Below the pieces are notes generated by a model. That model ran no database searches. It was not told the DNA's origin and saw only the letters and a list, made by a program, of their open reading frames with translations. Below, piece after piece: positions 1 to 64,000 of a stretch of 64,000 nt of DNA. The stretch comes from Afipia sp. GAS231. GTDB lineage: Bacteria; Pseudomonadota; Alphaproteobacteria; Rhizobiales; Xanthobacteraceae. The DNA is taken from positions 5,566,501 to 5,630,500 of the forward strand of contig NZ_LT629703.1 of assembly GCF_900103365.1 (NCBI RefSeq). Direction: 5' to 3'. Within the stretch, counting starts at the first letter, position 1; every line of letters begins with the position of its first letter. Position numbers and translations under genes: made by a program.

Positions 1-2
1 CG

Positions 3-536
3 GTCGGCGATTTCATCGAGGCGCAGCGCTGGATCTTTGTCGAGAACTCCGGTTCGCATCCGCCGCATCCCTATATGAGTTCGTGGCCGTCATGGCCGTT
101 GTTGATGCGGCCGATCTGGTTTCAGTTCGACAAGCTCGCCGACGACCGCTTTCAGGCGATCGCCTTTCTCGGCAATCCGCTGATCCTGTGGCCCGCATTG
201 GTGGCAGTCGGTATCTGCCTGCGAGACTGGATCGCCAAGCGCCGCGCCGATGCGTTTCTGATTCTGGCGTTTTACATCGGTCCATGGCTGGCGTGGGCAA
301 CGCTGCCGCGCACCATTGGCTTCATCTATTACTATTTGCCGTCGGCGACGATTGCGTCGCTGGCGCTGGTCTACGCGTTCACGCAAGGCGAGCGGGCGCC
401 GCCGCGCTGGATGTTGTGGGCCTTCGTCGCGGCGGCAGCGCTCGGCTTCGCGGCGATGCTGCCGATCTCGGTGGCGTCTTTGGGGACGTCGATGGAAACC
501 TATCGCCGCCTGATGATTTTTCAGAGCTGGATCTGA
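3..536 (+). CDS. C-terminal part of a PMT/ArnT-like membrane glycosyltransferase (partial)
   Basis: The reading frame is open from the window edge to a TGA at 534-536, so only the last 177 residues are seen. The stretch HPPHPYMSSWPSWP resembles the conserved HPY-x-S-x-W block of the C-terminal region of protein O-mannosyltransferase (PMT) family enzymes. It is followed by about three hydrophobic membrane segments (around LILWPALVAVGICL, FLILAFYIGPWLAWA and WMLWAFVAAAALGFAAML). Family members transfer a sugar from a polyprenyl phosphate carrier at the membrane. The catalytic N-terminal half lies outside the window, so donor and acceptor cannot be inferred. Family call is fairly sure; substrate unknown. 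Confidence 0.7.
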   Translation, partial: VGDFIEAQRWIFVENSGSHPPHPYMSSWPSWPLLMRPIWFQFDKLADDRFQAIAFLGNPLILWPALVAVGICLRDWIAKRRADAFLILAFYIGPWLAWATLPRTIGFIYYYLPSATIASLALVYAFTQGERAPPRWMLWAFVAAAALGFAAMLPISVASLGTSMETYRRLMIFQSWI

Positions 537-548
537 GGCGAAGCCGCT

Positions 549-902
549 TCAGAACGAGAACCACGGAATCCGGCCCCAATAGATCCGGTGGCGATGGAAG
601 TGCGGCAGATAGATCGGGAACGGCTCCCAATAGGCGTAGCGCCGATAGTGATGACGCGCGTAGCGCCGATGACGCGGCGGTGCCGCTTCGGTTGCAGAAG
701 GCGGTGAGGCGGGCTCGGCGGTCTTCGGCGCGATCGACGGACGCGGCACGCTGGCGGGCGCGTCGGCTTTGCTCGTTGCCGGCGCGGCAGCGGCTGGCGC
801 CGCGGTATCCGTGGGCTTGGCGGCATCTTCGGCGTGGCCGGGAAGTGATGCGCCGATCGCGAGCAGGGCAACGAGCGCGACGCCAATGAGTTGCGATTTC
901 AT
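549..902 (-). CDS. Small secreted His/Arg/Tyr-rich protein
   Basis: The 117-residue product starts with a classical Sec signal peptide (MKSQLIGVALVALLAIGASLPGHA, cleavage likely after residue 24). An Ala/Pro/Thr-rich linker of about 50 residues follows, then a C-terminal tail dense in His, Arg, Tyr and Trp (RRYARHHYRRYAYWEP and a further HRHR block). No enzymatic domain is visible. A G-rich ribosome site (GGGGGACC) precedes the ATG. It lies downstream of the OmpA-domain gene on the same strand, with a hairpin between them. The tail could bind metal or cell-wall polymer, but that is a guess; the family is not recognised. Confidence 0.6.
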   Translation of the reverse strand: MKSQLIGVALVALLAIGASLPGHAEDAAKPTDTAAPAAAAPATSKADAPASVPRPSIAPKTAEPASPPSATEAAPPRHRRYARHHYRRYAYWEPFPIYLPHFHRHRIYWGRIPWFSF

Positions 903-920
903 GTCGGTCCCCCCAATGAA

Positions 921-948
921 ATCCGCCTGCCGGAGCGGGCAGGCGGAT
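921..948 (-). terminator. Hairpin between the OmpA-domain gene and the small secreted protein gene
   Basis: A perfect 11-bp inverted repeat (ATCCGCCTGCC at 921-931 with its complement at 938-948) has a 6-nt loop and lies just after the OmpA-domain gene. Read on the minus strand the stem is followed by a short T-rich run (ATTTCATT), consistent with a weak intrinsic terminator. It also lies just upstream of the next start codon, so partial read-through is possible. Confidence 0.5.
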
Positions 949-961
949 CAACTTCCAGACG

Positions 962-1591
962 TCACTTCGACGCGGTCTTGGTGTCCATGTTGACGACCTG
1001 AACACGGCGGTTGGCCGGGTCCATCGGCGCGTTCGGATCCTTCGGCTGGGTCTTGCCGTAACCGACGGTCACGAGGTTGGCGCCGACGAGGCCGTATTTG
1101 TCGGTCAGGTACTTCTTGATCGTATCGGCGCGGCGCTCAGAGAGGTCCTGGTTATAGGCCTCGCCGCCCATCGCATCGGTATGACCGGCGACCACGAAGG
1201 TCGAACCCTTCAGGCTGGCGTTGGAGAGCGCCTTGCCGAGTTCCTGCACCGACGGCATCGAGTCCTTGCTGATGTCGGCGGAGTTGTAGTCGAAGTGAAT
1301 TTCGAGATCGATCTTCGGCTTGGTCGCGGCGATCTCGGCAATCTCCTGGCGTTCGTCGAGCGAGAGCGACCGGGTCTTGCGGTTGCGCAGCGTATTGACG
1401 AAGCCTGCTTCCTTGGCCTGTGTTGCGGTGTCCTCTTGCGGGCCGGTCGAAAGGCCGCGGGTCAGCGGCTTCGGCTTCAGCGCGCTCAGGATCTGATCGG
1501 CCGACACGGTATCGCCGGCAAAAGCCAGGCCCGCCGTCATCGACAGCGCGGCGCCGATAGTCACGATGGAAAGTCCATTAAGGCGGGTCAT
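962..1591 (-). CDS. OmpA-family periplasmic protein (peptidoglycan-associated domain)
   Basis: The chosen ATG at 1591 follows a good ribosome site (GAGGAA) and starts directly with a signal peptide (MTRLNGLSIVTIGAALSMTA, ending at AFAG); a longer frame to 1651 adds residues without signal character. The product has 209 residues. After a roughly 75-residue linker, the C-terminal half carries the OmpA/MotB peptidoglycan-binding fold: a HFDYNSADI strand, GHTDAMGG, the LSERRAD helix and the NRRVQVV end strand. There is no beta-barrel region, so it is probably periplasmic or attached to the wall, not an outer-membrane porin. It is divergent from the caspase-like gene and has its own CRP-like palindrome upstream. 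Confidence 0.85.
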   Translation of the reverse strand: MTRLNGLSIVTIGAALSMTAGLAFAGDTVSADQILSALKPKPLTRGLSTGPQEDTATQAKEAGFVNTLRNRKTRSLSLDERQEIAEIAATKPKIDLEIHFDYNSADISKDSMPSVQELGKALSNASLKGSTFVVAGHTDAMGGEAYNQDLSERRADTIKKYLTDKYGLVGANLVTVGYGKTQPKDPNAPMDPANRRVQVVNMDTKTASK

Positions 1592-1673
1592 TGTCGGGTT
1601 CCTCACGGTTACGCCAGCATGGCGTGCATGGCGTTTTGATGCTGGGAACATAGGACGGGTTCAAAGCTGGGAA

Positions 1674-1689
1674 TGTGATTTGGATCACG
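1674..1689. promoter_or_regulatory. CRP/FNR-like palindrome upstream of the OmpA-domain gene
   Basis: TGTGATTTGGATCACG fits the CRP-family pattern TGTGA-N6-TCACA with one mismatch. Its centre lies about 90 bp upstream of the OmpA-domain start codon. It is one of two such sites in the 340-bp divergent region 1592-1931, which holds no gene. That a CRP/FNR-family protein binds here is inference from the motif. Confidence 0.5.
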
Positions 1690-1828
1690 CAGGGAAGGTC
1701 CGGCTTTCCGGCGGAGCGAAGTCGCCAAGGTCCTGGCGCTCTTGTCGGGGGCGGCTTTTGCGTCATTCCCCAGATTTTGCGGCCACGTCGCTACGTCCAG
1801 GGATCCGGTTCGAGCCCCAGTTTCTCTG

Positions 1829-1844
1829 TGTGATCTAAATCACG
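1829..1844. promoter_or_regulatory. CRP/FNR-like palindrome upstream of the caspase-like gene
   Basis: TGTGATCTAAATCACG is the second CRP-like site in the divergent region. Its centre lies about 95 bp before the caspase-like start at 1932 (90 bp before the alternative ATG at 1926), mirroring the spacing of the other site to the OmpA-domain gene. The core GTGAT-N4-ATCAC is fully symmetric. Confidence 0.5.
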
Positions 1845-1931
1845 GTAACAACCCCTGTCCCGGGATCACACTGCCCCATCGGATGAGGACCTCGGGCGAA
1901 GCCCCGATGGTCAGGCAAGGGGAGAATGAAC

Positions 1932-3344
1932 ATGCGCTTCCTGATCGCGGCACTCTCGGCAGCAACACTTCTCGTCAGCGCCAATGCGGCCATGGCCGAC
2001 AAGCGCGTGGCTTTCGTGGTCGGCAACGGCGCCTACAAGAACGTGGCGGCGCTGCCCAATCCGGCGGTCGACGCCAAATCGATGGCCAAGCTGTTGCGCA
2101 ATGTCGGTTTCGACGTCGTGGAAGGTTCCAACCTCACCCGCGACAAGATGACGGAGAAGCTTTTGGATTTCGGCAAGAAGGCGGAAGGCGCCGACGTCGC
2201 GCTGTTCTTCTATGCCGGCCACGGCATCGCGGTGAACGGCACCAACTATCTGCTGCCGGTCGATGCCGACTTAAAATCCGAAATGGACGTCAAGCTCGGC
2301 GCCGCCATCAATGTCGACCTCACGCTCGAACAGACCATGAGCGATGCCAAGGTCAAGCTGGTGTTCCTCGATGCCTGCCGCGACAATCCCTTCGCTGCCA
2401 AGATCCGTTCCGCCAAGGCGACCCGCAGCGTCAGCGTCGCCAGCGGCCTTGCGGAAATGAAATCCGGCGAAGGCACGCTGATCGCGTTCGCCACCGGCCC
2501 CGGACAAACCGCGCTCGACGGCGAGGCCGGCACCAACAGCCCGTTCACCCGCGCCCTGATGGCCAACATCGCTTCCCCCGGCGTCGAGATCCAGCAGGCG
2601 ATGACCAAGGTCCGCGCCCAGGTCAACGAGGAGACCAGCAAGAACCAGCTGCCCTGGGGTCACACCAACCTGATCGGCTCGGTCTATCTGAACCCCGTCG
2701 CCAGCGGCAGCGCGGTTGAGGCCGTCAACACGCCGGTGGCCGCCGCCGGTCCCGCCTCCGAAGTCGAACTCGAATTCTGGCGGTCGATCAAGGACTCCAA
2801 CAAGCCGGAAGAACTCAACGCCTATCTCACCAACTATCCGAACGGCACCTTCAAGCCGATCGCGCTGGCCCGGATCGCCTCGCTGCAGGACGGCCCCTCG
2901 ACCGTTACCCGTAACCTGACCACGGGCGTCGGCGTCGACCCCTCGACCTTCTCGGACGAAGCCAGCCAGACCACCGAGGACCAACTCGGCCTCGATCGCA
3001 GCCAGCGTCGCGACGTGCAGCGCCGCCTGACCAGCCTCGGCTTCGACACCAAGGTTTCCGGCAAGTTCGACGACAACACCCGCGCCGTGATCACCCGCTG
3101 GCAGGCCGCCCGCGGCTATCCGAAGAGCGGTTACCTCAACGCGCTGCAGCACAAGGCGCTGCAGTCCGAAATCCTGGCGACCCGCGTGGCGTCCGCTTCC
3201 AGCGACGACGCCGACGACGAGTCGGTGCGTTCGTCCCGCCGTCACGGCGGTGGCGGAGGCGGCAGCCGTCATTATCACCGCGGCGGCGGTGGCGGCCCCG
3301 GCGCCTTCTTCGGCGGCATGATGGGCGGATTGTTCCGGCGCTGA
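1932..3344 (+). CDS. Secreted caspase-like (peptidase C14 p20) protein with peptidoglycan-binding domain
   Basis: The ATG at 1932 is preferred because the AAGGGGAGA ribosome site is then properly spaced; an in-frame ATG at 1926 adds two residues. The 470-residue product has a signal peptide (RFLIAALSAATLLVSANAAMA). A caspase/metacaspase-like p20 domain follows at about 23-240, with the catalytic histidine in FFYAGHGI (H97) and the cysteine in FLDACRDNPF (C149). A peptidoglycan_binding_1-type domain is visible near residues 352-415 (RDVQRRLTSLGFDTKVSGKF). The tail is Gly/His/Arg-rich. The fold predicts a periplasmic cysteine protease anchored to the wall; substrate unknown. It is divergent from the OmpA-domain gene and followed by a strong terminator. 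Confidence 0.85.
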   Translation: MRFLIAALSAATLLVSANAAMADKRVAFVVGNGAYKNVAALPNPAVDAKSMAKLLRNVGFDVVEGSNLTRDKMTEKLLDFGKKAEGADVALFFYAGHGIAVNGTNYLLPVDADLKSEMDVKLGAAINVDLTLEQTMSDAKVKLVFLDACRDNPFAAKIRSAKATRSVSVASGLAEMKSGEGTLIAFATGPGQTALDGEAGTNSPFTRALMANIASPGVEIQQAMTKVRAQVNEETSKNQLPWGHTNLIGSVYLNPVASGSAVEAVNTPVAAAGPASEVELEFWRSIKDSNKPEELNAYLTNYPNGTFKPIALARIASLQDGPSTVTRNLTTGVGVDPSTFSDEASQTTEDQLGLDRSQRRDVQRRLTSLGFDTKVSGKFDDNTRAVITRWQAARGYPKSGYLNALQHKALQSEILATRVASASSDDADDESVRSSRRHGGGGGGSRHYHRGGGGGPGAFFGGMMGGLFRR

Positions 3345-3380
3345 GCACCAAACCTCTGACGGACAAAAGGCGGACAGACA

Positions 3381-3405
3381 AAAGGCGGCTTGTGGGCCGC
3401 CTTTT
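3381..3405 (+). terminator. Rho-independent terminator after the caspase-like gene
   Basis: AAAGGCGGC (3381-3389) pairs perfectly with GCCGCCTTT (3396-3404) across a 6-nt loop, followed by T and CC. The 9-bp GC-rich stem with an A-tract and T-tract is a typical intrinsic terminator 36 bp after the stop codon. Confidence 0.85.
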
Positions 3406-3430
3406 CCATTCAGGTTACGAAGCGGTCTCA

Positions 3431-3874
3431 ATGCCGTCGCGCCAGCGCCGATCTGCGGACAACAAATTGGCCAGATGGCGACTTACCAAGGCAACTCACG
3501 AAGAAAATCCAAGAAAAAATTCGAGCAATAAATCGTTCAAGACCAGCGAGACGGGCGGGCGGGTGTTTCAGTCGGTAAAGCGTCAGCGTGAATATCAGGG
3601 CTATCGTCCCAGCACACCGGAACCGGAAAGTTCCGGAAGCTCGATACCGATCCTGATTGGTGCGGCCATGATAGCGGCGGCCATCCTGCTGTCGACGCTG
3701 ATCAATGCGCTCGGCAGCCGCTATGTCGGCGTCGAAAGCCCCACCGAGGAGACCGCCTGGCTGGTCGATCGACTCACCGGCAGCGTCTATCGGTGCCAGG
3801 CGACGGAACGGGGTAAGGCCTCCTGCGACGCCACGGTCGCGACCGGCAGTATTGCGGAGCGGGCCAAGCATTGA
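3431..3874 (+). CDS. Small single-pass membrane protein of unknown function
   Basis: The 147-residue product has a basic, Ser/Lys/Arg-rich N-terminal half, one clear membrane segment (IPILIGAAMIAAAILLSTLI, roughly residues 75-95) and a C-terminal region with two cysteines (YRCQ and SCDAT). The start is uncertain: the frame also runs back into the terminator, and an internal GTG at 3562 is possible. I do not recognise the family. Its identity as a gene rests on the membrane segment and the hydrophilic flanks; the opposite strand also has an open frame here that lacks protein-like features. Confidence 0.5.
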   Translation: MPSRQRRSADNKLARWRLTKATHEENPRKNSSNKSFKTSETGGRVFQSVKRQREYQGYRPSTPEPESSGSSIPILIGAAMIAAAILLSTLINALGSRYVGVESPTEETAWLVDRLTGSVYRCQATERGKASCDATVATGSIAERAKH

Positions 3875-3955
3875 GGTGCAAGCATTGAGGTGAGGGGCAG
3901 GCGATGCCTGTTTCCCGACTTCTCACGCGCGCGAATCCGACTACATTGCGGCGCG

Positions 3956-5137
3956 ATGCCCCGCAAGACCGATCCCCATCCTTTGAGCAAAGCCGAGGCC
4001 CGGCAAATCTGGCTCCGCGCCCAGCGGCTCGATACATCAGTGCCGTTCGGCGACGGGCCGCAGGCGACCGCGGCCGCGGTCGAGCATCTCGGTTATGTGC
4101 AGATCGACACCATCAACGTGATCGAACGCTGCCACCACCACATTCTCTACAGTCGCATCCCCGCATATAGCCGCGCGGACCTGCGCGCGGCCCAGAGCGC
4201 CGACAAGAGCGTGTTCGAATACTGGACGCATGCGCTGTCCTACGTGCCGGCAAAGGATTTCCGCTTCTTCGTACCGCTGATGAAGCTGCACAAGCGCGAA
4301 GGCCACCGCTGGTTCGCTTCCGTCAAGCCCGAAGACACCCGCAAAGTGATGCGGCTGCTGCAGCGCGAGGGAGCGCTCACCATCCGCGACATCGAGGACG
4401 ACGTGCTGACGGAGAAGGAGCACCTGTGGCAGAGCCGCAAGCCGTCGAAGCGGGCGCTGCAACTGGCCTTCTACACCGGTGAGGTGACGATCTCCGAGCG
4501 CACCGGCATGCTCAAGACCTATGAACTGACGGCGCGGCATTTCGGCTGGGAAAAATCGCCGAAGCCGGCAACGTCTGCGGAGATCACGGCCTACCTGCTC
4601 GACCGCGCGCTGCGTTCACAGGGGCTCGTCAGCCTGGATTCGATCTGCCATCTCGATGCTCCCAGCAAGGCCGCGATCCGTCGCCTGATCGAGGCACGAG
4701 TGCGGCGCAAGGAATTGGCGCCGGTAGCACTGGAAGGTGCCGGCAAGCAGGAACACTGGGCGCGATCCGAGGTGCTGGAGCCGGACGCGGCGGCATCGGC
4801 AGGCGAGGGCGACGCCGGTCTCGTGCATATCCTGTCGCCGTTCGATCCCCTGATCATCCAGCGCAAGCGCACCGAACTGTTCTTCGGCTATGGCCACCGG
4901 TTCGAGGCCTATGTGCCGAAGCAGAAGCGTGTGTTCGGCTACTTCGCACTGCCGGTGCTGGTCGGCGACGACATCGTCGCCGCCATCGATCTCAAGGCCG
5001 ACCGCCAGAACCGTAAATTGCTGATGCAGAAATGGACCTGGGTCGGCAAGGGCGCCGCGCGCGGTGGTGCCAAGCTTTACAAGCGCCGCATCGAGGAAGA
5101 ACTGGATCGCTTTGAGCGGTTTCAATTGGCGGAGTAA
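3956..5137 (+). CDS. ycaQ: YcaQ/AlkX-type winged-helix DNA glycosylase
   Basis: The ATG at 3956 is the start of recognisable family sequence (393 residues; the frame extends 22 codons upstream without family character). YcaQ proteins (COG3214) are winged-helix DNA glycosylases. The AlkX/YcaQ branch repairs interstrand crosslinks using a Q-aliphatic-D motif, whereas the AlkZ branch uses Q-aliphatic-Q. Here the motif is QID at 49-51 (GYVQIDTINVIERCHHH), so the AlkX-like class fits. Other family marks are EYWTHALSYVP and the C-terminal SPFDPLIIQRKRTELFFGY block. It stands alone between the small membrane protein gene and the MFS gene. Confidence 0.8.
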   Translation: MPRKTDPHPLSKAEARQIWLRAQRLDTSVPFGDGPQATAAAVEHLGYVQIDTINVIERCHHHILYSRIPAYSRADLRAAQSADKSVFEYWTHALSYVPAKDFRFFVPLMKLHKREGHRWFASVKPEDTRKVMRLLQREGALTIRDIEDDVLTEKEHLWQSRKPSKRALQLAFYTGEVTISERTGMLKTYELTARHFGWEKSPKPATSAEITAYLLDRALRSQGLVSLDSICHLDAPSKAAIRRLIEARVRRKELAPVALEGAGKQEHWARSEVLEPDAAASAGEGDAGLVHILSPFDPLIIQRKRTELFFGYGHRFEAYVPKQKRVFGYFALPVLVGDDIVAAIDLKADRQNRKLLMQKWTWVGKGAARGGAKLYKRRIEEELDRFERFQLAE

Positions 5138-5278
5138 GTATCCGCGCGCGTAGTTCTACGGAAAAGGCCAGCCCCTCACCAACGGCATGCCCGTGTTACG
5201 CCAGCGCGGGCATTCGCCGTTGCCAGATGCGAAAGCACTCGGTAATCCCTGAGGCACAAGAAACCTCGGGGGAAACCA

Positions 5279-6610
5279 ATGAGCCAGTCCAGTACGCTTG
5301 CCACCACGCCTGCGAAGAGCGAGATCGAGACTTCAACCATCCGCGTCATTTCGTGGCGGTTGATACCGTTCCTGGTGCTGGCCTACTTCTTTTCCTATCT
5401 CGACCGCGTCAATCTCGGCTTCGCCGCGTTGACGATGAACGCCGAGCTGAAATTCACGCCGCTGATCTTCGCCTGGGGCGCCGGCATCTTCTTCATCGGC
5501 TATTTCATTTTCGAGGTGCCGAGCAATCTCGCGCTGGAAAGATTCGGCGCCAGCCGCTGGATCGCCCGCATCATGGTGACCTGGGGCATCATTTCGGCGG
5601 CGATGGCACTGGTGAGCGGCGAGTTGAGCTTTTACGTGCTGCGCTTCCTGCTCGGCGTTGCCGAAGCCGGCTTCTTTCCCGGCATCATCCTCTATCTGAC
5701 CTATTGGTATCCGGCGGAATATCGCGCGCGGTTTCTCGCCGCATTTGCGATTGCCGTGCCGGTGTCGACCGTGATCGGCGCGCCGATCTCCGGCCTGTTG
5801 CTCGGGCTCGACGGCGCCATGGGACTGAAGGGCTGGCAGTGGCTGTTCATCATCGAGGGCGTGCCCTCGATGCTGCTCGGCATCGTCACCTGGTTCTATC
5901 TCACCGACAGGCCGGAGAAGGCGAGTTGGCTGACAGCCGAACAGAAGGCATGGCTGGCGGCAAAGCTGCAGGCCGAGATCGCGACCAAGCAGGCAGTGAA
6001 GCATCTGTCGCTCGGGCAGGCGTTGTCATCGCCGAAGGTCATCATGCTGAGCCTGGTCTATTTCGGTTTCGTCGGCGCGCTGTACGGCATGCAGTTCTGG
6101 CTGCCGCAGATCGTGAAGGCGTTTGGCCTCACCAATGCCCAGACCGGTTTCGTCACGGCGATACCTTTCCTGTTCGGCACCATCGCGATGATCCTGTGGG
6201 CGCGTCACTCCGATGCTACGCGCGAGCGCGTCGCGCATGTCGGCGGACCGCTGCTCCTGACGGCGGCGGCACTCGCCATCTCCAGCTACATCACCGATCC
6301 CACCACGACCATGATCATGCTGACGATTGCGGCGATCGGCGTGTTCTGCACCTTCGCGGTGTTCTGGACGCTGCCGACGGCGTGGTTGTCCGGCACCGCA
6401 GCGGCCGGCGCGATCGCGCTGATCAATTCGATCGGCAATCTTGCGGGCTTCGGAGGGCCGTATCTGATCGGCTGGGTCAAGGACGCCACCGGGAGCACGT
6501 CGACCGGTTTGTTGGTGCTGTCGCTGTTGCCGCTCGCGGCCGGCCTGCTGGTGTTCCTCGGCGGGCACGACACCAAGACCGAATTCGCCGCGGCAGGTCA
6601 GGCGAAGTAG
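5279..6610 (+). CDS. MFS transporter, anion:cation symporter (ACS) family
   Basis: The 443-residue product has about 12 hydrophobic segments. It carries the ACS-family signature YLDRVNLGFAAL in the first helix (residues 40-51) and FFIGYFIFEVPSNL in the second (71-84). The relatives that share this pattern import organic anions such as tartrate, phthalate, glucarate or 4-hydroxyphenylacetate with protons. No catabolic gene is adjacent, so the substrate cannot be named. A ribosome site (GGGGGAAACC) supports the ATG at 5279. A hairpin lies at about 5181-5221 upstream, pairing AACGGC and GCCCG with their complements, possibly ending transcription of ycaQ. Confidence 0.85.
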   Translation: MSQSSTLATTPAKSEIETSTIRVISWRLIPFLVLAYFFSYLDRVNLGFAALTMNAELKFTPLIFAWGAGIFFIGYFIFEVPSNLALERFGASRWIARIMVTWGIISAAMALVSGELSFYVLRFLLGVAEAGFFPGIILYLTYWYPAEYRARFLAAFAIAVPVSTVIGAPISGLLLGLDGAMGLKGWQWLFIIEGVPSMLLGIVTWFYLTDRPEKASWLTAEQKAWLAAKLQAEIATKQAVKHLSLGQALSSPKVIMLSLVYFGFVGALYGMQFWLPQIVKAFGLTNAQTGFVTAIPFLFGTIAMILWARHSDATRERVAHVGGPLLLTAAALAISSYITDPTTTMIMLTIAAIGVFCTFAVFWTLPTAWLSGTAAAGAIALINSIGNLAGFGGPYLIGWVKDATGSTSTGLLVLSLLPLAAGLLVFLGGHDTKTEFAAAGQAK

Positions 6611-6623
6611 CGACTCTCTATCC

Positions 6624-6649
6624 GTCGTTCCCGCGTTCGCGGGGACGAC
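6624..6649. repeat. Small palindrome after the MFS gene (half-element of a dispersed repeat)
   Basis: GTCGTTCCCGC (6624-6634) faces GCGGGGACGAC (6639-6649) with one mismatch and a 4-nt loop. The CCCGC-ttcg-GCGGG core matches the right-hand palindrome of the ~100-bp composite repeats at 30527, 32470 and 35560. Located 13 bp after the MFS stop, it could also slow transcription. Confidence 0.55.
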
Positions 6650-6729
6650 AGGGAGGGTGCGGGGGACGTCGATACAGGAAAAAGAGGGAACCACCCCTTA
6701 ACCCAATTCCTCATCACGAACACATGATC

Positions 6730-6755
6730 ACTGACGAATATTGACAATCGTCAGT
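6730..6755. promoter_or_regulatory. Perfect inverted repeat upstream of the RND efflux operon; candidate TetR operator
   Basis: ACTGACGA (6730-6737) and TCGTCAGT (6748-6755) are perfect complements around a 10-bp spacer. The spacer contains TTGACA at 6741-6746, which could serve as a -35 element, though no convincing -10 follows. It lies 43 bp before the efflux adaptor start, in an AT-rich stretch. The TetR-family gene at the end of the operon is the obvious candidate to bind it; this is inference. Confidence 0.5.
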
Positions 6756-6797
6756 TAGTATTCGACACTCTTCATCAGATCCGCGATGGAGAGTCCG

Positions 6798-7904
6798 ATG
6801 TTCGCCCGTTCGATTTTTTCTAGCTATTACAAGCTCTTGACCGGTGCAGCGCTGGCGCTGGCGGTAGTTGCGCTGACCGGCTGCAATGAAAAGGCGGCCG
6901 AGGTGGCGGCTCCCGGGCGTCCGGTTCTGGTCGCGACCGTGCATTACGAGGCGGAGACGCCCGAGCGCAGTTTCGTCGGCACCATCAAGCCCCGGATCGA
7001 GACCGACATGGGCTTTCGGGTCCCCGGCAAGGTCGCAAAGCGCCTGGTCGAGGTCGGCCAGACCGTCGATGTCGGCCAGCCGCTCGCCACCCTCGACGAG
7101 GTCGATCTGAAGCTGCAGGCCGAGCAGGCCGTGGCCGAATTCACCGCCGCCACCGGCGTGCTGGCGCAGGCCGGCGCCGCCGAACAGCGCGCCAAGGATC
7201 TGCGCGCCAAGGGCTGGACCACCGATGCGCAGATGGATACGAGCCGCGCCGCCGCCGATGAGGCCCGCGCGCGCCTCGACCGTGCCGAGCGCTCCGTCGA
7301 ACTGACGAAGAACTCGCTGTCGTATGCAACGCTGGTCGCCGATACCCGCGGCGTCGTCACCGCGACTCTCGTCGATCCCGGCCAGGTCGTAGGCTCCGGC
7401 CAGACCGCGATCCGCGTCGCGCGCTTTGCAGAAAAGGAAGCCGTGGTCGCAATTCCCGAAACGCTGGTCGGCCGCGCCAAGGATGGCACTGCCACTGTGA
7501 CGCTGTGGTCGGACGCAGACAAGAAATACGCGGCGAAGCTGCGCGAGGTCGCACCCTCGGCCGATCCGGCGACGCGGACTTTTCTCGCCAAATTCTCGCT
7601 GCCGGAAGCCGGCGACAAAGTCTCGCTCGGCATGACCGCGACGCTGACCCTTTCAGATCCCGCCACCGAACGCGTCGCAAGGCTGCCGCTGTCGGCGCTG
7701 TTCAGCCAGGGCAGCGAGCCCTCGCTCTACATCGTCGGCGATTCCGGCGAAGTGGTGCTGAAGCCGGTCACCGTGAAATCTTATGAAAGCAATTCCGTCG
7801 TCATCACCGGCGGCGTCCCTGAAGGCGCCAAGGTCGTGGCGCTCGGCGTGCAAAAGCTCGATCCGGCCCAGAAGGTCCGGGTTGTTTCGTCGCTGTCGTT
7901 CTAA
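6798..7904 (+). CDS. RND efflux periplasmic adaptor lipoprotein (membrane fusion protein)
   Basis: The ATG at 6798 is chosen over the one at 6786 because GGAGAG then lies 5-7 nt upstream. The 368-residue product has a lipoprotein signal ending in the lipobox LTGC with Cys at residue 29. It then shows the MFP/HlyD order: a barrel-sandwich half (IETDMGFRVPGKVAKRLVEVG), an Ala/Gln/Glu-rich coiled-coil hairpin at about 95-165, the second lipoyl half (SYATLVADTRGVVTATLVDPGQVV) and a beta-barrel region. It links the inner-membrane pump encoded next (24-nt gap) to an outer-membrane channel. No TolC-type gene lies in this window, so an unlinked channel is expected. Confidence 0.9.
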   Translation: MFARSIFSSYYKLLTGAALALAVVALTGCNEKAAEVAAPGRPVLVATVHYEAETPERSFVGTIKPRIETDMGFRVPGKVAKRLVEVGQTVDVGQPLATLDEVDLKLQAEQAVAEFTAATGVLAQAGAAEQRAKDLRAKGWTTDAQMDTSRAAADEARARLDRAERSVELTKNSLSYATLVADTRGVVTATLVDPGQVVGSGQTAIRVARFAEKEAVVAIPETLVGRAKDGTATVTLWSDADKKYAAKLREVAPSADPATRTFLAKFSLPEAGDKVSLGMTATLTLSDPATERVARLPLSALFSQGSEPSLYIVGDSGEVVLKPVTVKSYESNSVVITGGVPEGAKVVALGVQKLDPAQKVRVVSSLSF

Positions 7905-7928
7905 GCCTGCCTATCATTGGAGAGTGAC

Positions 7929-10900
7929 ATGAAGCGCTTCAATCTCTCGGGCTGGGCGGTCAGCCATCCGACCCTGATCCTGTTCCTGATGATCGCGCTG
8001 GGCGCAGCCGGCTTCGTCTCCTACCAGAAGCTCGGCCGCGCCGAGGATCCGTTCTTCACGGTCAAGGTGGTCAACGTCTCGGCGATCTGGCCCGGCGCCA
8101 CCGCCCAGGAAATGCAGACCCAGGTCGCCGATCCCATCGAGAAGAAGCTGCAGGAACTGCCGTTCTTCGAAAAGGTGCAGACCTATTCCAAGCCGGCCTT
8201 CACGGCGATGCAGGTCACCTTCAAGGATTCGACCCCGCCAAAGGACGTGCCTTATCTGTTTTACCTGCTGCGCAAGAAGCTGGCCGACGTGCAGGGCCAG
8301 CTGCCGGCGGGCCTGCTCGGCCCGGTCGTCAACGACGAGTTCTCCGACGTCGATTCGATCCTCTACATGATGACCGGCGACGGCGCTGATTATGCGCAGT
8401 TAAAGAAGACCGCCGAAGGCATGCGCCAGCGGTTGTTGAAGGTGCCCGGGGTCACCAAGGTCGATCTCTACGGCACCCAGGACGAGCGCATCTATGTCGA
8501 GTTCTCGCATGCCAAGCTGGCGACGCTCGGCATCACGCCGCAGGCGCTGTTCGATTCGCTCGCCAAGCAGAACAACGTAACCCCGGCCGGCACCGTCGAA
8601 ACCTCGTCGCAGCGCGTGCCGCTGCGCGTCACCGGTGCGCTCGACGGCGTTAAGGCCGTTGCGGAAACGCCGGTCGAAAGCAACGGCCGCGTGTTCCGTC
8701 TGGGCGACATCGCGACCGTCACGCATGGCTATGTCGATCCGCCGACTTTCATCGCCCGTCAGGAGGGCAAGCCCGCGCTCGGCATCGGCGTGGTCACCAC
8801 CCGCGGCGCCAACATCCTCGAACTCGGCAAGGACGTCGAGAAGGCGGTCGCGGAGTTCATGGCTGCGGTGCCGCAGGGCATTAATGTCGATCAGATCGCC
8901 GACCAGCCGAAGGTGGTCGAGCGCGCCGTCGGCGAGTTCGTGCACTCCTTCATCGAGGCGCTCGCGATCGTGCTGTTCGTCTCGTTTGTCGCGCTCGGAT
9001 GGCGCACCGGCATCGTGGTAGCGGCCTCGGTGCCGCTGGTGCTGGCGATAGTCTTCATCGTCATGAATGCGATGTCGCTCGATCTGCACCGCATCACGCT
9101 CGGCGCGCTGATCATCGCGCTCGGCCTCCTGGTCGACGATGCCATCATTGCCGTCGAAATGATGGTGGTGAAAATGGAACAGGGCTGGGACCGCGTGCGC
9201 GCGGCGTCCTTTGCCTGGGAATCAACTGCGTTTCCGATGCTCACGGGGACGCTGGTCACGGCCGCTGGCTTCCTCCCCATCGGCTTTGCCAATTCGGCGG
9301 TCGGCGAATACGCCGGCGGCATCTTCTGGATCGTGGCGATTGCGCTGGTCGCGTCCTGGTTCGTCGCCGTGATCTTCACGCCCTATATCGGCGTCAAGCT
9401 GTTGCCGAACATCACCGTCAGCCATAACCACGATCCGCACGCCGTCTACGAGACCCGAATGTATCGCGGGTTGCGCCGCGTGGTGCAGTGGTGCGTCGAT
9501 CACCGCGTCAAGGTGGTGGTGGCGACCGTCGGCGTGTTCGTGCTCTCGATCGTCGGCTTCGGTCATGTCCAGCAGCAGTTCTTCCCGCTGTCGGAACGGC
9601 CTGAGCTGTTCCTGCAACTGCGCCTGCCCGAAGGCACCGCCTTCAACGTCACGGAAAAGTCCGTGAAGAAGGCCGAGGCGTTGCTCAAGGACGACAAGGA
9701 TATCGCGACCTACACCTCCTATATCGGCCAGGGTTCGCCGCGCTTCTGGCTCGGCCTCAATCCGCAGCTGCCGAACGAAGCCTTTGCCGAGATCGTGATC
9801 GTCTCCAAGGACGTCGAGGCCCGCGAGCGGATCAAGGCGCGGCTCGAGAAGGCCGTCAATGAAGGCGAACTGACCGAGGCGCGGGTGCGCGTCGATCGCT
9901 TCAATTTCGGTCCGCCGGTCGGCTTCCCGGTCCAGTTCCGCGTGATCGGCCCCGATCCGAACACGGTGCGTGACATCGCCTACAAGGTGCGCGACGTGAT
10001 GCGGCAGAACGACAAGACCAAGGACGTTCAGCTCGACTGGAACGAGCAGTCGCCCTACCTGAAGCTGGTCGTGGATCAGGACCGCGCCCGCGCGCTCGGT
10101 CTCACCCCGCAGGACGTCTCGCAGGCGCTTGCGATGCTGATCTCGGGTGCGCCGGTCACCACCATTCGCGACGGCATCGAGAAGGTCGGCGTGATCGCGC
10201 GCGCGGTGCCGTCCGAACGGCTCGATCTCGGCCGCGTCGGTGACCTCACTGTGACGTCACGCAACGGCGTTGCGGTGCCGCTGCAACAGATCGCCAAAAT
10301 CGAATATGCCCATGAGGACCCGATCCTGTGGCGGCGCAACCGCGACATGGCGATCACCGTGCGCAGCGACGTCGTCGACGGCGTCCAGGCGCCCGACATC
10401 ACCAGCCAGATTTCGCCTAAATTGCAGGAAATCCGCGATCATCTCGAGCCGGCCTACCGGATCGAGGCGGGCGGCGCGTTCGAGGAATCCGCCAAGGGCA
10501 ACGCCTCGATCTTCGTGCTGTTTCCGCTGATGGTGCTGGTCATGCTGACGCTGCTGATGATCCAGTTGCAGAGCTTTTCGCGGCTGATCCTGGTGTTCCT
10601 GACCGCACCGCTCGGCATCGTCGGCGCTTCGCTCGGGCTCAATGTCGCCAACCAGCCGTTCGGCTTCGTGGCGCTGCTTGGCCTGATCGCGCTGGCCGGC
10701 ATGATCATGCGCAACGCGGTGATCCTGGTGGATCAGATCGAGTCCGACGTCGCCCAGGGCCTGACGCGCCGGGAAGCCATCGTCGAAGCCACCGTCCGAC
10801 GTGCCCGGCCGGTGGTGCTGACGGCGCTGGCCGCCATCCTGGCCATGATCCCGCTGTCGCGCTCGGCCTTCTGGGGCCCGATGGCGATCACCATCATGGG

Positions 10901-11084
10901 CGGATTGTTTGTTGCAACCTTCCTGACCTTGCTGTACCTGCCGGGCCTCTACGCGCTCTGGTTCCGCAAGAGCCTGGAAGAAAGCGGCGAAATCGAGCAG
11001 CCTGATCTTGCGCCGCAGCATCATCCGGCCAAGGATCTGGCGACGCCTCCGCTCGCATTTCCGCTTGCCGATGCCGCGGAATAA
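7929..11084 (+). CDS. RND multidrug/efflux pump, AcrB-like
   Basis: The 1051-residue protein has the size and repeat layout of AcrB-type pumps: one helix, a large periplasmic loop, helices 2-6, then the same again. The proton relay is seen as the Asp pair in GLLVDDAIIAVE (D403/D404, matching AcrB D407/D408). In the second half the position of AcrB K940 is Arg (GMIMRNAVILVDQ), a known variant among RND pumps. ATG 7929 has a GGAGAG ribosome site; an upstream in-frame TTG at 7917 is less likely. It works with the adaptor encoded just before. Substrates cannot be read from sequence. Confidence 0.93.
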   Translation: MKRFNLSGWAVSHPTLILFLMIALGAAGFVSYQKLGRAEDPFFTVKVVNVSAIWPGATAQEMQTQVADPIEKKLQELPFFEKVQTYSKPAFTAMQVTFKDSTPPKDVPYLFYLLRKKLADVQGQLPAGLLGPVVNDEFSDVDSILYMMTGDGADYAQLKKTAEGMRQRLLKVPGVTKVDLYGTQDERIYVEFSHAKLATLGITPQALFDSLAKQNNVTPAGTVETSSQRVPLRVTGALDGVKAVAETPVESNGRVFRLGDIATVTHGYVDPPTFIARQEGKPALGIGVVTTRGANILELGKDVEKAVAEFMAAVPQGINVDQIADQPKVVERAVGEFVHSFIEALAIVLFVSFVALGWRTGIVVAASVPLVLAIVFIVMNAMSLDLHRITLGALIIALGLLVDDAIIAVEMMVVKMEQGWDRVRAASFAWESTAFPMLTGTLVTAAGFLPIGFANSAVGEYAGGIFWIVAIALVASWFVAVIFTPYIGVKLLPNITVSHNHDPHAVYETRMYRGLRRVVQWCVDHRVKVVVATVGVFVLSIVGFGHVQQQFFPLSERPELFLQLRLPEGTAFNVTEKSVKKAEALLKDDKDIATYTSYIGQGSPRFWLGLNPQLPNEAFAEIVIVSKDVEARERIKARLEKAVNEGELTEARVRVDRFNFGPPVGFPVQFRVIGPDPNTVRDIAYKVRDVMRQNDKTKDVQLDWNEQSPYLKLVVDQDRARALGLTPQDVSQALAMLISGAPVTTIRDGIEKVGVIARAVPSERLDLGRVGDLTVTSRNGVAVPLQQIAKIEYAHEDPILWRRNRDMAITVRSDVVDGVQAPDITSQISPKLQEIRDHLEPAYRIEAGGAFEESAKGNASIFVLFPLMVLVMLTLLMIQLQSFSRLILVFLTAPLGIVGASLGLNVANQPFGFVALLGLIALAGMIMRNAVILVDQIESDVAQGLTRREAIVEATVRRARPVVLTALAAILAMIPLSRSAFWGPMAITIMGGLFVATFLTLLYLPGLYALWFRKSLEESGEIEQPDLAPQHHPAKDLATPPLAFPLADAAE

Positions 11085-11101
11085 TTGAAGATTGCTCTGA
11101 C

Positions 11102-11719
11102 ATGACGCTGACTTCGGAAATCATCGAAACCGACACCCGGGAACGGATTCTCGTGGTGGCGGAGCGTCTGTTCCGGGTGATCGGCTACCAGAAGACCACG
11201 GTGGCCGACATCGCCAAGGAACTGCGGATGAGCCCGGCCAACGTCTATCGCTTCTTCGACTCGAAGAAGGCGATCCACGAAGGCGTGGCGCGCGGCCTGA
11301 TGGGCGAGGTCGAGCAGGCCGCGCAGACCATCGCGTCCACCGGCGGCCCGGCGGCGAGCCGCCTGCGCGAACTGATGACCTCGATCCACCACATGAATGC
11401 GGAACGCTATGTCGGCAATTCCAAGCTGCATGAGATGGTCGAGATCGCGATGGAGGAAAGCTGGGACGTCTGCGTGGCCCATATGGAGCGGATCACCGGA
11501 ACTATCGGTAGCGTTATCGCCGAGGGCGCAGCCTCCGGAGAGTTCGAGGTTACCGACGTGCCGTTGGCGGCGCTTTGCACCTGCACGGCGATGATGCGGT
11601 TCTTCCACCCGCAAATGATCGCCCAGTGTGCCAACAAGCCGGGCCCGTCGATCGACGAAATGATCGACTTTGTGATCGCGGGATTGTCGCCGCATGCTAA
11701 AGGAGCGGTCCGGAATTGA
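11102..11719 (+). CDS. TetR-family transcriptional regulator
   Basis: The 205-residue product has the TetR N-terminal helix-turn-helix at residues 12-60 (RILVVAERLF, then TTVADIAKELRMSPANVYRF). A variable all-helical ligand and dimer domain follows. It lies 17 bp after the RND pump, so it is probably co-transcribed with it. Expressed last in the operon, it would form a feedback loop on the adaptor/pump genes, with the inverted repeat at 6730-6755 as the candidate target. Control of the efflux genes is inferred from position. Confidence 0.9.
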   Translation: MTLTSEIIETDTRERILVVAERLFRVIGYQKTTVADIAKELRMSPANVYRFFDSKKAIHEGVARGLMGEVEQAAQTIASTGGPAASRLRELMTSIHHMNAERYVGNSKLHEMVEIAMEESWDVCVAHMERITGTIGSVIAEGAASGEFEVTDVPLAALCTCTAMMRFFHPQMIAQCANKPGPSIDEMIDFVIAGLSPHAKGAVRN

Positions 11720-11738
11720 GCAACAAGGACCGCCAGCC

Positions 11739-12362
11739 GTGACCAGCCAAGACCTGCATTATTACGAACCCAAAAACGGCCACGGCCTCAAGCACGACCC
11801 CTTCAACGCCATCATCGCGCCGCGCCCGATCGGCTGGATTTCGTCGCGGGACGGCAAGGGCAACGTCAACTTGGCGCCCTACAGCTTCTTCAACGGCTTC
11901 TGTTACACGCCGCCGATCATCGGCTTTTCCTCGACGTCCTGGAAGGACACCGTCCAGAACGTCAAGGATACCGGCGAATTCATCTGGAATCTCGCCACCG
12001 TGGATCTGGCGAAACACATGAACGCCACGGCCGCCCATGTTGCCCCTGATGTCAGCGAGTTTCAGATCGCCGGATTGACGGCGGTGCCCGGCAAGCTCGT
12101 CAACGTGCCGCGGGTGGCTGAAAGCCCGGTCGCTTTCGAATGCAAGTTGACGGAGATCATCCAGTTGAAGGGCGCCAATGGCGAAAAGGCCAGCGCCTGG
12201 CTGACGCTGGGTGAAGTGGTTGCCGTCCACATCGACAAGGCCATGATCAAGGACGGCGTCTATATCACGGCACTGGCAAAGCCCATCGTGCGCGCCGGCC
12301 GCCGCGGCGATTATTTCACGGTCAAGCCGGAAGACATGTTCGAGATGATCCGGCCGGATTGA
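11739..12362 (+). CDS. Flavin reductase family (FMN-binding split barrel) protein
   Basis: The 207-residue product from GTG 11739 is preceded by AAGGA with 9-nt spacing; a longer frame from ATG 11694 overlaps the tetR end and lacks a ribosome site. It has the flavin reductase-like split-barrel pattern: the FMN-contact segment AIIAPRPIGWISSRDGKG, NLAPYSFFNGFCYTPPIIGF, and DTGEFIWNLA. Relatives bind FMN and act as NAD(P)H:flavin reductases or FMN-dependent enzymes. Being next to an efflux operon gives no firm clue to the substrate. It converges on the next gene with no intergenic bases. Confidence 0.85.
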   Translation: MTSQDLHYYEPKNGHGLKHDPFNAIIAPRPIGWISSRDGKGNVNLAPYSFFNGFCYTPPIIGFSSTSWKDTVQNVKDTGEFIWNLATVDLAKHMNATAAHVAPDVSEFQIAGLTAVPGKLVNVPRVAESPVAFECKLTEIIQLKGANGEKASAWLTLGEVVAVHIDKAMIKDGVYITALAKPIVRAGRRGDYFTVKPEDMFEMIRPD

Positions 12363-13685
12363 TCACTTTTCCTTGCCGCCGTCTTTGCTGTTTTCTTGGC
12401 TGAACGCGTCATAAACCAGCTTCTTGAACGCGGGCGTGATGCGTGCGCGTTCGTTCTGGGTCTGCTCCAGCAGGATATAGATCATGTCGAGGTTCGGATC
12501 GACGCCGAAATAAGTGCCGCTGCCGCTGTCCCATTTGAGTTCGCCGATTGAGCCCGGCGGCGGCGGTCGGGCATTGCCGGGATCGGTGCGCACGGCGAGG
12601 CCATAACCGTAGCCAAAGCCATCGCCTGGAAAATAGTAATAGTCCCGCGCGACACCGGAACCGGCTCCGACATGGTCTGATGTCATCGTCTTGAAAGCCG
12701 CCGGGCCAAGATATCGTTTTCCGTCAAGCTGGCCGCCGTTGAGCAGCATCTGGGCAAAGCGAGCGTAGTCGGTCAGGGAGGATACCAGCCCGCCACCGCC
12801 GGATTCCCATTCCGGATGGGCGCGGCGTTCGGTCTCGGCGTCTTTCAGGACGGTATCATCAGGCAACGGCTCCGCCATTCGCGCGCGTTCGCCGGCGTTG
12901 TCGAGCACGAACTTGGTGCTGGTCATGCCAAGCGGATCGAAGATGTGCTGCTTTTCGAACTGGTACAGCGTCTGTCCGGATACGATCTCGATGATGCGGC
13001 CGATGACGTCGGTCGAATGGCCGTAGCGCCAGAGCGTCCCGGGCTGCCGCGCCAACGGCAATTTTGCAATGCGATCGGCAAACGTCTTGTTGTCGTAACG
13101 CCCGTTGAAAAGCCCGGCTTCGGAATAGGCCTTCATGATCAGCTTGCCGCCGATATACTCGTAGGTGATGCCCGACGTTTGGCGCAGCAAGTCCGCGATC
13201 GTGATCGGCCGGTCCGGTGGAACGAGTTTCAGTGCAGCCGCTCCATCTGCCGCGACCCCGACCTTCACATCGGCAAACGCCGGGATGAATTTCGAGGCCG
13301 GATCCGACAGCGACATCTTGCCGGCGTCGATCAACATCATTGCCGCCAGACTGGTGATCGGCTTGGTCATCGAATGCAGCGCAAAGATCGTATCCGGCGT
13401 CATCGGCGCCTTGGTGGCGACGTCCTGAACGCCGAAGCACTTCAGGTAGACCGGCTTGCCATGCTGCTGGATCAACACGACGGCGCCGGGCAATTTCCCC
13501 GAGGCAATTTCGTTGTCGAAGAATTCGGTGATGCGATCGAGCTTGTCCGGCGACGGGGCAGGCGTGTCGGCCGCACGGCTTGTCGAGGCGGCGCACCAGA
13601 TCGCGACCGAGATCGCCGCAACCGCAATCGATCGGGCGCAGGACGCACGGGATCCGAAGATCGCAGGATGAGCCGACATCGCCAT
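12363..13685 (-). CDS. Secreted serine hydrolase, beta-lactamase class C / EstB family
   Basis: The 440-residue product has an N-terminal signal region (about residues 15-39). It belongs to the serine beta-lactamase-like superfamily, with the nucleophile motif SMTK at 105-108 and the second motif in RYGHSTDVIG (Y221). The latter is the pattern of family VIII esterases and other non-lactamase members, where the strict YxN is not kept. An esterase or D-amino peptidase role is therefore more likely than true beta-lactam hydrolysis. The last codon abuts the flavin reductase stop on the other strand. Confidence 0.85.
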   Translation of the reverse strand: MAMSAHPAIFGSRASCARSIAVAAISVAIWCAASTSRAADTPAPSPDKLDRITEFFDNEIASGKLPGAVVLIQQHGKPVYLKCFGVQDVATKAPMTPDTIFALHSMTKPITSLAAMMLIDAGKMSLSDPASKFIPAFADVKVGVAADGAAALKLVPPDRPITIADLLRQTSGITYEYIGGKLIMKAYSEAGLFNGRYDNKTFADRIAKLPLARQPGTLWRYGHSTDVIGRIIEIVSGQTLYQFEKQHIFDPLGMTSTKFVLDNAGERARMAEPLPDDTVLKDAETERRAHPEWESGGGGLVSSLTDYARFAQMLLNGGQLDGKRYLGPAAFKTMTSDHVGAGSGVARDYYYFPGDGFGYGYGLAVRTDPGNARPPPPGSIGELKWDSGSGTYFGVDPNLDMIYILLEQTQNERARITPAFKKLVYDAFSQENSKDGGKEK

Positions 13686-14027
13686 GAGGTCTTCGCTTCA
13701 AAGCAATCGATCTGGACAGCGTGAGCATTACCATAGCAATGCCCTGACCCGGTTCAGCATTTCGTAGAGTTGTCCGATCGCTCAGCGAGAGGGACCGGCC
13801 GCGGGGGCGGATTTCCGTCGGCCAGGAAACATGTCCATCCCGCCCAAGCGACGGAAAATGCAGCCATTTCGGAACCGAAACGGGCTACCGCCGTTATCGG
13901 TTGGTTCATCAATTTCGCTTCATTCCCGCCGCGAAGTGCCCCCGAATCCTGCGCCATCAGCTAGGATGAACCGTCGTTTGGCTTAAGGTGCGGCGCCAGC
14001 CGCGCCGCCAACCATGAGGTGATCGCC
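13686..14027. other. Divergent intergenic region, no gene recognised
   Basis: This 342-bp gap separates the divergent serine hydrolase gene and the beta-oxidation operon, so it must hold promoters for both. I see short open frames on both strands, but none has a ribosome site, signal peptide or protein-like composition. No clear regulator palindrome was found; a FadR- or PsrA-type site would be expected here but cannot be recognised by eye. Confidence 0.5.
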
Positions 14028-16295
14028 ATGAGCTTCCGCCGCGACTTCATCACCAAACCGATCTTCTCCTGGGCGCACGGCGTATTGCCCACGATGTCCG
14101 ACACCGAGCGCGAGGCGCTGGAGGCCGGCGATGTCTGGTGGGACGCCGACCTCTTCACCGGTAATCCGGACTGGTCGAAACTGCTGGCGACCGCGCCGGC
14201 CACGTTGACCGACGAGGAGCGCGCCTTCCTCCACGGCCCGGTCGACGAGCTCTGCGCCATGCTCGATGAGTGGAAGATCTGCTGGGAATGGCGCGATCTG
14301 CCGCCGGAAGTCTGGTCCTTCATCAAGGCCAAAAAATTCTTCGGCATGATCATTCCGAAGGAGCATGGCGGGCTCGGTTTCTCGCCCTACGCGCATTCCG
14401 AAGTGGTGCGCAAGATTTCGTCGCGGTCGCTGACCGCAGCCGTCACCGTGATGGTGCCGAACTCGCTCGGGCCGGGCGAACTCCTGATGCGCTTCGGCAC
14501 CACGGAGCAGCAGCAACAATGGCTGCCGCGGCTCGCCGACGGCCGCGACATTCCTTGTTTCGGATTGACCAGCCCCGAGGCCGGCTCGGATGCGGCGTCG
14601 ATGATCGACACCGGCATCATCTGCAAGGGCGAGTTCGAAGGCCGCGAAGTGCTCGGCCTGCGGCTGAACTGGCACAAGCGCTACATCACGCTCGGACCGG
14701 TCGCGACGCTGCTTGGGCTTGCCTTCAAGGCCTATGACCCCGATCATCTCGTCGGTCAGCAAGAAGACCTCGGAATCTCCGTGGCGCTGATTCCGACCCA
14801 TCTGCCCGGCGTTCAGATCGGCCATCGCCATCTGCCGGCGATGCAGGTGTTTCAGAACGGCCCGAACTGGGGCCACGATGTCTTTATCCCGATGGACTAC
14901 ATCATCGGCGGCCAGGAGCGGCTCGGCCAGGGCTGGAAGATGTTGATGACGGCGCTTGCCGCCGGCCGCGGCATTTCGCTGCCCTCGCTTTCGGCGGCAG
15001 GCGCGGCCTATGCCGCGCGCACATCAGGCGCTTATGCGCGCATTCGCGAGCAGTTCGGAATCTCGATCAGCAAGTTCGAAGGCATCGAGGAGCCGCTCGC
15101 GCGCATCGCCGGCACCGCCTATCTGCTCGACGCGGCGCGGCGGCTGACCTGTGCGGCGCTCAACCAGGGCCATCATCCCGCGGTCATTTCCGGCATCATG
15201 AAGCTACACGCCACCGAGCGGATGCGGATCGCGATCGACGACGCCATGGACATCCACGGCGGCAAGGCCGTGATCGACGGCCCGCAGAACTACATGGGCA
15301 ATCTCTACCGTTCGGTGCCGGTCGGCATCACCGTCGAGGGCGCCAATATCCTGACCCGCAACCTGATCGTGTTCGGGCAGGGCGCGATCCGCGCACATCC
15401 TTATCTCCTGGAAGAGATGAACGCGCTCGGCGAACCCGATCGTGTCAAGGGCCTCGACGCCTTCGACAAGTCGTTCTGGGCCCATGTCGGTCACAGTTTT
15501 ACGACCATGTTCCGCGCCTGGGGCCGCAGCTGGACCGGCGGCCTGTTTGCGCCGGCGCCCGATGCCGGCGAAGCGACGCCGTTCTATCGCCAGCTGTCGC
15601 GCTATTCGTCGGCGTTTGCGCTGTGCGCCGACATGGCGCTGCTGACCTTGGGTGGCGCGCTCAAGCGCAAGGAGATGCTGTCCGCGCGCTTTGGCGATAT
15701 TCTGTCCGAGCTATATCTGCTGTCGGCAGTGCTGAAGCGCTGGCAGGACGAGGGGCGCCAACAAGCGGATCTGCCCGCGCTCGAATGGTGCATGGCGAGC
15801 GGCTTCCGTACCATCGAGAACCGTTTGGCCGAAATTCTCGCCAACCTGCCGAACCGGTTCGTGGCGGTGATCCTGAAATTCCTGATCCAGCCGTTCGGTG
15901 CCAACGTGCGCGGCCCCTCCGATCTGGTCGTACATCAATGCGCGCAACTGGTGCTGGAGCCATCGGCGGCGCGCGACCGGCTGACACCTGATCTGTCGCA
16001 TGTCGACGATGACGGTGGCGTTGCCCGGCTCGAAAAAGCGTTCCTGCTGGTCACCGCCGCGGAGGATATTTCAAAGCAGATGCACGCCGCGCGCCTGCAC
16101 GATTGGAAGGAAGCCATGAAGAAAGGCGTCATTACCCAGGCGGAGGGCGAAAAGCTTGCGGCGGCGCATGAGGCCGTTGCCAAAGTGATTGAAGTCGACG
16201 ATTTCGCGCCGGAGGCGCTGTCGCCGATTTACAAGAAGCCTGCCGAAGTGCATCAATTCTTTCAGGAACTGGGTGATCAGAGGGCAGCGAGCTGA
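14028..16295 (+). CDS. fadE: FadE-type acyl-CoA dehydrogenase
   Basis: The product of 755 residues (ATG 14028; GTG 14019 is an alternative) is much longer than ordinary 380-residue acyl-CoA dehydrogenases. It matches the FadE architecture: N-terminal helical domain, acyl-CoA dehydrogenase core and a C-terminal DUF1974-like region (LHDWKEAMKKGVITQAEGEKL). Core signatures include FGLTSPEAGSDAAS in the middle domain and DDAMDIHGGKAVIDGP in the C-terminal helical domain. It catalyses the first, FAD-dependent step of fatty acid beta-oxidation. The stop codon overlaps the thiolase start by one base (TGATG), so translation is coupled. Confidence 0.9.
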   Translation: MSFRRDFITKPIFSWAHGVLPTMSDTEREALEAGDVWWDADLFTGNPDWSKLLATAPATLTDEERAFLHGPVDELCAMLDEWKICWEWRDLPPEVWSFIKAKKFFGMIIPKEHGGLGFSPYAHSEVVRKISSRSLTAAVTVMVPNSLGPGELLMRFGTTEQQQQWLPRLADGRDIPCFGLTSPEAGSDAASMIDTGIICKGEFEGREVLGLRLNWHKRYITLGPVATLLGLAFKAYDPDHLVGQQEDLGISVALIPTHLPGVQIGHRHLPAMQVFQNGPNWGHDVFIPMDYIIGGQERLGQGWKMLMTALAAGRGISLPSLSAAGAAYAARTSGAYARIREQFGISISKFEGIEEPLARIAGTAYLLDAARRLTCAALNQGHHPAVISGIMKLHATERMRIAIDDAMDIHGGKAVIDGPQNYMGNLYRSVPVGITVEGANILTRNLIVFGQGAIRAHPYLLEEMNALGEPDRVKGLDAFDKSFWAHVGHSFTTMFRAWGRSWTGGLFAPAPDAGEATPFYRQLSRYSSAFALCADMALLTLGGALKRKEMLSARFGDILSELYLLSAVLKRWQDEGRQQADLPALEWCMASGFRTIENRLAEILANLPNRFVAVILKFLIQPFGANVRGPSDLVVHQCAQLVLEPSAARDRLTPDLSHVDDDGGVARLEKAFLLVTAAEDISKQMHAARLHDWKEAMKKGVITQAEGEKLAAAHEAVAKVIEVDDFAPEALSPIYKKPAEVHQFFQELGDQRAAS

Positions 16296-17578
16296 TGGCG
16301 CGACCGGTCTTTATCGTCGACGGCAGCCGGACGCCGTTCCTGAAAGCACGTTCCGGTCCAGGCCCGTTCTCGCCGGTCGATCTCGCCGTGCAATGCGGGC
16401 GGCCGTTGTTGGCGCGGCAGCCGTTTGCGCCCACAGCCTTCGACCAGGTCATCCTCGGCTGCGTCAATGTCATCGCCGATGAGATGAACCCGGCGCGCGT
16501 CGCCGCGCTCCGGCTCGGCATGGGCGAGAGGATGGTCGCCTTCACCGTGCAGATCAATTGCGGCTCCGGCATGCAGTCGATCGACACTGGTTACCGCTAC
16601 ATCCGCGAAGGCGTGTCCGACCTGATCCTGGCCGGCGGCGCCGAGGCGCTGAGCCACGCGCCGCTGGTGTGGTCGCAGCAGGGCGTGCGCTGGTTTGCTG
16701 GCCTGGCCGGCGCCAAGGGTATCGGCGCCAAGATCATGGCGGCGCTGAGGGTACGGCCGAGCTATCTCAAGCCGATCATCGGCCTCGAACGCGGGCTGAC
16801 CGATCCCATCACCGAACTCAACATGGGGCAGACCGCCGAAGTGGTCGGGCACCTCTTCGGCGTCACCCGCGCGCAATCCGACGTCTATGCCGCCGAAAGC
16901 CACAAGCGGCTGGCCAACGCGCAAAGCCAAGGCTGGCTCAAGGGTGAGGTTGAAACCGCGTTCGGCCGCGACGGCAAATTCTACGATCACGACGACGGCG
17001 TGCGGCCGGACTCGACGCCGGAAACTCTTGCAAAACTGAAGCCGGTGTTTGAACGGCCCTGGGGCAAGGTCACCGCCGGCAACTCCTCGCAGATTACCGA
17101 CGGTGCGTCCTGGGTGATCCTTGCGTCCGAGGAGGCCGTCGCCAAGCACGGGCTGACGCCGAAGGCGGTCATCCTCGACAGCCAGTGGTCGGCGCTCGAT
17201 CCCGGGATCATGGGGCTCGGCCCCGTGCTGTCGGCGACCGAGCTTCTCAAGCGCAACAGCCTGACCTTGCAGGATATCGAGACCTGGGAATTGAACGAGG
17301 CTTTTGCGACGCAGGTGCTGGGCTGTCTCGCCGCCTGGAAGGACGAAAAGTTCTGCAAGGAAATTCTCGGCCTCGAAGGTGCGGCCGGCGAGATCGATCA
17401 GACCAAAATGAACGTCGATGGCGGCGCCATCAGCCTCGGTCATCCCGTCGGCTGCAGCGGCAACCGCATCGTGCTGCATCTGGTCAACGCGATGAAGCGG
17501 CTGGGGACACGGCGCGGCATCGCCACCGAATGCATCGGTGGCGGGCAGGGCGGCGCGATGCTGATAGAGATGGTGTGA
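16295..17578 (+). CDS. Acetyl-CoA C-acyltransferase (thiolase)
   Basis: The 427-residue product carries all thiolase catalytic blocks: nucleophilic Cys89 in VQINCGSGMQSID, ELNEAFATQ, HPVGCSGNR and the C-terminal ECIGGGQGGAMLIE. It cleaves 3-ketoacyl-CoA to acetyl-CoA plus a shortened acyl-CoA. It lies between the dehydrogenase and the bifunctional enzyme, so it is the beta-subunit partner (FadA/FadI role) of the multienzyme pathway. The next gene begins 2 bp after its stop codon. Confidence 0.92.
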   Translation: MARPVFIVDGSRTPFLKARSGPGPFSPVDLAVQCGRPLLARQPFAPTAFDQVILGCVNVIADEMNPARVAALRLGMGERMVAFTVQINCGSGMQSIDTGYRYIREGVSDLILAGGAEALSHAPLVWSQQGVRWFAGLAGAKGIGAKIMAALRVRPSYLKPIIGLERGLTDPITELNMGQTAEVVGHLFGVTRAQSDVYAAESHKRLANAQSQGWLKGEVETAFGRDGKFYDHDDGVRPDSTPETLAKLKPVFERPWGKVTAGNSSQITDGASWVILASEEAVAKHGLTPKAVILDSQWSALDPGIMGLGPVLSATELLKRNSLTLQDIETWELNEAFATQVLGCLAAWKDEKFCKEILGLEGAAGEIDQTKMNVDGGAISLGHPVGCSGNRIVLHLVNAMKRLGTRRGIATECIGGGQGGAMLIEMV

Positions 17579-17580
17579 CC

Positions 17581-19677
17581 ATGGACTCAGTGATCATGGA
17601 CCTTCTCGGCGATCGCGTACTCGAACTCGGGCCGAAACCCGATGCCAGCGGGCCGTACAAAAATTTCAAGCTGACCCGCGACGCGGACGGCGTCGCCTGG
17701 CTGTTGTTCGACCGTGACGGGGCCAGCGCCAATACGCTGTCGGCCGATCTGCTCGAAGAGCTCGACAAGGTGCTGGCCGAGCTCGAAAGTGCACGGCCGA
17801 CCGGGCTTGTCGTTCGCTCCGCCAAGACATCCGGCTTCATTGCCGGCGCCGACGTCAACGAATTCCGCGGCGTGACCGACGCCGGCGCGATCGAGACCCA
17901 GATCGGCCGGGCACATGCGGTGATCGACCGGATGGAGGCGCTGCGCATCCCGACCGTCGCTGTCGTCCACGGCTTCTGCCTCGGCGGTGGTCTTGAGGTG
18001 GCGCTGGCCTGCCAGATGCGGATCGCGATCGATGATGCGCGGTTTGGCTTCCCGGAAGTGATGCTCGGCCTGCATCCCGGCCTCGGCGGCACCGTGCGCT
18101 TCACGCATCTGGTCAATCCGATGCAGGCGATGACCTTGATGCTGACCGGCAAGACCATCGATGCGCGGAAAGCGCGATCGTTGGGATTGGTCGATGCCGT
18201 CACGCAGGAGCGTCACGTTCGCGGCGCGGTAAAGGATGCGATGGCGGGCCGCCTCACGCGCGCGCGGCCTGGGCTGCTCAACACCATACTCAACCTCGGT
18301 CCGGTGCGCGGGCTGCTTGCCTCGCGGATGCGCGCCGAGGCCGGCAAGGCCGCACCCGAGGAGCACTATCCCGCACCTTATGCGCTGATCGATCTCTGGG
18401 AAAAGCACGGCGGCGACAAGGCGGCGATGCTCACCGCCGAGAAGGCATCGTTCGCCCGGTTGATGGTGACGCCATCAGCGCAGAACCTGATCCGGGTGTT
18501 CTTCCTGCGCGAGCAGATGAAGAAGCTCGCCGGCACCGGCAACAAGATTGCGCATGTCCACGTGATCGGCGCCGGTGCGATGGGCGGCGACATCGCGGCC
18601 TGGTGCGCCGGCCAGGACATGCGGGTCACGCTCGCCGACATGAAGCCGGAGCCGATCGCCGGCGCCATCAAGCGCGCGTCGGAATTGTTCGGAAAGATCC
18701 TGCGTAAGCGCACCGACGTCCGCGATGCACTGGACAGGCTGATGCCGGACATGCAGGCAGAAGGCGTCCGCAACGCCGATCTCATCATCGAGGCGGTGCC
18801 GGAAAAGCTGGAATTGAAGCAGAAGGTCTATGCCGGCCTGGAGCCGAAGATGAAGCCCGGCGCGATCCTCGCCACCAACACGTCGAGCATTCCGCTGCAG
18901 GATTTACGCACCACCTTGCAGAAACCCGAGCGGCTGCTTGGGCTGCATTTCTTCAACCCGGTGTCGCGGCTTCAATTGGTTGAAGTGGTCAGCCACGACG
19001 GCACAGATGTGCAATTGCTGAAGGAGGCGCTGGCCTTTGTCGGCGCCATCGACCGGCTGCCGTTGCCGGTGAAGAGTTCACCCGGCTTTCTCGTCAACCG
19101 TGCGCTGACGCCCTACATGCTGGAAGCGATGGTGATGCTCGACGAGAAGGTCGACAAATCAGTCATCGACGCCGCGGCCAAAAAGTTCGGCATGCCGATG
19201 GGCCCGATCGAACTCGCCGATCAGGTCGGTCTCGATATCTGCTTGGATGTCGGCGACATGCTGCGCTCGAAATTCGGCGATATGCTGCCGCCGACGCCGG
19301 CCTGGCTGCGCGAAAAGGTCGCGAGAGGCGAACTCGGCCGCAAGACCGGCAAGGGCTTTTACATCTGGAAGGACGGCAAGGCCGATACCGCGCCGACGGC
19401 GTCGTCGGCCGGCCAGCCTTCGCCCGAAATGATCGACCGGCTGATCCTGCCGATGTCCAATGTCTGCGTCGCGTCCTTGCGCGAAGGCATCGTCGACAAT
19501 GCCGACGTGGTCGACGGTGCCGTCATCTTCGGTACCGGTTACGCGCCGTTCCGCGGCGGTCCGTTGAATTATGCGCGCAGCCGCGGCGTCGAAAACGTGG
19601 TCTCGACCTTGCGCGCGCTGACTGAAAAATTCGGCGGCCGGTTCACGCCCGATGCCGGCTGGGAGAATTTCAAGTGA
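17581..19677 (+). CDS. Bifunctional enoyl-CoA hydratase / 3-hydroxyacyl-CoA dehydrogenase (FadB/FadJ type)
   Basis: From ATG 17581 the product has 698 residues, the usual size for FadB/FadJ. The N-terminal crotonase domain shows GFIAGADVNEF (oxyanion hole), GGGLEVALAC and FPEVMLGLHPGLGG, with the two catalytic glutamates in place. The C-terminal part has a Rossmann NAD site (VIGAGAMGGDIAAW) and the dehydrogenase motifs LGLHFFNPV and SSPGFLVNRAL. It performs the hydration and oxidation steps of beta-oxidation. The frame runs back into the thiolase gene, but family sequence begins here. Downstream coupling is by a GTGA overlap. Confidence 0.93.
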   Translation: MDSVIMDLLGDRVLELGPKPDASGPYKNFKLTRDADGVAWLLFDRDGASANTLSADLLEELDKVLAELESARPTGLVVRSAKTSGFIAGADVNEFRGVTDAGAIETQIGRAHAVIDRMEALRIPTVAVVHGFCLGGGLEVALACQMRIAIDDARFGFPEVMLGLHPGLGGTVRFTHLVNPMQAMTLMLTGKTIDARKARSLGLVDAVTQERHVRGAVKDAMAGRLTRARPGLLNTILNLGPVRGLLASRMRAEAGKAAPEEHYPAPYALIDLWEKHGGDKAAMLTAEKASFARLMVTPSAQNLIRVFFLREQMKKLAGTGNKIAHVHVIGAGAMGGDIAAWCAGQDMRVTLADMKPEPIAGAIKRASELFGKILRKRTDVRDALDRLMPDMQAEGVRNADLIIEAVPEKLELKQKVYAGLEPKMKPGAILATNTSSIPLQDLRTTLQKPERLLGLHFFNPVSRLQLVEVVSHDGTDVQLLKEALAFVGAIDRLPLPVKSSPGFLVNRALTPYMLEAMVMLDEKVDKSVIDAAAKKFGMPMGPIELADQVGLDICLDVGDMLRSKFGDMLPPTPAWLREKVARGELGRKTGKGFYIWKDGKADTAPTASSAGQPSPEMIDRLILPMSNVCVASLREGIVDNADVVDGAVIFGTGYAPFRGGPLNYARSRGVENVVSTLRALTEKFGGRFTPDAGWENFK

Positions 19678-20117
19678 CCGATACCCAAGTGACTCACGTC
19701 CACGCGCCGGCGACCACCGAAATCGAGCCGAGCGGCGATCTCTGCATCCGCACGCTGGCGATGCCGGCCGACACCAACGCCAACGGCGATATCTTCGGCG
19801 GCTGGCTGCTCGGCCAGATGGATCTCGGCGGCGGGGTGTTCGCTTCCAAGATCGCGAAATCGCCTACCGTTACCGTCGCGATCGAGGCGATGAATTTTCG
19901 TAAAGCGGTTTATGTCGGCGATCTCGTTTCCGTTCACGCCAGTCTGGTGCGGATCGGCCGGACCTCGGTCACGGTCCATCTCGAGGCCTGGGCACTGCGG
20001 CGCCGGGAGATGGTGCCGATCCTGGTGACGGACGGCAATTTCACCTACGTCTCGATCGACGATCAGGGCCGTCCGCAGCCGATCGCGCAGGCCGGACCTC
20101 CACCGATCCCGGCGTAA
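19674..20117 (+). CDS. Hotdog-fold acyl-CoA thioesterase (YciA-like)
   Basis: The GTG start overlaps the previous stop (GTGA), showing translational coupling. The 147-residue product is a single hotdog domain with MPADTNANGDIFGGWLLGQM, the hallmark of YciA/acyl-CoA hydrolases, and a helix starting at DLGGGVFASK. It hydrolyses acyl-CoA to free acid and CoA. Placed in a beta-oxidation operon it probably acts as an overflow valve that frees CoA from poorly degraded intermediates; that role is inferred. It is the last gene of the operon. Confidence 0.88.
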   Translation: MTDTQVTHVHAPATTEIEPSGDLCIRTLAMPADTNANGDIFGGWLLGQMDLGGGVFASKIAKSPTVTVAIEAMNFRKAVYVGDLVSVHASLVRIGRTSVTVHLEAWALRRREMVPILVTDGNFTYVSIDDQGRPQPIAQAGPPPIPA

Positions 20118-20142
20118 GCGCAGCAGCATTCCCAAACGAAAA

Positions 20143-20169
20143 ACCACCCCGCAGGTCATGCGGGGTGGT
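20143..20169. terminator. Bidirectional terminator between the beta-oxidation operon and the glycine-zipper gene
   Basis: ACCACCCCGC (20143-20152) pairs perfectly with GCGGGGTGGT (20160-20169) across a 7-nt loop. It has an A-tract on the left and CATTGTT on the right. It lies between two convergent genes, so it can serve both. Confidence 0.8.
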
Positions 20170-20198
20170 CATTGTTCCGATTGGATCAGACCCAAGCC

Positions 20199-20639
20199 CT
20201 ACGGGCAGGGACGCTCGTAGCCGTCACGGCCGATGAACGTGCCACGGCGCGGATCGTAGGAGGGCGAGTAGGTGCAGCGCGGGCGCGGCGGTTCGACATA
20301 AGCCCGCGGCGGCGGACCGTCGTATTCGGCGGTCTGGCAGTAACGGCCGGAAACCGCGACCCAGCCGCCGGGCTGCTCCACGTAGCATCCGCCTTGGTAA
20401 TAGCGGTAGCCGCCCGCGCGACGCTCGCCCTCGGAGGCAATCGCGGCACCGGTGCCGGCGCCGATGATCGCACCAGCCGCCGCACCGCCACGGCCACCGA
20501 GCGCGCCGCCGACGATCCCGCCGAGCACGCCGCCGGCGATCGCACCACCGACCGCATCCTGCGCCGCGGCCTCCTGAACGGGCCCGCACACCGCGAGGGC
20601 CAGAAGCGCCGAAAGCGCAAATTTCGAAATCATGTCCAT
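20199..20639 (-). CDS. Secreted glycine-zipper protein
   Basis: The 146-residue product has a signal peptide (ending near EAAAQ, residue 27). It is followed by a glycine-zipper segment of roughly 45 residues with GxxxG spacing (AGGVLGGIVGGALGGRGG), which typically inserts in or spans a membrane. The C-terminal half is rich in Tyr, Pro and Arg and has four cysteines (GGCYV, RYCQT, RCTYS, RPCP). A second Met at residue 3 is an equally good start. Small proteins of this type are common in Bradyrhizobium envelopes; function unknown. Confidence 0.7.
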   Translation of the reverse strand: MDMISKFALSALLALAVCGPVQEAAAQDAVGGAIAGGVLGGIVGGALGGRGGAAAGAIIGAGTGAAIASEGERRAGGYRYYQGGCYVEQPGGWVAVSGRYCQTAEYDGPPPRAYVEPPRPRCTYSPSYDPRRGTFIGRDGYERPCP

Positions 20640-20900
20640 TTCTCCCTGCTGACAGGCCCTTCATAGCAAAGATTCGTCGGGAACACAGCGGCAGCCTGGC
20701 CGCGATTCCCGAGGGGAATAAGGCAAAAATACGCCTGACGGCACATGAGATGTGGCGACGTCCGCACGCCCACTGTTGTCATCGCCTGCTTCGCGACTGA
20801 CACGGCCCGGTTGCACGCGAAGACGCCACGGCTTCGTCACACGCCCGGAACAATCAGCCCCTACATCCGTTGCAAGCAGCGAATCAACCAAGGCCAGGCA

Positions 20901-21092
20901 ATGTCGGATACGTTCATCATCGAAGTTTCGTCGCAACCCGCAGGCATCGTCGTGCGCGGTCCCGGCGGTTTCCGGTTCTTTGCCGCGTCGCACCGTTTCA
21001 ACCGGCTGGAAGGTCAGGTGTTTCGCAACGCGCGCGAGGCCGAGCGCGCGGCGACCCGTCTCGCCGGCGGCGTGCTGCCGACAGCGGCGTAA
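20901..21092 (+). CDS. Small conserved-looking protein of unknown function (63 aa)
   Basis: The ATG at 20901 follows AAGG at suitable spacing and begins the compact sequence MSDTFIIEVSSQPAGIVVRG; the frame upstream is not protein-like. The short alpha/beta-like protein (SQPAGIVVRGPGGFRFFAAS, then an Arg/Ala helix) has no known motif that I recognise. The 260 bp before it show no other gene. The size and position suggest a stand-alone small cytoplasmic protein; modest confidence. Confidence 0.55.
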   Translation: MSDTFIIEVSSQPAGIVVRGPGGFRFFAASHRFNRLEGQVFRNAREAERAATRLAGGVLPTAA

Positions 21093-21154
21093 CCGCCGGG
21101 TCTTGCGAAACGGGCCTTGCCAAGCCGGCTTCGCCTGAAAACGGCGGTCCGTCG

Positions 21155-21631
21155 TCAGAGCTTGGTGGAGGCGCGCGACAGAAGTTTCCAGTCCGCACCC
21201 TGCTTCTGCCAGTTCATCAGGATGTGCAGATTGGTGGAGCTCTTCTTGCCGTCGGCAACGGCTTCAGCTTCGCCCACCCAGTGGAAGCGCACGATCGCCG
21301 CCGGGCCGACCACGGCAATCTTGGTGTCCTGATATTCCAGCGACAGGACTTTCGATTTTCCGTTGGTGGCGTTGGCGATGAAGGTCGCCTTGTCCTCGAC
21401 GCGGCCGTCGGAGTGGCTGTAACTAAGTTCGGCGGCACACAGCGCGGCGAGCGCCTCGGCGTTGGCTGATATCTGGGCCTTGCGAAATGCCTCGACGTTC
21501 TTCGCAACCGCATCTTCATCGGCGCCGGCCAAAGCTGGAGTAATGAAGGCTGGCGCAATCAAGCCTGGAACAATGCTGAGCAGGCCGAGAGCGAGAGCAG
21601 GCAAAGCAAGCTGACGTCGATCGATGTTCAT
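21155..21631 (-). CDS. Secreted NTF2-like (DUF4440/SnoaL-type) protein
   Basis: The ATG at 21631 has an excellent ribosome site (GGAGGA, 5-nt spacing) and opens a long signal peptide (LALPALALGLLSIVPGLIAP up to PALAGA). The mature ~120 residues have the cone-fold pattern of NTF2-like proteins: an N-terminal helix (NVEAFRKAQISANAEALAAL), ELSYSHSDGRVEDKATFIA, and strands ending in DWKLLSRAS. Such domains bind small ligands; no catalytic residues can be assigned. It is divergent from the glpR gene. Confidence 0.75.
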   Translation of the reverse strand: MNIDRRQLALPALALGLLSIVPGLIAPAFITPALAGADEDAVAKNVEAFRKAQISANAEALAALCAAELSYSHSDGRVEDKATFIANATNGKSKVLSLEYQDTKIAVVGPAAIVRFHWVGEAEAVADGKKSSTNLHILMNWQKQGADWKLLSRASTKL

Positions 21632-21879
21632 CGCTTCCTCCATTTTTTGGCTGTGCAACCAGTGTTGCAGCCGCGCGTTGTTTTGTCGAGGATTGTGCAT
21701 GGTGCGGTTGCGAACGGCAGGTGCCGCTTCCGGCGCCAATCGTCTTAACCAGGTTTGGTTGTTTCGCCCGGCTGGCCGCCCTTGCAACCGATCTCCCTCG
21801 TTGACCGCATCGCCAAACCGCCGCACCATAAGGGCCTCATTTCCAGGGTGCTGCCAAAGGGGCTGCCGAGGGAGCTGCA

Positions 21880-22707
21880 ATGGCCGGATTGTCCAACCGC
21901 CAGACCGAAATCCTCAATATCGCCCGCGCCTCCGGCCGCGTGATCGTGGAGGATCTGGCGCGGCGTTTCGAGGTGTCGGCGCAGACCATCCGCAAGGATC
22001 TCAACGACCTCTGCGATCAGCGTTCGCTGACGCGGATCCATGGCGGCGCCATCATCGCCTCCGGCGTCGAAAACCTCGCTTATGAGGCGCGACGCTTTGT
22101 CGCCGCCGAGGAGAAGCGGGCGATCGGGATCGCCGCGGCGTCGCGGATTCCGAACGGCTGCTCGCTGTTCATCAACATCGGCACCACGACCGAAGAAGTC
22201 GCGAGCGCGCTGACCTCGCATGAGGACCTGCTCGTCATCACCAACAACCTAAATGTCGCGATGCTGCTGTACCGGCACCCGCGCATCGAGGTCATCGTGG
22301 CCGGCGGCGCGGTGCGCCGCGCCGATGGTGCGGTGATTGGTTCCACCGCGATCAGTCTCATTGGCCAGTTCAAGGTCGATTACGCCATCATCGGTGCTTC
22401 GGCGATCGACGAGGAGGGCGCGCTCTTGGACTTCGACTATCGCGAGGTGCAGGCGGCGCAAGCCATCATCGCCAACGCGCGCAGCGTCATGCTGGTGGCG
22501 GACTCGACAAAACTTCGCCGAAGCGCGCCGGTTCGCATCGCCCATATCAGCCAGATCCAGACCTTCGTCACCGACGCCGCGCTACCCGCCGGCCTCGCCA
22601 ACATCTGCCACAGCAGAGGCATCGAGGTGGTCGAGGCGATGGACAAGCCCGCCGCCGATATCGATGACCAGGCGGCGGAGCCGTCGACGGTGGTGCGGCT
22701 GAAGTAG
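21880..22707 (+). CDS. glpR: DeoR/GlpR-family repressor of the glycerol locus
   Basis: The 275-residue product has the DeoR N-terminal winged helix (residues 5-60; RRFEVSAQTIRKDLNDL then LTRIHGGA) and the sugar-phosphate isomerase-like sensor fold (INIGTTTEEVA, VITNNLNVA, DYAIIGASAID). GlpR repressors respond to glycerol 3-phosphate. Being 194 bp upstream of glpD and the transporter genes on the same strand strongly suggests it controls them. Candidate operators are the CTTTCG half-sites at 22812-22858. Its C-terminal tail beyond residue 255 is longer than usual and polar. Confidence 0.87.
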   Translation: MAGLSNRQTEILNIARASGRVIVEDLARRFEVSAQTIRKDLNDLCDQRSLTRIHGGAIIASGVENLAYEARRFVAAEEKRAIGIAAASRIPNGCSLFINIGTTTEEVASALTSHEDLLVITNNLNVAMLLYRHPRIEVIVAGGAVRRADGAVIGSTAISLIGQFKVDYAIIGASAIDEEGALLDFDYREVQAAQAIIANARSVMLVADSTKLRRSAPVRIAHISQIQTFVTDAALPAGLANICHSRGIEVVEAMDKPAADIDDQAAEPSTVVRLK

Positions 22708-22744
22708 GGGTCGCGCGAATGCGCGCCCGATGACAGGCTCCGCG
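22708..22744. repeat. Dispersed repeat copy (GCGCGAATGCGCGC family)
   Basis: Directly after the glpR stop codon lies GGGTCGCGCGAATGCGCGCC, continuing into a GATGACAGGCTCCGCG block. The same two blocks recur at 43021-43059 in the same orientation and at 34744-34788 inverted; a fragment occurs at 30671-30689. The core is itself near-palindromic, so it is an interspersed palindromic element. Confidence 0.7.
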
Positions 22745-22811
22745 GCGTCTCGATGGATGCTGGCCGCCCTCTACACCACCGCGTTCGGAAAATTCCACAG
22801 CGGGTTCCTCA

Positions 22812-22858
22812 CTTTCGCTTGCTTTCGTTTTCCGTTGTGATTTAATCGAATCCGAAAG
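22812..22858. promoter_or_regulatory. Candidate GlpR operator upstream of glpD
   Basis: CTTTCG occurs at 22812-22817 and 22822-22827, exactly one helical turn apart, and its complement CGAAAG at 22853-22858, within an AT-richer stretch 44-90 bp before glpD. DeoR-family repressors typically bind TTTCG-containing repeats in this arrangement. The match is by eye; the promoter itself could not be placed with certainty. Confidence 0.5.
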
Positions 22859-22901
22859 CGAAATCGCCGAAGTGAACGGGCGACCGCCGGGGAAGCGATC
22901 T

Positions 22902-24446
22902 TTGGACAGGGTATTCGACCTCGCCATCATTGGAGGCGGCATTAACGGCTGCGGCATCGCGCGCGATGCGGCGGGCCGGGGTAATTCTGTTTTCCTATGT
23001 GAAATGAATGACTTGGCTAGCGGGACGTCGTCCTGGTCGACCAAGCTGGTACATGGCGGTCTGCGCTATCTCGAATATTACGAGTTCCGGCTGGTCCGCG
23101 AGGCGCTGATCGAGCGCGAAATCCTCTGGCAGATCGCGCCGCATATCATTCGCCCGCTGCGTTTCGTTTTGCCGCACCATTCCGGATTGCGACCGGCCTG
23201 GCTGCTCAGGCTGGGGTTGTTTCTGTACGATCACATCGGCGGCCGGCATTTGCTCCCGCCGACCCGCTCGGTCGATCTCGCCCATGACGAGGTGGGAAAA
23301 CCCTTGATCGCCAACCGTTACACCAAGGGCTTTGAATATTCCGATTGCTTCGTCGACGACGCGCGCCTGGTCGTGCTCACCGCGCGCGATGCGGCGGATC
23401 GCGGCGCCGAAATTCACACCCGCACCCGCGCGGTCGAGATCCGGCAGGCCGACGGCATCTGGCAGGTCACCGTCGAGAACACCATCAGCGGTGCGCGCAC
23501 CACCATCAACGCCCGCGCACTGGTCAATGCCGGCGGTCCCTGGGTCGAGCAGGTGCTGTCGTCCGGCTCCGGCGTCAACGCGCGCGCCAAAGTACGGCTG
23601 GTGCAGGGCTCCCACATCGTGGTGCGCAAGCTCTATGAGCACGACCGCGCCTACATGTTCCAGAACGCCGATGGCCGCATCATCTTCGTCATTCCCTACC
23701 AGGACGATTTCACGCTGATCGGAACCACCGATCGCGATTACGACGGCGATCCTTCGAAGGTGAAGGCGTCGAACGAGGAGATCCAGTATCTCTGCGCCTC
23801 CGCCAGCGAATATCTGAAAAATCCGGTCACGCCGGAAGACGTGGTCTGGACCTATTCCGGTGTCCGCCCGCTGTATGACGATGGCGCCAGCGAAGCCAAG
23901 GCCGCGACCCGCGATTACGTGTTCGAACTCGATACGCCGGGCGGTGCGCCGCTGCTGTCGATCTATGGCGGCAAGATCACGACCTATCGGCGTCTGGCCG
24001 AAGAGGCATTGGAACGGCTCGCGCCGTACCTGCGTAGCGCCAAGGCCAAGGAAGGCTGGACCGGCAAGCAACCGCTGCCCGGCGGCGACATGGATGTCTC
24101 GGCGATTGCGGCGCTGACTGCGGAACTGGTGCGGAAATATTCGTTTCTCCCGTCCGCCCATGCCAACCGGATGGCGCACGCCTATGGCACCCGCGCCGCC
24201 AAGGTTTTAGGCAGTGCGAAATCGATGGCCGATCTCGGCCAGTCATTCGGCGCCAGCTTGACGGAAAGCGAAGTCAGGTACCTGATGTCGGCGGAATGGG
24301 CCTGTACCGCCGAAGACGTGGTGTGGCGCCGGTCCAAGCTCGGCTTGCGGCTGTCATCCGACCAAATCGCCGCGCTCGATGCATGGATCGCCGCCAACCG
24401 CGCCGCCGGCGAACGTCCCCTACGTGAAGCGGGAGGACGGACATGA
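22902..24446 (+). CDS. glpD: Glycerol-3-phosphate dehydrogenase, FAD-dependent
   Basis: The TTG at 22902 is chosen because GGGGAAG lies 6 nt upstream and the protein then begins LDRVFDLAIIGGGINGCG, like known GlpD starts; GTG 22872 is an alternative without a ribosome site. The 514-residue enzyme has the FAD Rossmann motif GGGINGCG, GTSSWSTKLVHGGLRYLE and the C-terminal GlpD cap domain. It oxidises glycerol 3-phosphate to dihydroxyacetone phosphate and feeds electrons to quinone at the inner membrane. An ATGA overlap couples it to glpS. Confidence 0.93.
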   Translation: MDRVFDLAIIGGGINGCGIARDAAGRGNSVFLCEMNDLASGTSSWSTKLVHGGLRYLEYYEFRLVREALIEREILWQIAPHIIRPLRFVLPHHSGLRPAWLLRLGLFLYDHIGGRHLLPPTRSVDLAHDEVGKPLIANRYTKGFEYSDCFVDDARLVVLTARDAADRGAEIHTRTRAVEIRQADGIWQVTVENTISGARTTINARALVNAGGPWVEQVLSSGSGVNARAKVRLVQGSHIVVRKLYEHDRAYMFQNADGRIIFVIPYQDDFTLIGTTDRDYDGDPSKVKASNEEIQYLCASASEYLKNPVTPEDVVWTYSGVRPLYDDGASEAKAATRDYVFELDTPGGAPLLSIYGGKITTYRRLAEEALERLAPYLRSAKAKEGWTGKQPLPGGDMDVSAIAALTAELVRKYSFLPSAHANRMAHAYGTRAAKVLGSAKSMADLGQSFGASLTESEVRYLMSAEWACTAEDVVWRRSKLGLRLSSDQIAALDAWIAANRAAGERPLREAGGRT

Positions 24447-25525
24447 GCGTCACGCTCGAACATGTCACGCGCACCGTGGATGGCATCCCGACCATTCGCG
24501 ATGTCTCGCTGACGCTCGACCGCGGTACGCTGAGCGTGCTGCTCGGGCCGACGCTGTCGGGCAAGACCTCGATCATGCGGCTGCTCGCCGGTCTCGACAA
24601 GCCATCCGCAGGCCGCGTGCTGGTCGATGGCAAGGACGTGACCGGCGCCGACGTGCGGCAACGCTCGGTCGCGATGGTCTACCAGCAATTCATCAATTAT
24701 CCCTCGCTGACGGTCTACGAGAACATCGCCTCGCCCTTGCGCGTGCAGGGCAAGCCGCGCGGCGAGATCGAAAAGCGGGTGCAGGAGGCGGCCAGCCTGT
24801 TGCGGCTCGAGCCGTATCTGCAGCGCACGCCGCTGCAACTGTCCGGCGGCCAGCAGCAGCGCACCGCGATCGCCCGCGCGCTGGTCAAGGGCGCCGATCT
24901 GGTGCTGCTCGACGAGCCGCTCGCCAATCTTGATTACAAGCTGCGCGAGGAGTTGCGCACCGAACTGCCGCGCATCTTCGAGGCGTCGGGCGCGATCTTC
25001 GTCTATGCGACCACCGAGCCCTCCGAAGCGCTGCTGCTCGGCGGCGACACGCTCTGCATGTGGGAAGGCCAGGTGCTGCAGGCCGGCAATACCTCAAAAG
25101 TCTATCGCCAGCCCGACACGCTGCGGGTGGCGCAGGTGTTTTCCGATCCGCCGCTCAACCTCGTCGGCATCGAGAAGAAAAGCGGTTCGGTCCAATACGC
25201 CGGCGGCATCCAGGCGCCTGCTAGCGGACTCTACGCGTCGCTGGCCGATGGACCCTATCGCGTCGGCTTCCGCGCGCATCAGTTGGAAGTGGCGAACGGC
25301 ATTGCCGGCCGTCATGCGTTCCAGGCAACCGTCACCGTGACCGAGATTACCGGTTCGGAAAGTTTTGTGCATCTCAACCGCGATGCGTCGAACTGGGTGG
25401 CAGTGCTGCAGGGCGTCCATGAATACGAACCCGGCCACGTGCTCGATGCCGTGCTCGATCCCGACAATGTTTTTGTGTTCGACGCCGCCGACCGGCTGGT
25501 CGCGGCACCCAGCAAAGCAATTTGA
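24443..25525 (+). CDS. glpS: Glycerol ABC transporter ATPase GlpS (H-loop His missing)
   Basis: The 360-residue protein has a Walker A at 35-42 (GPTLSGKT), Q-loop Gln81, intact signature LSGGQQQR at 133-140, Walker B with D157/E158, D-loop NLD and a C-terminal TOBE-like domain of MalK-type importers. The H-loop is altered: where other ATPases read YVTHDQTEAL it reads YATTEPSEAL, putting Thr191 in place of the switch histidine. Paired with GlpT, which has the histidine but lacks the signature, this gives one proper and one dead ATP site. It belongs to the glpSTPQV glycerol uptake system known from Rhizobium leguminosarum. Confidence 0.88.
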   Translation: MSVTLEHVTRTVDGIPTIRDVSLTLDRGTLSVLLGPTLSGKTSIMRLLAGLDKPSAGRVLVDGKDVTGADVRQRSVAMVYQQFINYPSLTVYENIASPLRVQGKPRGEIEKRVQEAASLLRLEPYLQRTPLQLSGGQQQRTAIARALVKGADLVLLDEPLANLDYKLREELRTELPRIFEASGAIFVYATTEPSEALLLGGDTLCMWEGQVLQAGNTSKVYRQPDTLRVAQVFSDPPLNLVGIEKKSGSVQYAGGIQAPASGLYASLADGPYRVGFRAHQLEVANGIAGRHAFQATVTVTEITGSESFVHLNRDASNWVAVLQGVHEYEPGHVLDAVLDPDNVFVFDAADRLVAAPSKAI

Positions 25526-25537
25526 GGGAGATGCATC

Positions 25538-26623
25538 ATGGCCCGCATTGACCTCGTCGATCTCGCGCATTCCTACGGCGGCAACGATGCGCCGCCCGAA
25601 TCATTTGCGCTGAAGCCGGTGACCATGACCTGGCGGCAGGGCGGCGCCTATGCGCTGCTTGGGCCGTCCGGCTGCGGCAAGACCACGCTGCTCAACCTGA
25701 TTTCCGGTATCGTGACGCCGTCGCGCGGGCAGATCCTGTTCGACGGCGCCGATATCACACCGCTGTCAACCCAGAAGCGCAATATCGCGCAAGTGTTCCA
25801 GTTTCCGGTGATCTACGACACCATGACGGTCGGCCAAAACCTGGCATTCCCCCTCAAGAACCGCGGCGTGCCGAAGGCCGATATCGACGCGCGCGTCAAA
25901 CGGATTGCCGACCTGCTCGACCTCACGCCCTATCTCAACCGCAAGGCCACCCGGCTGACGGCGGACGCCAAGCAGAAGATTTCGCTCGGCCGCGGTCTGG
26001 TCCGCTCCGACGTCGCCGCGATCCTGTTCGACGAGCCGCTGACGGTGATCGATCCCGAACTGAAATGGCAGCTGCGTTCGAAACTCAAGGCACTGCACCG
26101 CGATCTCGACCTCACGATGATCTACGTCACCCACGACCAGACCGAGGCGCTGACCTTTGCCGATACCGTGGTCGTGATGCACGATGGCGGGGTGGTGCAG
26201 AGCGGCACGCCGGCCGAACTGTTCGACAAGCCTGCGCATACCTTTGTCGGTTATTTCATCGGCTCGCCCGGCATGAACATCGTGCCGGCCACGGTGAGCG
26301 GCCACGAGGCGCGGATCGACGGCCATACCATCGGCCTCCATCGCAATTACGGCGTGCTGCCGGCGGGGGCGAAGATCGAGATCGGCGTGCGGCCGGAATT
26401 CGTCAATGTCGCGGCTCCCGCTTCGGGGCTGTTGTCGGCCAATATCGAACGCATCGACGACCTCGGCCGCGTCCGCTTCGCCCGCGTTCGTGTCGGCGAC
26501 GCCAAATTCGCCGCGCGCGTACCGCCGGGGTTCTCCGTTCCCGACAGCACCGTTGGGCTGGTGTTCGATCCCTCACATGTTCACGTCTATGCCGACAGCC
26601 GCCTGGTCGAGGGGGTTGCCTGA
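25538..26623 (+). CDS. glpT: Glycerol ABC transporter ATPase GlpT (signature motif degenerate)
   Basis: The 361-residue protein has Walker A GPSGCGKTT (42-50), Q-loop Gln88, Walker B ILFDE with D165/E166 and an intact H-loop YVTHDQTEAL (His199), plus a C-terminal TOBE-like domain. Where the ABC signature LSGGQ should stand it reads LTADAKQKISLGRG (140-153), so two glycines are lost. The D-loop reads VID, not NLD. GAGGGAG lies upstream of the ATG. It is not the E. coli GlpT antiporter, only the rhizobial name. The next gene overlaps its stop by 1 bp. Confidence 0.88.
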   Translation: MARIDLVDLAHSYGGNDAPPESFALKPVTMTWRQGGAYALLGPSGCGKTTLLNLISGIVTPSRGQILFDGADITPLSTQKRNIAQVFQFPVIYDTMTVGQNLAFPLKNRGVPKADIDARVKRIADLLDLTPYLNRKATRLTADAKQKISLGRGLVRSDVAAILFDEPLTVIDPELKWQLRSKLKALHRDLDLTMIYVTHDQTEALTFADTVVVMHDGGVVQSGTPAELFDKPAHTFVGYFIGSPGMNIVPATVSGHEARIDGHTIGLHRNYGVLPAGAKIEIGVRPEFVNVAAPASGLLSANIERIDDLGRVRFARVRVGDAKFAARVPPGFSVPDSTVGLVFDPSHVHVYADSRLVEGVA

Positions 26624-27525
26624 TGGACAAGACGGTCAACCAGAAAGCCTGGTTCCTGGTGCTGCCGGTGTTCCTGGTGGTCGCGTTCTCCGCGATCCTG
26701 CCGCTGATGACGGTGGTGAACTATTCGATGCAGGATACCTTCGGCAACAACCAGTTCTTCTGGAACGGTGTCGGCTGGTTCAAGGAGCTGCTCGATCCCT
26801 CGACCGATCTCGGCGGACGCTTTCTTGCGTCGCTCGGCCGCAACCTGTTCTTCTCCGCCGTGATTCTCGCGATCGAGGTGCCACTCGGCATCCTGGTGGC
26901 GCTGTCGATGCCGCGCGAGGGTTGGACGGTGGCTGCCTGTCTCGTGATCCTGGCGTTGCCGCTCTTGATTCCGTGGAACGTGGTCGGGACGATCTGGCAG
27001 ATTTTCGGCCGGCCCGACATCGGACTGCTCGGCTATACGCTCAACAGTCTCGGCATGAATTATAACTACGTCTCCAACGAATTCGACGCCTGGGCGACCG
27101 TCATCGTGATGGATGTCTGGCACTGGACGTCGCTGGTTGCGCTGCTGTGCTACGCCGGCCTGAAGTCGATCCCCGACGCCTATTACCAGGCGGCGCAGAT
27201 CGACGGCGCCTCGCGCTGGGCGGTATTCACCGCAATCCAGTTGCCAAAGATGAACCGTGTGCTGCTGATTGCGGTGCTGCTGCGCTTCATGGACAGTTTT
27301 ATGATCTACACCGAACCGTTCGTCGTGACGGGCGGCGGACCGGGCAACTCGACCACGTTCGTCTCGATCGAGCTGGTCAAGATCGCGCTCGGGCAGTTCG
27401 ACCTCGGCAAGGCGGCGGCGCTGTCGCTGGTCTACAACCTGATCATCCTGATCGTGTGCTGGGTGTTCTACACCGTCATGACCAACGCCGGCGCCGATCG
27501 CCCGGCCAAACAGGGAGTCGCATGA
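26623..27525 (+). CDS. glpP: Glycerol ABC transporter permease GlpP
   Basis: The 300-residue protein starts at ATG 26623, overlapping the glpT stop (TGATG). It has six predicted membrane helices and the cytoplasmic EAA loop of importer permeases (YYQAAQIDGASRWAVFTAIQ), which contacts the ATPase. N-terminal helix IPL-type sequence is VLPVFLVVAFSAILPLMTVV. It matches the MalF/UgpA side of sugar-importer permeases. It ends with an ATGA overlap with glpQ, so the two permeases are made in equal amounts. Confidence 0.9.
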   Translation: MDKTVNQKAWFLVLPVFLVVAFSAILPLMTVVNYSMQDTFGNNQFFWNGVGWFKELLDPSTDLGGRFLASLGRNLFFSAVILAIEVPLGILVALSMPREGWTVAACLVILALPLLIPWNVVGTIWQIFGRPDIGLLGYTLNSLGMNYNYVSNEFDAWATVIVMDVWHWTSLVALLCYAGLKSIPDAYYQAAQIDGASRWAVFTAIQLPKMNRVLLIAVLLRFMDSFMIYTEPFVVTGGGPGNSTTFVSIELVKIALGQFDLGKAAALSLVYNLIILIVCWVFYTVMTNAGADRPAKQGVA

Positions 27526-28331
27526 TGCATTCGATTCCCGGCCGTCGCATCATCATGGTGCTGTTCCTGATCTTCCTGCTGTTGCCGATCTACTGGCTCG
27601 TCAACATGAGCTTCAAGACCAATGGCGAGATCGTCTCGACCATGACGCTGTGGCCGCACCAGCCGACGCTGGCAAACTACATCCGCATCTTCACCGACGA
27701 GAGCTGGTATTCCGGCTATATCCATTCGCTGAATTACGTCGTGATCAACACCGTGATCTCGATTTCGGTGGCGTTGCCGGCTGCTTACGCGTTTTCGCGC
27801 TACCGCTTCCTCGGCGACAAGCATCTGTTCTTCTGGCTGCTGTCGAACCGGATGGCGCCAGCGGCGGTCTATGCGCTGCCGTTCTTCAATCTCTATTCGG
27901 CGATCGGGCTGTTCGATACGCCGTGGGCCGTGGCGCTGGCGCACTGCATCTTCAATGTGCCGCTGGCGGTGTGGATCCTCGAAGGCTTCGTTTCCGGCGT
28001 GCCGCGCGAGATCGACGAGACCGCGTTCCTCGACGGCTATTCGTTCCCGCGCTTCTTCGTCAAGATCCTGGTGCCGCTGATCGGCAGCGGCATCGGCGTC
28101 GCGGCATTCTTCTGCTTCATGTTTTCCTGGGTCGAACTGCTGCTGGCGCGCACGCTGACGACGGTGGCCGCCAAGCCGATCTCGGCGATCATGACGCGCA
28201 CGGTTTCGGCCGCCGGCATGGACTGGGGTTTGCTGGCCGCGGCCGGCGTGCTCACCATCATCCCGGGCGCGCTGGTGATCTGGTTCGTTCGCAACTACAT
28301 CGCGCGCGGTTTCGCGCTGGGCAGGGTGTAG
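27522..28331 (+). CDS. glpQ: Glycerol ABC transporter permease GlpQ
   Basis: The 269-residue protein (MMHSIPGRRIIMVLFLIFLL) has six membrane helices, the size and order of MalG/UgpE-type permeases. The EAA-type loop is seen at ETAFLDGYSFPRFFVKILVP. GGAG precedes its ATGATG start. It pairs with GlpP to form the membrane channel. In this locus the name GlpQ means a permease, not the E. coli glycerophosphodiesterase. Confidence 0.9.
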   Translation: MMHSIPGRRIIMVLFLIFLLLPIYWLVNMSFKTNGEIVSTMTLWPHQPTLANYIRIFTDESWYSGYIHSLNYVVINTVISISVALPAAYAFSRYRFLGDKHLFFWLLSNRMAPAAVYALPFFNLYSAIGLFDTPWAVALAHCIFNVPLAVWILEGFVSGVPREIDETAFLDGYSFPRFFVKILVPLIGSGIGVAAFFCFMFSWVELLLARTLTTVAAKPISAIMTRTVSAAGMDWGLLAAAGVLTIIPGALVIWFVRNYIARGFALGRV

Positions 28332-28333
28332 CC

Positions 28334-28660
28334 ATGGAAAACATCGCATGGATGGCGTGGACGGTGCCGACCGCGATCTTCTTCGTGATGCTGTCGCTCA
28401 CCCTGGGCGTGATGACATGGCTTGCGGTCGCTTATCCGGAGGCCGAGCGGATCGGCATCCTGCGGATTCCGACCACGCGCGGCGACCGCCTGTTCATTTC
28501 GCTGGTGCTATCAGCCGTGATCCATCTGTTGTGGATCGCTTTCGTCGGTACCGATGCGATCGCCACGCTTCCAATCGGGGAGGGCGTTGAGATTTCGAGC
28601 CTGTGGCTCGCAACCGTAATTTCGCTGCTGTCTGCCGTTGCGATTTTCCGCAACGTCTGA
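28334..28660 (+). CDS. DUF2160 small membrane protein of the glycerol transporter locus
   Basis: The ATG at 28334 comes 2 bp after the glpQ stop. The 108-residue product has three hydrophobic segments (TAIFFVMLSLTLGVMTWLAV, LFISLVLSAVIHLLWIAFVG and LWLATVISLLSAVAIF) and little else. It matches what I recall as DUF2160, a family found between the permease and binding-protein genes of this transporter type. Its conserved place and tight spacing suggest an accessory subunit of the GlpSTPQV complex, but no function is established from the sequence. Confidence 0.8.
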   Translation: MENIAWMAWTVPTAIFFVMLSLTLGVMTWLAVAYPEAERIGILRIPTTRGDRLFISLVLSAVIHLLWIAFVGTDAIATLPIGEGVEISSLWLATVISLLSAVAIFRNV

Positions 28661-28732
28661 GAGAGGCGAAAAATGAGCAGATCCGGGACCAACCCGGGCC
28701 TGGTTTTTGATTCTGCAACCGGAGGAACCAAA

Positions 28733-30517
28733 ATGCGACACTTGAGAGGAAAGACCAAGGATCGTCTTCTGACGATGACCAGCGCCGCTGCGCTGATCGC
28801 GGCATCGGTCACGATGGCCGCGCCCGCATTGGCGGACGAAGCTGCTGCCAAGAAGTGGATCGATTCTGAATTTCAGCCGTCGACGTTGTCCAAGGACGAC
28901 CAGATGAAGGAAATGCAGTGGTTCATCAAGGCCGCTGCGCCGTTCAAGGGCATGGAGATCAACGTCACTTCCGAAACCCTGACCGTGCACGAGTATGAAT
29001 CGAAGACGCTTGCAAAGGCCTTCGAGGAAATCACCGGCATCAAGGTCAAGCACGACATCATCCAGGAAGGTGACGTCGTCGAGAAAATCCAGACCCAGAT
29101 GCAGTCGGGCAAGAATGTCTATGACGGCTGGATCAACGACTCCGACTTCATCGGAACGCACTTCCGCTACGGTCAGGCCGTCGACTTGACGGACTGGATG
29201 GCCAAGGAAGGCAAGGACGTCACCGATCCGATGCTCGACGTCAACGACTTCATCGGCAAGTCCTTCACCACCGCGCCGGACGGACATCTCTATCAGTTGC
29301 CCGACCAGCAGTTCGCGAACCTCTATTGGTTCCGCTACGACTGGTTCTCCAATCCGGAGTACAAGGCGAAGTTCAAGGCCAAGTACGGCTACGACCTTGG
29401 CGTCCCCGTGAACTGGTCGGCGTATGAAGATATCGCCGAGTTCTTCACCAACGACATCAAGGAAATCAACGGCGTCCGCGTCTATGGCCACATGGACTAC
29501 GGCAAGAAGGATCCGTCACTGGGCTGGCGCTTCACCGACGCGTGGTTGTCGATGGCCGGCAACGGCGACAAGGGCATCCCGAACGGACTCCCCGTCGACG
29601 AATGGGGCATCCGGATGGAAGGCTGTCGTCCGGTCGGCTCGTCCGTCGAGCGTGGCGGCGACGTCAACGGACCGGCGTCGGTCTATTCGATCGTCAAGTA
29701 TCTCGACTGGATGAAGAAGTATGCCCCGCCGCAGGCGCAAGGCATGACCTTCTCCGAGTCGGGACCGGTTCCGTCGCAGGGCGCGATTGCCCAGCAGGTG
29801 TTCTGGTACACCGCCTTCACCGCCGACATGGTGAAGCCCGGTCTGCCGGTCATGAACGCCGATGGCACGCCGAAGTGGCGCATGGCTCCGTCGCCGCACG
29901 GCTCGTACTGGAAGGAAGGCATGAAGCTGGGTTATCAGGACGTGGGTTCTGCGACCTTGCTGAAGTCGACCCCGGTTGATCGCCGCAAGGCAGCCTGGCT
30001 CTACCTGCAGTTCATCGTGTCCAAGTCGGTGTCACTGAAGAAGAGCCATGTCGGTCTCACTTTCATCCGTGAATCCGATATCTGGGACAAGTCGTTCACG
30101 GAGCGTGCTCCGAAGCTCGGCGGTCTGATCGAGTTCTACCGCTCGCCCGCGCGCGTGCAGTGGACCCCGACCGGCAACAACGTGCCTGATTATCCGAAGC
30201 TTGCGCAATTGTGGTGGCAGAACATCGGCGATGCGTCGTCCGGTGCGAAGACGCCGCAGGCCGCGATGGACTCGCTCGCAGCCGCGCAGGACTCGGTGAT
30301 GGAACGTCTCGAGAAATCCGGCGTGCAGAAGGAGTGCGGACCGAAGCTCAACAAGAAGGAAACGGCTGAGTACTGGTTCGCGAAGTCGGCCAAGGACGGC
30401 AATATCGCGCCCCAGCGCAAGCTGGCCAACGAGAAGCCCAAGGGCGAAACCATCGACTACGACACGCTGATCAAGTCGTGGCCGGCATCGCCGCCGAAGC
30501 GCGCCGAAGCGAAGTAA
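28733..30517 (+). CDS. glpV: Glycerol ABC transporter substrate-binding protein GlpV
   Basis: ATG 28733 has a strong GGAGG ribosome site; an upstream ATG at 28673 adds 20 residues without signal character. The 594-residue protein has a signal peptide (about residues 1-34, ending APALA) and is longer than most sugar-binding proteins (400-450). It has features of the extracellular solute-binding fold such as EYESKTLAKAFEEITGIKVK and DGWINDSDFIG. It captures glycerol in the periplasm and delivers it to GlpPQ. It is the last gene of the operon; a composite repeat and terminator follow. Confidence 0.88.
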   Translation: MRHLRGKTKDRLLTMTSAAALIAASVTMAAPALADEAAAKKWIDSEFQPSTLSKDDQMKEMQWFIKAAAPFKGMEINVTSETLTVHEYESKTLAKAFEEITGIKVKHDIIQEGDVVEKIQTQMQSGKNVYDGWINDSDFIGTHFRYGQAVDLTDWMAKEGKDVTDPMLDVNDFIGKSFTTAPDGHLYQLPDQQFANLYWFRYDWFSNPEYKAKFKAKYGYDLGVPVNWSAYEDIAEFFTNDIKEINGVRVYGHMDYGKKDPSLGWRFTDAWLSMAGNGDKGIPNGLPVDEWGIRMEGCRPVGSSVERGGDVNGPASVYSIVKYLDWMKKYAPPQAQGMTFSESGPVPSQGAIAQQVFWYTAFTADMVKPGLPVMNADGTPKWRMAPSPHGSYWKEGMKLGYQDVGSATLLKSTPVDRRKAAWLYLQFIVSKSVSLKKSHVGLTFIRESDIWDKSFTERAPKLGGLIEFYRSPARVQWTPTGNNVPDYPKLAQLWWQNIGDASSGAKTPQAAMDSLAAAQDSVMERLEKSGVQKECGPKLNKKETAEYWFAKSAKDGNIAPQRKLANEKPKGETIDYDTLIKSWPASPPKRAEAK

Positions 30518-30526
30518 CGCCTTGGC

Positions 30527-30627
30527 GTCATCGTCCGGCTTGACCGGACGATCCAGTACACCGCGGCTTTTCGGCTCTATCGCCGACGGCTGCGGCTACT
30601 GGATGCCCCGCCTTCGCGGGGCATGAC
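30527..30627. repeat. Composite palindromic repeat, copy 1 (~101 bp)
   Basis: The element has two hairpins: GTCATCGTCCGG with CCGGACGATCCAGTA on the left, and TACTGGAT then GCCCCGC-ttc-GCGGGGC-ATGAC on the right. The inner blocks CCAGTA and TACTGG are themselves complementary, so the whole element can fold into one cloverleaf-like structure. Copies 2 and 3 lie at 32470-32569 and 35560-35662 with the same ends and a variable middle. Confidence 0.8.
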
Positions 30628-30640
30628 GGAGAGAGAAGCG

Positions 30641-30669
30641 AAAGGCCGGGAGCAATCCCGGCCTTTTTC
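30641..30669 (+). terminator. Terminator of the glycerol operon
   Basis: AAAGGCCGGGA (30641-30651) pairs perfectly with TCCCGGCCTTT (30656-30666) across a 4-nt loop and is followed by TTCT. A nearly identical hairpin occurs at 32410-32438. Confidence 0.85.
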
Positions 30670-30745
30670 TATTCGCGCGACCCGTTGGCCCGCAATGAGG
30701 ATATAATCAGCGCCACATCGCGCCGACGACTTAAGGAGCTTCCCC

Positions 30746-31456
30746 ATGCGCATGATTTTCCGCTGCGATCCGGCACTGTCGGATCATCTGCCGCAGCCGG
30801 TTTTAGCGCGCAGCGCGCTTCCAGACTGGCTTCGTGCCATGCCGGCGAAAGCGCACTCGGAAATCCACGGACGGGAAATTCGTACCGTCAAGCAATGTCC
30901 GCCTTTCGTTGATGCGATGGCCTATGGGATCATTATTCCGTTGCCCTGCGACATCAGGGTCGAGCGTGGGGAGTTCGCCTGGGATTGGGACATTCCGAAG
31001 CCAGAGACGTCAGGCCATCCGCGCGCGCCGCTGAGCTTCCATCCCGCTGCGCAGTTTGCCGCCGCGCCGTTTGGCAACGGGCAGGCTGCCCTCAAATTCA
31101 ACAGCTTCTGGACCGTCGAAGTCGATCCCGGCTGGTCGCTGTTCGCAACCCATCCGGTCAATCGCGATGACCTGCCATTTCGCTTGATCTCGGGATTGGT
31201 GGATTCCGATCGCTTCCACGACGGCGGAATCAATTTTCCGGCGATCTGGACCCAGCCTGATTTTTCCGGCGTGCTGCCGAAGGGCACGCCTGTGGCGCAG
31301 TGCTTTGCGGTGCCGCGCGAGGCGCCCGAGTTGGTGTTTGAGGCTTTTGATGAGGAGCACCGGCAGGCTTATTCGAAGGTTGTTGCCGACGTGCTGGCTG
31401 CGCCCAATGTCTATCGCAAGCATTTTCGGGCCAGGCGCGGTCGCCTAACGTCCTAG
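30746..31456 (+). CDS. DUF6065-like protein of unknown function
   Basis: The 236-residue soluble protein has an ordered, conserved-looking sequence: LPDWLRAMPAK near the N-terminus, CPPFVDAMAYGIIIPLPCDI, PLSFHPAAQF, FWTVEVDPGWSLFATHPVNR and FHDGGINFPAIW. These blocks fit what I recall as the DUF6065 family, which has no known function. A ribosome site (AAGGAGC) precedes the ATG. There is no signal peptide. The 3' end overlaps the TPR gene on the other strand by 12 bp. Confidence 0.7.
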   Translation: MRMIFRCDPALSDHLPQPVLARSALPDWLRAMPAKAHSEIHGREIRTVKQCPPFVDAMAYGIIIPLPCDIRVERGEFAWDWDIPKPETSGHPRAPLSFHPAAQFAAAPFGNGQAALKFNSFWTVEVDPGWSLFATHPVNRDDLPFRLISGLVDSDRFHDGGINFPAIWTQPDFSGVLPKGTPVAQCFAVPREAPELVFEAFDEEHRQAYSKVVADVLAAPNVYRKHFRARRGRLTS

Positions 31457-32269
31457 CTTGCGGCGCAGTGCATCCTCATCGAGCCACAGGCGGCCGTGCG
31501 AGGCCGAAGTCAGCGCCATCGCGATGGTGCCGAAAGTTTGCGGGCGCAGGCGATAGGCCTGCGCGTAGGCGTGCATGGCATTGTCGATATCGCCGCTCTC
31601 CTGCAGCACCACGCCAAGGTTGAGCGCGGCTTCGGCAAAGTCCGGCTTTGCCTCGAAGGCGCGCCGATAGGCGGTTGCGGCCCCGACGTAGTCGCGCAAA
31701 TCCTGGCGGACGAGGCCGAGATCGAACCAGGTGGACGCCGGCGTGTCACCCTGGGTTGCGCGCTCGAGCAGGGGCAGCGCCGCAGCCTGGTCGCCATCTT
31801 CCCATGCCAGCCGCCCGAGCCGCGCTGCGGCCTCCTGGCTCTGCGGAATGACTTTCAGAATGGCCCGCCATGCCTCGCGCGCCTGTTCGCGAAGGCCCGT
31901 CTGGAGACTTGCCTGATCGAGCGTTCGCGCTTTCTCCAGAAAGGCTTCCCGCTGGGGCGCGGCGGCGATGATCAGATCCAGATGCGACAATGCGCTGTCG
32001 AAATCCCCCGCGGTGCGAGCGATGCGTGCCGCGAGGAGGCGCGCGGCCGCATTGTCCGGTCGCCTGGCAAGGCTGGCCTCGACATGCACACGGGCGGGGT
32101 CAAGCTCGCCCTTGGAAAACAGCACGGCGGCGAGAAGATGATGGAGCATCGGTTCGCCCGGCCGATCCGCCAGACCTTCCTCACATAGCTTGCGCGCCCG
32201 GTCGGGCTGGCCGGAGTTGAAGGCTGCGGTCGCATCACGCGCGATGTCCTCGGCGGTGTTCCGGCTCAT
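31445..32269 (-). CDS. Tetratricopeptide-repeat protein
   Basis: From ATG 32269 the product has 274 residues, nearly all helical TPR units: ARKLCEEGLADRPGEPMLHH, then repeats at LDPARVHVEASLARRPDNAA, FDSALSHLDLIIAAAPQREA, LRDYVGAATAYRRAFEAKPD and IDNAMHAYAQAYRLRPQTFG. TPR proteins are scaffolds for protein contacts. The frame extends to 32335 with no better ribosome site, so the start is unsettled. It converges on the DUF6065-like gene. Confidence 0.78.
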   Translation of the reverse strand: MSRNTAEDIARDATAAFNSGQPDRARKLCEEGLADRPGEPMLHHLLAAVLFSKGELDPARVHVEASLARRPDNAAARLLAARIARTAGDFDSALSHLDLIIAAAPQREAFLEKARTLDQASLQTGLREQAREAWRAILKVIPQSQEAAARLGRLAWEDGDQAAALPLLERATQGDTPASTWFDLGLVRQDLRDYVGAATAYRRAFEAKPDFAEAALNLGVVLQESGDIDNAMHAYAQAYRLRPQTFGTIAMALTSASHGRLWLDEDALRRKLGR

Positions 32270-32409
32270 ATCCTTCGACCATGCTCCCCGACGAAGACGA
32301 ACGCTGCGGCTGCGCGGGTTCATCTTAGCCGTCATCGCGAGCGAAGCGAAGCATCCAGAGCGGCACGGGAAGGCCCGACTGCATCGTCGCGGAGTTTATC
32401 CGAATAGCG
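32270..32409. repeat. Intergenic region with a fragment of the GAAGCGAAGCA repeat family
   Basis: This stretch upstream of the TPR gene contains GTCATCGCGAGCGAAGCGAA at 32332-32351, followed by GCATCCAGAG. This is a variant left arm of the element seen complete at 34680-34741 and 44808-44886, but its right arm is missing here. Nothing else is recognisable. Confidence 0.5.
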
Positions 32410-32438
32410 AAAGGCCGGGAGCGATCCCGGCCTTTTTT
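32410..32438 (+). terminator. Orphan terminator hairpin, near copy of the glycerol operon terminator
   Basis: AAAGGCCGGGA (32410-32420) pairs with TCCCGGCCTTT (32425-32435) and is followed by TTT. It differs from the hairpin at 30641 by one loop base and flanking T's. No plus-strand gene ends here: the genes on both sides are on the minus strand. It may have been copied together with the neighbouring repeats, and could act weakly on minus-strand transcripts from the OYE gene. Confidence 0.6.
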
Positions 32439-32469
32439 GTTACGCGTTGTCGTGGGCACCAAGATTGCT

Positions 32470-32569
32470 GTCATCGTCCGCGAAGGCGGACGATCCAGTA
32501 CGCAGCGGCCTTTCGGTTCAATCACCGGCGTCAGTGATTACTGGATGCCCCGCCTTCGAGGGGCATGAC
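32470..32569. repeat. Composite palindromic repeat, copy 2 (~100 bp)
   Basis: The left hairpin reads GTCATCGTCCGC / GCGGACGATCCAGTA and the right one TACTGGAT-GCCCCGC / GAGGGGC-ATGAC. The outer layout is the same as copies at 30527 and 35560, but the middle 35-40 bp differ. Confidence 0.8.
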
Positions 32570-32575
32570 AGTCAG

Positions 32576-33676
32576 TTACTCCGCTGCCTGCGCCGCCCCG
32601 AGCGTCGGATAGTCGGTGTATCCCTTGGCGCCGCCGCCATAGAACGTGGCCTTGTCGAACGCGTTCAGCGGTGCGCCCTTCTTCAGGCGCTCGACCAGGT
32701 CGGGGTTCGAGATGAACGGCTTGCCGAACGCAATCAGGTCGGCCGCATTTTCGGCCAGCACTTTGGTGGCGAGATCGAAATCGTAGCCGTTGTTGGCGAC
32801 GTAGGCCTGCTTGAAGCGCTTGCGGAGCGACGCATAGTCGAACGGCGCAATGTCGCGCGGGCCGCCGGTAGCACCCTCGATGACGTGAATGTAGGTCAGC
32901 TTCAGCGCGTTGAGCCCTTCCACGATGTAATCGAACAGCGGCTGCGGATTGCTATCCGAAACGTCGTTGGCCGGCGTCACCGGCGAAATGCGGATGCCGG
33001 TGCGATCGGCGCCGGCGACGGCTGCGACCACTTTCGATACTTCGAGCATCAGCTTCGCGCGGTTTTCAATCGATCCGCCATAGGCATCGGTGCGCTTGTT
33101 GGCGCCGTCCTTGGCGAACTGGTCGAGCAGGTAGCCGTTGGCGCCGTGGATTTCGACGCCGTCGAAACCGGCTTCCAGTGCGTTCGCGGTACCGCGCTTG
33201 AAGTCCTCGATAATCCCGGGGATTTCCGAGAGCTCCAGTGCGCGCGGCTCGGAGATATCGGTGAAGGTGCCGTTGACGAAGGTCTTGCCCTTGGCGCGGA
33301 TCGCCGAGGGCCCAACCGGCTTGCCGCCGCCGGGCTGCAGCGAGTCATGCGAGATACGGCCAACATGCCAGATCTGGATATAGATGTGCCCGCCCTTCTC
33401 ATGGACGCGGTCGGTGACCTTGCGCCAACCGGCGATCTGTTCCTTGGAATAGATGCCGGGGGTGTCCTGATAGCCCTGGCCCTGCTGCGAGACCTGGCTG
33501 GCTTCAGTGATCAGCAATCCCGCCGAGGCGCGTTGGCCGTAATAGTCCACTGCCAGCGGGCTCGGCACCATGCCGGGCGGTATCGCGCGGTTGCGGGTCA
33601 GCGGCGCCATCGCGAGGCGGTTCGGCAGCGTAATCGGGCCAAGCTTGAAGGGCTCGAACAGTTTGGTCTGGCTCAT
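32576..33676 (-). CDS. Old Yellow Enzyme family alkene reductase
   Basis: ATG 33676 starts MSQTKLFEPFKLG, the family start; the frame extends 15 codons upstream. The 366-residue TIM barrel has LAMAPLTRNRA for FMN contact, the substrate-binding pair His/Asn in EIHGANGYLLDQF, and AYGGSIENRAKL. These match NemA/XenB-type FMN enzymes, which reduce activated alkenes, nitroesters or N-ethylmaleimide with NAD(P)H. It stands alone between repeats, so its physiological substrate is not indicated. Confidence 0.92.
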   Translation of the reverse strand: MSQTKLFEPFKLGPITLPNRLAMAPLTRNRAIPPGMVPSPLAVDYYGQRASAGLLITEASQVSQQGQGYQDTPGIYSKEQIAGWRKVTDRVHEKGGHIYIQIWHVGRISHDSLQPGGGKPVGPSAIRAKGKTFVNGTFTDISEPRALELSEIPGIIEDFKRGTANALEAGFDGVEIHGANGYLLDQFAKDGANKRTDAYGGSIENRAKLMLEVSKVVAAVAGADRTGIRISPVTPANDVSDSNPQPLFDYIVEGLNALKLTYIHVIEGATGGPRDIAPFDYASLRKRFKQAYVANNGYDFDLATKVLAENAADLIAFGKPFISNPDLVERLKKGAPLNAFDKATFYGGGAKGYTDYPTLGAAQAAE

Positions 33677-33765
33677 GTTGTTGGGTTCCGGAAAGTTGGC
33701 GGGTAGGGAACAGGTGGGCATTGGCGCGTGCAGTGCAATGCCCCACCCAATTCTATTGGCGGAGA

Positions 33766-34626
33766 TCAGCCGCGCACGATCCCGCCCATATGGCCGGCAT
33801 CGAGGAACAGTGTGTGCGCGTTGACGTAGGATGATTCATTCGAAATCAGGAACAACGCAGCATAGGCGACCTCCCAGCCGGTGCCCTGGCGGCCGAACGG
33901 CACCGTCAGCGCGCGATCGGCCCGCCGTCGGCTGGCGTCGCGGCCCATCGGACTGTCGATGAAGCCCGGCGCGATCACATTGCAGCGAATGCCCTTTTCT
34001 TCGCCGGCGCGGGCAATCGCCCGGCCGAGCGCGATCTGCGCGGCCTTGGAGGATTCATAGGCCGGGTTGCGGCCGTTGCCGCGCTGGCTCGCCATCGACG
34101 AGGTCAGGGTGATGGCGCCGCCGGGTGCCATGATCTCCAGCGCCTTCTGCGCGAACAGCATGTGGCTGCGGACGTTGACGGCGTAATCCTTGTCCCAGGC
34201 TTCCGCCGTCATCTTCGGCAGCGACAGGCCGCAGGAAATGCCGACGTTGAGCGCCAGGCCATCGAGACCGCCGAGTCGCTTGGCGCAGCGCTCGATCGCA
34301 GGCGCGATCGCAGCAATGTCGGAGACATCGACCACATCGGTAAAAGCCTTGCCGCCTTCGGCCGCGATCTGCGCCACGGTGTTGTCGGCGGCTTCCTTGC
34401 TGACGTCGATGCAGGCGACATGCGCGCCCTCGCGCGCGAACAGCACCGACATCGCGCGGCCATTGCCGATCGGCGGCTCCTCGTCGATGATTTTGCGCTG
34501 GCCGGCGCCGACCACGATGATGCGGCGGCCGGCGAGGCGGCCATGGCTCTTGGCAAGGCCAAGCGATTCCGCATGCAGCGAGGCGGACGGATCGATTTTT
34601 CTGGGGGCGTGCGTGGTGGTAGACAT
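33766..34626 (-). CDS. Short-chain dehydrogenase/reductase with an enlarged glycine-rich loop
   Basis: The 286-residue product has the classical SDR catalytic set: Ser in TLTSSMAS, and Tyr-xxx-Lys in NPAYESSKAAQ. The cofactor loop is unusual. The usual TGxxxGIG is split: GAGQRKIIDEEPPIGNGRA carries about nine extra residues between the first and later glycines. A C-terminal segment (ESSYVNAHTLFLDAGHM) is typical of the family. NAD or NADP preference is not clear. The substrate is unknown; neighbours are unrelated single genes. Confidence 0.87.
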   Translation of the reverse strand: MSTTTHAPRKIDPSASLHAESLGLAKSHGRLAGRRIIVVGAGQRKIIDEEPPIGNGRAMSVLFAREGAHVACIDVSKEAADNTVAQIAAEGGKAFTDVVDVSDIAAIAPAIERCAKRLGGLDGLALNVGISCGLSLPKMTAEAWDKDYAVNVRSHMLFAQKALEIMAPGGAITLTSSMASQRGNGRNPAYESSKAAQIALGRAIARAGEEKGIRCNVIAPGFIDSPMGRDASRRRADRALTVPFGRQGTGWEVAYAALFLISNESSYVNAHTLFLDAGHMGGIVRG

Positions 34627-34679
34627 AAGCGCGATTTCTCCCTGCGAGTTTTTTGTTATTAGGGGAGAAACTTTACCAC

Positions 34680-34788
34680 GTCATTGCGAGCGAAGCGAAG
34701 CAATCCAGAAATCCCGCACCGAGGAAAATCTGGATTGCTTCGTCGCGGAGCCTGTCATCGGGCGCGCATTCGCGCGACCCGTTGGCTC
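34680..34788. repeat. Two palindromic repeats joined: GAAGCAATCC hairpin plus inverted GCGCGAATGCGCGC element
   Basis: GAAGCAATCCAGA (34697-34709) faces a perfect complement at 34729-34741; the outer arms carry GCGAGCGAAGC. Its right edge runs directly into an inverted copy of the element at 22708 (GGAGCCTGTCATCGGGCGCG, then CATTCGCGCGACCCGTTGGC). This shows two repeat families nested in one intergenic gap (34627-34935). Confidence 0.75.
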
Positions 34789-34812
34789 CTCGCAACAACG
34801 AAACGCTCTCTT

Positions 34813-34930
34813 GTCATTCCGGGCCGATGCGAAGCATCGAACTACGATGCGCAATTGCGCATCTGAGAATCTCGAGATTCCCCGGGGTGCAATTGCACCC
34901 CTGAGGTCTGGGCCTTCGAACCGGAATGAC
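34813..34930. repeat. 118-bp element with terminal inverted repeats and three stacked perfect palindromes
   Basis: The ends are GTCATTCCGG (34813-34822) and CCGGAATGAC (34921-34930). Inside lie GATGCGCAATTGCGCATC (34846-34863), GAATCTCGAGATTC (34867-34880) and GGGGTGCAATTGCACCCC (34884-34901), each a perfect palindrome with no spacer. No open frame is present. The element ends 5 bp before the DUF1993 stop codon. It resembles a non-autonomous mobile palindrome; no target duplication was identified. Confidence 0.75.
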
Positions 34931-34935
34931 GCGAA

Positions 34936-35439
34936 CTAATTCGCGCCGAGAAAATCGCGCTTGCCGACTTCGACGCCGGCTTGGCGCAACAGGCCGTGCG
35001 CAATCGCAGCGTGGAAGTAGAACTGGGGCAGAGAGAAGTTCGAGATGAACTGCTGGCCCTTCATCGTCATGGTCTTTTCCGGACCGACGGGGAAGGTGAC
35101 GTCCTTAGCGTCGGCGCCTTCGAACTGCGTGGGCTCGAACGACTTCACATAGTCGGCGGTCTTGGCGAGCCGCGCGCGCAATTCTTCAAAGGTCTTTTCG
35201 GTATCGGGGGTCTGCGGCACTTCGCTATGGGTGACGCGGGCGCAGCCGCGGGTGGCGAAATCGCTGGCGAGCTGGATCTGCTTGGACAGCGGCAGCATGT
35301 CGGGATAGAGCCGCGAATTGAGCAGCACCTCGGGCGCGATTTTCTTGGCGGTGCAATGCGCCTCGGCCTTGGTGAGCAGGCCGGAGAGGGAGCCTAGAAC
35401 TTGCAGGTAGGCCGGCACGGTGGCGTCATAGAAAGACAT
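34936..35439 (-). CDS. DUF1993 family protein
   Basis: ATG 35439 opens MSFYDATVPAYLQVLGSLSG, typical of DUF1993; the 12 upstream codons are extra. The 167-residue product is mostly helical, with LNSRLYPDMLPLSKQIQLAS and an FYFHAAIAHGLLRQAGVEVG end. The family belongs to the DinB-like four-helix group; no function is established. It is a single gene flanked by repeats on both sides. Confidence 0.85.
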   Translation of the reverse strand: MSFYDATVPAYLQVLGSLSGLLTKAEAHCTAKKIAPEVLLNSRLYPDMLPLSKQIQLASDFATRGCARVTHSEVPQTPDTEKTFEELRARLAKTADYVKSFEPTQFEGADAKDVTFPVGPEKTMTMKGQQFISNFSLPQFYFHAAIAHGLLRQAGVEVGKRDFLGAN

Positions 35440-35559
35440 GGGATGCTCTTTTCGTGTTGTGGAATATCGTTGCATGCAGAGACTGCGTGCTGCAGGTGGG
35501 GCGGCCGGTAGGTAAATGCAACTGCATCCACCCGTCGATCACGAGATTTATTTCACGCC

Positions 35560-35662
35560 GTCATCGTCCGGCTGGATCGGACGATCCAGTATTCCAGAGG
35601 CGTTTGCGGTTTAAATCGAAAGGGCGCGGCGTACTGGATTCCCCGCTTTCGCGGGGAATGAC
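35560..35662. repeat. Composite palindromic repeat, copy 3 (~103 bp)
   Basis: The left hairpin is GTCATCGTCCGG / CCGATCCAG-like arm with GGACGATCCAGTA, and the right one is TACTGGATTCCCCGC-ttt-GCGGGGAATGAC. The arrangement is the same as the copies at 30527 and 32470. It ends 10 bp before the transglycosylase stop codon. Confidence 0.8.
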
Positions 35663-35672
35663 ATGCTGCGCC

Positions 35673-37025
35673 TTACCGCGGCGCGCTGCGCATCCGTGCC
35701 AGCAATTCGGCTGTCGGCCATGAATCGGCCGGCAGTCCGTATTTCGCCTGCATCGTCTTCACCGCAATGCGGCTCTGCTGGCCGAGCACGCCGTCGACCT
35801 TGCCGACATTGAAGCCGGCGCGCACCAATAGCTGCTGCAATTCCTTGATCTCGTTGAACGGCAGTTGCACCACCGGCGCCGAGGGCTGGCGCATTGGTGC
35901 TGCGCCGGCGATGCGGGTGGCGAGATAGCCCGCAGTGGTCGAATAGATCAGCGAATTATTCCATTCGGTGTAGGCCGCGAAATTCGCATAAGCGAGGAAC
36001 GCCGGCCCGGTGCGGCCCATCGGCAGCAGCAGCGAGGCCGGCATGTCGTCGTTCGGCAGCGGTTTTCCATCCGCGTAGGTCACGCCGAACTGCGCCCATT
36101 TCGAGCGCGGCAATTTGATCGTGAGATCGGCTTGATCCCAAGGAAAACTGGAAGCCAAGTTTTGCGGCGCGCGCACTTCCTGCAGCCACGGCTCGCCGCG
36201 CCGCCATTTCAAACCGTTGGCAATGTAGTTCGCGGTCGAGCCGATCACGTCGGGCGCGCTGCGCAACAAGTTGCGATGGCCGTCGCCGTCATAGTCCACC
36301 GCATAGTTGAAATAATGCGTCGGCAAAAATTGCGTCTGACCGAGTTCGCCGGCCCACGAGCCGATCATCTCGCTGGCCGTGAGGTCGCCGCGATCGATGA
36401 TCTTCAGCGCCGCGATGGTCTCGTTCTGGAACATCTCGGAGCGGCGGCAGTCATAGGCCAGCGACACCAGCGACGGCAGCGTATGCAGATTGCCGAGCTC
36501 GGCGCCAAAGCTGCTCTCCAGCCCCCAGAACGCGGCGATCACCGCCGGCGGCACGCCATATTCCTTTTCGGCGCGATTGAACGCCGCCGCATACATCCGG
36601 ATCCGTGCCTGCGACTGTTGCGCCGCGCCGTCGGACGCCCGGCGCCTGGCGAATTCGGTGAACACCTGGCCGAACACGCGCTGGCCGCGGTCGCGGTTGA
36701 CGATGCTCTGGTCGTAGACGAGGTAGGGCGCGGCCTCGCTGAGCGCGCGTTGCGATACGCCGGCGGCTATCGCCTGTTGCTTGAGCTCGGCGAGGAAGCG
36801 GTCGAACGGCAGGCCGTTGTGACAGGCCGCCGCGCGCGGGCTTGGCGCCATGGCGACCGGCTGGCCGGGGGCTGCGACGGCTGGCCTCGGCGCCGTCACT
36901 GTTCTCGGCGCAGCCGCTGGCCGGGGCTGTGCCGGCCGGACGGGCGACGGCGCTGGTTGGGCCGATGCGAGGGTTGAAAATGCCAGTGACGCCGCTGTGA
37001 CAACGAGAAATCTGGAAAACGGCAT
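35673..37025 (-). CDS. Lytic murein transglycosylase, MltB type, with peptidoglycan-binding domain
   Basis: ATG 37025 gives a signal peptide (MPFSRFLVVTAASLAFSTLA) and a 450-residue protein; the longer frame to 37244 runs into a repeat. A Pro/Ala linker to about residue 65 is followed by the SLT_2 domain. The catalytic glutamate is E170 in FWGLESSFG, and GELGQTQFLPTHYFNYAVDY is the family motif. A C-terminal peptidoglycan_binding_1 domain (about 388-447; LQQLLVRAGFNVGKVDG) follows. It cleaves glycan strands in the periplasm to give anhydro-muropeptides. Confidence 0.92.
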   Translation of the reverse strand: MPFSRFLVVTAASLAFSTLASAQPAPSPVRPAQPRPAAAPRTVTAPRPAVAAPGQPVAMAPSPRAAACHNGLPFDRFLAELKQQAIAAGVSQRALSEAAPYLVYDQSIVNRDRGQRVFGQVFTEFARRRASDGAAQQSQARIRMYAAAFNRAEKEYGVPPAVIAAFWGLESSFGAELGNLHTLPSLVSLAYDCRRSEMFQNETIAALKIIDRGDLTASEMIGSWAGELGQTQFLPTHYFNYAVDYDGDGHRNLLRSAPDVIGSTANYIANGLKWRRGEPWLQEVRAPQNLASSFPWDQADLTIKLPRSKWAQFGVTYADGKPLPNDDMPASLLLPMGRTGPAFLAYANFAAYTEWNNSLIYSTTAGYLATRIAGAAPMRQPSAPVVQLPFNEIKELQQLLVRAGFNVGKVDGVLGQQSRIAVKTMQAKYGLPADSWPTAELLARMRSAPR

Positions 37026-37053
37026 CAATGTCACCGGTGTGAAATAGGGGATC

Positions 37054-37150
37054 GTAGGGTAGGCAAAGCGTAGCGTGCCCACCAGCTCAGGCGATCCCGC
37101 AACTACAAGCAATGGTGGGCACGGCGCAAGGGCGCCTTTGCCCACCCTAC
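37054..37150. repeat. Nested inverted repeat (GTAGGGT...ACCCTAC family)
   Basis: The outer arms GTAGGGTAGGCAAAG (37054-37068) and CTTTGCCCACCCTAC (37136-37150) match with one mismatch. The inner arms CGTGCCCACCA (37074-37084) and TGGTGGGCACG (37113-37123) match perfectly. It fills the middle of the 302-bp gap 37026-37327 between divergent genes. The rest of that gap shows no gene; a promoter for the molybdenum hydroxylase operon must lie between the repeat and 37328. Confidence 0.75.
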
Positions 37151-37327
37151 GGCCGAAAACTCGGAGCAATATCACCGCGCAAGCCCCACTCCGCGCATGG
37201 GAGCCTGCCGCCTGCACCCGATCTCGCGGGCTGTTCCAATCCACCCCCGCCGTGTAGGCTTATGGCGCAGGTCGAAAAAGGGCCGCCGCCCATATGGGGC
37301 GCACCGATCAGGGAGACGGGGAACGGT

Positions 37328-38197
37328 ATGACGGAACTCCGATACATGGCGCCAGCGACGCTGGACGAAGCGATTGGCGCTTTTGCCGCCGCAGGCAGCG
37401 CCGCGCGCATTCTGGCCGGTGGCACCGATTTGCTGGTGCAGATGCGCGCCGGCATGGTGAAGCCGGGCCTGATCGTCGACATCAAGAAAATTCCCGATCT
37501 GACTTCGATCGAGCAGACCAAGGACGGCGGGTTTCGCGTCGGCGCCGCCGTGTCAGGCATGGAGCTCGCCGAGCACGAGAGCTTTGGCAAGGTCTGGCCC
37601 GGCGTGCTGGAAGCCGTCAACCTGATCGGCTCCAAGCAGGTCCAGGGACGGGCCTCGGCCGGCGGCAATCTCTGCAACGGCTCACCGGCCGGCGACAGCG
37701 TGCCCGCGATGGTCGCGGCCGGCGCCGTCGTCACCGTGCAGGGCCCGAACGGCCGCCGCGATATCAAGGTGGAAGACGTGCCGGCCGGTCCCGGCCGTAC
37801 CAATCTAAAGCCAGGCGAAATCCTCGTCAGTTTTACTTTGCCGCCGCGTCCCGCCGGCTCCAGCGACGCTTACTTGCGCATGATCCCGCGCACCGAAATG
37901 GATATCGCCGTCGTCGGCCTCGGCGTCAGCCTCACCATGAAAGACGGCGTCTGCACCGCGGCCCGCGTCGGCCTTGGCGCCGTGGCACCGACCGTGTTGC
38001 TGGTGGAAGACGCGGCGAAGGCGTTGATCGGCAGCAAGCTCGATGACGCTGCGCTCGCCAAGGCAGCCAGCGCCTGCTCCGCCGCCTGCCGTCCGATCGA
38101 CGACAAGCGCGGCACCATCGTCTACCGCACCAAGGTGGCAGGTGTGCTGTTGAAGCGCACGACCCTGATTGCCGCCCAGCGCGCCCAAAAAATCTGA
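37328..38197 (+). CDS. Molybdenum hydroxylase FAD-binding subunit (CoxM-like)
   Basis: ATG 37328 after GGGGAACGGT begins MTELRYMAPATLDEA, the normal subunit start. The 289-residue protein has the two FAD contacts of the xanthine dehydrogenase / CO dehydrogenase medium subunit: ILAGGTDLLVQMRAG and ASAGGNLCNGSPAGD. The C-terminal domain (LGAVAPTVLLVEDAAKALIG) follows. It passes electrons from the 2Fe-2S subunit to FAD. It is the first gene of a medium-small-large operon. Confidence 0.9.
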   Translation: MTELRYMAPATLDEAIGAFAAAGSAARILAGGTDLLVQMRAGMVKPGLIVDIKKIPDLTSIEQTKDGGFRVGAAVSGMELAEHESFGKVWPGVLEAVNLIGSKQVQGRASAGGNLCNGSPAGDSVPAMVAAGAVVTVQGPNGRRDIKVEDVPAGPGRTNLKPGEILVSFTLPPRPAGSSDAYLRMIPRTEMDIAVVGLGVSLTMKDGVCTAARVGLGAVAPTVLLVEDAAKALIGSKLDDAALAKAASACSAACRPIDDKRGTIVYRTKVAGVLLKRTTLIAAQRAQKI

Positions 38198-38215
38198 ATT
38201 CGGGAAATCACTTTC

Positions 38216-38698
38216 ATGGCCAAAGTTCACGTCACCACGTCCATCAACGGCGAGCCGATGGAATATCTGTGCGAACCGTCAGACACCATGCTCGACGCGC
38301 TGCGCGGGCCGCTCGGTCTCACCGGCTCCAAGGAAGGCTGCGCCTCCGGCGACTGCGGCGCCTGCTCGATCACGCTCGATGACCGGCTGGTTTGTTCCTG
38401 CCTGATGCTCGCGGTCGAGGCCGAAGGCCACGAGATCCGCACCATCGAGGGCATGGCGCACGGCGACAAATTGCATCCGCTGCAGCAGAAGTTTCTGGAA
38501 TCGGCAGCGCTGCAATGTGGCATCTGCACCTCCGGCATGCTGATCGCGTCCGACGCGCTGTTGCGGAAAAATCCCGATCCGAGCGAGGAGCAGGTCCGCT
38601 TCTGGCTCGCCGGCAATCTTTGCCGGTGCACCGGCTATGACAAGATCGTTCGCGCGGTTCTGGAAACCGCCGCCGAAATGCGGGAGGCAGCACAATGA
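38216..38698 (+). CDS. Molybdenum hydroxylase 2Fe-2S subunit (CoxS-like)
   Basis: The 160-residue protein has both iron-sulfur sites of the family. The plant-ferredoxin-type cluster is bound by C42, C47, C50 and C62 (GCASGDCGAC, then VCSC). The second cluster is in the helical domain (QCGICTSGM, then LCRCTGYDKI). It links the Mo site to FAD. It sits 18 bp after the FAD subunit gene and overlaps the large-subunit gene by ATGA. Confidence 0.93.
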   Translation: MAKVHVTTSINGEPMEYLCEPSDTMLDALRGPLGLTGSKEGCASGDCGACSITLDDRLVCSCLMLAVEAEGHEIRTIEGMAHGDKLHPLQQKFLESAALQCGICTSGMLIASDALLRKNPDPSEEQVRFWLAGNLCRCTGYDKIVRAVLETAAEMREAAQ

Positions 38699-40932
38699 AC
38701 GTCGTCACCAACAACAAGTGGATCGGCCAGCGCACCATCAGGCCCGATGGCGTCGACAAGGTCACCGGCCGTGCGGCGTTCGCCGCCGACACCACCATGC
38801 CCGGCATGATCTGGGGCAAGGTGCTGCGCAGCCCGCATCCGCATGCGCGGATCAAGTCGATCGACACCTCGAAGGCGGAAGCGCTGCCCGGCGTGAAAGC
38901 CGTCGTCACCGCCGAGGACATCGTCGATTTCCCGGTCGACAAGTCGGTGATGCTGGGTATCCAGGACATGCGCTGGATGTGCCGCAACGTGATGGCGCGC
39001 GAGAAGGCGCTGTTCCCGGGCCATCCCATTGCCGCCGTTGCGGCGACGACCGAAGCGATCGCGGCGAAAGCCTGCGAACTGATCGAGGTCGATTACGAAG
39101 TGCTGCCATGGTCGATCGAGATCGACGATGCGCTCAAGCCTGACGCGCCGATCCTGCATGACTTCGTGAAGTTCGAAGGCAAGCCGTCGAACATCGCAGG
39201 CCGGCTCGAAGTCAAGAAAGGCGACATCGTCAAAGGCTTCGAAGAAGCCGATGTCGTGATCGAGCGCTCCTTCACGACGCGCCCGGTGCATCAAGGCTAT
39301 ATCGAGCCGCATGCCTGCCTGATCTCGGTTGCCGCCGACAACAAGACCACGATCTGGAGCTCGAGCCAGGGCCAGTTCATGGTGCGAGCGATGACGGCGT
39401 ATCTCACCGGCATCAACCAGAGCGACATCCGCGCCATCCCCGCCGAAATCGGCGGCGGTTTCGGCGGCAAGACCATCGTTTATCTCGAACCGCTCGCGAC
39501 CATGCTCGCGAAAAAATCCGGCCGTCCGGTCAAGATGGTGATGACCCGCGAGGAAGTGATGCGGGCGACGGGGCCGACATCGGGCTCCAAGAGCACGGTG
39601 AAGATCGGCGCCAAGAAGGACGGCACCATCGTCGCCGGGCACGGCATCTTCTATCTGCAGGCCGGCGCATTTCCGGGCTCGCCGATCCGTGGTGCGGTTG
39701 GGTGCAGCTTTGCGCCCTACGATATTCCGCACGTTCTGTCGGAAGGTTTCGACGTGCTGTCGAACCGCTCCAAGGTCGCGGCCTATCGCGCGCCGGGCGC
39801 ACCGATCGGCGCCTATGCCGTGGAGTGCGTGCTCGATGAGCTCGCCGAGGCGCTGAAGATGGATCCGCTGGCGCTGCGCTTGAAGAACGCGGCGAAGGAA
39901 GGCACCAAGGCCGCGCACGGCCCGGTCTATCCGCGCATCGGTTACATCGAGACGCTGGAGGCCGCGCGCGACTCCGACCATTACAAGGCGCCGCTCGGCA
40001 AGTTTCAGGGCAGGGGTGTTGCCTCCGGCTACTGGTTCAACGCCGGCGGCGAATCCTCGGCGCAGGTCAACATCACCGAGGACGGCAACGTCGTCGTCAC
40101 CACAGGTCATCCCGACATCGGCGGCTCCCGCGCCGGCATCGCCAACATCTGCGCTGAGCTGCTCGGCATCGACTATCGCCGCGTCTCGGTGCTGATCGGC
40201 GACACCGCAACCATCGGCTTCTCGAACCTCACCGGCGGCAGCCGTGTGCTGTTCGCGTCCTCGATCGTGGTGACGCAATCGACCGAGAAGGTCATTCACA
40301 CCTTGCGCGAACGTGCGGCAAAAATCTGGGACATCGATCCCGAAGCGGTGAAATGGGAAAACGGCGCCGCGCATCCGGTCAGCCCCAACGCCGGTCAGTT
40401 CGAACCGCTGACGCTGAAGGAGCTTGCCGAGAAGGCGCCGTCGATGGGCGGTCCGATCGGCGCTGGTGTGCAGCTCAATACGGTCGGCGCAGAGGGCGGC
40501 TTCGGCACCCACATCGCCGATGTCGAGGTCGATGTCGAACTCGGCATTGTCAGGGTGATCCGCTACACCGCGATTCAGGACGTCGGCCGCGCCGTGCATC
40601 CTTCCTACGTCGAAGGCCAGTTGCAGGGCGGCGTCAGCCAGGGCATCGGCTGGGCGCTCAACGAGGAATACATCTACAACAAGCAGGGCAAGGTCGATAA
40701 TCCCGGTTTCCTCGACTACCGCATGCCGGTGTGTTCGGACCTGCCGATGATCGACACCATCATGGTCGAGGTGCCGAACCCGAAACATCCGCAGGGCGTC
40801 AAGGGCGTCGGCGAAGTGCCGCTGATCCCTGTCATGTCCGCGATCTCCAACGCCGTCCACCAGGCGCTCGGAAAGCGGTTCTACGCACTGCCGATGTCGC
40901 CGCCGAAGGTGCTTGATGTGATCGAGGGATAG
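38695..40932 (+). CDS. Molybdenum hydroxylase large (molybdopterin-binding) subunit
   Basis: The 745-residue protein has the aldehyde oxidase/xanthine dehydrogenase Mo domain: GGGFGGKTIVY (near residue 250), KVAAYRAPGAPIGAYAVE, GHPDIGGSR and the C-terminal KGVGEVPLIPV, with the catalytic Glu in GVGE. The active-site loop reads AYRAPGA. Form I CO dehydrogenases have AYRCSFR, so this is not a confirmed CO dehydrogenase. Related enzymes oxidise aldehydes, purines or aromatic acyl-CoA. No maturation or cytochrome gene is adjacent. Substrate unknown. Confidence 0.9.
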   Translation: MNVVTNNKWIGQRTIRPDGVDKVTGRAAFAADTTMPGMIWGKVLRSPHPHARIKSIDTSKAEALPGVKAVVTAEDIVDFPVDKSVMLGIQDMRWMCRNVMAREKALFPGHPIAAVAATTEAIAAKACELIEVDYEVLPWSIEIDDALKPDAPILHDFVKFEGKPSNIAGRLEVKKGDIVKGFEEADVVIERSFTTRPVHQGYIEPHACLISVAADNKTTIWSSSQGQFMVRAMTAYLTGINQSDIRAIPAEIGGGFGGKTIVYLEPLATMLAKKSGRPVKMVMTREEVMRATGPTSGSKSTVKIGAKKDGTIVAGHGIFYLQAGAFPGSPIRGAVGCSFAPYDIPHVLSEGFDVLSNRSKVAAYRAPGAPIGAYAVECVLDELAEALKMDPLALRLKNAAKEGTKAAHGPVYPRIGYIETLEAARDSDHYKAPLGKFQGRGVASGYWFNAGGESSAQVNITEDGNVVVTTGHPDIGGSRAGIANICAELLGIDYRRVSVLIGDTATIGFSNLTGGSRVLFASSIVVTQSTEKVIHTLRERAAKIWDIDPEAVKWENGAAHPVSPNAGQFEPLTLKELAEKAPSMGGPIGAGVQLNTVGAEGGFGTHIADVEVDVELGIVRVIRYTAIQDVGRAVHPSYVEGQLQGGVSQGIGWALNEEYIYNKQGKVDNPGFLDYRMPVCSDLPMIDTIMVEVPNPKHPQGVKGVGEVPLIPVMSAISNAVHQALGKRFYALPMSPPKVLDVIEG

Positions 40933-40950
40933 CGTGGCCTGGTAGGTCCC

Positions 40951-41028
40951 GTAGGATGGGTGGAGCGAAGCGATACCCATCATTCTCACCAAGATGCGAT
41001 GGGTATCGCTTCGCTCCACCCATCCTAC
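40951..41028. repeat. Perfect 31-bp inverted repeat after the molybdenum hydroxylase operon
   Basis: The arms at 40951-40981 and 40998-41028 are perfect complements over 31 bases, with a 16-bp spacer; each starts or ends with GTAGGATGGGTGGAGCGAAG or its complement. The stem is far longer than an intrinsic terminator needs and lacks a T-tract, but it would stop or protect the 3' end of the operon mRNA. The remainder of the gap (41029-41263) shows no gene. Confidence 0.85.
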
Positions 41029-41263
41029 AAGCACGCATTAATTCTTCGTAACGCGAGGCGTGTTGCAGCATGTGCTGCTGGACCGGTGCTTCGCCTCATG
41101 TAAATTCGCATGAGGCGAGGATGCAGCCATGCTGACAATTTTCATCGATCTCCTTCCACGCTGACGAACCGCTGGCCCGTCGGGAAACCGACATGCCGGA
41201 ACGCCACCGCGCCCGTGCTGTGAGGGCGCAGTTTGTTGACGGTTGAACGAAGAGAGTTTTTCG

Positions 41264-43000
41264 ATGAACTCCTCTGCCGAAGCACCTCACGTATCGATCC
41301 AATCCCTGATCCCCGAACTCGATCAACTCGCCACCGGCGTTCTGGAAGACTGGAAGGTGCCGGGTGCGACGCTCGCCGTGGTGCAGGACGGCAAGGTGGC
41401 GCTGACGCGGGCCTGGGGCGTGCGCGATGTCGAGCGCGATCTGCCGATGACGACGGCGACGCAGTTCGTGATCTGCTCGATCACCAAATCCTTCACCGCG
41501 ACCGCGATGGCATTGCTGCACAACGAGGGGCGGCTCGACTGGACCAAACCGGTTCGCGACTACATGCCCGAGTTTCGTTTGCACGATGCGATCGCGACCG
41601 AGCGCGTCACCGTGCGCGATCTGCTGTCGCATCATTCGGGCTTGCCGCGCCATGACTGGGTGCATTTTGCCGGCGACCGTGCGCCGGCCGAAATGCTCGC
41701 GCCAATGCGATATCTCGAGCCGAGCCGCGATCTCCGCTCCACCTGGCAATACAGCAACCTCGGCTACAACGTCGCCGGTCTCCTGATCGAGCGGCTCAGC
41801 GGGCAGAGTTACGAGGCATTTATCCGCGCCCGGCTGACCGACCGGCTCGGCATGAAGGTCGGCTTTTCCCTCGAAGAGCTCGAAGCCATCCCGGACGCTG
41901 CGCGGCCCTACATGATGCATGAGGATACGCGGCTGCCGGCGATGCGCCTGCCGATCCGCACCACCGCGGCCGGCGCGATCAACACCTCGGTCGAAGACCT
42001 TGCCAACTGGATGCGACTGCACCTCGGCAAAGGCGAACTCGATGGCGAGCGTTTGCTGCCGGCGACGCTGGTCGCCGAACTGCATGCGGCGCGCATCTAC
42101 ATCTCCCAGCCAAGCGAGGCCGAGTTCGGCGAAGGCCATTATGGCCTCGGCTTCCAGTGCAATTCCTATCGCGGCGACCGGCTGGTGCGGCACGGCGGCG
42201 GCTGGCCCGGCTGGAACACGGAGATGGCGATGCTGCCGGATCATGGCATCGGCGTTGCCGTCTTCACCAACCGCAGCCCGAGCGAGGCGACGATGGCCCT
42301 GACGTGGTATATCCTCGACCGGCTGCGCGGCCGCGAACCGGTCGACTGGCGCGGGCGGGCCAAGAAACGCCGCGACGAGTTCATCGCCCATATCCAGGCC
42401 GACAAGGACGCGCGCGAGAAAGCCCGCCACAAGAACACGAAGCCTGCGCACGAACTCGAAGCCTATGCCGCCGACTACGAACATCCGGCCTATGGCGTGA
42501 TGTCGGTCCGCTATCAGCACGGCGCGCTGCAGTGGTCGTGGCGCGGCATGTTCGCGCCGCTGTTGCACCGTCATTACGAGACGTTCGAACTGCCCGAGGT
42601 GCCGGATCGCCTGCTGCCGGACAGGCTCGCCATCACCTTCCTGACCGATCGCGACGGCAACATCGTCAGTCTCTCGACCTCGCTCGAGCCGATGGTCAAG
42701 GATATCGTGTTCACGCGCCTGGCCTCCGGCGACTGCCTGGATCCGGCCTTCCGTGCGCGTTGCGTCGGCGAGTTCAAGGGCGGCGCGACCATGCATCGCG
42801 TGACGCTCGATGACAAAGGTGGACTGGTGCTGAAGCCCGACTTCCAGCCGGCCTATCACCTCGCGCCCCAGCAGGGCCGGCGCTTCCGTATTGTCGAGCT
42901 TAAAGGCTTTGTCATCGAATTCCGCGGCGAGGGGACGACGATCGATGAATTGATGTTCTATCAGCCGAACGGGACCTTCACGGCACGGCGCGTGGCGTAG
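41264..43000 (+). CDS. Serine hydrolase of the beta-lactamase superfamily with C-terminal DUF3471-like domain
   Basis: ATG 41264 is favoured over TTG 41243 because AAGAGAG is then properly spaced. The 578-residue product has the nucleophile SITK at 72-75, the tyrosine motif YSN at 163-165 and the RHGGGWPGW block in place of the third motif. A C-terminal domain (about 400-578) resembles the DUF3471/lipocalin-like tails of penicillin-binding-protein-related hydrolases. There is no signal peptide, unlike the serine hydrolase at 12363, so it is probably cytoplasmic. Likely an esterase or D-aminopeptidase-like enzyme; substrate unknown. Confidence 0.87.
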   Translation: MNSSAEAPHVSIQSLIPELDQLATGVLEDWKVPGATLAVVQDGKVALTRAWGVRDVERDLPMTTATQFVICSITKSFTATAMALLHNEGRLDWTKPVRDYMPEFRLHDAIATERVTVRDLLSHHSGLPRHDWVHFAGDRAPAEMLAPMRYLEPSRDLRSTWQYSNLGYNVAGLLIERLSGQSYEAFIRARLTDRLGMKVGFSLEELEAIPDAARPYMMHEDTRLPAMRLPIRTTAAGAINTSVEDLANWMRLHLGKGELDGERLLPATLVAELHAARIYISQPSEAEFGEGHYGLGFQCNSYRGDRLVRHGGGWPGWNTEMAMLPDHGIGVAVFTNRSPSEATMALTWYILDRLRGREPVDWRGRAKKRRDEFIAHIQADKDAREKARHKNTKPAHELEAYAADYEHPAYGVMSVRYQHGALQWSWRGMFAPLLHRHYETFELPEVPDRLLPDRLAITFLTDRDGNIVSLSTSLEPMVKDIVFTRLASGDCLDPAFRARCVGEFKGGATMHRVTLDDKGGLVLKPDFQPAYHLAPQQGRRFRIVELKGFVIEFRGEGTTIDELMFYQPNGTFTARRVA

Positions 43001-43007
43001 AGCGTAG

Positions 43008-43068
43008 CCCGGATGAGCCAACGGGTCGCGCGAATGCGCGCCGGATGACAGGCTCCGCGAGATCCGGG
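43008..43068. repeat. Dispersed repeat copy (GCGCGAATGCGCGC family) with flanking inverted ends
   Basis: This is the most complete copy of the element also at 22708 and 34744. It is bounded by CCCGGAT (43008-43014) and ATCCGGG (43062-43068), and contains AACGGGTCGCGCGAATGCGC followed by GATGACAGGCTCCGCG. It lies 7 bp after the serine hydrolase stop. Confidence 0.75.
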
Positions 43069-43114
43069 ATCTTTGTCGGCACCCCGCATATCACTGCGTT
43101 CATGCGGACTACAT

Positions 43115-43402
43115 TTATTTGTGACCCGCCGCGCCGGTTCCCGTCGCCGGAGCTGGGGGCGTTCCATGACCGGTTCCGATCGTGTCGCCGGACGTACCGT
43201 TGTTCAACACGCCACTCGCAACGCCTGCACCAGGACTCGGACGATTATCGCTACTGGAACCGGCATTCGCCGGATTCGATATGGCGGGAGAAACCGCGGT
43301 ATCGCCCGTCGTCGTGGTCGAACCCCTGCTGGCGTTCTGCGCGAGTGTCATCGAATTTGCGAAAAGGGCGGCGGTCGCGACCGTGATGATGGCGAATTTC
43401 AT
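43115..43402 (-). CDS. Small secreted Ser/Thr/Gly/Asn-rich protein
   Basis: ATG 43402 has a good ribosome site (GAGGGAACC) and opens a signal peptide (MKFAIITVATAALFANSMTL, cut after LAQ). The mature ~73 residues are low-complexity (GSTTTTGDTAVSPAISNPAN, ending TGTGAAGHK) with no cysteines and no known domain. The longer frame to 43483 is not supported. Proteins of this type occur in many Bradyrhizobium strains; function unknown. Confidence 0.6.
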   Translation of the reverse strand: MKFAIITVATAALFANSMTLAQNASRGSTTTTGDTAVSPAISNPANAGSSSDNRPSPGAGVASGVLNNGTSGDTIGTGHGTPPAPATGTGAAGHK

Positions 43403-43566
43403 GTTGGTTCCCTCGGGAGAGGCCGACATGAAAACGACTGCGCGAGAGGTAAGTTCCCTCAGGTGTTCCCGCGCGGTTTTCAAACACGGGCTGAATGGCC
43501 GGTTCAGAGCGGGTTCATCGCGCCTATATTACTTCTGGGCGAGGGCGCAGGCGCGTGAGGTGGACG

Positions 43567-43908
43567 ATGTCGAACTCCCAAATTGCTTTTGATCCGATTG
43601 GCACCGTGGTGGACTGGATTGACGCCTGCCGGCAGCGCAGTCTCGCAGCCCTCATCGATCTCTATGACGATGCGGCGAAAGTCGATTGTTGCGAGGGCGG
43701 TAGCTTTCGCGGCAAGTCCGGTGTGGAACGCTACTGGCTTCCCAAACTGAAGAAGCCGGTGCCGGGTGCGTTTGCGATCGATGCGTTGTTGCCCGAGGCC
43801 GGAGGCATCTCGCTCGATTACCGGGATCACGACGGCAGGCCGGTCCGCACCCATTTCCGTTTCAGCGAAACCGGCAAGATCATCAGCACCGCTTGCGGGC
43901 CCACTTAA
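43567..43908 (+). CDS. NTF2-like (SnoaL-type) small protein
   Basis: ATG 43567 after GAGGTGG gives a 113-residue product with the cone fold of the NTF2 superfamily: VVDWIDACRQRSLAALIDLY, then a DAAKVDCCEGGSFRGKSGVE loop typical of the family, and strands ending THFRFSETGKII. There is no signal peptide. Members bind small molecules or act as small isomerases; nothing specific can be said. The stop codon overlaps that of the converging Cys-rich gene. Confidence 0.72.
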   Translation: MSNSQIAFDPIGTVVDWIDACRQRSLAALIDLYDDAAKVDCCEGGSFRGKSGVERYWLPKLKKPVPGAFAIDALLPEAGGISLDYRDHDGRPVRTHFRFSETGKIISTACGPT

Positions 43909-44183
43909 CGGCAGACCTGCTCCCAGGTGCATTTGCCCGAGGCATCGCACACCTGTGCCTGCTTACACTCTGATCCGCCCAGCCCCTTCACGTTCGGCGG
44001 AATGACCGGGGCAACCGACGGTCTCGGAGGCCGGCACACCGTCGGCGGGCAAACCATTGGCCGGTTGACGCCACTATCGCATACGGGCTGCATTTGCCCG
44101 TCGACGCACTGGCAGGTGCAGGCCGCGTTCGCGGCGCTGCCACCGATCAACAACAGGGTGAGTGCGAATAGAACCGAACGCAT
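43905..44183 (-). CDS. Small secreted cysteine-rich protein
   Basis: The 92-residue product has a signal peptide (MRSVLFALTLLLIGGSAANA). The mature 72 residues hold ten cysteines in a spaced pattern (CTCQC, PVC, MVC, TVC, SEC, QVC, GKC, QVC) with a Pro-rich middle (CRPPRPSVAPVIPP). An even number of cysteines in a periplasmic protein suggests five disulfides. I do not recognise the family. It overlaps the stop of the plus-strand NTF2-like gene by 4 bp. Confidence 0.68.
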   Translation of the reverse strand: MRSVLFALTLLLIGGSAANAACTCQCVDGQMQPVCDSGVNRPMVCPPTVCRPPRPSVAPVIPPNVKGLGGSECKQAQVCDASGKCTWEQVCR

Positions 44184-44357
44184 GCGGCCTCCCTAAAATT
44201 CATCCCGGCATGAGCCGCCGATTCAGTTGCTCGGTGCAAAACGTAACACAGGAACCAGCGCCGCGCACCCGATGCGTCATTCTGACGATGTCACCACAGG
44301 AACGTTTGACGACGCCCTTCGTTTTCCTCGGTCTACTCACACCCGGAGGAACGTCAC

Positions 44358-44717
44358 ATGGTTACGGAAGTACGCGAACAAGGTAATCTGATCGGCAGCG
44401 ACAAGGTCGAGGGAACCGCCGTCTATGGCGCCGACCGCACCAAGATCGGCTCGATCGAGCGTGTCATGATCGACAAGCAGAGCGGCAAGGTGTCCTACGC
44501 CGTGCTGTCGTTCGGCGGTTTTCTCGGCATCGGCGACGATCATTATCCGCTGCCGTGGCAATCGCTGAAATACGATACCTCGCTTGGCGGTTACGTCACC
44601 GGTGTGACCGAAGCGCAGCTCAAGGGCGCGCCGAAATACGGTAACGACAATGCCTGGAACTGGGCCGACGCGACCCGCACCCGCGCCGTCAACGACTACT
44701 ACGGCATCGCGATCTGA
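44358..44717 (+). CDS. PRC-barrel domain protein
   Basis: The 119-residue protein begins after a strong GGAGGAACGTCAC ribosome region. It has the PRC-barrel pattern: LIGSDKVEGTAVYGADRTKI, GSIERVMIDKQSGKVSYAVL, FGGFLGIGDDHYPLPWQSL. PRC barrels occur in photosynthetic reaction centre H subunits and RimM and as small stress-linked proteins in rhizobia. This stand-alone form has no extra domain or membrane segment. A terminator follows, so it is a one-gene unit. Confidence 0.88.
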   Translation: MVTEVREQGNLIGSDKVEGTAVYGADRTKIGSIERVMIDKQSGKVSYAVLSFGGFLGIGDDHYPLPWQSLKYDTSLGGYVTGVTEAQLKGAPKYGNDNAWNWADATRTRAVNDYYGIAI

Positions 44718-44737
44718 CCCCGCGCGCTCCATCGGCA

Positions 44738-44764
44738 AAAGGCCCGCCTTCACGGCGGGCCTTT
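44738..44764 (+). terminator. Rho-independent terminator after the PRC-barrel gene
   Basis: AAAGGCCCGCC (44738-44748) pairs perfectly with GGCGGGCCTTT (44754-44764) around a 5-nt loop, followed by CTGTTT. It is a typical strong intrinsic terminator. Confidence 0.87.
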
Positions 44765-44807
44765 CTGTTTAAAGCGTCGCGAGAATACGAAGTTGTATCT
44801 ATCGACC

Positions 44808-44886
44808 GTTATTGCGAGGAGCGAAGCGACGAAGCAATCTATTTGGCCGAGGGAAGAATGGATTGCTTCGCTTCGCTCGCAATGAC
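44808..44886. repeat. Palindromic repeat, GAAGCAATC hairpin family
   Basis: GAAGCAATC (44831-44839) and GATTGCTTC (44861-44869) are perfect complements, flanked by ATTGCGAG-like outer arms (44810-44818 and 44877-44884). It shares arms with the repeat at 34680. It lies just upstream of the HiPIP gene. Confidence 0.72.
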
Positions 44887-44931
44887 GGGAAGAGGACACT
44901 ACAATCGCCCCCGCAACAACGGAGCAGCCCC

Positions 44932-45195
44932 ATGGCCGGACAGCAATCGGACCCCTCGCGGCGAAAGATCATGCGCGCGGCGGCCGGGGTTGCAACGGCG
45001 GCGCTTTGCTTCCGGATCGTGCGCGCCGCAGCGTCGGACAAGATGACGCGGCAGCAGGCCGAATATCAGGATATGCCGAACGGCATCTATAGCTGCGGAT
45101 TATGCACGCTGTTCGAGCCGCCGGCCGGCTGCAAGGTGGTCGAGGGTGAGGTCGGCAAGGACGGCTGGTGCAAGGCGTTCGCGCTCGCGGATTGA
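44932..45195 (+). CDS. High-potential iron-sulfur protein (HiPIP) with Tat-like signal
   Basis: ATG 44932 (GGAG upstream) gives an 87-residue protein. The N-terminus has a twin-arginine-like signal (SRRKIMRAAAGVATAALCF). The mature part has the HiPIP cysteine spacing C55-x2-C58-x8-C67-x12-C80, in YSCGLCTLFEPPAGC and DGWCKAF. HiPIPs carry one 4Fe-4S cluster and shuttle electrons in the periplasm. The Tat pathway fits export with the cluster already inserted. No redox partner gene is adjacent. Confidence 0.85.
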   Translation: MAGQQSDPSRRKIMRAAAGVATAALCFRIVRAAASDKMTRQQAEYQDMPNGIYSCGLCTLFEPPAGCKVVEGEVGKDGWCKAFALAD

Positions 45196-45244
45196 AACGG
45201 GCCGAGGCGGCATCTGGCGCCGCCCCGGTTGCTCGCGATGAAGA

Positions 45245-46465
45245 CTACGATCCAGCCGGGTCCGGCACGGATTCGATCGAGGGCAGCGGCTCGTCGTGGA
45301 TCCTGGCCTCGAAGCCGCGCAGCCGCTGGTAGATCGAGATCAGTTCGACGATCGTGCTCCATGCATTGATGAGGTACTGGAACGAGCTGCGGACCTCCGC
45401 GAACGCACTCAGGATCTGTTGCATCAGGCCGAGCGTGATCTTTCCGGCGACGAGGGTGGGGGCGAGCAGGATGTAGGGAAAGATGACGTCGGTCTGCAGA
45501 TAAACGTAGCGGCCGACGTTGAAGTACATGAAGTTCAAATAGAGCCGGAAATAGTTGGTCCTGACGTCGTGGAAAAGGTCGCTCAACTTCGGAGGCTGGG
45601 CGCGGGCAGGATCGTCTTCGCCGAGCACGAGTTCCTTCCGGTAGGCGGCTTCGACGCGCTGGTTGAAGAATTCGATCCGGGGCAGGCGAATACCGATCAG
45701 CGCCAGCGTGCCGGTGCCGAGCATCGACCAGATCACGGCGGCCCACACCAGCGAATAGGGGATGGAACCGATCACCGGCAGCTCGGTGATATTGCGCGAC
45801 AGCACGACCAGCACCGGCAGGAAGGCGATGAGCGTCATCACAGCTCTGATCAAATTGACGCCAAGGCTCTCCATTGTCGTGGCGAACCGCATGGTGTCTT
45901 CCTGCACCCGTTGCGAGGCGCCCTCGATGGTACGAAGCCGCGCCCAGTTGACGACGTAGAAGTCGTTCATCGCGGTCCGCCAGCGGAAGATGTAGTGGCT
46001 GACGAAGAAACTCGTCAGCACGGCGACCACGATGCCGACCGTAGCGATGCCCGCGAAGGTCTGTATGCCGCCGTACAATTGCTCGGTCGTGACCGACCCC
46101 GGTTTCGAAAGCGCGGCCTGGATCAGATTATAGAAGGGTCCGCGCCAGCCGTTGATGGCGACGCTGACCTGGACCTGGAAGTAGGAGCTGAACAGGATCA
46201 GCGCCGAGCCAATGATCGACCATGGCGCCCAGGGATGCGGCGAAAACGTCATCCAGGCGCCCGCGAAGATGGCGACGGCGAGCGCGAAATAAAGGTCGAA
46301 CCAGAGCTCGCGCGCCGACAGGAACATCGCGACGCCGATCACTGGCTGTTCGGACGAGCCGAACAGAGTGCTGGCGAAACTGTACCAGAGTGTCATCGCC
46401 AGCGCGGTCCACACGATCACGGAGATGAAGAAAAGTTTCGGGCGTGGGAAGAATGAGACGAACAT
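45245..46465 (-). CDS. sbmA: SbmA/BacA-family peptide transporter
   Basis: The 406-residue membrane protein has the length of E. coli SbmA and several hydrophobic helices. Recognisable blocks are the N-terminal FVSFFPRPKLFF, FSSYFQVQVSVAINGWRGPFY, FRWRTAMNDFYVVNWARLR, and IEGASQRVQEDTMRFA. There is no ATPase domain, so it is the proton-driven SbmA/BacA type and not the BclA ABC type. Relatives import antimicrobial peptides and, in rhizobia, nodule-specific peptides, and are needed for bacteroid life in some hosts. It is 44 bp downstream of the ScfR-like gene on the same strand. Confidence 0.88.
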   Translation of the reverse strand: MFVSFFPRPKLFFISVIVWTALAMTLWYSFASTLFGSSEQPVIGVAMFLSARELWFDLYFALAVAIFAGAWMTFSPHPWAPWSIIGSALILFSSYFQVQVSVAINGWRGPFYNLIQAALSKPGSVTTEQLYGGIQTFAGIATVGIVVAVLTSFFVSHYIFRWRTAMNDFYVVNWARLRTIEGASQRVQEDTMRFATTMESLGVNLIRAVMTLIAFLPVLVVLSRNITELPVIGSIPYSLVWAAVIWSMLGTGTLALIGIRLPRIEFFNQRVEAAYRKELVLGEDDPARAQPPKLSDLFHDVRTNYFRLYLNFMYFNVGRYVYLQTDVIFPYILLAPTLVAGKITLGLMQQILSAFAEVRSSFQYLINAWSTIVELISIYQRLRGFEARIHDEPLPSIESVPDPAGS

Positions 46466-46509
46466 TCGATTGTCCTGTTCTGGCCAAAGGGATTAGCGGA
46501 TTGGGTGGC

Positions 46510-47955
46510 TCACAACTCTCTTGCGTTGCTGAATGCGAACGACGATACCCGCCGCGTGGTCTCGTCCAGGATCAGCGTCCGCGTGATCGGCGGCTCGGCG
46601 CGCTGGCTGCAGTTCTCGCGCTCGCAGAGCCGGCAGTTGACGCCGATCGGCGTGCCCTCGGTCTTCTCCAGATCGATGCCCGCGGCGTAGACGAGTTTGG
46701 TGGCATGACGGATTTCGCAACCGAGCCCGATCGCAAAGCGCGGCTGCGGCTGCGGGTGCGGCGCCACCGGGCGGCGCACCGTCTGCGCGATCGAGAAATA
46801 GCGGGTGCCGTCCGGCAGCTCGATCACCTGGCTGAGCAGCCGGTCGGGGGTGTCGAAGGTCGAGTGCACATTCCATAGCGGGCAGGTACCACCGAATTTC
46901 GAGAATGGAAACGTGCCGGAAGAAAACCGCTTGGAGACGTTGCCGGCATTGTCGACGCGCAGCAGGAAGAACGGCACGCCGCGTGCGTTCGGCCGTTGCA
47001 GCGTGGTCAGGCGATGGCAGACCTGTTCGAAGCCGGCGCTGAAGCGCTGCGCCAGCACGTGCACGTCGTAACTCAGCGCCTCCGCCGCAGCGTGAAACGC
47101 CTGATAGGGCATCATCGCAGCCGCAGCGAAATAATTCGCCAGCGTAATCCGGTAGAGCCGGCGCGGCGTGTCGTCGAGCGGGCCGGCGCGGCTCACGATG
47201 GCATCGATGGCGGCGCTGGATTCGGCAAGTCCGATCTGCAGCGCGAGCTGAAAGCTGCGCCCGGCGCCATCGAGCAGTTCGGAAATCAGGAGTTGTCGGC
47301 GATGACGGTCGAACCGCCGCAACGTCTCGCGCATCACGTCGACAGGCATGATGCGGGTGACGATCGAATGCTTTTCGCGCAGGCGCGTCGAAAGCGCCGC
47401 GAACAGGCCCTCGGCTGGCACGTTGAGTTCGTCACGGAGGTTTTCCGCGGCGGTTTCGAGTTCGGGAAAGTAATTGCGGTTGGCCTCGATCAGGTCGCGC
47501 ACGCGCTCGATCGGGTTGGCTTCGAATCGGCTGCCGTCGTCGCGGTCGGCCATTTGGGCGGCGACCATGGTCTCGCCGCGGCGGGCTTCGGTATAGGCGG
47601 CGTAGAGCCGCTGCAGGGAATGGGTCACGCCGGGGCACAGCTCGGCGAGGTCGCGCAGTTCCTGCTTCGGCAGGTCGATCTGGCGGAACAGCGGATCGGA
47701 GAAGATTTCGTTCAGTTCGGCAAAGAAGCGATCCTCGTCGGCGGTGGCGAGATCGCGCAGATCGAGGTCATAGGTCTCGGCCAGCCGGAGCAGGATCTGC
47801 GCCGTCACCGGCCGCTGGTTACGCTCTATCAGGTTGATATAGCTCGGAGAAATGCCAAGTCCCTCGGCAATCTGGGTCTGCGACAGGCCAAGCTGCTGGC
47901 GGATTCGCCGGAACCTTGGCCCGACAAACAGCTTTTTTCCGGAATCAGCGGGCAT
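46510..47955 (-). CDS. ScfR-type XRE-family regulator of short-chain acyl-CoA metabolism
   Basis: The 481-residue protein has an N-terminal Cro/C1-type helix-turn-helix (about 12-66; LSQTQIAEGLGISPSYINLI), an IrrE-like middle (YFAAAAMMPYQAFHAAAEAL) and a Cys-rich C-terminal block (GVNCRLCERENCSQRAEPPI). This layout is that of the ScfR/RamB/MccR group, which regulate acetate, propionate and glyoxylate metabolism by sensing short acyl-CoA. The ImmA/IrrE zinc-protease motif HExxH is not seen, as is normal in this group. Its target here is not shown; sbmA follows on the same strand. Confidence 0.82.
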   Translation of the reverse strand: MPADSGKKLFVGPRFRRIRQQLGLSQTQIAEGLGISPSYINLIERNQRPVTAQILLRLAETYDLDLRDLATADEDRFFAELNEIFSDPLFRQIDLPKQELRDLAELCPGVTHSLQRLYAAYTEARRGETMVAAQMADRDDGSRFEANPIERVRDLIEANRNYFPELETAAENLRDELNVPAEGLFAALSTRLREKHSIVTRIMPVDVMRETLRRFDRHRRQLLISELLDGAGRSFQLALQIGLAESSAAIDAIVSRAGPLDDTPRRLYRITLANYFAAAAMMPYQAFHAAAEALSYDVHVLAQRFSAGFEQVCHRLTTLQRPNARGVPFFLLRVDNAGNVSKRFSSGTFPFSKFGGTCPLWNVHSTFDTPDRLLSQVIELPDGTRYFSIAQTVRRPVAPHPQPQPRFAIGLGCEIRHATKLVYAAGIDLEKTEGTPIGVNCRLCERENCSQRAEPPITRTLILDETTRRVSSFAFSNAREL

Positions 47956-47983
47956 GACAGGCTTCCTGACCTATCGTTGTGAC

Positions 47984-48032
47984 TAACTTTACAAAATGAC
48001 ATTTATTACAAGTATTGATGTTACACAACATC
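47984..48032 (-). promoter_or_regulatory. AT-rich promoter/operator region of the ScfR-like gene
   Basis: This is an unusually AT-rich stretch between divergent genes. It contains two TTGTAA direct repeats on the minus strand (17 bp apart, start to start) and GATGTTACACAACATC, a perfect 6-bp-arm palindrome at 48017-48032. RamB/ScfR regulators often act on their own promoters, so these are candidate sites. Binding is inferred. Confidence 0.4.
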
Positions 48033-48155
48033 ACCATTCGAATACAAGGTAGCTGTACGAAATCGCCATTCTGGCGTTTAGTTCTCAGCACGTTTCGCAA
48101 CGCATTGTCACGAATGTCGATTGCAGCCGGGTAAGCGGAATAACAGGAGACGACC

Positions 48156-48362
48156 ATGACGAAGAGCAATTTCTGGGTGATCGGCGGCGAGTTCGGATCG
48201 ATGAACTTCCACAAGCTCGTGGAAGGCTCGGCCCAGGTGCAGGGTCCGTTCACGACCCGCAAGGAAGCCGAGGATGCGTGGCGCGCGGTTTCGGAAGAGA
48301 ACCGTCACAAGGCCGGCGTACGCTTTTCGATCGTGGAAGAGCCCTCGCGCGTCTCGGCCTGA
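48156..48362 (+). CDS. DUF4170 family small protein
   Basis: The 68-residue protein (MTKSNFWVIGGEFGSMNFHK) has a strong AGGAG ribosome site. It fits the DUF4170 family: a short alpha/beta protein ending GPFTTRKEAEDAWRAVSEEN and RFSIVEE. No function is known. It is a single gene divergent from the ScfR-like regulator, so the shared AT-rich region may control both. Confidence 0.85.
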   Translation: MTKSNFWVIGGEFGSMNFHKLVEGSAQVQGPFTTRKEAEDAWRAVSEENRHKAGVRFSIVEEPSRVSA

Positions 48363-48403
48363 TCGGCCGGCCGCACATAAAATCCAGGGAAACGCCAAGG
48401 ACA

Positions 48404-48437
48404 GGCGGCCTCATCCGGTTTTCCGGGTGGGGCCGTC
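48404..48437 (+). terminator. Hairpin after the DUF4170 gene
   Basis: GGCGGCCTCATCCGG (48404-48418) and CCGGGTGGGGCCGTC (48423-48437) form a 15-bp stem including G-U pairs, with a TTTT loop. It lacks a real T-tract after the stem, so termination is plausible but not certain. Confidence 0.45.
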
Positions 48438-48611
48438 TTGCGATTTGCAGGCACGCCGAACAACCGTTTCGCTCGCCTCACGGGCGCCTGGCTCAGTGAG
48501 TCTCGAAGCCAATGAATACGTAAGTTATTGAAAATAAACGACCTTTGCGCAAGCCATGGTTACTGATAGGTTAACCGCGCCCACCCCTTCAGGACAAAGG
48601 CGGCTTGCAAA

Positions 48612-49166
48612 ATGTCAGACGCGCAGAACACCGGCAATGAGGCCCGCGAAACGCGACCGACGCGGCTGCGCGACGCTTTGCGCCAGGCCCGGATCGAGGC
48701 CGCCGATCGCACCGGCGTCGTCGTCGAACTGCGCGACGCCGAAGTCGCGCGGCTCGAGATTCTGAACGAGGCGCTCGACCCGCTGTTTGCCGAGGTGCCC
48801 GGACAGGTCGACCTGTTCGATCGCGGCGTCAGCCAGGGCGAAACCCCGCGGCTGTGGATCGACGTGGTCGCGCATGTTCTGATGGGCCGCGACAAGCGGA
48901 TCTATCGCTTCGTGCAGGACACCCGCTTCGGCCGCATCGTGCTCGCCGAATCGCATGACGTGCCCGTCATCGTCGATGCCGTCACCGGCTATGTCGCGCG
49001 CCGCATGATCGAGCGCGAGCATGCGATGGTGGCAACGCCGATGGCCGAGCCGGTGGCGGAGCCAAAGCCGCGCCGTCGCGGGTTCGGTACGTTCGTGTTC
49101 GGCTTTCTCGCCGGCGTGCTCGCGCTGTTCGCGCTGGCGCTGTTCGCGAGCTTGAAGAATCTCTAG
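48612..49166 (+). CDS. Tail-anchored-like membrane protein of unknown function
   Basis: The 184-residue protein is soluble for about 155 residues (LRDALRQARIEAADRTGVVV, LWIDVVAHVLMGRDKRIYRF, GRIVLAESHDVPVIVDAVTG) and ends with one membrane segment (GTFVFGFLAGVLALFALALF). This suggests a C-tail-anchored inner-membrane protein. No known domain is recognised. The middle region looks conserved and ordered. Its stop overlaps that of the converging phosphoesterase gene. Confidence 0.75.
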   Translation: MSDAQNTGNEARETRPTRLRDALRQARIEAADRTGVVVELRDAEVARLEILNEALDPLFAEVPGQVDLFDRGVSQGETPRLWIDVVAHVLMGRDKRIYRFVQDTRFGRIVLAESHDVPVIVDAVTGYVARRMIEREHAMVATPMAEPVAEPKPRRRGFGTFVFGFLAGVLALFALALFASLKNL

Positions 49167-50050
49167 ATCAGCTGCGTCTGCTTGATCTCCCGCACTTGCA
49201 GACTGGCGTCGATGCCGCGCACGGTCTGCGTGCAGCGCCATTGATTGCCGTCGCGCTCGATCGAGAACAGATTGTAGGCCGCGGCCGGATAATGCCGGTG
49301 CGCCAGCGCCGAGGCCGAAGGCACGCCGATCGCGGGGATCTGCTTGTCTGACCCTTCGATCCACATCGTCGAATGGATGTGGTCGTGGCCGTGCAGCACC
49401 AGATCGGCGCCGCGCGCCTTCAACACCGCGCGCAAGCCGCTGGAATCGGTCAGTCGCTTCATGCGGGATTTCGAGTGCAGGGGATGATGCACCAGCAGCA
49501 CCCGGAACGCGTCCTCGGCCGACAATTGCGCCAGATGACGGTCGAGCGTGTCGAGTTGCGCGCGGCCGAGCGTGCCGGTCGCCATCAGCGGCGGCGTCGG
49601 CACCGCCGAGGACACGCCGATCAGCGCCAGCGGACCGCGCCGGCGCAGGAACGGAAACGAAGTGCCTTCGGTCCCGGCGTCGCCGCGCAGGTATTCGCCG
49701 AAGGCGCCGGCGAAACGATGCTGTGTGGCGCGCACATAGGCGTCGTGATTGCCGGGGATGACAGTGACCTGCTGCGGCGTTCCCACGCCTTCGAGCCAGG
49801 CCTGCGCGGGGGCGAATTCTGATTCGAGCGCGAGATTGACCAGATCGCCGGTCACGGCGATATGGTCCGGCCGCTGTGCCTGCATGTCGGCGACCAGCGC
49901 ATCCAGCACCTCGCGGCGGTGATATTTGTGGCGGTTGCGGGTCCAGTTGAGATAACCGAACGCACGCTTGCCGGCGAGATCGCGCAGGCGCGCCGCCGGC
50001 AGCGGCGGCAGGTGCGGGTCGGACAGATGCGCCAACGTGAAGGCCGTCAT
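49163..50050 (-). CDS. Calcineurin-like metallophosphoesterase
   Basis: ATG 50050 (MTAFTLAHLSDPHLPPLPAA) gives 295 residues; the longer frame to 50176 is not supported. All five metal-ligand motifs are present: LSDPHL, VTGDLVN, IPGNHD, LLVHHPLH and LHGHDHIH. This is the class of binuclear metallophosphoesterases related to cyclic nucleotide phosphodiesterases (CpdA-like), though other phosphate esters are possible. There is no signal peptide. It is divergent from the Nudix gene. Confidence 0.92.
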   Translation of the reverse strand: MTAFTLAHLSDPHLPPLPAARLRDLAGKRAFGYLNWTRNRHKYHRREVLDALVADMQAQRPDHIAVTGDLVNLALESEFAPAQAWLEGVGTPQQVTVIPGNHDAYVRATQHRFAGAFGEYLRGDAGTEGTSFPFLRRRGPLALIGVSSAVPTPPLMATGTLGRAQLDTLDRHLAQLSAEDAFRVLLVHHPLHSKSRMKRLTDSSGLRAVLKARGADLVLHGHDHIHSTMWIEGSDKQIPAIGVPSASALAHRHYPAAAYNLFSIERDGNQWRCTQTVRGIDASLQVREIKQTQLI

Positions 50051-50144
50051 GTGCGTTTCGCCGGATGGCCCGTGAAATGAAGCTGTCGCGCGATCATCCC
50101 GCGATATAAGGATCAAACATGACATCTGTCCATCCGGGGGATTT

Positions 50145-50633
50145 GTGACCGCTCTGCAAACCTTGCGAAAGCGCATCGAGCCGCAATTGCGGCACGTGTT
50201 CCACCTCTATTGGCGGTTCGCCCGCGGCATGACCTTGGGCGTTCGCGGCGTCGTGGTGGATGCCGATGGCAGGGTATTCCTGGTCCGGCACAGTTATGTC
50301 TCCGGCTGGCATCTGCCGGGCGGCGGGGTCGAGGTCGGCGAGAGCTTTCTCGAAGCCTTGCGGCGCGAGCTGATGGAGGAGGGGCGGATCGAACTCGCCG
50401 GCGAACCCGCCCTGCATGGCCTGTTCTTCAACAGCCACGTCTCCCGCCGCGACCATGTCGCGGTCTATGTGGTCAGGCAATTCCGGCAGGACCGGTTGCC
50501 GGAGCCGAACCGCGAGATCGTCGAGTGCGGATTCTATGCCGCAACCGCGTTGCCGACGGAGACCACCAAAGGCACACGGTTGCGGATCGCGGAAGTGCTC
50601 GACGGCGTGACGCCGGTTTCGACGTGGCGATAA
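50145..50633 (+). CDS. Nudix hydrolase
   Basis: GTG 50145 starts a 162-residue product with the Nudix core: LPGGGVEVGESFLEALRREL then MEEGRIE. The motif GX5EX7REUXEEXGU is intact up to REUXEE, but the last conserved glycine is Arg (EEGRI), a small departure. The family cleaves nucleoside diphosphates linked to another group; specificity not inferable. It precedes the glycosyltransferase gene by 92 bp. Confidence 0.85.
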   Translation: MTALQTLRKRIEPQLRHVFHLYWRFARGMTLGVRGVVVDADGRVFLVRHSYVSGWHLPGGGVEVGESFLEALRRELMEEGRIELAGEPALHGLFFNSHVSRRDHVAVYVVRQFRQDRLPEPNREIVECGFYAATALPTETTKGTRLRIAEVLDGVTPVSTWR

Positions 50634-50725
50634 GCGGCCGCGGATAACACCGCCTTCCTCCAACCGGCCAACGCCTGATTGCGGTATAAACGCCCCATGG
50701 ACAGGGTTGATTCGGCGAGATCGCG

Positions 50726-51661
50726 ATGACGACACCAGCGTTGCGGGTTGCGGTTCTGGTGCCTTGCTACAACGAGGAAGCCGCTGTCGCGACCGTGGTC
50801 GCCGACTTTCGCAAGGCGCTGCCGGCGGCTGCGATATTCGTCTACGACAACAATTCGAGGGACCGCACCGTCGAGATCGCGCGCGCCGCCGGCGCTGTGG
50901 TGCGCAGCGAGCGCCGCCAGGGCAAGGGCCACGTGGTCCGGCGCATGTTCGCCGATGTCGACGCCGATATCTATGTGCTGGTCGATGGCGATGCGACCTA
51001 CGACGCGCCGAGCGCGCCGCGCATGATCGATCGGCTGATCAACGATCATCTCGACATGGTGGTGGGCTTTCGCGTCGATCAGTCGGTCGCCGCCTACCGG
51101 CCGGGCCACCGCACCGGCAACTGGATGCTGACCAGCTTCCTGTCGACGGTGTTCGGCCAGGCCTTCAAGGACATCCTGTCCGGCTATCGCGTGTTCTCGC
51201 GCCGCTTCGTCAAATCCTTTCCGGTGCTGTCCGACGGTTTCGAGATCGAAACCGAGCTCAGCGTGCACGCGCTCGAACTGGCGTTGCCGGTCGCCGAAGT
51301 CGAGACGCCGTATTATGCGCGGCCGGAAGGTTCGGTCAGCAAGCTCAACACCTGGCGCGACGGTTTCCGGATTCTCGGCACCATCCTGAAACTGTACCGG
51401 TCGGAAAAGCCGCTGCGGTTCTTCACCGTGATCGGCATCTTCCTGATGCTGGTCTCGATCGGGCTCGCGATCCCCGTCGTCATCACCTATCTCGAGGAAG
51501 GCCTCGTGCCGCGGCTGCCGACCGCGGTACTGTCGATGGGCCTGATGATCGTGGCGGTCCTGTCGGTGTCGTCGGGGCTGGTGCTGGATACGGTGACGCG
51601 TGGCCGGCGCGAAATGAAGCTGCTGGCTTATTTGTCCCAGCCCGTCATCAACAAGGCTTAA
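50726..51661 (+). CDS. Family 2 glycosyltransferase (DPM1-like) with two C-terminal membrane helices
   Basis: The 311-residue protein has a GT2 domain: VLVPCYNEEAAVATVV, the metal-binding DGDATYD motif and SGYRVFSRRF. The last ~80 residues hold two membrane helices (FFTVIGIFLMLVSIGLAIPV and AVLSMGLMIVAVLSVSSGLV). The layout fits polyprenyl-phosphate mannosyl/glucosyltransferases, which make lipid-linked sugar donors such as those used by PMT/ArnT enzymes. Sugar and lipid are not known from sequence. Confidence 0.9.
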   Translation: MTTPALRVAVLVPCYNEEAAVATVVADFRKALPAAAIFVYDNNSRDRTVEIARAAGAVVRSERRQGKGHVVRRMFADVDADIYVLVDGDATYDAPSAPRMIDRLINDHLDMVVGFRVDQSVAAYRPGHRTGNWMLTSFLSTVFGQAFKDILSGYRVFSRRFVKSFPVLSDGFEIETELSVHALELALPVAEVETPYYARPEGSVSKLNTWRDGFRILGTILKLYRSEKPLRFFTVIGIFLMLVSIGLAIPVVITYLEEGLVPRLPTAVLSMGLMIVAVLSVSSGLVLDTVTRGRREMKLLAYLSQPVINKA

Positions 51662-51685
51662 GGCAACGCGGAATTTGGCAGACAT

Positions 51686-51730
51686 AGCGTTTTCGAGCGA
51701 AGTGGAGGCCGGTTCGCGTGAAGAAAACGC
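51686..51730. repeat. Short repeat with AGCGTTTTC / GAAAACGC ends
   Basis: The GCGTTTTC at 51687-51694 faces GAAAACGC at 51723-51730 around about 28 bp. It begins 24 bp after the glycosyltransferase stop. I recognise the GTTTTCGAGCGAAGTGGA block as a common Bradyrhizobium intergenic sequence; that is memory, not a search result. Confidence 0.5.
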
Positions 51731-51744
51731 GTCAAAATATTAAC

Positions 51745-51788
51745 GGTCGAGCGCCGGTTCTGATTTTAATCAGAACCGGCGCTCGACC
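51745..51788. repeat. Near-perfect 44-bp palindrome (21-bp arms, 2-bp centre)
   Basis: The arms at 51745-51765 and 51768-51788 are complementary over all 21 bases, with only TT between them. The arm begins GGTCGAGCGCCGG. With almost no loop it would extrude as a cruciform or stop replication/transcription machinery. It lies between the glycosyltransferase and the GNAT gene. Confidence 0.85.
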
Positions 51789-51821
51789 GCGCCGCCCCCA
51801 GATGCTATCCCGCGCCTCATC

Positions 51822-52334
51822 ATGAGCGAACTCTCCGTCACTATCCTGGCCGAAACCCCCAAGGACGCGCAGGCGATCGAGCGCCTGCATGAGCGCACCT
51901 TCGGACCCGGCCGCTTCGTGCTCAGCGCCTACCGGCTGCGCGAACATGTCGATCATCTGCTCGATCTGTCGTTCACGGCGCGGATCGGCACGCTGATGGT
52001 CGGTTCGGTGCGGCAGTTGCCGGTCTGCATCGGCGATACGCCGGCCTTGATGCTCGGGCCGTTGACGGTCGAGCCGCCGTTCCGCAGCCGCGGTGTCGGC
52101 CGCATGCTGCTCGACCGTTCGCTCAGGGATGCCAAGGCCAAGGGCCATCGCCTGGTGATCCTGGTCGGCGACGAGGCCTATTACAGCCGCGTCGGTTTCA
52201 AGGCCGTGCCGAAGGGACGGGCGACGATGCCGGGCCCGGTCGATTACAGCCGTCTGCTGGTGGCCGAGCTGGTCGAAGGCGCCTTCAACGACGTCTCCGG
52301 CGCGATCCAGCCCGACTGGAGCAAGGCAAGGTAG
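51822..52334 (+). CDS. GNAT family N-acetyltransferase
   Basis: The 170-residue protein has the GNAT acetyl-CoA binding signature RSRGVGRMLLDRSL (about 88-101), with LMLGPLTVEPPF before it and YYSRVGFKAV after it. It transfers an acetyl group from acetyl-CoA to an amine. The substrate is not evident. It has no linked partner gene. Confidence 0.9.
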   Translation: MSELSVTILAETPKDAQAIERLHERTFGPGRFVLSAYRLREHVDHLLDLSFTARIGTLMVGSVRQLPVCIGDTPALMLGPLTVEPPFRSRGVGRMLLDRSLRDAKAKGHRLVILVGDEAYYSRVGFKAVPKGRATMPGPVDYSRLLVAELVEGAFNDVSGAIQPDWSKAR

Positions 52335-52342
52335 CTTGCGTA

Positions 52343-52488
52343 CCTCGCCCCGCTTGCGGGGAGAGGTCGGCGCAAAGCGCCGGGTGAGGGGGACTCACCG
52401 CGCATTCGGTATTCGTGGAAGCTGCCCCTCACCCCGACCCTCTAAGAGCAAGCTTCGCTCGTCTCGACCCCGCAAGTGCGGGGCGAGG
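52343..52488. repeat. ~146-bp inverted repeat element with nested CCCCGC/GCGGGG hairpins
   Basis: CCTCGCCCCGC (52343-52353) faces GCGGGGCGAGG (52478-52488). Inside, CCCCGC-tt-GCGGGG (52348-52361) and CCCCGC-aagt-GCGGGG (52469-52483) form small hairpins at each end. It fills the gap 52335-52632 downstream of both convergent genes (GNAT and the TonB receptor) and may end transcription from both sides. Nothing else is seen in the gap. Confidence 0.65.
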
Positions 52489-52632
52489 GAGAAGCGGCAT
52501 CGAGCCGGCCGTTGTCTAAAACTTCAAATTCGCAAACGCCCGTACCCCGATGCCCGGCATCAGGACTTCGTCCTTGTTGCAGGACTCTGGACGTTTGTTC
52601 TGACGCGTTTTCTTCACGCGACGGCGCACGCG

Positions 52633-54897
52633 TCACAGCTTCTGCGTGATGCCGACATAGAAGCCGCGTCGCGGTCCGAACTGCGGCGCGAACACGCCGA
52701 TGCCCGAGCCATCCCTGATCTCGTAGATCTTGTCGAACAGGTTGACGACATCGAACCTTACCGTCGTCGGCTTGGTCCATCCCGGGAGGAGATATTCGCG
52801 CGATACTCCGACATTCACCTGGGTATAGGACGGCACGTGGTCGGTATTCGCAAAGCCGGAGCGAAGTCCGCTGCCGTAGATCATTGACGCGCTGAACCGC
52901 GTGCCGTTCCAGAGGTAGGATGCACCGGCTGACGCGGTCAGAGTCTGACTGTGGTCCGTGTAGACGTAGTGGCTGGCGATGTAGGCCAGACGGTCGGGGT
53001 CGAACAAATACTGGTTCGATACGATGTCGGTGCCGAGTTGGCGCGCCCAGGCGAGGTTGCCATACATGCGGAAGTTGCCGTTGGTGTAGGATGCTTTGAG
53101 CTCGACGCCCGCGTTATTGGCCCGGTCGTAATTGAAGCCGGACAATACATAGGCCGCGCCGAATTGCCCATCGTCAAGCAGATCGCGCGCGATCTTGTAG
53201 TAGAGATCGATCCCGACCTCGAGGCCGGGTACCGGCAGGATCTTCTGAACTACACCTGCATCGAACACGTGGGCCCGCTCCGGCCGCACCGGATCGTTCT
53301 GCTGCACGGCAGGCTGCTGCGATGTGCCCTGGACCAGCGCCAGATTAACCGGAGCAGCCACCACTTGCGGCGGCGGCGTGAATGTGCGCGCGTAGCCGGC
53401 GTGGAAGGTGGTGCCATCCACTGGCACCCAGCTCACGTTGACACGCGGGCTGAACTGGTTGGCATTGACGTATTGGTACATCTGGTCGAAGCGTAACCCT
53501 GCGTTCAAGGTCAGGTTATTGGTGATCTTCCACTCGTCCTGAAGATAGGTGCCAAGCAGCCAACCGGTCCTGGAGCTGGAATCGAGTATGGGGAACGGCG
53601 CATCGATCGTGCCTTGGCTGGGATCGGTGGGATCAACGAGCGGCAACACGGTGGATATGTTGGTGACCAGGGAGCGCTCCGCACTCACGGAAAAGCCATA
53701 CCGCAGAGTATGGGCGTAGCCGATGCGCCAGGCGGTATCTTCCTGAATGCCATTGATAACGCTCTGACGGTAGACATCGGAGGCCACGCCATTGATGACG
53801 AGGTCGCCGACCAGATCCGGCCGAAAGTGCAACTGGTTATAGCGGTTGAAATAGGCGACCTGGTAGTCGATATCCTCCATCGATTTTTGGTAGGCCAATA
53901 CGTTGAACTGGGTCGTCTCGTACTGCCGTTCATTGAGCATCGACGAATCGAAGTTGGATACCCCGAACGCCGTGAAGTTGGACGGCTGTCCCGGATTGTT
54001 GGGGATCTGATACGCCGCATTCGATACGCCGCTGATCAGGGTCAGGCGGCTGGTGGGATCGAGCACGGTCGATAGATAAAGAAATCCCTTCTCCTGCGAG
54101 GTGCGATCGTGAATCGCTTCTTTCGCCGGCGTCGGATTTTCAATCCCCAGATTGCTCGTGAAATAGCGTCCGGAGACGAAATACTGGGTTTGTCCGGCGG
54201 TGCCGCCGTATTCGAAACTCGGCGTGATCGTTTGGTGGCTGCCGCCATAGACGCTGACGCTGCCTGAGTTGTTGAAGGCGTCGGTCTTGGTCTGGATGTC
54301 GAGCACGCCCGCGGTGCGCAAGCCATATTGCGCCGGCAGCGCCCCGGTAAGCAACGCCAGGCTTCCGACGATGCTGGTGTCGAGGATTTGCCCGAAAGCC
54401 CCGACGCCGTCGGGCAGCATGATGCCGTTGATACGATATTGAAGATTGCCGTGCTCGTTTCGTACGTGCAATTCACCGCTTGCGGCCGAATCCTGCGTTA
54501 CGCCGGGTAGTTGCAATAGCACCTTGTCCAGCGTCGTATTGGTACCTTGCGGGAGCGCCTCGATGGCCTGGTGGTTGATCTCAGAGGAGTTGGCACCGAT
54601 TGGCGCGAAAATGTTCTGGCGCGTCGTGTCAAACTTCTCGTTCTTGCCCGCGACCACTTGCGCCTCGGTCTGCGGCGGCGGTGCGGCGGGCGTCTCGCGA
54701 CGTACCCCCGTGACGACGCGCGCCTTGGGCCGGCGCGTGGGTTGGGCGCGCGGCGGCGCCACGACCTCGATCTTCGGAAGCGTGGTAGAGCCGCCCGCCG
54801 CGGGAGCTGCGGTCTGCGACATTGCAGGGGTGCCCAGGCCGAGCAGCAGTGACGCTGAACTGGAGAGCAGGAGAGTGGTTCTTAACGAGAGCGTCAT
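52633..54897 (-). CDS. TonB-dependent outer-membrane receptor, probably zinc/metal uptake
   Basis: ATG 54897 starts a signal peptide (TLLLSSSASLLLGLGTPAMS) and a 754-residue protein; the longer frame is not supported. A TonB-receptor plug (about 90-230; ALPQGTNTTLDKVLLQLPGV, YRINGIMLPDG) is followed by the 22-strand barrel (for example YLQDEWKITNNLTLNAGLRF, SPRVNVSW). Ligand not defined by sequence. It follows the DUF2946-like gene behind a Zur-like promoter, so zinc or a zinc carrier is the best guess. The last residue is Leu where many barrels have an aromatic. Confidence 0.85.
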   Translation of the reverse strand: MTLSLRTTLLLSSSASLLLGLGTPAMSQTAAPAAGGSTTLPKIEVVAPPRAQPTRRPKARVVTGVRRETPAAPPPQTEAQVVAGKNEKFDTTRQNIFAPIGANSSEINHQAIEALPQGTNTTLDKVLLQLPGVTQDSAASGELHVRNEHGNLQYRINGIMLPDGVGAFGQILDTSIVGSLALLTGALPAQYGLRTAGVLDIQTKTDAFNNSGSVSVYGGSHQTITPSFEYGGTAGQTQYFVSGRYFTSNLGIENPTPAKEAIHDRTSQEKGFLYLSTVLDPTSRLTLISGVSNAAYQIPNNPGQPSNFTAFGVSNFDSSMLNERQYETTQFNVLAYQKSMEDIDYQVAYFNRYNQLHFRPDLVGDLVINGVASDVYRQSVINGIQEDTAWRIGYAHTLRYGFSVSAERSLVTNISTVLPLVDPTDPSQGTIDAPFPILDSSSRTGWLLGTYLQDEWKITNNLTLNAGLRFDQMYQYVNANQFSPRVNVSWVPVDGTTFHAGYARTFTPPPQVVAAPVNLALVQGTSQQPAVQQNDPVRPERAHVFDAGVVQKILPVPGLEVGIDLYYKIARDLLDDGQFGAAYVLSGFNYDRANNAGVELKASYTNGNFRMYGNLAWARQLGTDIVSNQYLFDPDRLAYIASHYVYTDHSQTLTASAGASYLWNGTRFSASMIYGSGLRSGFANTDHVPSYTQVNVGVSREYLLPGWTKPTTVRFDVVNLFDKIYEIRDGSGIGVFAPQFGPRRGFYVGITQKL

Positions 54898-55051
54898 TGT
54901 CCGATCCTGAGAGGCTGCCACCGGAATTCGCGTTATCGACGAACCTTGGGAAGCGCCTTGCCGTCGATGTGCGACGGACCGATTTCGATTTATCCCGGTG
55001 GATCGGCCACGCATGGCGACGATCCCCCAAGGGCGCATCAATCAATCGATC

Positions 55052-55471
55052 TCAGGAGGCGGGTGGTGCGCGGGACTGGAACGCCGGATGGATCGCGTTC
55101 AGGTGAACGAACTCGGCGTCGGTCGTGAGGTAGAGAAATTCGACCGCCTGCGGCAGTTGCAGCAGTGGCGGCGTCGCGAACAGCACACTGCCGGCAAGCG
55201 ACATGACGGCGCAGATCGCGCAATTATCCGCCGGTTGCTGATCGCTATCGGGCGTCGATGGCTGCTGCTTCTGCGCAACTTCGTCCGCAGCTCCTTGCGC
55301 GGCGAGCCCGGTGGCGTGGGCGAAGTCCGCGTCGGTCGCGCTGGTCTGGACTACGGGTGCTGCTTGCGCGGCAACCCCGTGCGCATGCCCGAACGACAGC
55401 GCAAACTGGATCGCGAGCGCAAACAGCGCCAGCCGCGAGCCATGCTTGAGGTGTTTTCGGAACCAGTTCAT
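55052..55471 (-). CDS. DUF2946-like secreted/membrane protein, first gene of the Zur-like operon
   Basis: The 139-residue product has an N-terminal hydrophobic stretch (LALFALAIQFALSFGHAHGV) with two histidines, and a central CAIC pair (C84/C87; DNCAICAVMSLAGS) next to a second hydrophobic segment. This layout is like DUF2946 proteins, which lie beside metal TonB receptors. The C-x2-C and histidines could bind metal, which is a guess. It begins 17 nt after the Zur-like palindrome and is 154 bp upstream of the receptor gene. Confidence 0.7.
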   Translation of the reverse strand: MNWFRKHLKHGSRLALFALAIQFALSFGHAHGVAAQAAPVVQTSATDADFAHATGLAAQGAADEVAQKQQPSTPDSDQQPADNCAICAVMSLAGSVLFATPPLLQLPQAVEFLYLTTDAEFVHLNAIHPAFQSRAPPAS

Positions 55472-55487
55472 CCGGGTCTTCGTCCCA

Positions 55488-55504
55488 ATGTTATATTATA
55501 ACAT
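55488..55504. promoter_or_regulatory. Zur-like operator: perfect 17-bp palindrome
   Basis: ATGTTATATTATAACAT is an exact inverted repeat with one central base. It fits the Zur box of proteobacteria, which has a GTTATA-n-TATAAC core. It overlaps the probable -10 region of the DUF2946-like/TonB receptor promoter, so Zn-Zur binding would block transcription. The regulator gene is not in this window; binding is inferred from motif and gene content. Confidence 0.72.
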
Positions 55505-55526
55505 CGGAAGGAACAGAGGATGTCAA
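55498..55526 (-). promoter_or_regulatory. Promoter of the DUF2946-like/TonB receptor operon
   Basis: On the minus strand TTGACA (complement of 55521-55526) is followed after 17 bp by TGTTAT (complement of 55498-55503), a near-consensus sigma-70 type promoter. The -10 lies inside the Zur-like palindrome. A perfect TATAAT three bases downstream offers an alternative with a 20-bp spacer. Confidence 0.65.
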
Positions 55527-55618
55527 CCGTAGGTCAGGTAAGGTGGCGATAGTTCTGCGCGCGCTGTGGGATTGATGCAACGGAAGACGGCAGCCCGGCA
55601 GAATTCTGCGCGACAGCC

Positions 55619-57682
55619 TCACCGCCCCTCGCGCACCCAGGTCGCCGCGAACGCACCGAGCAGCAGCAGCAACCCGATCAGGCCTGCGAACATCGGCAGC
55701 ACGCCGACGCCCTTGACCACGCTGGCGTCGCGCATCTTGACGCCGAGCCAGCCGTCGCCGCGATAGATGCCGGAGGCACGCACCGGCACGATGCGGGGCA
55801 TGTCGAGGCTGGAGCCGTCGACCACGCGCCGCGCGTCGCCACCGGTCGCCTGCGCCAGCGGCTTCAGCATCTCGGTGGTGGAGGTGACTTCGGAAAATTC
55901 CTTCGGATTGGTCGGCCCGACATTGATCAGCGCCTTCAAGGTGCCGTCGGTCGCCTGCCACAGGCCGAGTTCGTTCGCCGGCAGCGTCGCGCGCCATTCG
56001 CCGGGATCGCCTGGGCTCAGCGTCATTTCTTTTGTCGTTCCGCTCGGCGAGGTCACGACAACAGGCGGCACGGTGTCGGCCATGGTCTGGCGCACCACCA
56101 CGAGGTCCTTGCCCTGGATTTGCAGGCGCAGCGCCTCTTCGTCGAGATCCGGTTGCTTCATCAGCCAGTGCGACATCCGCCGCAACAGATCCAGATGCGG
56201 TCCGCCTCCCTCATAGCCGCGCGCCCACAGCCAGATGTGATCAGACAACAGCAATGCGACGCGGCCTTCGCCGAAGCGCGACAGCAGCAGCAGCGGCTTG
56301 CCGTCGGCGCCGGTCATCACCGGCGGGTTGACGCTGTTGCGGGTCTCGACGGTGCGGAAGAACCGGCTCCAGTGCGGCGGCTCCGAGGCGGAGCCTTCTA
56401 GGCCGCGCGTCACCGGATGGCGCTTACCGGCATCGCTCAGATGCGCATAATACGGCTTCTCGCTGACGCCGACCGGTTCGGCCGGCAGCACCGAATCCAG
56501 CGGCGTGCGCCAGATGCTGGTGGTCGAGGCGTAGTCGGGACCTGCCGACACCAGTACCGCGCCGCCACCGCGGACATAGCGCGCGATGTTGTCGAAATAG
56601 GCAATCGGCAGCACGCCCTGGCGGGCGTAACGGTCGAAGATGATCAACTGGAAATCGTTGATCCGCTGCTGGAACAGCTCGCGGGTCGGAAACGCGATCA
56701 GCGACAGCTCGTTGATCGGCGTGCCGTCCTGCTTCTCCGGCGGCCGCAGAATGGTGAAATGGACAAGGTCGATGCTGGCGTCCGACTTCAACAGGTTGCG
56801 CCAGGTGCGCTCGCCGGAATGCGGTTCGCCGGAAACCAGCAGCACGCGCAATTTGTCGCGAACGCCTTCGATCGCGACCACGGCGCGGTTGTTGACCAGC
56901 GTCAGTTCGTTCTCCAGCGGCGAGGCCTCGATCTCGACGATGTTCGGCCCGGCATGCTTGATGTCGATCTCGACACTGGATGTCTGGCCGCTCGTAAGCG
57001 TGCGCTCGCCGATGACCTCGCCGTCGCGGCGGATCACGACCTTGGCGCGCTGGCCGGTGACGCCCTGGTCGTCGAGCCGGTAGGTGATGGTCTGGGTCTG
57101 GCCGACGATGCCGAAACGGGGCGCCGCCGAAATCGCAATCCGGCGATCGCGCTCGTCCTTCTGTCCCGTGATCAGCGCATGCACCGGCGCCTGGAACCCG
57201 ACGGCGGCCGCATTGGCGGGAATGTCGTGGACCCGGCCGTCGGTGATCATGAACGCGCCGGCGACGCGATCGACCGGAACATCCGACAGCGCCGAGGACA
57301 GCGCGCCGAACAGCTTGGTGCCGTCGGTCTCGCCATCGGCCTGTCCGGCCTCGACGACGCGCACTTCCAGTCCCTTGATCTTTTTCAGGGTGTCGACGAG
57401 CGCTTCCTGCGCCTTCGCGGTCTCGTCATTGCGCGTGCCGAAATTCTGGCTCGGGCTCTTGTCGATGACGACGGCGGCGACCGAGGACAACGGCTCGCGG
57501 TCCTCGCGGGTGAAGGACGGGTTGGCGAGCGCCAGCAGGATCAGCGCCAGCGCGGCGACCCGCACCGCAGCGCCACGGGCGCGGCCGAGCAGCAGCAGCG
57601 CCGAGATCGCAACGATGGCGGCGAGCGCGATCCACAGCACGAGCGTGGGAACGAGAGGCGTGAATGCGATGCCGTATTGCAT
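55619..57682 (-). CDS. Membrane protein with VWA-like and glutamine-amidotransferase-like regions
   Basis: The 687-residue product has two membrane helices at the N-terminus (LVLWIALAAIVAISALLLLG and VRVAALALILLALA) and one at the C-terminus (GVLPMFAGLIGLLLLLGAFA). Between them lies a VWA-type region with a MIDAS-like VIDKSPS and MITDGRVHD. A class I glutamine-amidotransferase-like fold (RVLLVSGEPHSGERTWRNLL, YVRGGGAVLVSAGPDY) follows. It is the last gene of the MoxR operon, 3 bp after the DUF4159 gene. No precise function is known; it probably joins DUF58 and the BatA-like protein in a membrane complex. Confidence 0.78.
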   Translation of the reverse strand: MQYGIAFTPLVPTLVLWIALAAIVAISALLLLGRARGAAVRVAALALILLALANPSFTREDREPLSSVAAVVIDKSPSQNFGTRNDETAKAQEALVDTLKKIKGLEVRVVEAGQADGETDGTKLFGALSSALSDVPVDRVAGAFMITDGRVHDIPANAAAVGFQAPVHALITGQKDERDRRIAISAAPRFGIVGQTQTITYRLDDQGVTGQRAKVVIRRDGEVIGERTLTSGQTSSVEIDIKHAGPNIVEIEASPLENELTLVNNRAVVAIEGVRDKLRVLLVSGEPHSGERTWRNLLKSDASIDLVHFTILRPPEKQDGTPINELSLIAFPTRELFQQRINDFQLIIFDRYARQGVLPIAYFDNIARYVRGGGAVLVSAGPDYASTTSIWRTPLDSVLPAEPVGVSEKPYYAHLSDAGKRHPVTRGLEGSASEPPHWSRFFRTVETRNSVNPPVMTGADGKPLLLLSRFGEGRVALLLSDHIWLWARGYEGGGPHLDLLRRMSHWLMKQPDLDEEALRLQIQGKDLVVVRQTMADTVPPVVVTSPSGTTKEMTLSPGDPGEWRATLPANELGLWQATDGTLKALINVGPTNPKEFSEVTSTTEMLKPLAQATGGDARRVVDGSSLDMPRIVPVRASGIYRGDGWLGVKMRDASVVKGVGVLPMFAGLIGLLLLLGAFAATWVREGR

Positions 57683-57685
57683 GCT

Positions 57686-60499
57686 CTATTGCCCCAGCCG
57701 TTCGAGCAAAGCAGGCATATGAACCAGGTCGGCCTTGTAGTTGCCGGTCAGCGTGTACATCACGATGTTGACGCCGGCGCGGAAAGCGAATTCGCGCTGG
57801 CGCGGCTCGCCGGGGGTCAGCGGCAGCATCGGCTGGCCGTCGGGACGGAGCGCCCAGGCACCGGCGAGATCGTTCGAGGTGATGATGATCGGCGAAACGC
57901 CGTCACCGCCGCGCGCCGGCCTCGACGCGGCCTCGTCGTCGTCTTCGCGCGGCAGGGTTTCGACCCAGGTCTGGCCGACGTTGAAGCGGCCGGGGAAGTC
58001 GCGCAGCAGGTAGAACGTCTTGGTCAGCACGTGCTCATGCGGCACCGGCTCGAGTTCGGGCACGTCGAGCGCGGAGAGAATTTCGCGCAGGCTCTGCATG
58101 GCCGGCGTCTGCGATGCGCCGTTTTCGCCCGGCGGCGCCTCGATGGCGTCGCGGGTATCGAACAGAACCGTGCCGCCTTGTTTCATATAGGCGTCGACGC
58201 GGTTGATGGCGTCCTGCGACGGCTTCGGTGCGCCCGGCACCACCGGCCAGTAGATCAGCGGGAAGAACGCCAGTTCGTCCTTGGCGGGATCGATGCCGAT
58301 GGGATCGCCGGTTTCCAGCGCGGTGCGCTGCGCCATGAACAGCGTCAGCCCGGCCATGCCGGCCTTGACGATGGAATCGACGTCGGCATTTCCGGTGACG
58401 ACGTAAGCGAGCCGGGTCTGCGACACCGCCTTGACGGCGAAGTCGTCATTGTTGTCGGCACGCACCGGCGACGGCGCGATCCAGGTCGCGGCCAGGATCA
58501 GCGCCAGCGCGATCGATGCCGCCGCCGTACGCCGGCGCCACAGCGCGGCAAGGCCCGCGCCCAGCATGGCGATCACGATCGCATCGATCAGGAACAGCAG
58601 CAGCGACGACGACAGCAGGATGCCGCGCAGGTCGCGCGGTTCGGCGTTGGAGTAGGTGGCGTGCTGCGCGCGCAGCAATGAGGTATCGAGCGCGGCGATA
58701 CGATCGGCCGACGCCAGCGTGTTGACCGCGATCGGACCTTCGGCGGAGCCGTAAAGGCCGGGCGGATGGTCCGATGTGGCGCGGTCGCGATAGTCGGCCG
58801 GCATCGGCTTGGCGGTCGAGGGCGGCGGCCCGAACGCGCCAAAGCCGTCGAGCGTGCGCAGCGGCGCCACGGTCTCGACATTGGTCGCTTCGCTGGCGAC
58901 GCCGGGGCCGGGCTTGGACGTGTAGCCGGACATATCGACCAGCCGCCGCAGCATTTCGACGAACGTGCCGGACATCGGCAGGTCCGACCAGCGCGAGTCG
59001 GCGCCGACGTGGAACAGGCTGACGACGCCCTTGCCGCGATGTTCGCCGGTCACCAGCGGCGTGCCGTCTTCCAGCGACGCCCAGCTCTTGGTGGCAAGCA
59101 CGGCGTCGGGCTCGGCGAGCACCTGACGATTGATGGTGATGTCCTTGGGCACGTTGAGCCCCGCGAACGGGCCGTCGGCAGCGAACGAGGCCAGATGCTG
59201 CGGCTTCTCCCAGGTGAGACTGCCGCCGAGCGTGCGGCCGCCGCGACGCAGCTTCACCGGCACCAGATCGTCATCGGCCTGCGCCAGACGGGGACCGGCG
59301 AAGCGCACCAATACGCCGCCCTGATCGATCCAGGCGTTGAGACGCTCGCGGATTTCCGGCGACAGCGTGCCGACATCGGCCATCACGATCATCGGCAGCC
59401 GCTGATCGAGGAATTGCGCGATCACCTGCTGCGGCGCGCCGCGATCGCCGAGCCGCACGTCGGCGAACGGCTGCAGTGCGCGAGTGAGATAGAAGGTCGA
59501 CGCCAATAGCGGCTGCGCGGTATCGCTGGTCGCGCCGGTGACGACGCCGATGGCGCGTCGCCGCCAGCGCTTGTCCAGCAGTTGCACTGCGCCGGCGGAC
59601 CGTTCGCCCGATATTTCGAGCCGCGCGATATCGTTGCGCAGTTCAACCGGCAGATCGAACGCCGCTTCGGTCTCGCGGTCCTGCAATCCGAACGCGAACC
59701 GCGCCTCGCCGATCGGCGAACCCTTGGCGTCGATCGCGCGGACCACGCCCGCGGCGTTGCCGCTGGTGGTGCGCAGCACCTTCACGGTCATCTTTGCCGC
59801 GGCATTCTCGGCGGCGACCAGCGCCAATGCCGGCGATGCGCCACCCTCGAACACCGTCAGCTTGCGGTCGCCGATGGTCTTGCCGAGGCTTTCGAGAAAC
59901 TCGGTACCGCGCCCGGTGTCGATGCCGTCGGACAGCCAGGCGATCTCGGCATCGCCGGTCGCCTTCAAAAAACGCTCGATGGCGGGGAGCGTTTCGACGC
60001 GCTCGACCGAGTAAGGTTTGGGTGCAAGCTGGCGCAGTGCGACCCGCGCGGTGCCGCCGGGCATCAGCGTAATGTCGCGCGCCGGTTCGGACAGCGGAAC
60101 CAGTGCTACGCCGCGGCGGTCGTTATCGGCATTGGCGATCAGCTCGTCGGCGGCCTTGATGCGAGTGTCCCAGCTCGAAGCCGCACTCCAGCCGTCGTCG
60201 AGCAGGATCACCAGCGGCGCCTTGCTGCCGCCGACGCCGGTTTGCGGATTCCAGATCGGCCCCGCGGCGGCGAGAATGACCAGCGCTGCCGCGGTGAGGC
60301 GCAACAAGGTCAGCCACCACGGCGTTCGCGACGGGGTTTCTTCCTTGGGCTTGATGTCGAACAACAGCCGCGTCGGCGGAAACTCGATCCGGCGCGGCCG
60401 CGGCGGCATCACCCGCAACAGCCACCACAGCACCGGCAGCGTCAGCAGGCCCAGCAACAACAGCGGTTCGGCAAAGGTGAGGGGGAGCCCTGCGATCAT
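57686..60499 (-). CDS. BatA-type membrane protein with DUF4159 domain
   Basis: The 937-residue protein begins with a BatA-like N-terminus (FAEPLLLLGLLTLPVLWWLL, then PPRPRRIEFPPTRLLFDI). A second helix and a VWA-like segment with a degenerate MIDAS (ILLDDGWSAASSW) follow. There is another transmembrane part near 660-700. The C-terminal ~210 residues are DUF4159 (QTRLAYVVTGNADVDSIVKA, DELAFFPLIYWPVV, GGTVLFDTRD). The 4-bp overlap with DUF58 shows translational coupling. Role unclear; such proteins accompany MoxR ATPases in many bacteria. Confidence 0.85.
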   Translation of the reverse strand: MIAGLPLTFAEPLLLLGLLTLPVLWWLLRVMPPRPRRIEFPPTRLLFDIKPKEETPSRTPWWLTLLRLTAAALVILAAAGPIWNPQTGVGGSKAPLVILLDDGWSAASSWDTRIKAADELIANADNDRRGVALVPLSEPARDITLMPGGTARVALRQLAPKPYSVERVETLPAIERFLKATGDAEIAWLSDGIDTGRGTEFLESLGKTIGDRKLTVFEGGASPALALVAAENAAAKMTVKVLRTTSGNAAGVVRAIDAKGSPIGEARFAFGLQDRETEAAFDLPVELRNDIARLEISGERSAGAVQLLDKRWRRRAIGVVTGATSDTAQPLLASTFYLTRALQPFADVRLGDRGAPQQVIAQFLDQRLPMIVMADVGTLSPEIRERLNAWIDQGGVLVRFAGPRLAQADDDLVPVKLRRGGRTLGGSLTWEKPQHLASFAADGPFAGLNVPKDITINRQVLAEPDAVLATKSWASLEDGTPLVTGEHRGKGVVSLFHVGADSRWSDLPMSGTFVEMLRRLVDMSGYTSKPGPGVASEATNVETVAPLRTLDGFGAFGPPPSTAKPMPADYRDRATSDHPPGLYGSAEGPIAVNTLASADRIAALDTSLLRAQHATYSNAEPRDLRGILLSSSLLLFLIDAIVIAMLGAGLAALWRRRTAAASIALALILAATWIAPSPVRADNNDDFAVKAVSQTRLAYVVTGNADVDSIVKAGMAGLTLFMAQRTALETGDPIGIDPAKDELAFFPLIYWPVVPGAPKPSQDAINRVDAYMKQGGTVLFDTRDAIEAPPGENGASQTPAMQSLREILSALDVPELEPVPHEHVLTKTFYLLRDFPGRFNVGQTWVETLPREDDDEAASRPARGGDGVSPIIITSNDLAGAWALRPDGQPMLPLTPGEPRQREFAFRAGVNIVMYTLTGNYKADLVHMPALLERLGQ

Positions 60500-61452
60500 G
60501 AGCTTCGTCCCACCTTCACGGTTGAGGAGCGCACACTTCCCTTGCTCACCATCATGCCCGAATGCAGGAACAGCAAGAGTTCGGCGGCGGAGCGGCTGGT
60601 GGTGTGGGTCGAGAACAGCCAGTCGAGCTTGTTGGTCTCGTTGCGGATCTCGTCACGATGAAGTGCTACGCGCGCGACGTAATCCTGCGCCCAGCTCTCG
60701 GCGCGGCCCGCGGTGATGACGCCGCCGCCCTCGGGTTCGACGAATTCGACCCGGCCGGCATAGGGAAAGGTTTCTTCCGCGGGATCGACGACCTGGATCA
60801 GCGTGCCATGCGCGCCGGAAGCCGATAGTCCTGCAAGCATGGTGCGGATTTCCGGCATCGGCGACCAGAAGTCGGACAGCACCACGATCTCGGCCAGCGC
60901 CGACGGCACAAAGGACGGCGGCAGGCTCAAACGCGCCGCATCGTCGTGCAGCATCGCCTGCGCCATCTTGTCGATCACGCTGCTGCTGGCGGTCGGGTTC
61001 ATCAGGCCGGGAATGCCGACCCGTTCGCCGCCCGAGACCAAGAGCTCAGCCAGCGCAAAGGTGACGATCAGGCCGCGCTCCAGCTTGCTATCGCGCGCAG
61101 CTTTCGAAGCAAACGCCATCGACGGCGAGCGGTCCGGCCACAGCCAGACGGTATGCGCGGCCTCCCATTCCTGCTCGCGGACATAAAGATGATCGTCGCG
61201 CGCCGAGCGCCGCCAGTCGACGTTTTGCGACGGCTCGCCCGAGACGAAGCGGCGATATTGCCAGAAGCTTTCGCCGGCGCCGGCGCGGCGCCGGCCATGC
61301 AGGCCGTGAATGACGTTGGCGGCGATGCGGCGGGCTTCAAGCACGAGACGGGGCAGCGATGCGGCGAGCGTTCGGCTTTCGCCATCGGCACGTCGGATCG
61401 CTAAAAGCTCCTTTTGCTCCCCGCTTTGTTGCCTGGTCTCTGCGGCCATCAA
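60496..61452 (-). CDS. DUF58 protein (VWA-related)
   Basis: The 318-residue protein carries the DUF58 core (GESFWQYRRFVSGEPSQNVD, then WRRSARDDHLYVREQEWEAA) and a degenerate metal-site motif in WPDRSPSMAF. DUF58 proteins are usual partners of MoxR AAA+ ATPases and are thought to help mature or activate other proteins. It overlaps the moxR gene by 4 bp and the BatA-like gene by 4 bp, so all are made together. Confidence 0.9.
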   Translation of the reverse strand: MMAAETRQQSGEQKELLAIRRADGESRTLAASLPRLVLEARRIAANVIHGLHGRRRAGAGESFWQYRRFVSGEPSQNVDWRRSARDDHLYVREQEWEAAHTVWLWPDRSPSMAFASKAARDSKLERGLIVTFALAELLVSGGERVGIPGLMNPTASSSVIDKMAQAMLHDDAARLSLPPSFVPSALAEIVVLSDFWSPMPEIRTMLAGLSASGAHGTLIQVVDPAEETFPYAGRVEFVEPEGGGVITAGRAESWAQDYVARVALHRDEIRNETNKLDWLFSTHTTSRSAAELLLFLHSGMMVSKGSVRSSTVKVGRSS

Positions 61453-62450
61453 CCAATCCGCGTCTTCAACTGCCTGATCACGTCGGGAATGGTGCGTCCC
61501 TCGGCGCGCGCCGAGAAGGTCAGCGCCATGCGGTGCTTGAGCACGGGCTCGGCGAGGTCGAGCACGTCGTCGATCGAGGGCGCGAGCCGGCCGTCGAGCA
61601 GCGCGCGGGCGCGAACCGCCAGCATCAGCGACTGGCTGGCGCGCGGTCCCGGTCCCCAGGCGATCAGCTTGTCGCCATCGCCGTCGGGATTGGGACGCGC
61701 CGAGCGCACCAGCGAAAGGATAGCCTCGACGACGCTGTCGCCGACCGGCAGCCGCCGCACCAGCCGTTGCGCGGCGATCAAAATCTCCGCGTTCATCGAC
61801 GCCTTGGCGAGCGTTTCCTCGGCGCCGGTGGTTTCGAACAGAATGCGGCGCTCGGCGTCGCGATCGGGATAGTCGACGTCGATCTCCATCAGGAAGCGGT
61901 CGAGCTGCGCTTCCGGGAGCGGATAGGTGCCTTCCTGCTCCAGCGGATTTTGCGTCGCCAGCACGTGGAAGGGTTTTGGCAAATCATGGCGCGCGCCCGC
62001 GACCGTGATGTGCTGTTCCTGCATGGCCTGAAGCAGCGCCGATTGGGTGCGCGGGCTGGCGCGGTTGATTTCGTCGGCCATCAGGAGCTGCGCGAACACC
62101 GGGCCTGAAATGAAGCGGAACGAACGCTTGCCGGAATTGCTCTCGTCCAGCACCTCGGCGCCGAGAATATCCGATGGCATCAGGTCCGGTGTGAACTGGA
62201 TGCGCTTGGCGTCGAGGCCGAGCGTGATGCCGAGCGTTTCGACCAGCTTGGTCTTGGCCAGACCGGGAACCCCGATCAAGAGCGCATGACCGCCGGACAG
62301 GATCGTCACCAGGGTGTTTTCGATGACCCGGTCCTGGCCGTAAATGACGGTGCCGATCGCTTCCTTGGCGGCGCGGATCTGACCGGCGACCTGCTCGGCC
62401 GAGCGGACGATCGCGTCCTCGAGTTTCTCGACACCGTCTGCGTTCGCCAT
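61449..62450 (-). CDS. MoxR-family AAA+ ATPase
   Basis: ATG 62450 follows AAGGAGAG and opens a 333-residue protein. It has Walker A GVPGLAKTK (60-68), Walker B LLMADEINRA, sensor and arginine-finger regions, and a C-terminal lid (SQSLMLAVRARALLDGRLAP). MoxR proteins use ATP to remodel or insert metal into client proteins. This is the first gene of the four-gene unit reading away from 62450. Client unknown. Confidence 0.93.
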   Translation of the reverse strand: MANADGVEKLEDAIVRSAEQVAGQIRAAKEAIGTVIYGQDRVIENTLVTILSGGHALLIGVPGLAKTKLVETLGITLGLDAKRIQFTPDLMPSDILGAEVLDESNSGKRSFRFISGPVFAQLLMADEINRASPRTQSALLQAMQEQHITVAGARHDLPKPFHVLATQNPLEQEGTYPLPEAQLDRFLMEIDVDYPDRDAERRILFETTGAEETLAKASMNAEILIAAQRLVRRLPVGDSVVEAILSLVRSARPNPDGDGDKLIAWGPGPRASQSLMLAVRARALLDGRLAPSIDDVLDLAEPVLKHRMALTFSARAEGRTIPDVIRQLKTRIG

Positions 62451-62748
62451 GTCTCTCTCCTTCACGAATCCGGGGCCTCACCTGTTCAAGGCTGCACGGA
62501 TCCAGAGCCAAACCGCTTCATGACAGCGCCGAGTGCGTCGTCATGCCACGAACCTCATGCTAAACCTATGCAAAGGCCATGTATTCGTTGAATTAAACTA
62601 TCCCCACATTATCGGTATTTCGGGGTATGAACGGCATCACGTTGTGGCGACTTGACCCGGAATAATACGGGCGCAAATCGTCCAGGATACATATCGGAAG
62701 ACTTGCACCAATCGTGCCAGATCGAAGCAGTCAGACTCAGGTCAAACA
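62451..62748. other. Divergent intergenic region of MoxR operon and DUF1285 gene
   Basis: This 298-bp gap is more AT-rich than its surroundings (around 62565-62640) and should hold both promoters. I see no convincing sigma-70 pair and no clear regulator palindrome, though CCCCACATTATCGG and CTTGACCCGGAATAATACGG stand out. No gene is recognised. Confidence 0.45.
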
Positions 62749-63381
62749 ATGGCGAAGCAAGGGCAAACCGGCGATCAGGGCAACAAGCTTGAAGGCAAGA
62801 ACCTTGAAGGTCTGACGGTTGCCGCGCGCGAAGCCGTCAACGCCACGGCGGCCGGCAAGGGCCTGCCGCCGGTGCATCTGTGGAATCCGCCGTTCTGCGG
62901 CGACCTCGACATGCGAATAGCCTCCGACGGAACGTGGTTCTACATGGGCACGCCGATCGGACGGCCGGCGCTGGTGCGGCTGTTTTCGACCATCCTGAAG
63001 CGCGAGGACGGCAAGCACTTTCTCGTGACCCCGGTCGAGAAGGTCGGCATCCGCGTCGACGACGCGCCGTTCATGGCGGTCGAGATGCTGAACGAGACCG
63101 GCGACCGCGGCCGGCTCTTGCGCTTTCGCACCAATGTCGACGACTGGGTGGCTTGCGACTCCGGCCATCGGCTGCGATTCAAGATGGCTGATGATGGCGG
63201 GCTGACGCCCTATCTGCACGTCCGCGCCGACCTCTGGGCCAAGGTCACCCGCGCGCTCTATTACGATCTGGTTGACATGGGGGAAGAGCGGGTGGTCGAT
63301 GGCGAACCGATGTTCGGGGTCGAATCCGGCGGAGAGTTCTTTGCGATGGCGGATGCGAAGCAGGTGAGGGACGCGCTTTGA
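62749..63381 (+). CDS. DUF1285 family protein
   Basis: The 210-residue soluble protein has the DUF1285 pattern: LPPVHLWNPPFCGDLDMRIA, GTWFYMGTPIGRPALVRLFS, EDGKHFLVTPVEKVGIRVDD and PYLHVRADLWAKVTRALYYD. Function is not established for the family, but it is often next to a CoA pyrophosphatase gene in Rhizobiales, as here. The stop overlaps the Nudix start (TTGA). Confidence 0.88.
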   Translation: MAKQGQTGDQGNKLEGKNLEGLTVAAREAVNATAAGKGLPPVHLWNPPFCGDLDMRIASDGTWFYMGTPIGRPALVRLFSTILKREDGKHFLVTPVEKVGIRVDDAPFMAVEMLNETGDRGRLLRFRTNVDDWVACDSGHRLRFKMADDGGLTPYLHVRADLWAKVTRALYYDLVDMGEERVVDGEPMFGVESGGEFFAMADAKQVRDAL

Positions 63382-64000
63382 ACGAGCCGATACGAGGCAA
63401 GCTGGAGGCGGCTCCGGTCAGTTCGGCGGAGTTTTTCGCGCGCAGCCAGGCGCGGCTGAATTTCGACGTGCCGCCCGGCCTGGTCGATCCCAACATCATT
63501 CCGAGGACCGGCGACAGCGGCAACGACCGCATGCTGGAGATCGTCGCGCAGGAGCAACCGGTGCGGCCGGCGGCGGTGCTGATCCCGGTGATCGATCATC
63601 CGGAGCCGACCGTGCTGCTGACGCAGCGCTCGCCGCATCTGTCGAGCCATGCCGGCCAGATTTCCTTTCCCGGCGGCAAGATCGACGCCACTGACGCTTC
63701 CCCGATGGATGCCGCCCTGCGCGAAGCCATGGAGGAAGTCGGCCTGGAGCGCGAGTTCATCGAGCCGATCGGCTATCTCGATCTCTACGGTACGGCGTTC
63801 GGCTTTCGCATTCTGCCGACGGTGGCGCGCGTCAGACCCGGCTTCACGCTGAAGATCAGCGAAGCCGAGGTGGTCGATGCGTTCGAGGTGCCGCTGGCGT
63901 TCCTGATGAATCCGGAAAACCACCAGATCCACAACAAGGAATTCCGCGGCATGGAGCGTTCCTACTACGCGATGCCGTATGCCGAGCGTTACATCTGGGG
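63378..64000 (+). CDS. CoA pyrophosphatase, Nudix family (3' end outside window)
   Basis: The probable start is TTG at 63378, coupled to the DUF1285 stop, with 207 residues visible and no stop in the window. It has the UPF0035 signature LLTQRSPHLSSHAGQISFPG preceding the Nudix box (GKIDATDASPMDAALREAME, then EVGLE), which marks CoA diphosphatases such as YeaB/NudL. They cleave CoA to 3',5'-ADP and 4'-phosphopantetheine. Family sure; exact start moderately sure. Confidence 0.88.
   Translation, partial: MNEPIRGKLEAAPVSSAEFFARSQARLNFDVPPGLVDPNIIPRTGDSGNDRMLEIVAQEQPVRPAAVLIPVIDHPEPTVLLTQRSPHLSSHAGQISFPGGKIDATDASPMDAALREAMEEVGLEREFIEPIGYLDLYGTAFGFRILPTVARVRPGFTLKISEAEVVDAFEVPLAFLMNPENHQIHNKEFRGMERSYYAMPYAERYIW

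Follow-up and report, generated by a model that had tools for sequence, protein, structure and literature searches.

A GlpSTPQUV-type importer of Afipia sp. GAS231 with its ATPase motif departures gathered on one composite ATP site

CUT1 ATPases of the MalK/UgpC type are usually homodimers with two consensus ATP sites. The locus described here encodes two different ATPases of this kind, and it raises the question of whether such an importer runs on one working ATP site or on two. The locus lies in a 64,000-nucleotide stretch of Afipia sp. GAS231 (the window, whose positions are used throughout), and all of its features are on the + strand. The importer genes are the ATPase genes glpS (24443..25525, 360 aa) and glpT (25538..26623, 361 aa), the permease genes glpP (26623..27525) and glpQ (27522..28331), glpU for a small DUF2160 membrane protein (28334..28660, PF09928), and glpV for a solute-binding protein (28673..30517, SBP_bac_1). 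Upstream, glpD for glycerol-3-phosphate dehydrogenase (22905..24446, NF008899 above cut-off) overlaps glpS by 4 bases, and a GlpR-like DeoR regulator (21880..22707) was matched best by NF008154 at 249 bits, under that family's cut-off of 331. The cluster thus has the GlpSTPQUV composition of two ATPases, two permeases, a DUF2160 protein, and a binding protein beside glpR and glpD, and this glpD/glpR context suggests glycerol as the substrate. No glpK was found beside glpSTPQUV; the sole match in the genome above the family cut-off is at G000:C1:2856089-2857558.

Both ATPases were identified from their translated open reading frames and PF00005, and they combine the ABC ATPase with the C-terminal OB/TOBE domain of MalK-type CUT1 ATPases. 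In GlpT, PF17912 (OB_MalK) and PF08402 (TOBE_2) scored above cut-off, giving a C-terminal MalK OB/TOBE regulatory domain. The TOBE_2 score of GlpS was marginally under its cut-off (20.2 versus 21), and the protein aligned over its full length to MalK-type chains. GlpS and GlpT resemble MalK/UgpC-type CUT1 ATPases in overall sequence, regulatory domain, and consensus-site motifs, but their scores against UgpC (NF008653), 248.9 and 283.5 bits, fall under the cut-off of 432.

Orthologous loci were gathered with the neighboring glpV binding-protein gene as bait rather than the ATPases. From 168 places fetched, five were excluded, namely four orphan GlpV-like binding proteins with no ATPase pair in the stretch (L087-L090) and one locus at a contig edge (L143), so that 163 fetched loci and the window made up a sample of 164. 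One truncated GlpS (L152) reduces some columns to n = 163. The sample holds 161 distinct GlpS/GlpT pairs, some from the same genome, in 32 clusters at 70% identity, with a minimum pairwise identity of 45%. In protein-database searches with both ATPases, the 120 matches listed out of 8000 were all near relatives, and these searches were excluded from the counts. Motif positions were checked by HMMER alignment to solved MalK-type chains, with GlpT set against 2d62 and 1g29 and GlpS against 1v43. Another 30 ABC ATPase frames from this genome, read from the loci of the 30 top-ranking among 150 listed matches, served as controls; the H-loop histidine was present in 30/30 of them and the signature SGG in 28/30.

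The two central departures had been noted in a preliminary description of the locus, and both were borne out by the sequence and by the alignments to solved chains. GlpS carries an intact signature LSGGQ (residues 133-137, 24839..24853; 164/164) and Thr191 (25013-25015, bases 'acc') in place of the H-loop histidine, in the context Y188-A-T-T191-E-P. GlpT carries the histidine, H199 (26132..26134), in the context Y196-V-T-H199-D-Q, and LTADA (residues 140-144, 25955..25969) in place of LSGGQ. In the HMMER alignments, the altered residues stand opposite the signature and the YVTHDQ histidine of 2d62, 1g29, and 1v43. Histidine was found at the GlpS H-loop position in none of the 164 loci (Thr 157, Ser 6, Ala 1), and threonine was retained in 157/164, with four synonymous codons in use. 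LSGGQ was likewise absent from all 164 GlpT sequences, with Asp143 present in 163.

All departures from the MalK pattern fall on a single composite site, which a head-to-tail dimer would form from the GlpS core and the GlpT signature. Besides the two above, these comprise Val12 at the GlpS A-loop position (24476..24478), the GlpS Walker A GPTLSGKT (24545..24568) with its fourth-position glycine replaced, the arginine position after the GlpT signature, and the GlpT D-loop TVID (26042..26053), in which Ile171 is invariant (164/164) while controls mostly read xNLD or xALD. The Walker A glycine is present in 6/163 GlpS sequences and an A-loop aromatic in 1/163, so the pattern is not absolute at these two positions. 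The A-loop, Walker A, and D-loop changes, which lie on the same side, had escaped the preliminary description.

The opposite site, formed by the GlpT core and the GlpS signature, is complete in 164/164 loci. It includes GlpT Tyr13 at the A-loop position (164/164), the GlpT Walker A GPSGCGKT (25661..25684), and H199 (164/164). GlpS itself retains Walker B with the catalytic Glu158, as well as the NLD of its D-loop, in 164/164 (24899..24934). AlphaFold2 models of the two subunits were confident (pLDDT 90.2 for GlpS and 89.7 for GlpT), and in them the post-signature helix begins in equal register, at residue 135 in GlpS and 142 in GlpT. Among the best 60 of more than 550 PDB sequences per ATPase, only homologues were found, and neither a structure of a GlpST complex nor biochemical work on one came to light.

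The asymmetry also reaches the permease coupling loop. In GlpP, the EAA glutamate is replaced by Gln189 (27187-27189), and glutamate is present at this position in 0/164 loci (Gln 162, His 2), compared with 30/32 controls; in GlpQ, the EAA-loop glutamate is retained in 164/164. The GlpP loss was not noticed in the earlier reading of the locus.

Sequencing error, a frameshift, or misalignment could in principle create such a pattern, a possibility we regard as negligible, as it is ruled out by the independent genomes, the open frames, and low dN/dS. In six comparisons with close relatives, dN/dS ranged from 0.061 to 0.116 for glpS and from 0.068 to 0.111 for glpT. Taken with the conservation of the altered residues, this purifying selection argues against decay, in line with the preliminary description. 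Decay specific to the Bradyrhizobium lineage was also ruled out, the same state being shared by loci whose identity to the window ranges from 48% to 97%.

A check of orthologs for co-occurrence of the two changes, suggested with the original observation, found them together in 164/164 loci; in this sample neither occurs without the other, and no ortholog examined has one subunit intact and the other degenerate. Across the 164 loci and 200 genomes, with 10 GlpS candidates scored per genome, no intermediates with one subunit intact were encountered. At E <= 1e-62, the 200-genome GlpS search found 35 places, spread over 35 genomes, with scores of at least 324.5 bits, and each fell within the window or stretches already fetched.

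At every one of the 164 loci, then, one subunit's signature and its partner's catalytic side are altered on the same composite site. Since one site is complete and the other is altered alike in every relative examined, the importer probably runs on a single working ATP site. Of the one dead and one live site proposed at first, the live one has complete motifs. "Dead" is too strong: GlpS Walker A Lys41 and Q-loop Gln81 (163/163) and Asp157 with catalytic Glu158 (164/164) are all retained, so "degenerate" is the safer word. Degenerate sites of exporters frequently have a changed catalytic glutamate (PMC7756269; PMC7544095), and the intact one in GlpS makes residual hydrolysis possible.

We consider it likely that GlpS pairs obligately with GlpT in a heterodimer whose consensus site hydrolyzes ATP and whose degenerate site does so little or not at all, with one hydrolysis per cycle. 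The heterodimer would sit beneath the GlpP/GlpQ permease. Hydrolysis would take place at the A-loop, Walker A/B, and H-loop of GlpT with the LSGGQ and D-loop of GlpS, and a single event there may power each import cycle. The degenerate site, built from the A-loop, Walker A/B, and H-loop of GlpS with the LTADA and D-loop of GlpT, would have neither the switch histidine nor the adenine-stacking aromatic nor the two signature glycines, while keeping Lys41, Gln81, and Glu158, and Asp143 would lie where the GlpT signature meets the gamma-phosphate. Such a site most likely binds MgATP with little or no turnover and acts as a hinge. Studies of heterodimeric exporters, one of whose sites is degenerate, suggest that a single hydrolysis is enough to reset the pump (PMC7756565).

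The retained residues are also what would be expected if both sites hydrolyze, with Glu158 and Thr191 of GlpS supporting a slower but real second hydrolysis. We judge this improbable, because the partner signature and the switch histidine are both gone, as is the A-loop aromatic in nearly all loci. The composite-site argument would be inapplicable if the ATPases were homodimeric or exchanged with other MalK-type ATPases, and promiscuous MalK-type ATPases do exist, MsmX having been termed multitask (PMC8603345). This appears very improbable here: one GlpS and one GlpT gene lie adjacent on the same strand in 164/164 loci (GlpT start -76 to +170 bases from the GlpS stop), and homodimers would be left without a signature in the case of GlpT and without the switch histidine in the case of GlpS.

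The heterodimer with one hydrolyzing site could also have arisen without any functional gain, if duplication led to an obligate heterodimer, one site was eroded in the ancestor, and the altered residues were then kept by interface adaptation. One ancestral event of this kind would be expected to leave long stems to both clades, which the tree shows at about 1.4-1.7 changes per column, and a state common to every sampled descendant. However, the altered positions are conserved down to 45% pairwise identity amid synonymous turnover, and free erosion would be expected to remove Lys41, Gln81, and Glu158 too; overall, we find this account rather unlikely. When the degenerate site of Pdr5 was made consensus, transport was reported as lost or uncoupled (PMC7756269).

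As to origin, descent from an asymmetric two-ATPase ancestor was considered and set aside. A first tree grouped GlpT with the LAGGD-type subunit of a dihydroxyacetone (DHA) importer (96/90), and the grouping vanished when motif columns were removed, 12 rows dropped, and 9 added; because it was unstable between trees, that ancestry is not claimed. The DHA-kinase-linked importer, present in the same genome (L230), resembles glpST in having two adjacent MalK-like genes, and the signatures of one subunit end in Asp (mostly LAGGD). Unlike in GlpST, the histidine is retained in both subunits (15/15).

Among characterized systems, the GlpSTPQUV importer of R. leguminosarum VF39 (Ding et al. 2012) is described as needed for glycerol utilization (PMC7912956, PMC11962113), and PMC7912956 covers work in C. 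metallidurans as well as in R. leguminosarum. As in the window, the six VF39 importer genes adjoin glpR and glpD; the VF39 set is flanked by glpD and glpK, whereas the window cluster has no adjoining glpK. The preliminary statement that importers usually have two consensus sites needs qualification, as sequence-based assignments of one degenerate site have already been made for importers, with the fused RbsA and NupO of B. subtilis (PMC11466899). These are classed there as type II importers and have both domains in a single polypeptide, and their second Walker A has no lysine, while GlpS keeps that lysine and the two ATPases are separate genes in 164/164 loci, unlike the fused two-domain type. 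A two-gene MalK-type importer of this design looks new beside the fused examples in that report. Heterodimeric exporters and CFTR share with GlpST the alteration of one site in one subunit's signature and the other's core, with a complete opposite site (PMC7756269), although they belong to another transporter class.

Such a one-engine design is better known in exporters and CFTR than in nutrient importers, and the debate over why ABC proteins retain degenerate ATP sites is still open and has drawn mostly on the former. We tentatively suggest an economized importer whose four core subunits all differ and which uses a single ATP for each glycerol; in it, a lasting ATP would serve as the hinge and only one permease would couple through a full EAA glutamate. 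If true, the lower price would make it worthwhile to take up actively a C3 substrate that is cheap and can also diffuse, and GlpST would offer a natural one-engine counterpart to the two-engine maltose importer. A maltose-type importer with this asymmetry would open the question to simple assays of growth and uptake, MalFGK2 serving as the two-site control.

The ATPase genes glpS (24443-25525, forward strand) and glpT (25538-26623, forward strand) of the predicted glycerol importer were read in translation. GlpS carries LSGGQ at residues 133-137 and Thr191 at the H-loop, and GlpT carries His199 and LTADA at 140-144, as the preliminary description had claimed. The signature and switch histidine positions were confirmed by HMMER alignment of both proteins to MalK-type chains with known structure. 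It is established that a composite ABC site takes Walker A/B and the A-, Q- and H-loops from one subunit and the signature from its partner (PMC7756269). Because one site thus joins one subunit's core to the other's signature, motif mapping by alignment to the MalK-type chains places both losses on the same site, that of the GlpS core and GlpT signature (the degenerate site), in agreement with the earlier reading; the GlpT core and GlpS signature form the consensus site.

We surveyed orthologs using the binding protein GlpV as bait, and the ATPase motifs had no role in selection. From a 398-genome phylum sample, 94 genomes matched at E<=0.001 and the strong matches gave 88 places; 80 further places came from named genomes (the best 80 of 590), and the named best matches, among those listed, were mostly Bradyrhizobium. 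An adjacent GlpS/GlpT pair was found in 163 of the 168 places, the rest being four orphan binding proteins and one place cut by a contig end. It was noted that L087, L088, L089 and L090 hold GlpV-like binding proteins (54-61% identical) and no ATPase pair within the stretch fetched. Including the window, the survey set comprised 164 loci with 161 distinct pairs, in 32 clusters at 70% identity and with a lowest pairwise identity of 45%. Taxonomy was shown for 76 loci (70 Alphaproteobacteria, 1 unclassed Pseudomonadota, 4 Desulfobulbia and 1 labelled Myxococcota) and was absent for 88.

Across this set, the co-occurrence of the two losses was found in 164/164 loci. GlpS had LSGGQ in all 164 and an H-loop histidine in none (Thr 157, Ser 6, Ala 1), while GlpT had the histidine in all 164 and LSGGQ in none. 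The GlpT motif reads L-[TSGA]-[AP]-D-x instead, and Asp143 is present in 163/164. Neither loss varies alone, so no correlation between them is computable. In L074-L078 the Walker A glycine is present and residue 191 is Ser, yet the histidine and LSGGQ are still missing. These five loci have the least altered GlpS core and belong to the rearranged glp clusters (L062 and L073-L078), in which the binding protein gene lies upstream of glpS and glpT.

Further changes on the degenerate side had been overlooked in the preliminary description. At the A-loop position GlpS has Val in 151/163 and an aromatic residue in 1/163, and its fourth Walker A residue is Leu in 144/163 and Gly in 6/163. In GlpT, the Arg of LSGGQxQR is replaced by Lys (161/164) or Thr (3/164), and the D-loop reads TVID (TAID in 1/164). 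The degenerate side still has GlpS Lys41 and Gln81 (163/163 each) and Asp157-Glu158 (164/164). The GlpT A-loop position is Tyr in 164/164, and the consensus-side catalytic positions deviate only in L136, through a single Q-loop Glu. The asymmetry extends to the membrane subunits GlpP and GlpQ, both present in 164/164 loci: the EAA glutamate is replaced in GlpP (Gln 162, His 2) and kept in GlpQ (164/164). Control permeases of related importers had Glu in 30/32, with both exceptions in one locus, L262.

We examined 30 other ABC ATPase frames of the same genome, from the loci of the best 30 of 150 listed matches, as controls. These had the H-loop histidine in 30/30, the Walker A glycine in 30/30 and the signature SGG in 28/30. 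The genome also encodes a dihydroxyacetone-kinase-linked importer with two MalK-like genes (L230, G000:C1:5490000-5506000, at about 3564-13786; kinase-like genes named by eye from translations). Across 15 genomes both of its subunits keep the histidine, and therefore two different ATPases alone do not bring paired loss. It does show a milder, one-sided signature change in the first ATPase (LAGGD 11, LSGGD 3, LSSGD 1). Another two-ATPase importer (L250, G071:C1:4163000-4179000) has LSGGD and LSGGE signatures and His in both subunits.

Against six close relatives, dN/dS was 0.061-0.116 for GlpS and 0.068-0.111 for GlpT, and T191 was kept via four codons and D143 via two. The low dN/dS and this retention across codons show that the degenerate motifs are maintained, both genes being under purifying selection. 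In trees, GlpS and GlpT each formed one clade (100/100) with long stems, and deeper links showed no resolution after removal of motif columns. In single-chain AlphaFold2 models (pLDDT 89.7 for GlpT, 90.2 for GlpS) the post-signature helix starts in the same register in both proteins. A 463-aa database protein, P0210, joins PF16901, which we take to be the GlpD C-terminal domain, to the GlpS ATPase domain, possibly through a frameshift over the 4-base glpD/glpS overlap.

The surrounding genome is a single contig of 7.58 Mb. Its sole glycerol kinase match above the family cut-off lies at G000:C1:2856089-2857558, approximately 2.7 Mb from the glp operon. The R. leguminosarum glycerol importer is described with the same gene set as the window's cluster, and C. 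metallidurans has a closely similar system (PMC7912956); glpS, glpT and adjoining glp genes rose strongly in a Ralstonia strain on glycerol (PMC11223650).

By homology to asymmetric exporters, GlpS/GlpT most likely combines one site that would hydrolyze ATP with one that would hold it. For such exporters, studies suggest that one hydrolysis is enough for pump reset (PMC7756565), and Pdr5 activity was abolished once its degenerate site was made canonical (PMC7756269). Searches of open-licence PMC papers turned up no mention of the GlpS/GlpT asymmetry, which does not prove the absence of an earlier report. Among importers, one degenerate site has been described from sequence in the fused RbsA and NupO (PMC11466899). 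The motifs of the heterodimeric DppD/DppF are described as functional (PMC12136057), and heterodimeric IrtAB, which the study's authors contrast with an exporter that has a degenerate site, shows asymmetric nucleotide binding (PMC10246721). The GlpS/GlpT asymmetry is a real, conserved and well-mapped variant, of which the principle is known and the setting new.
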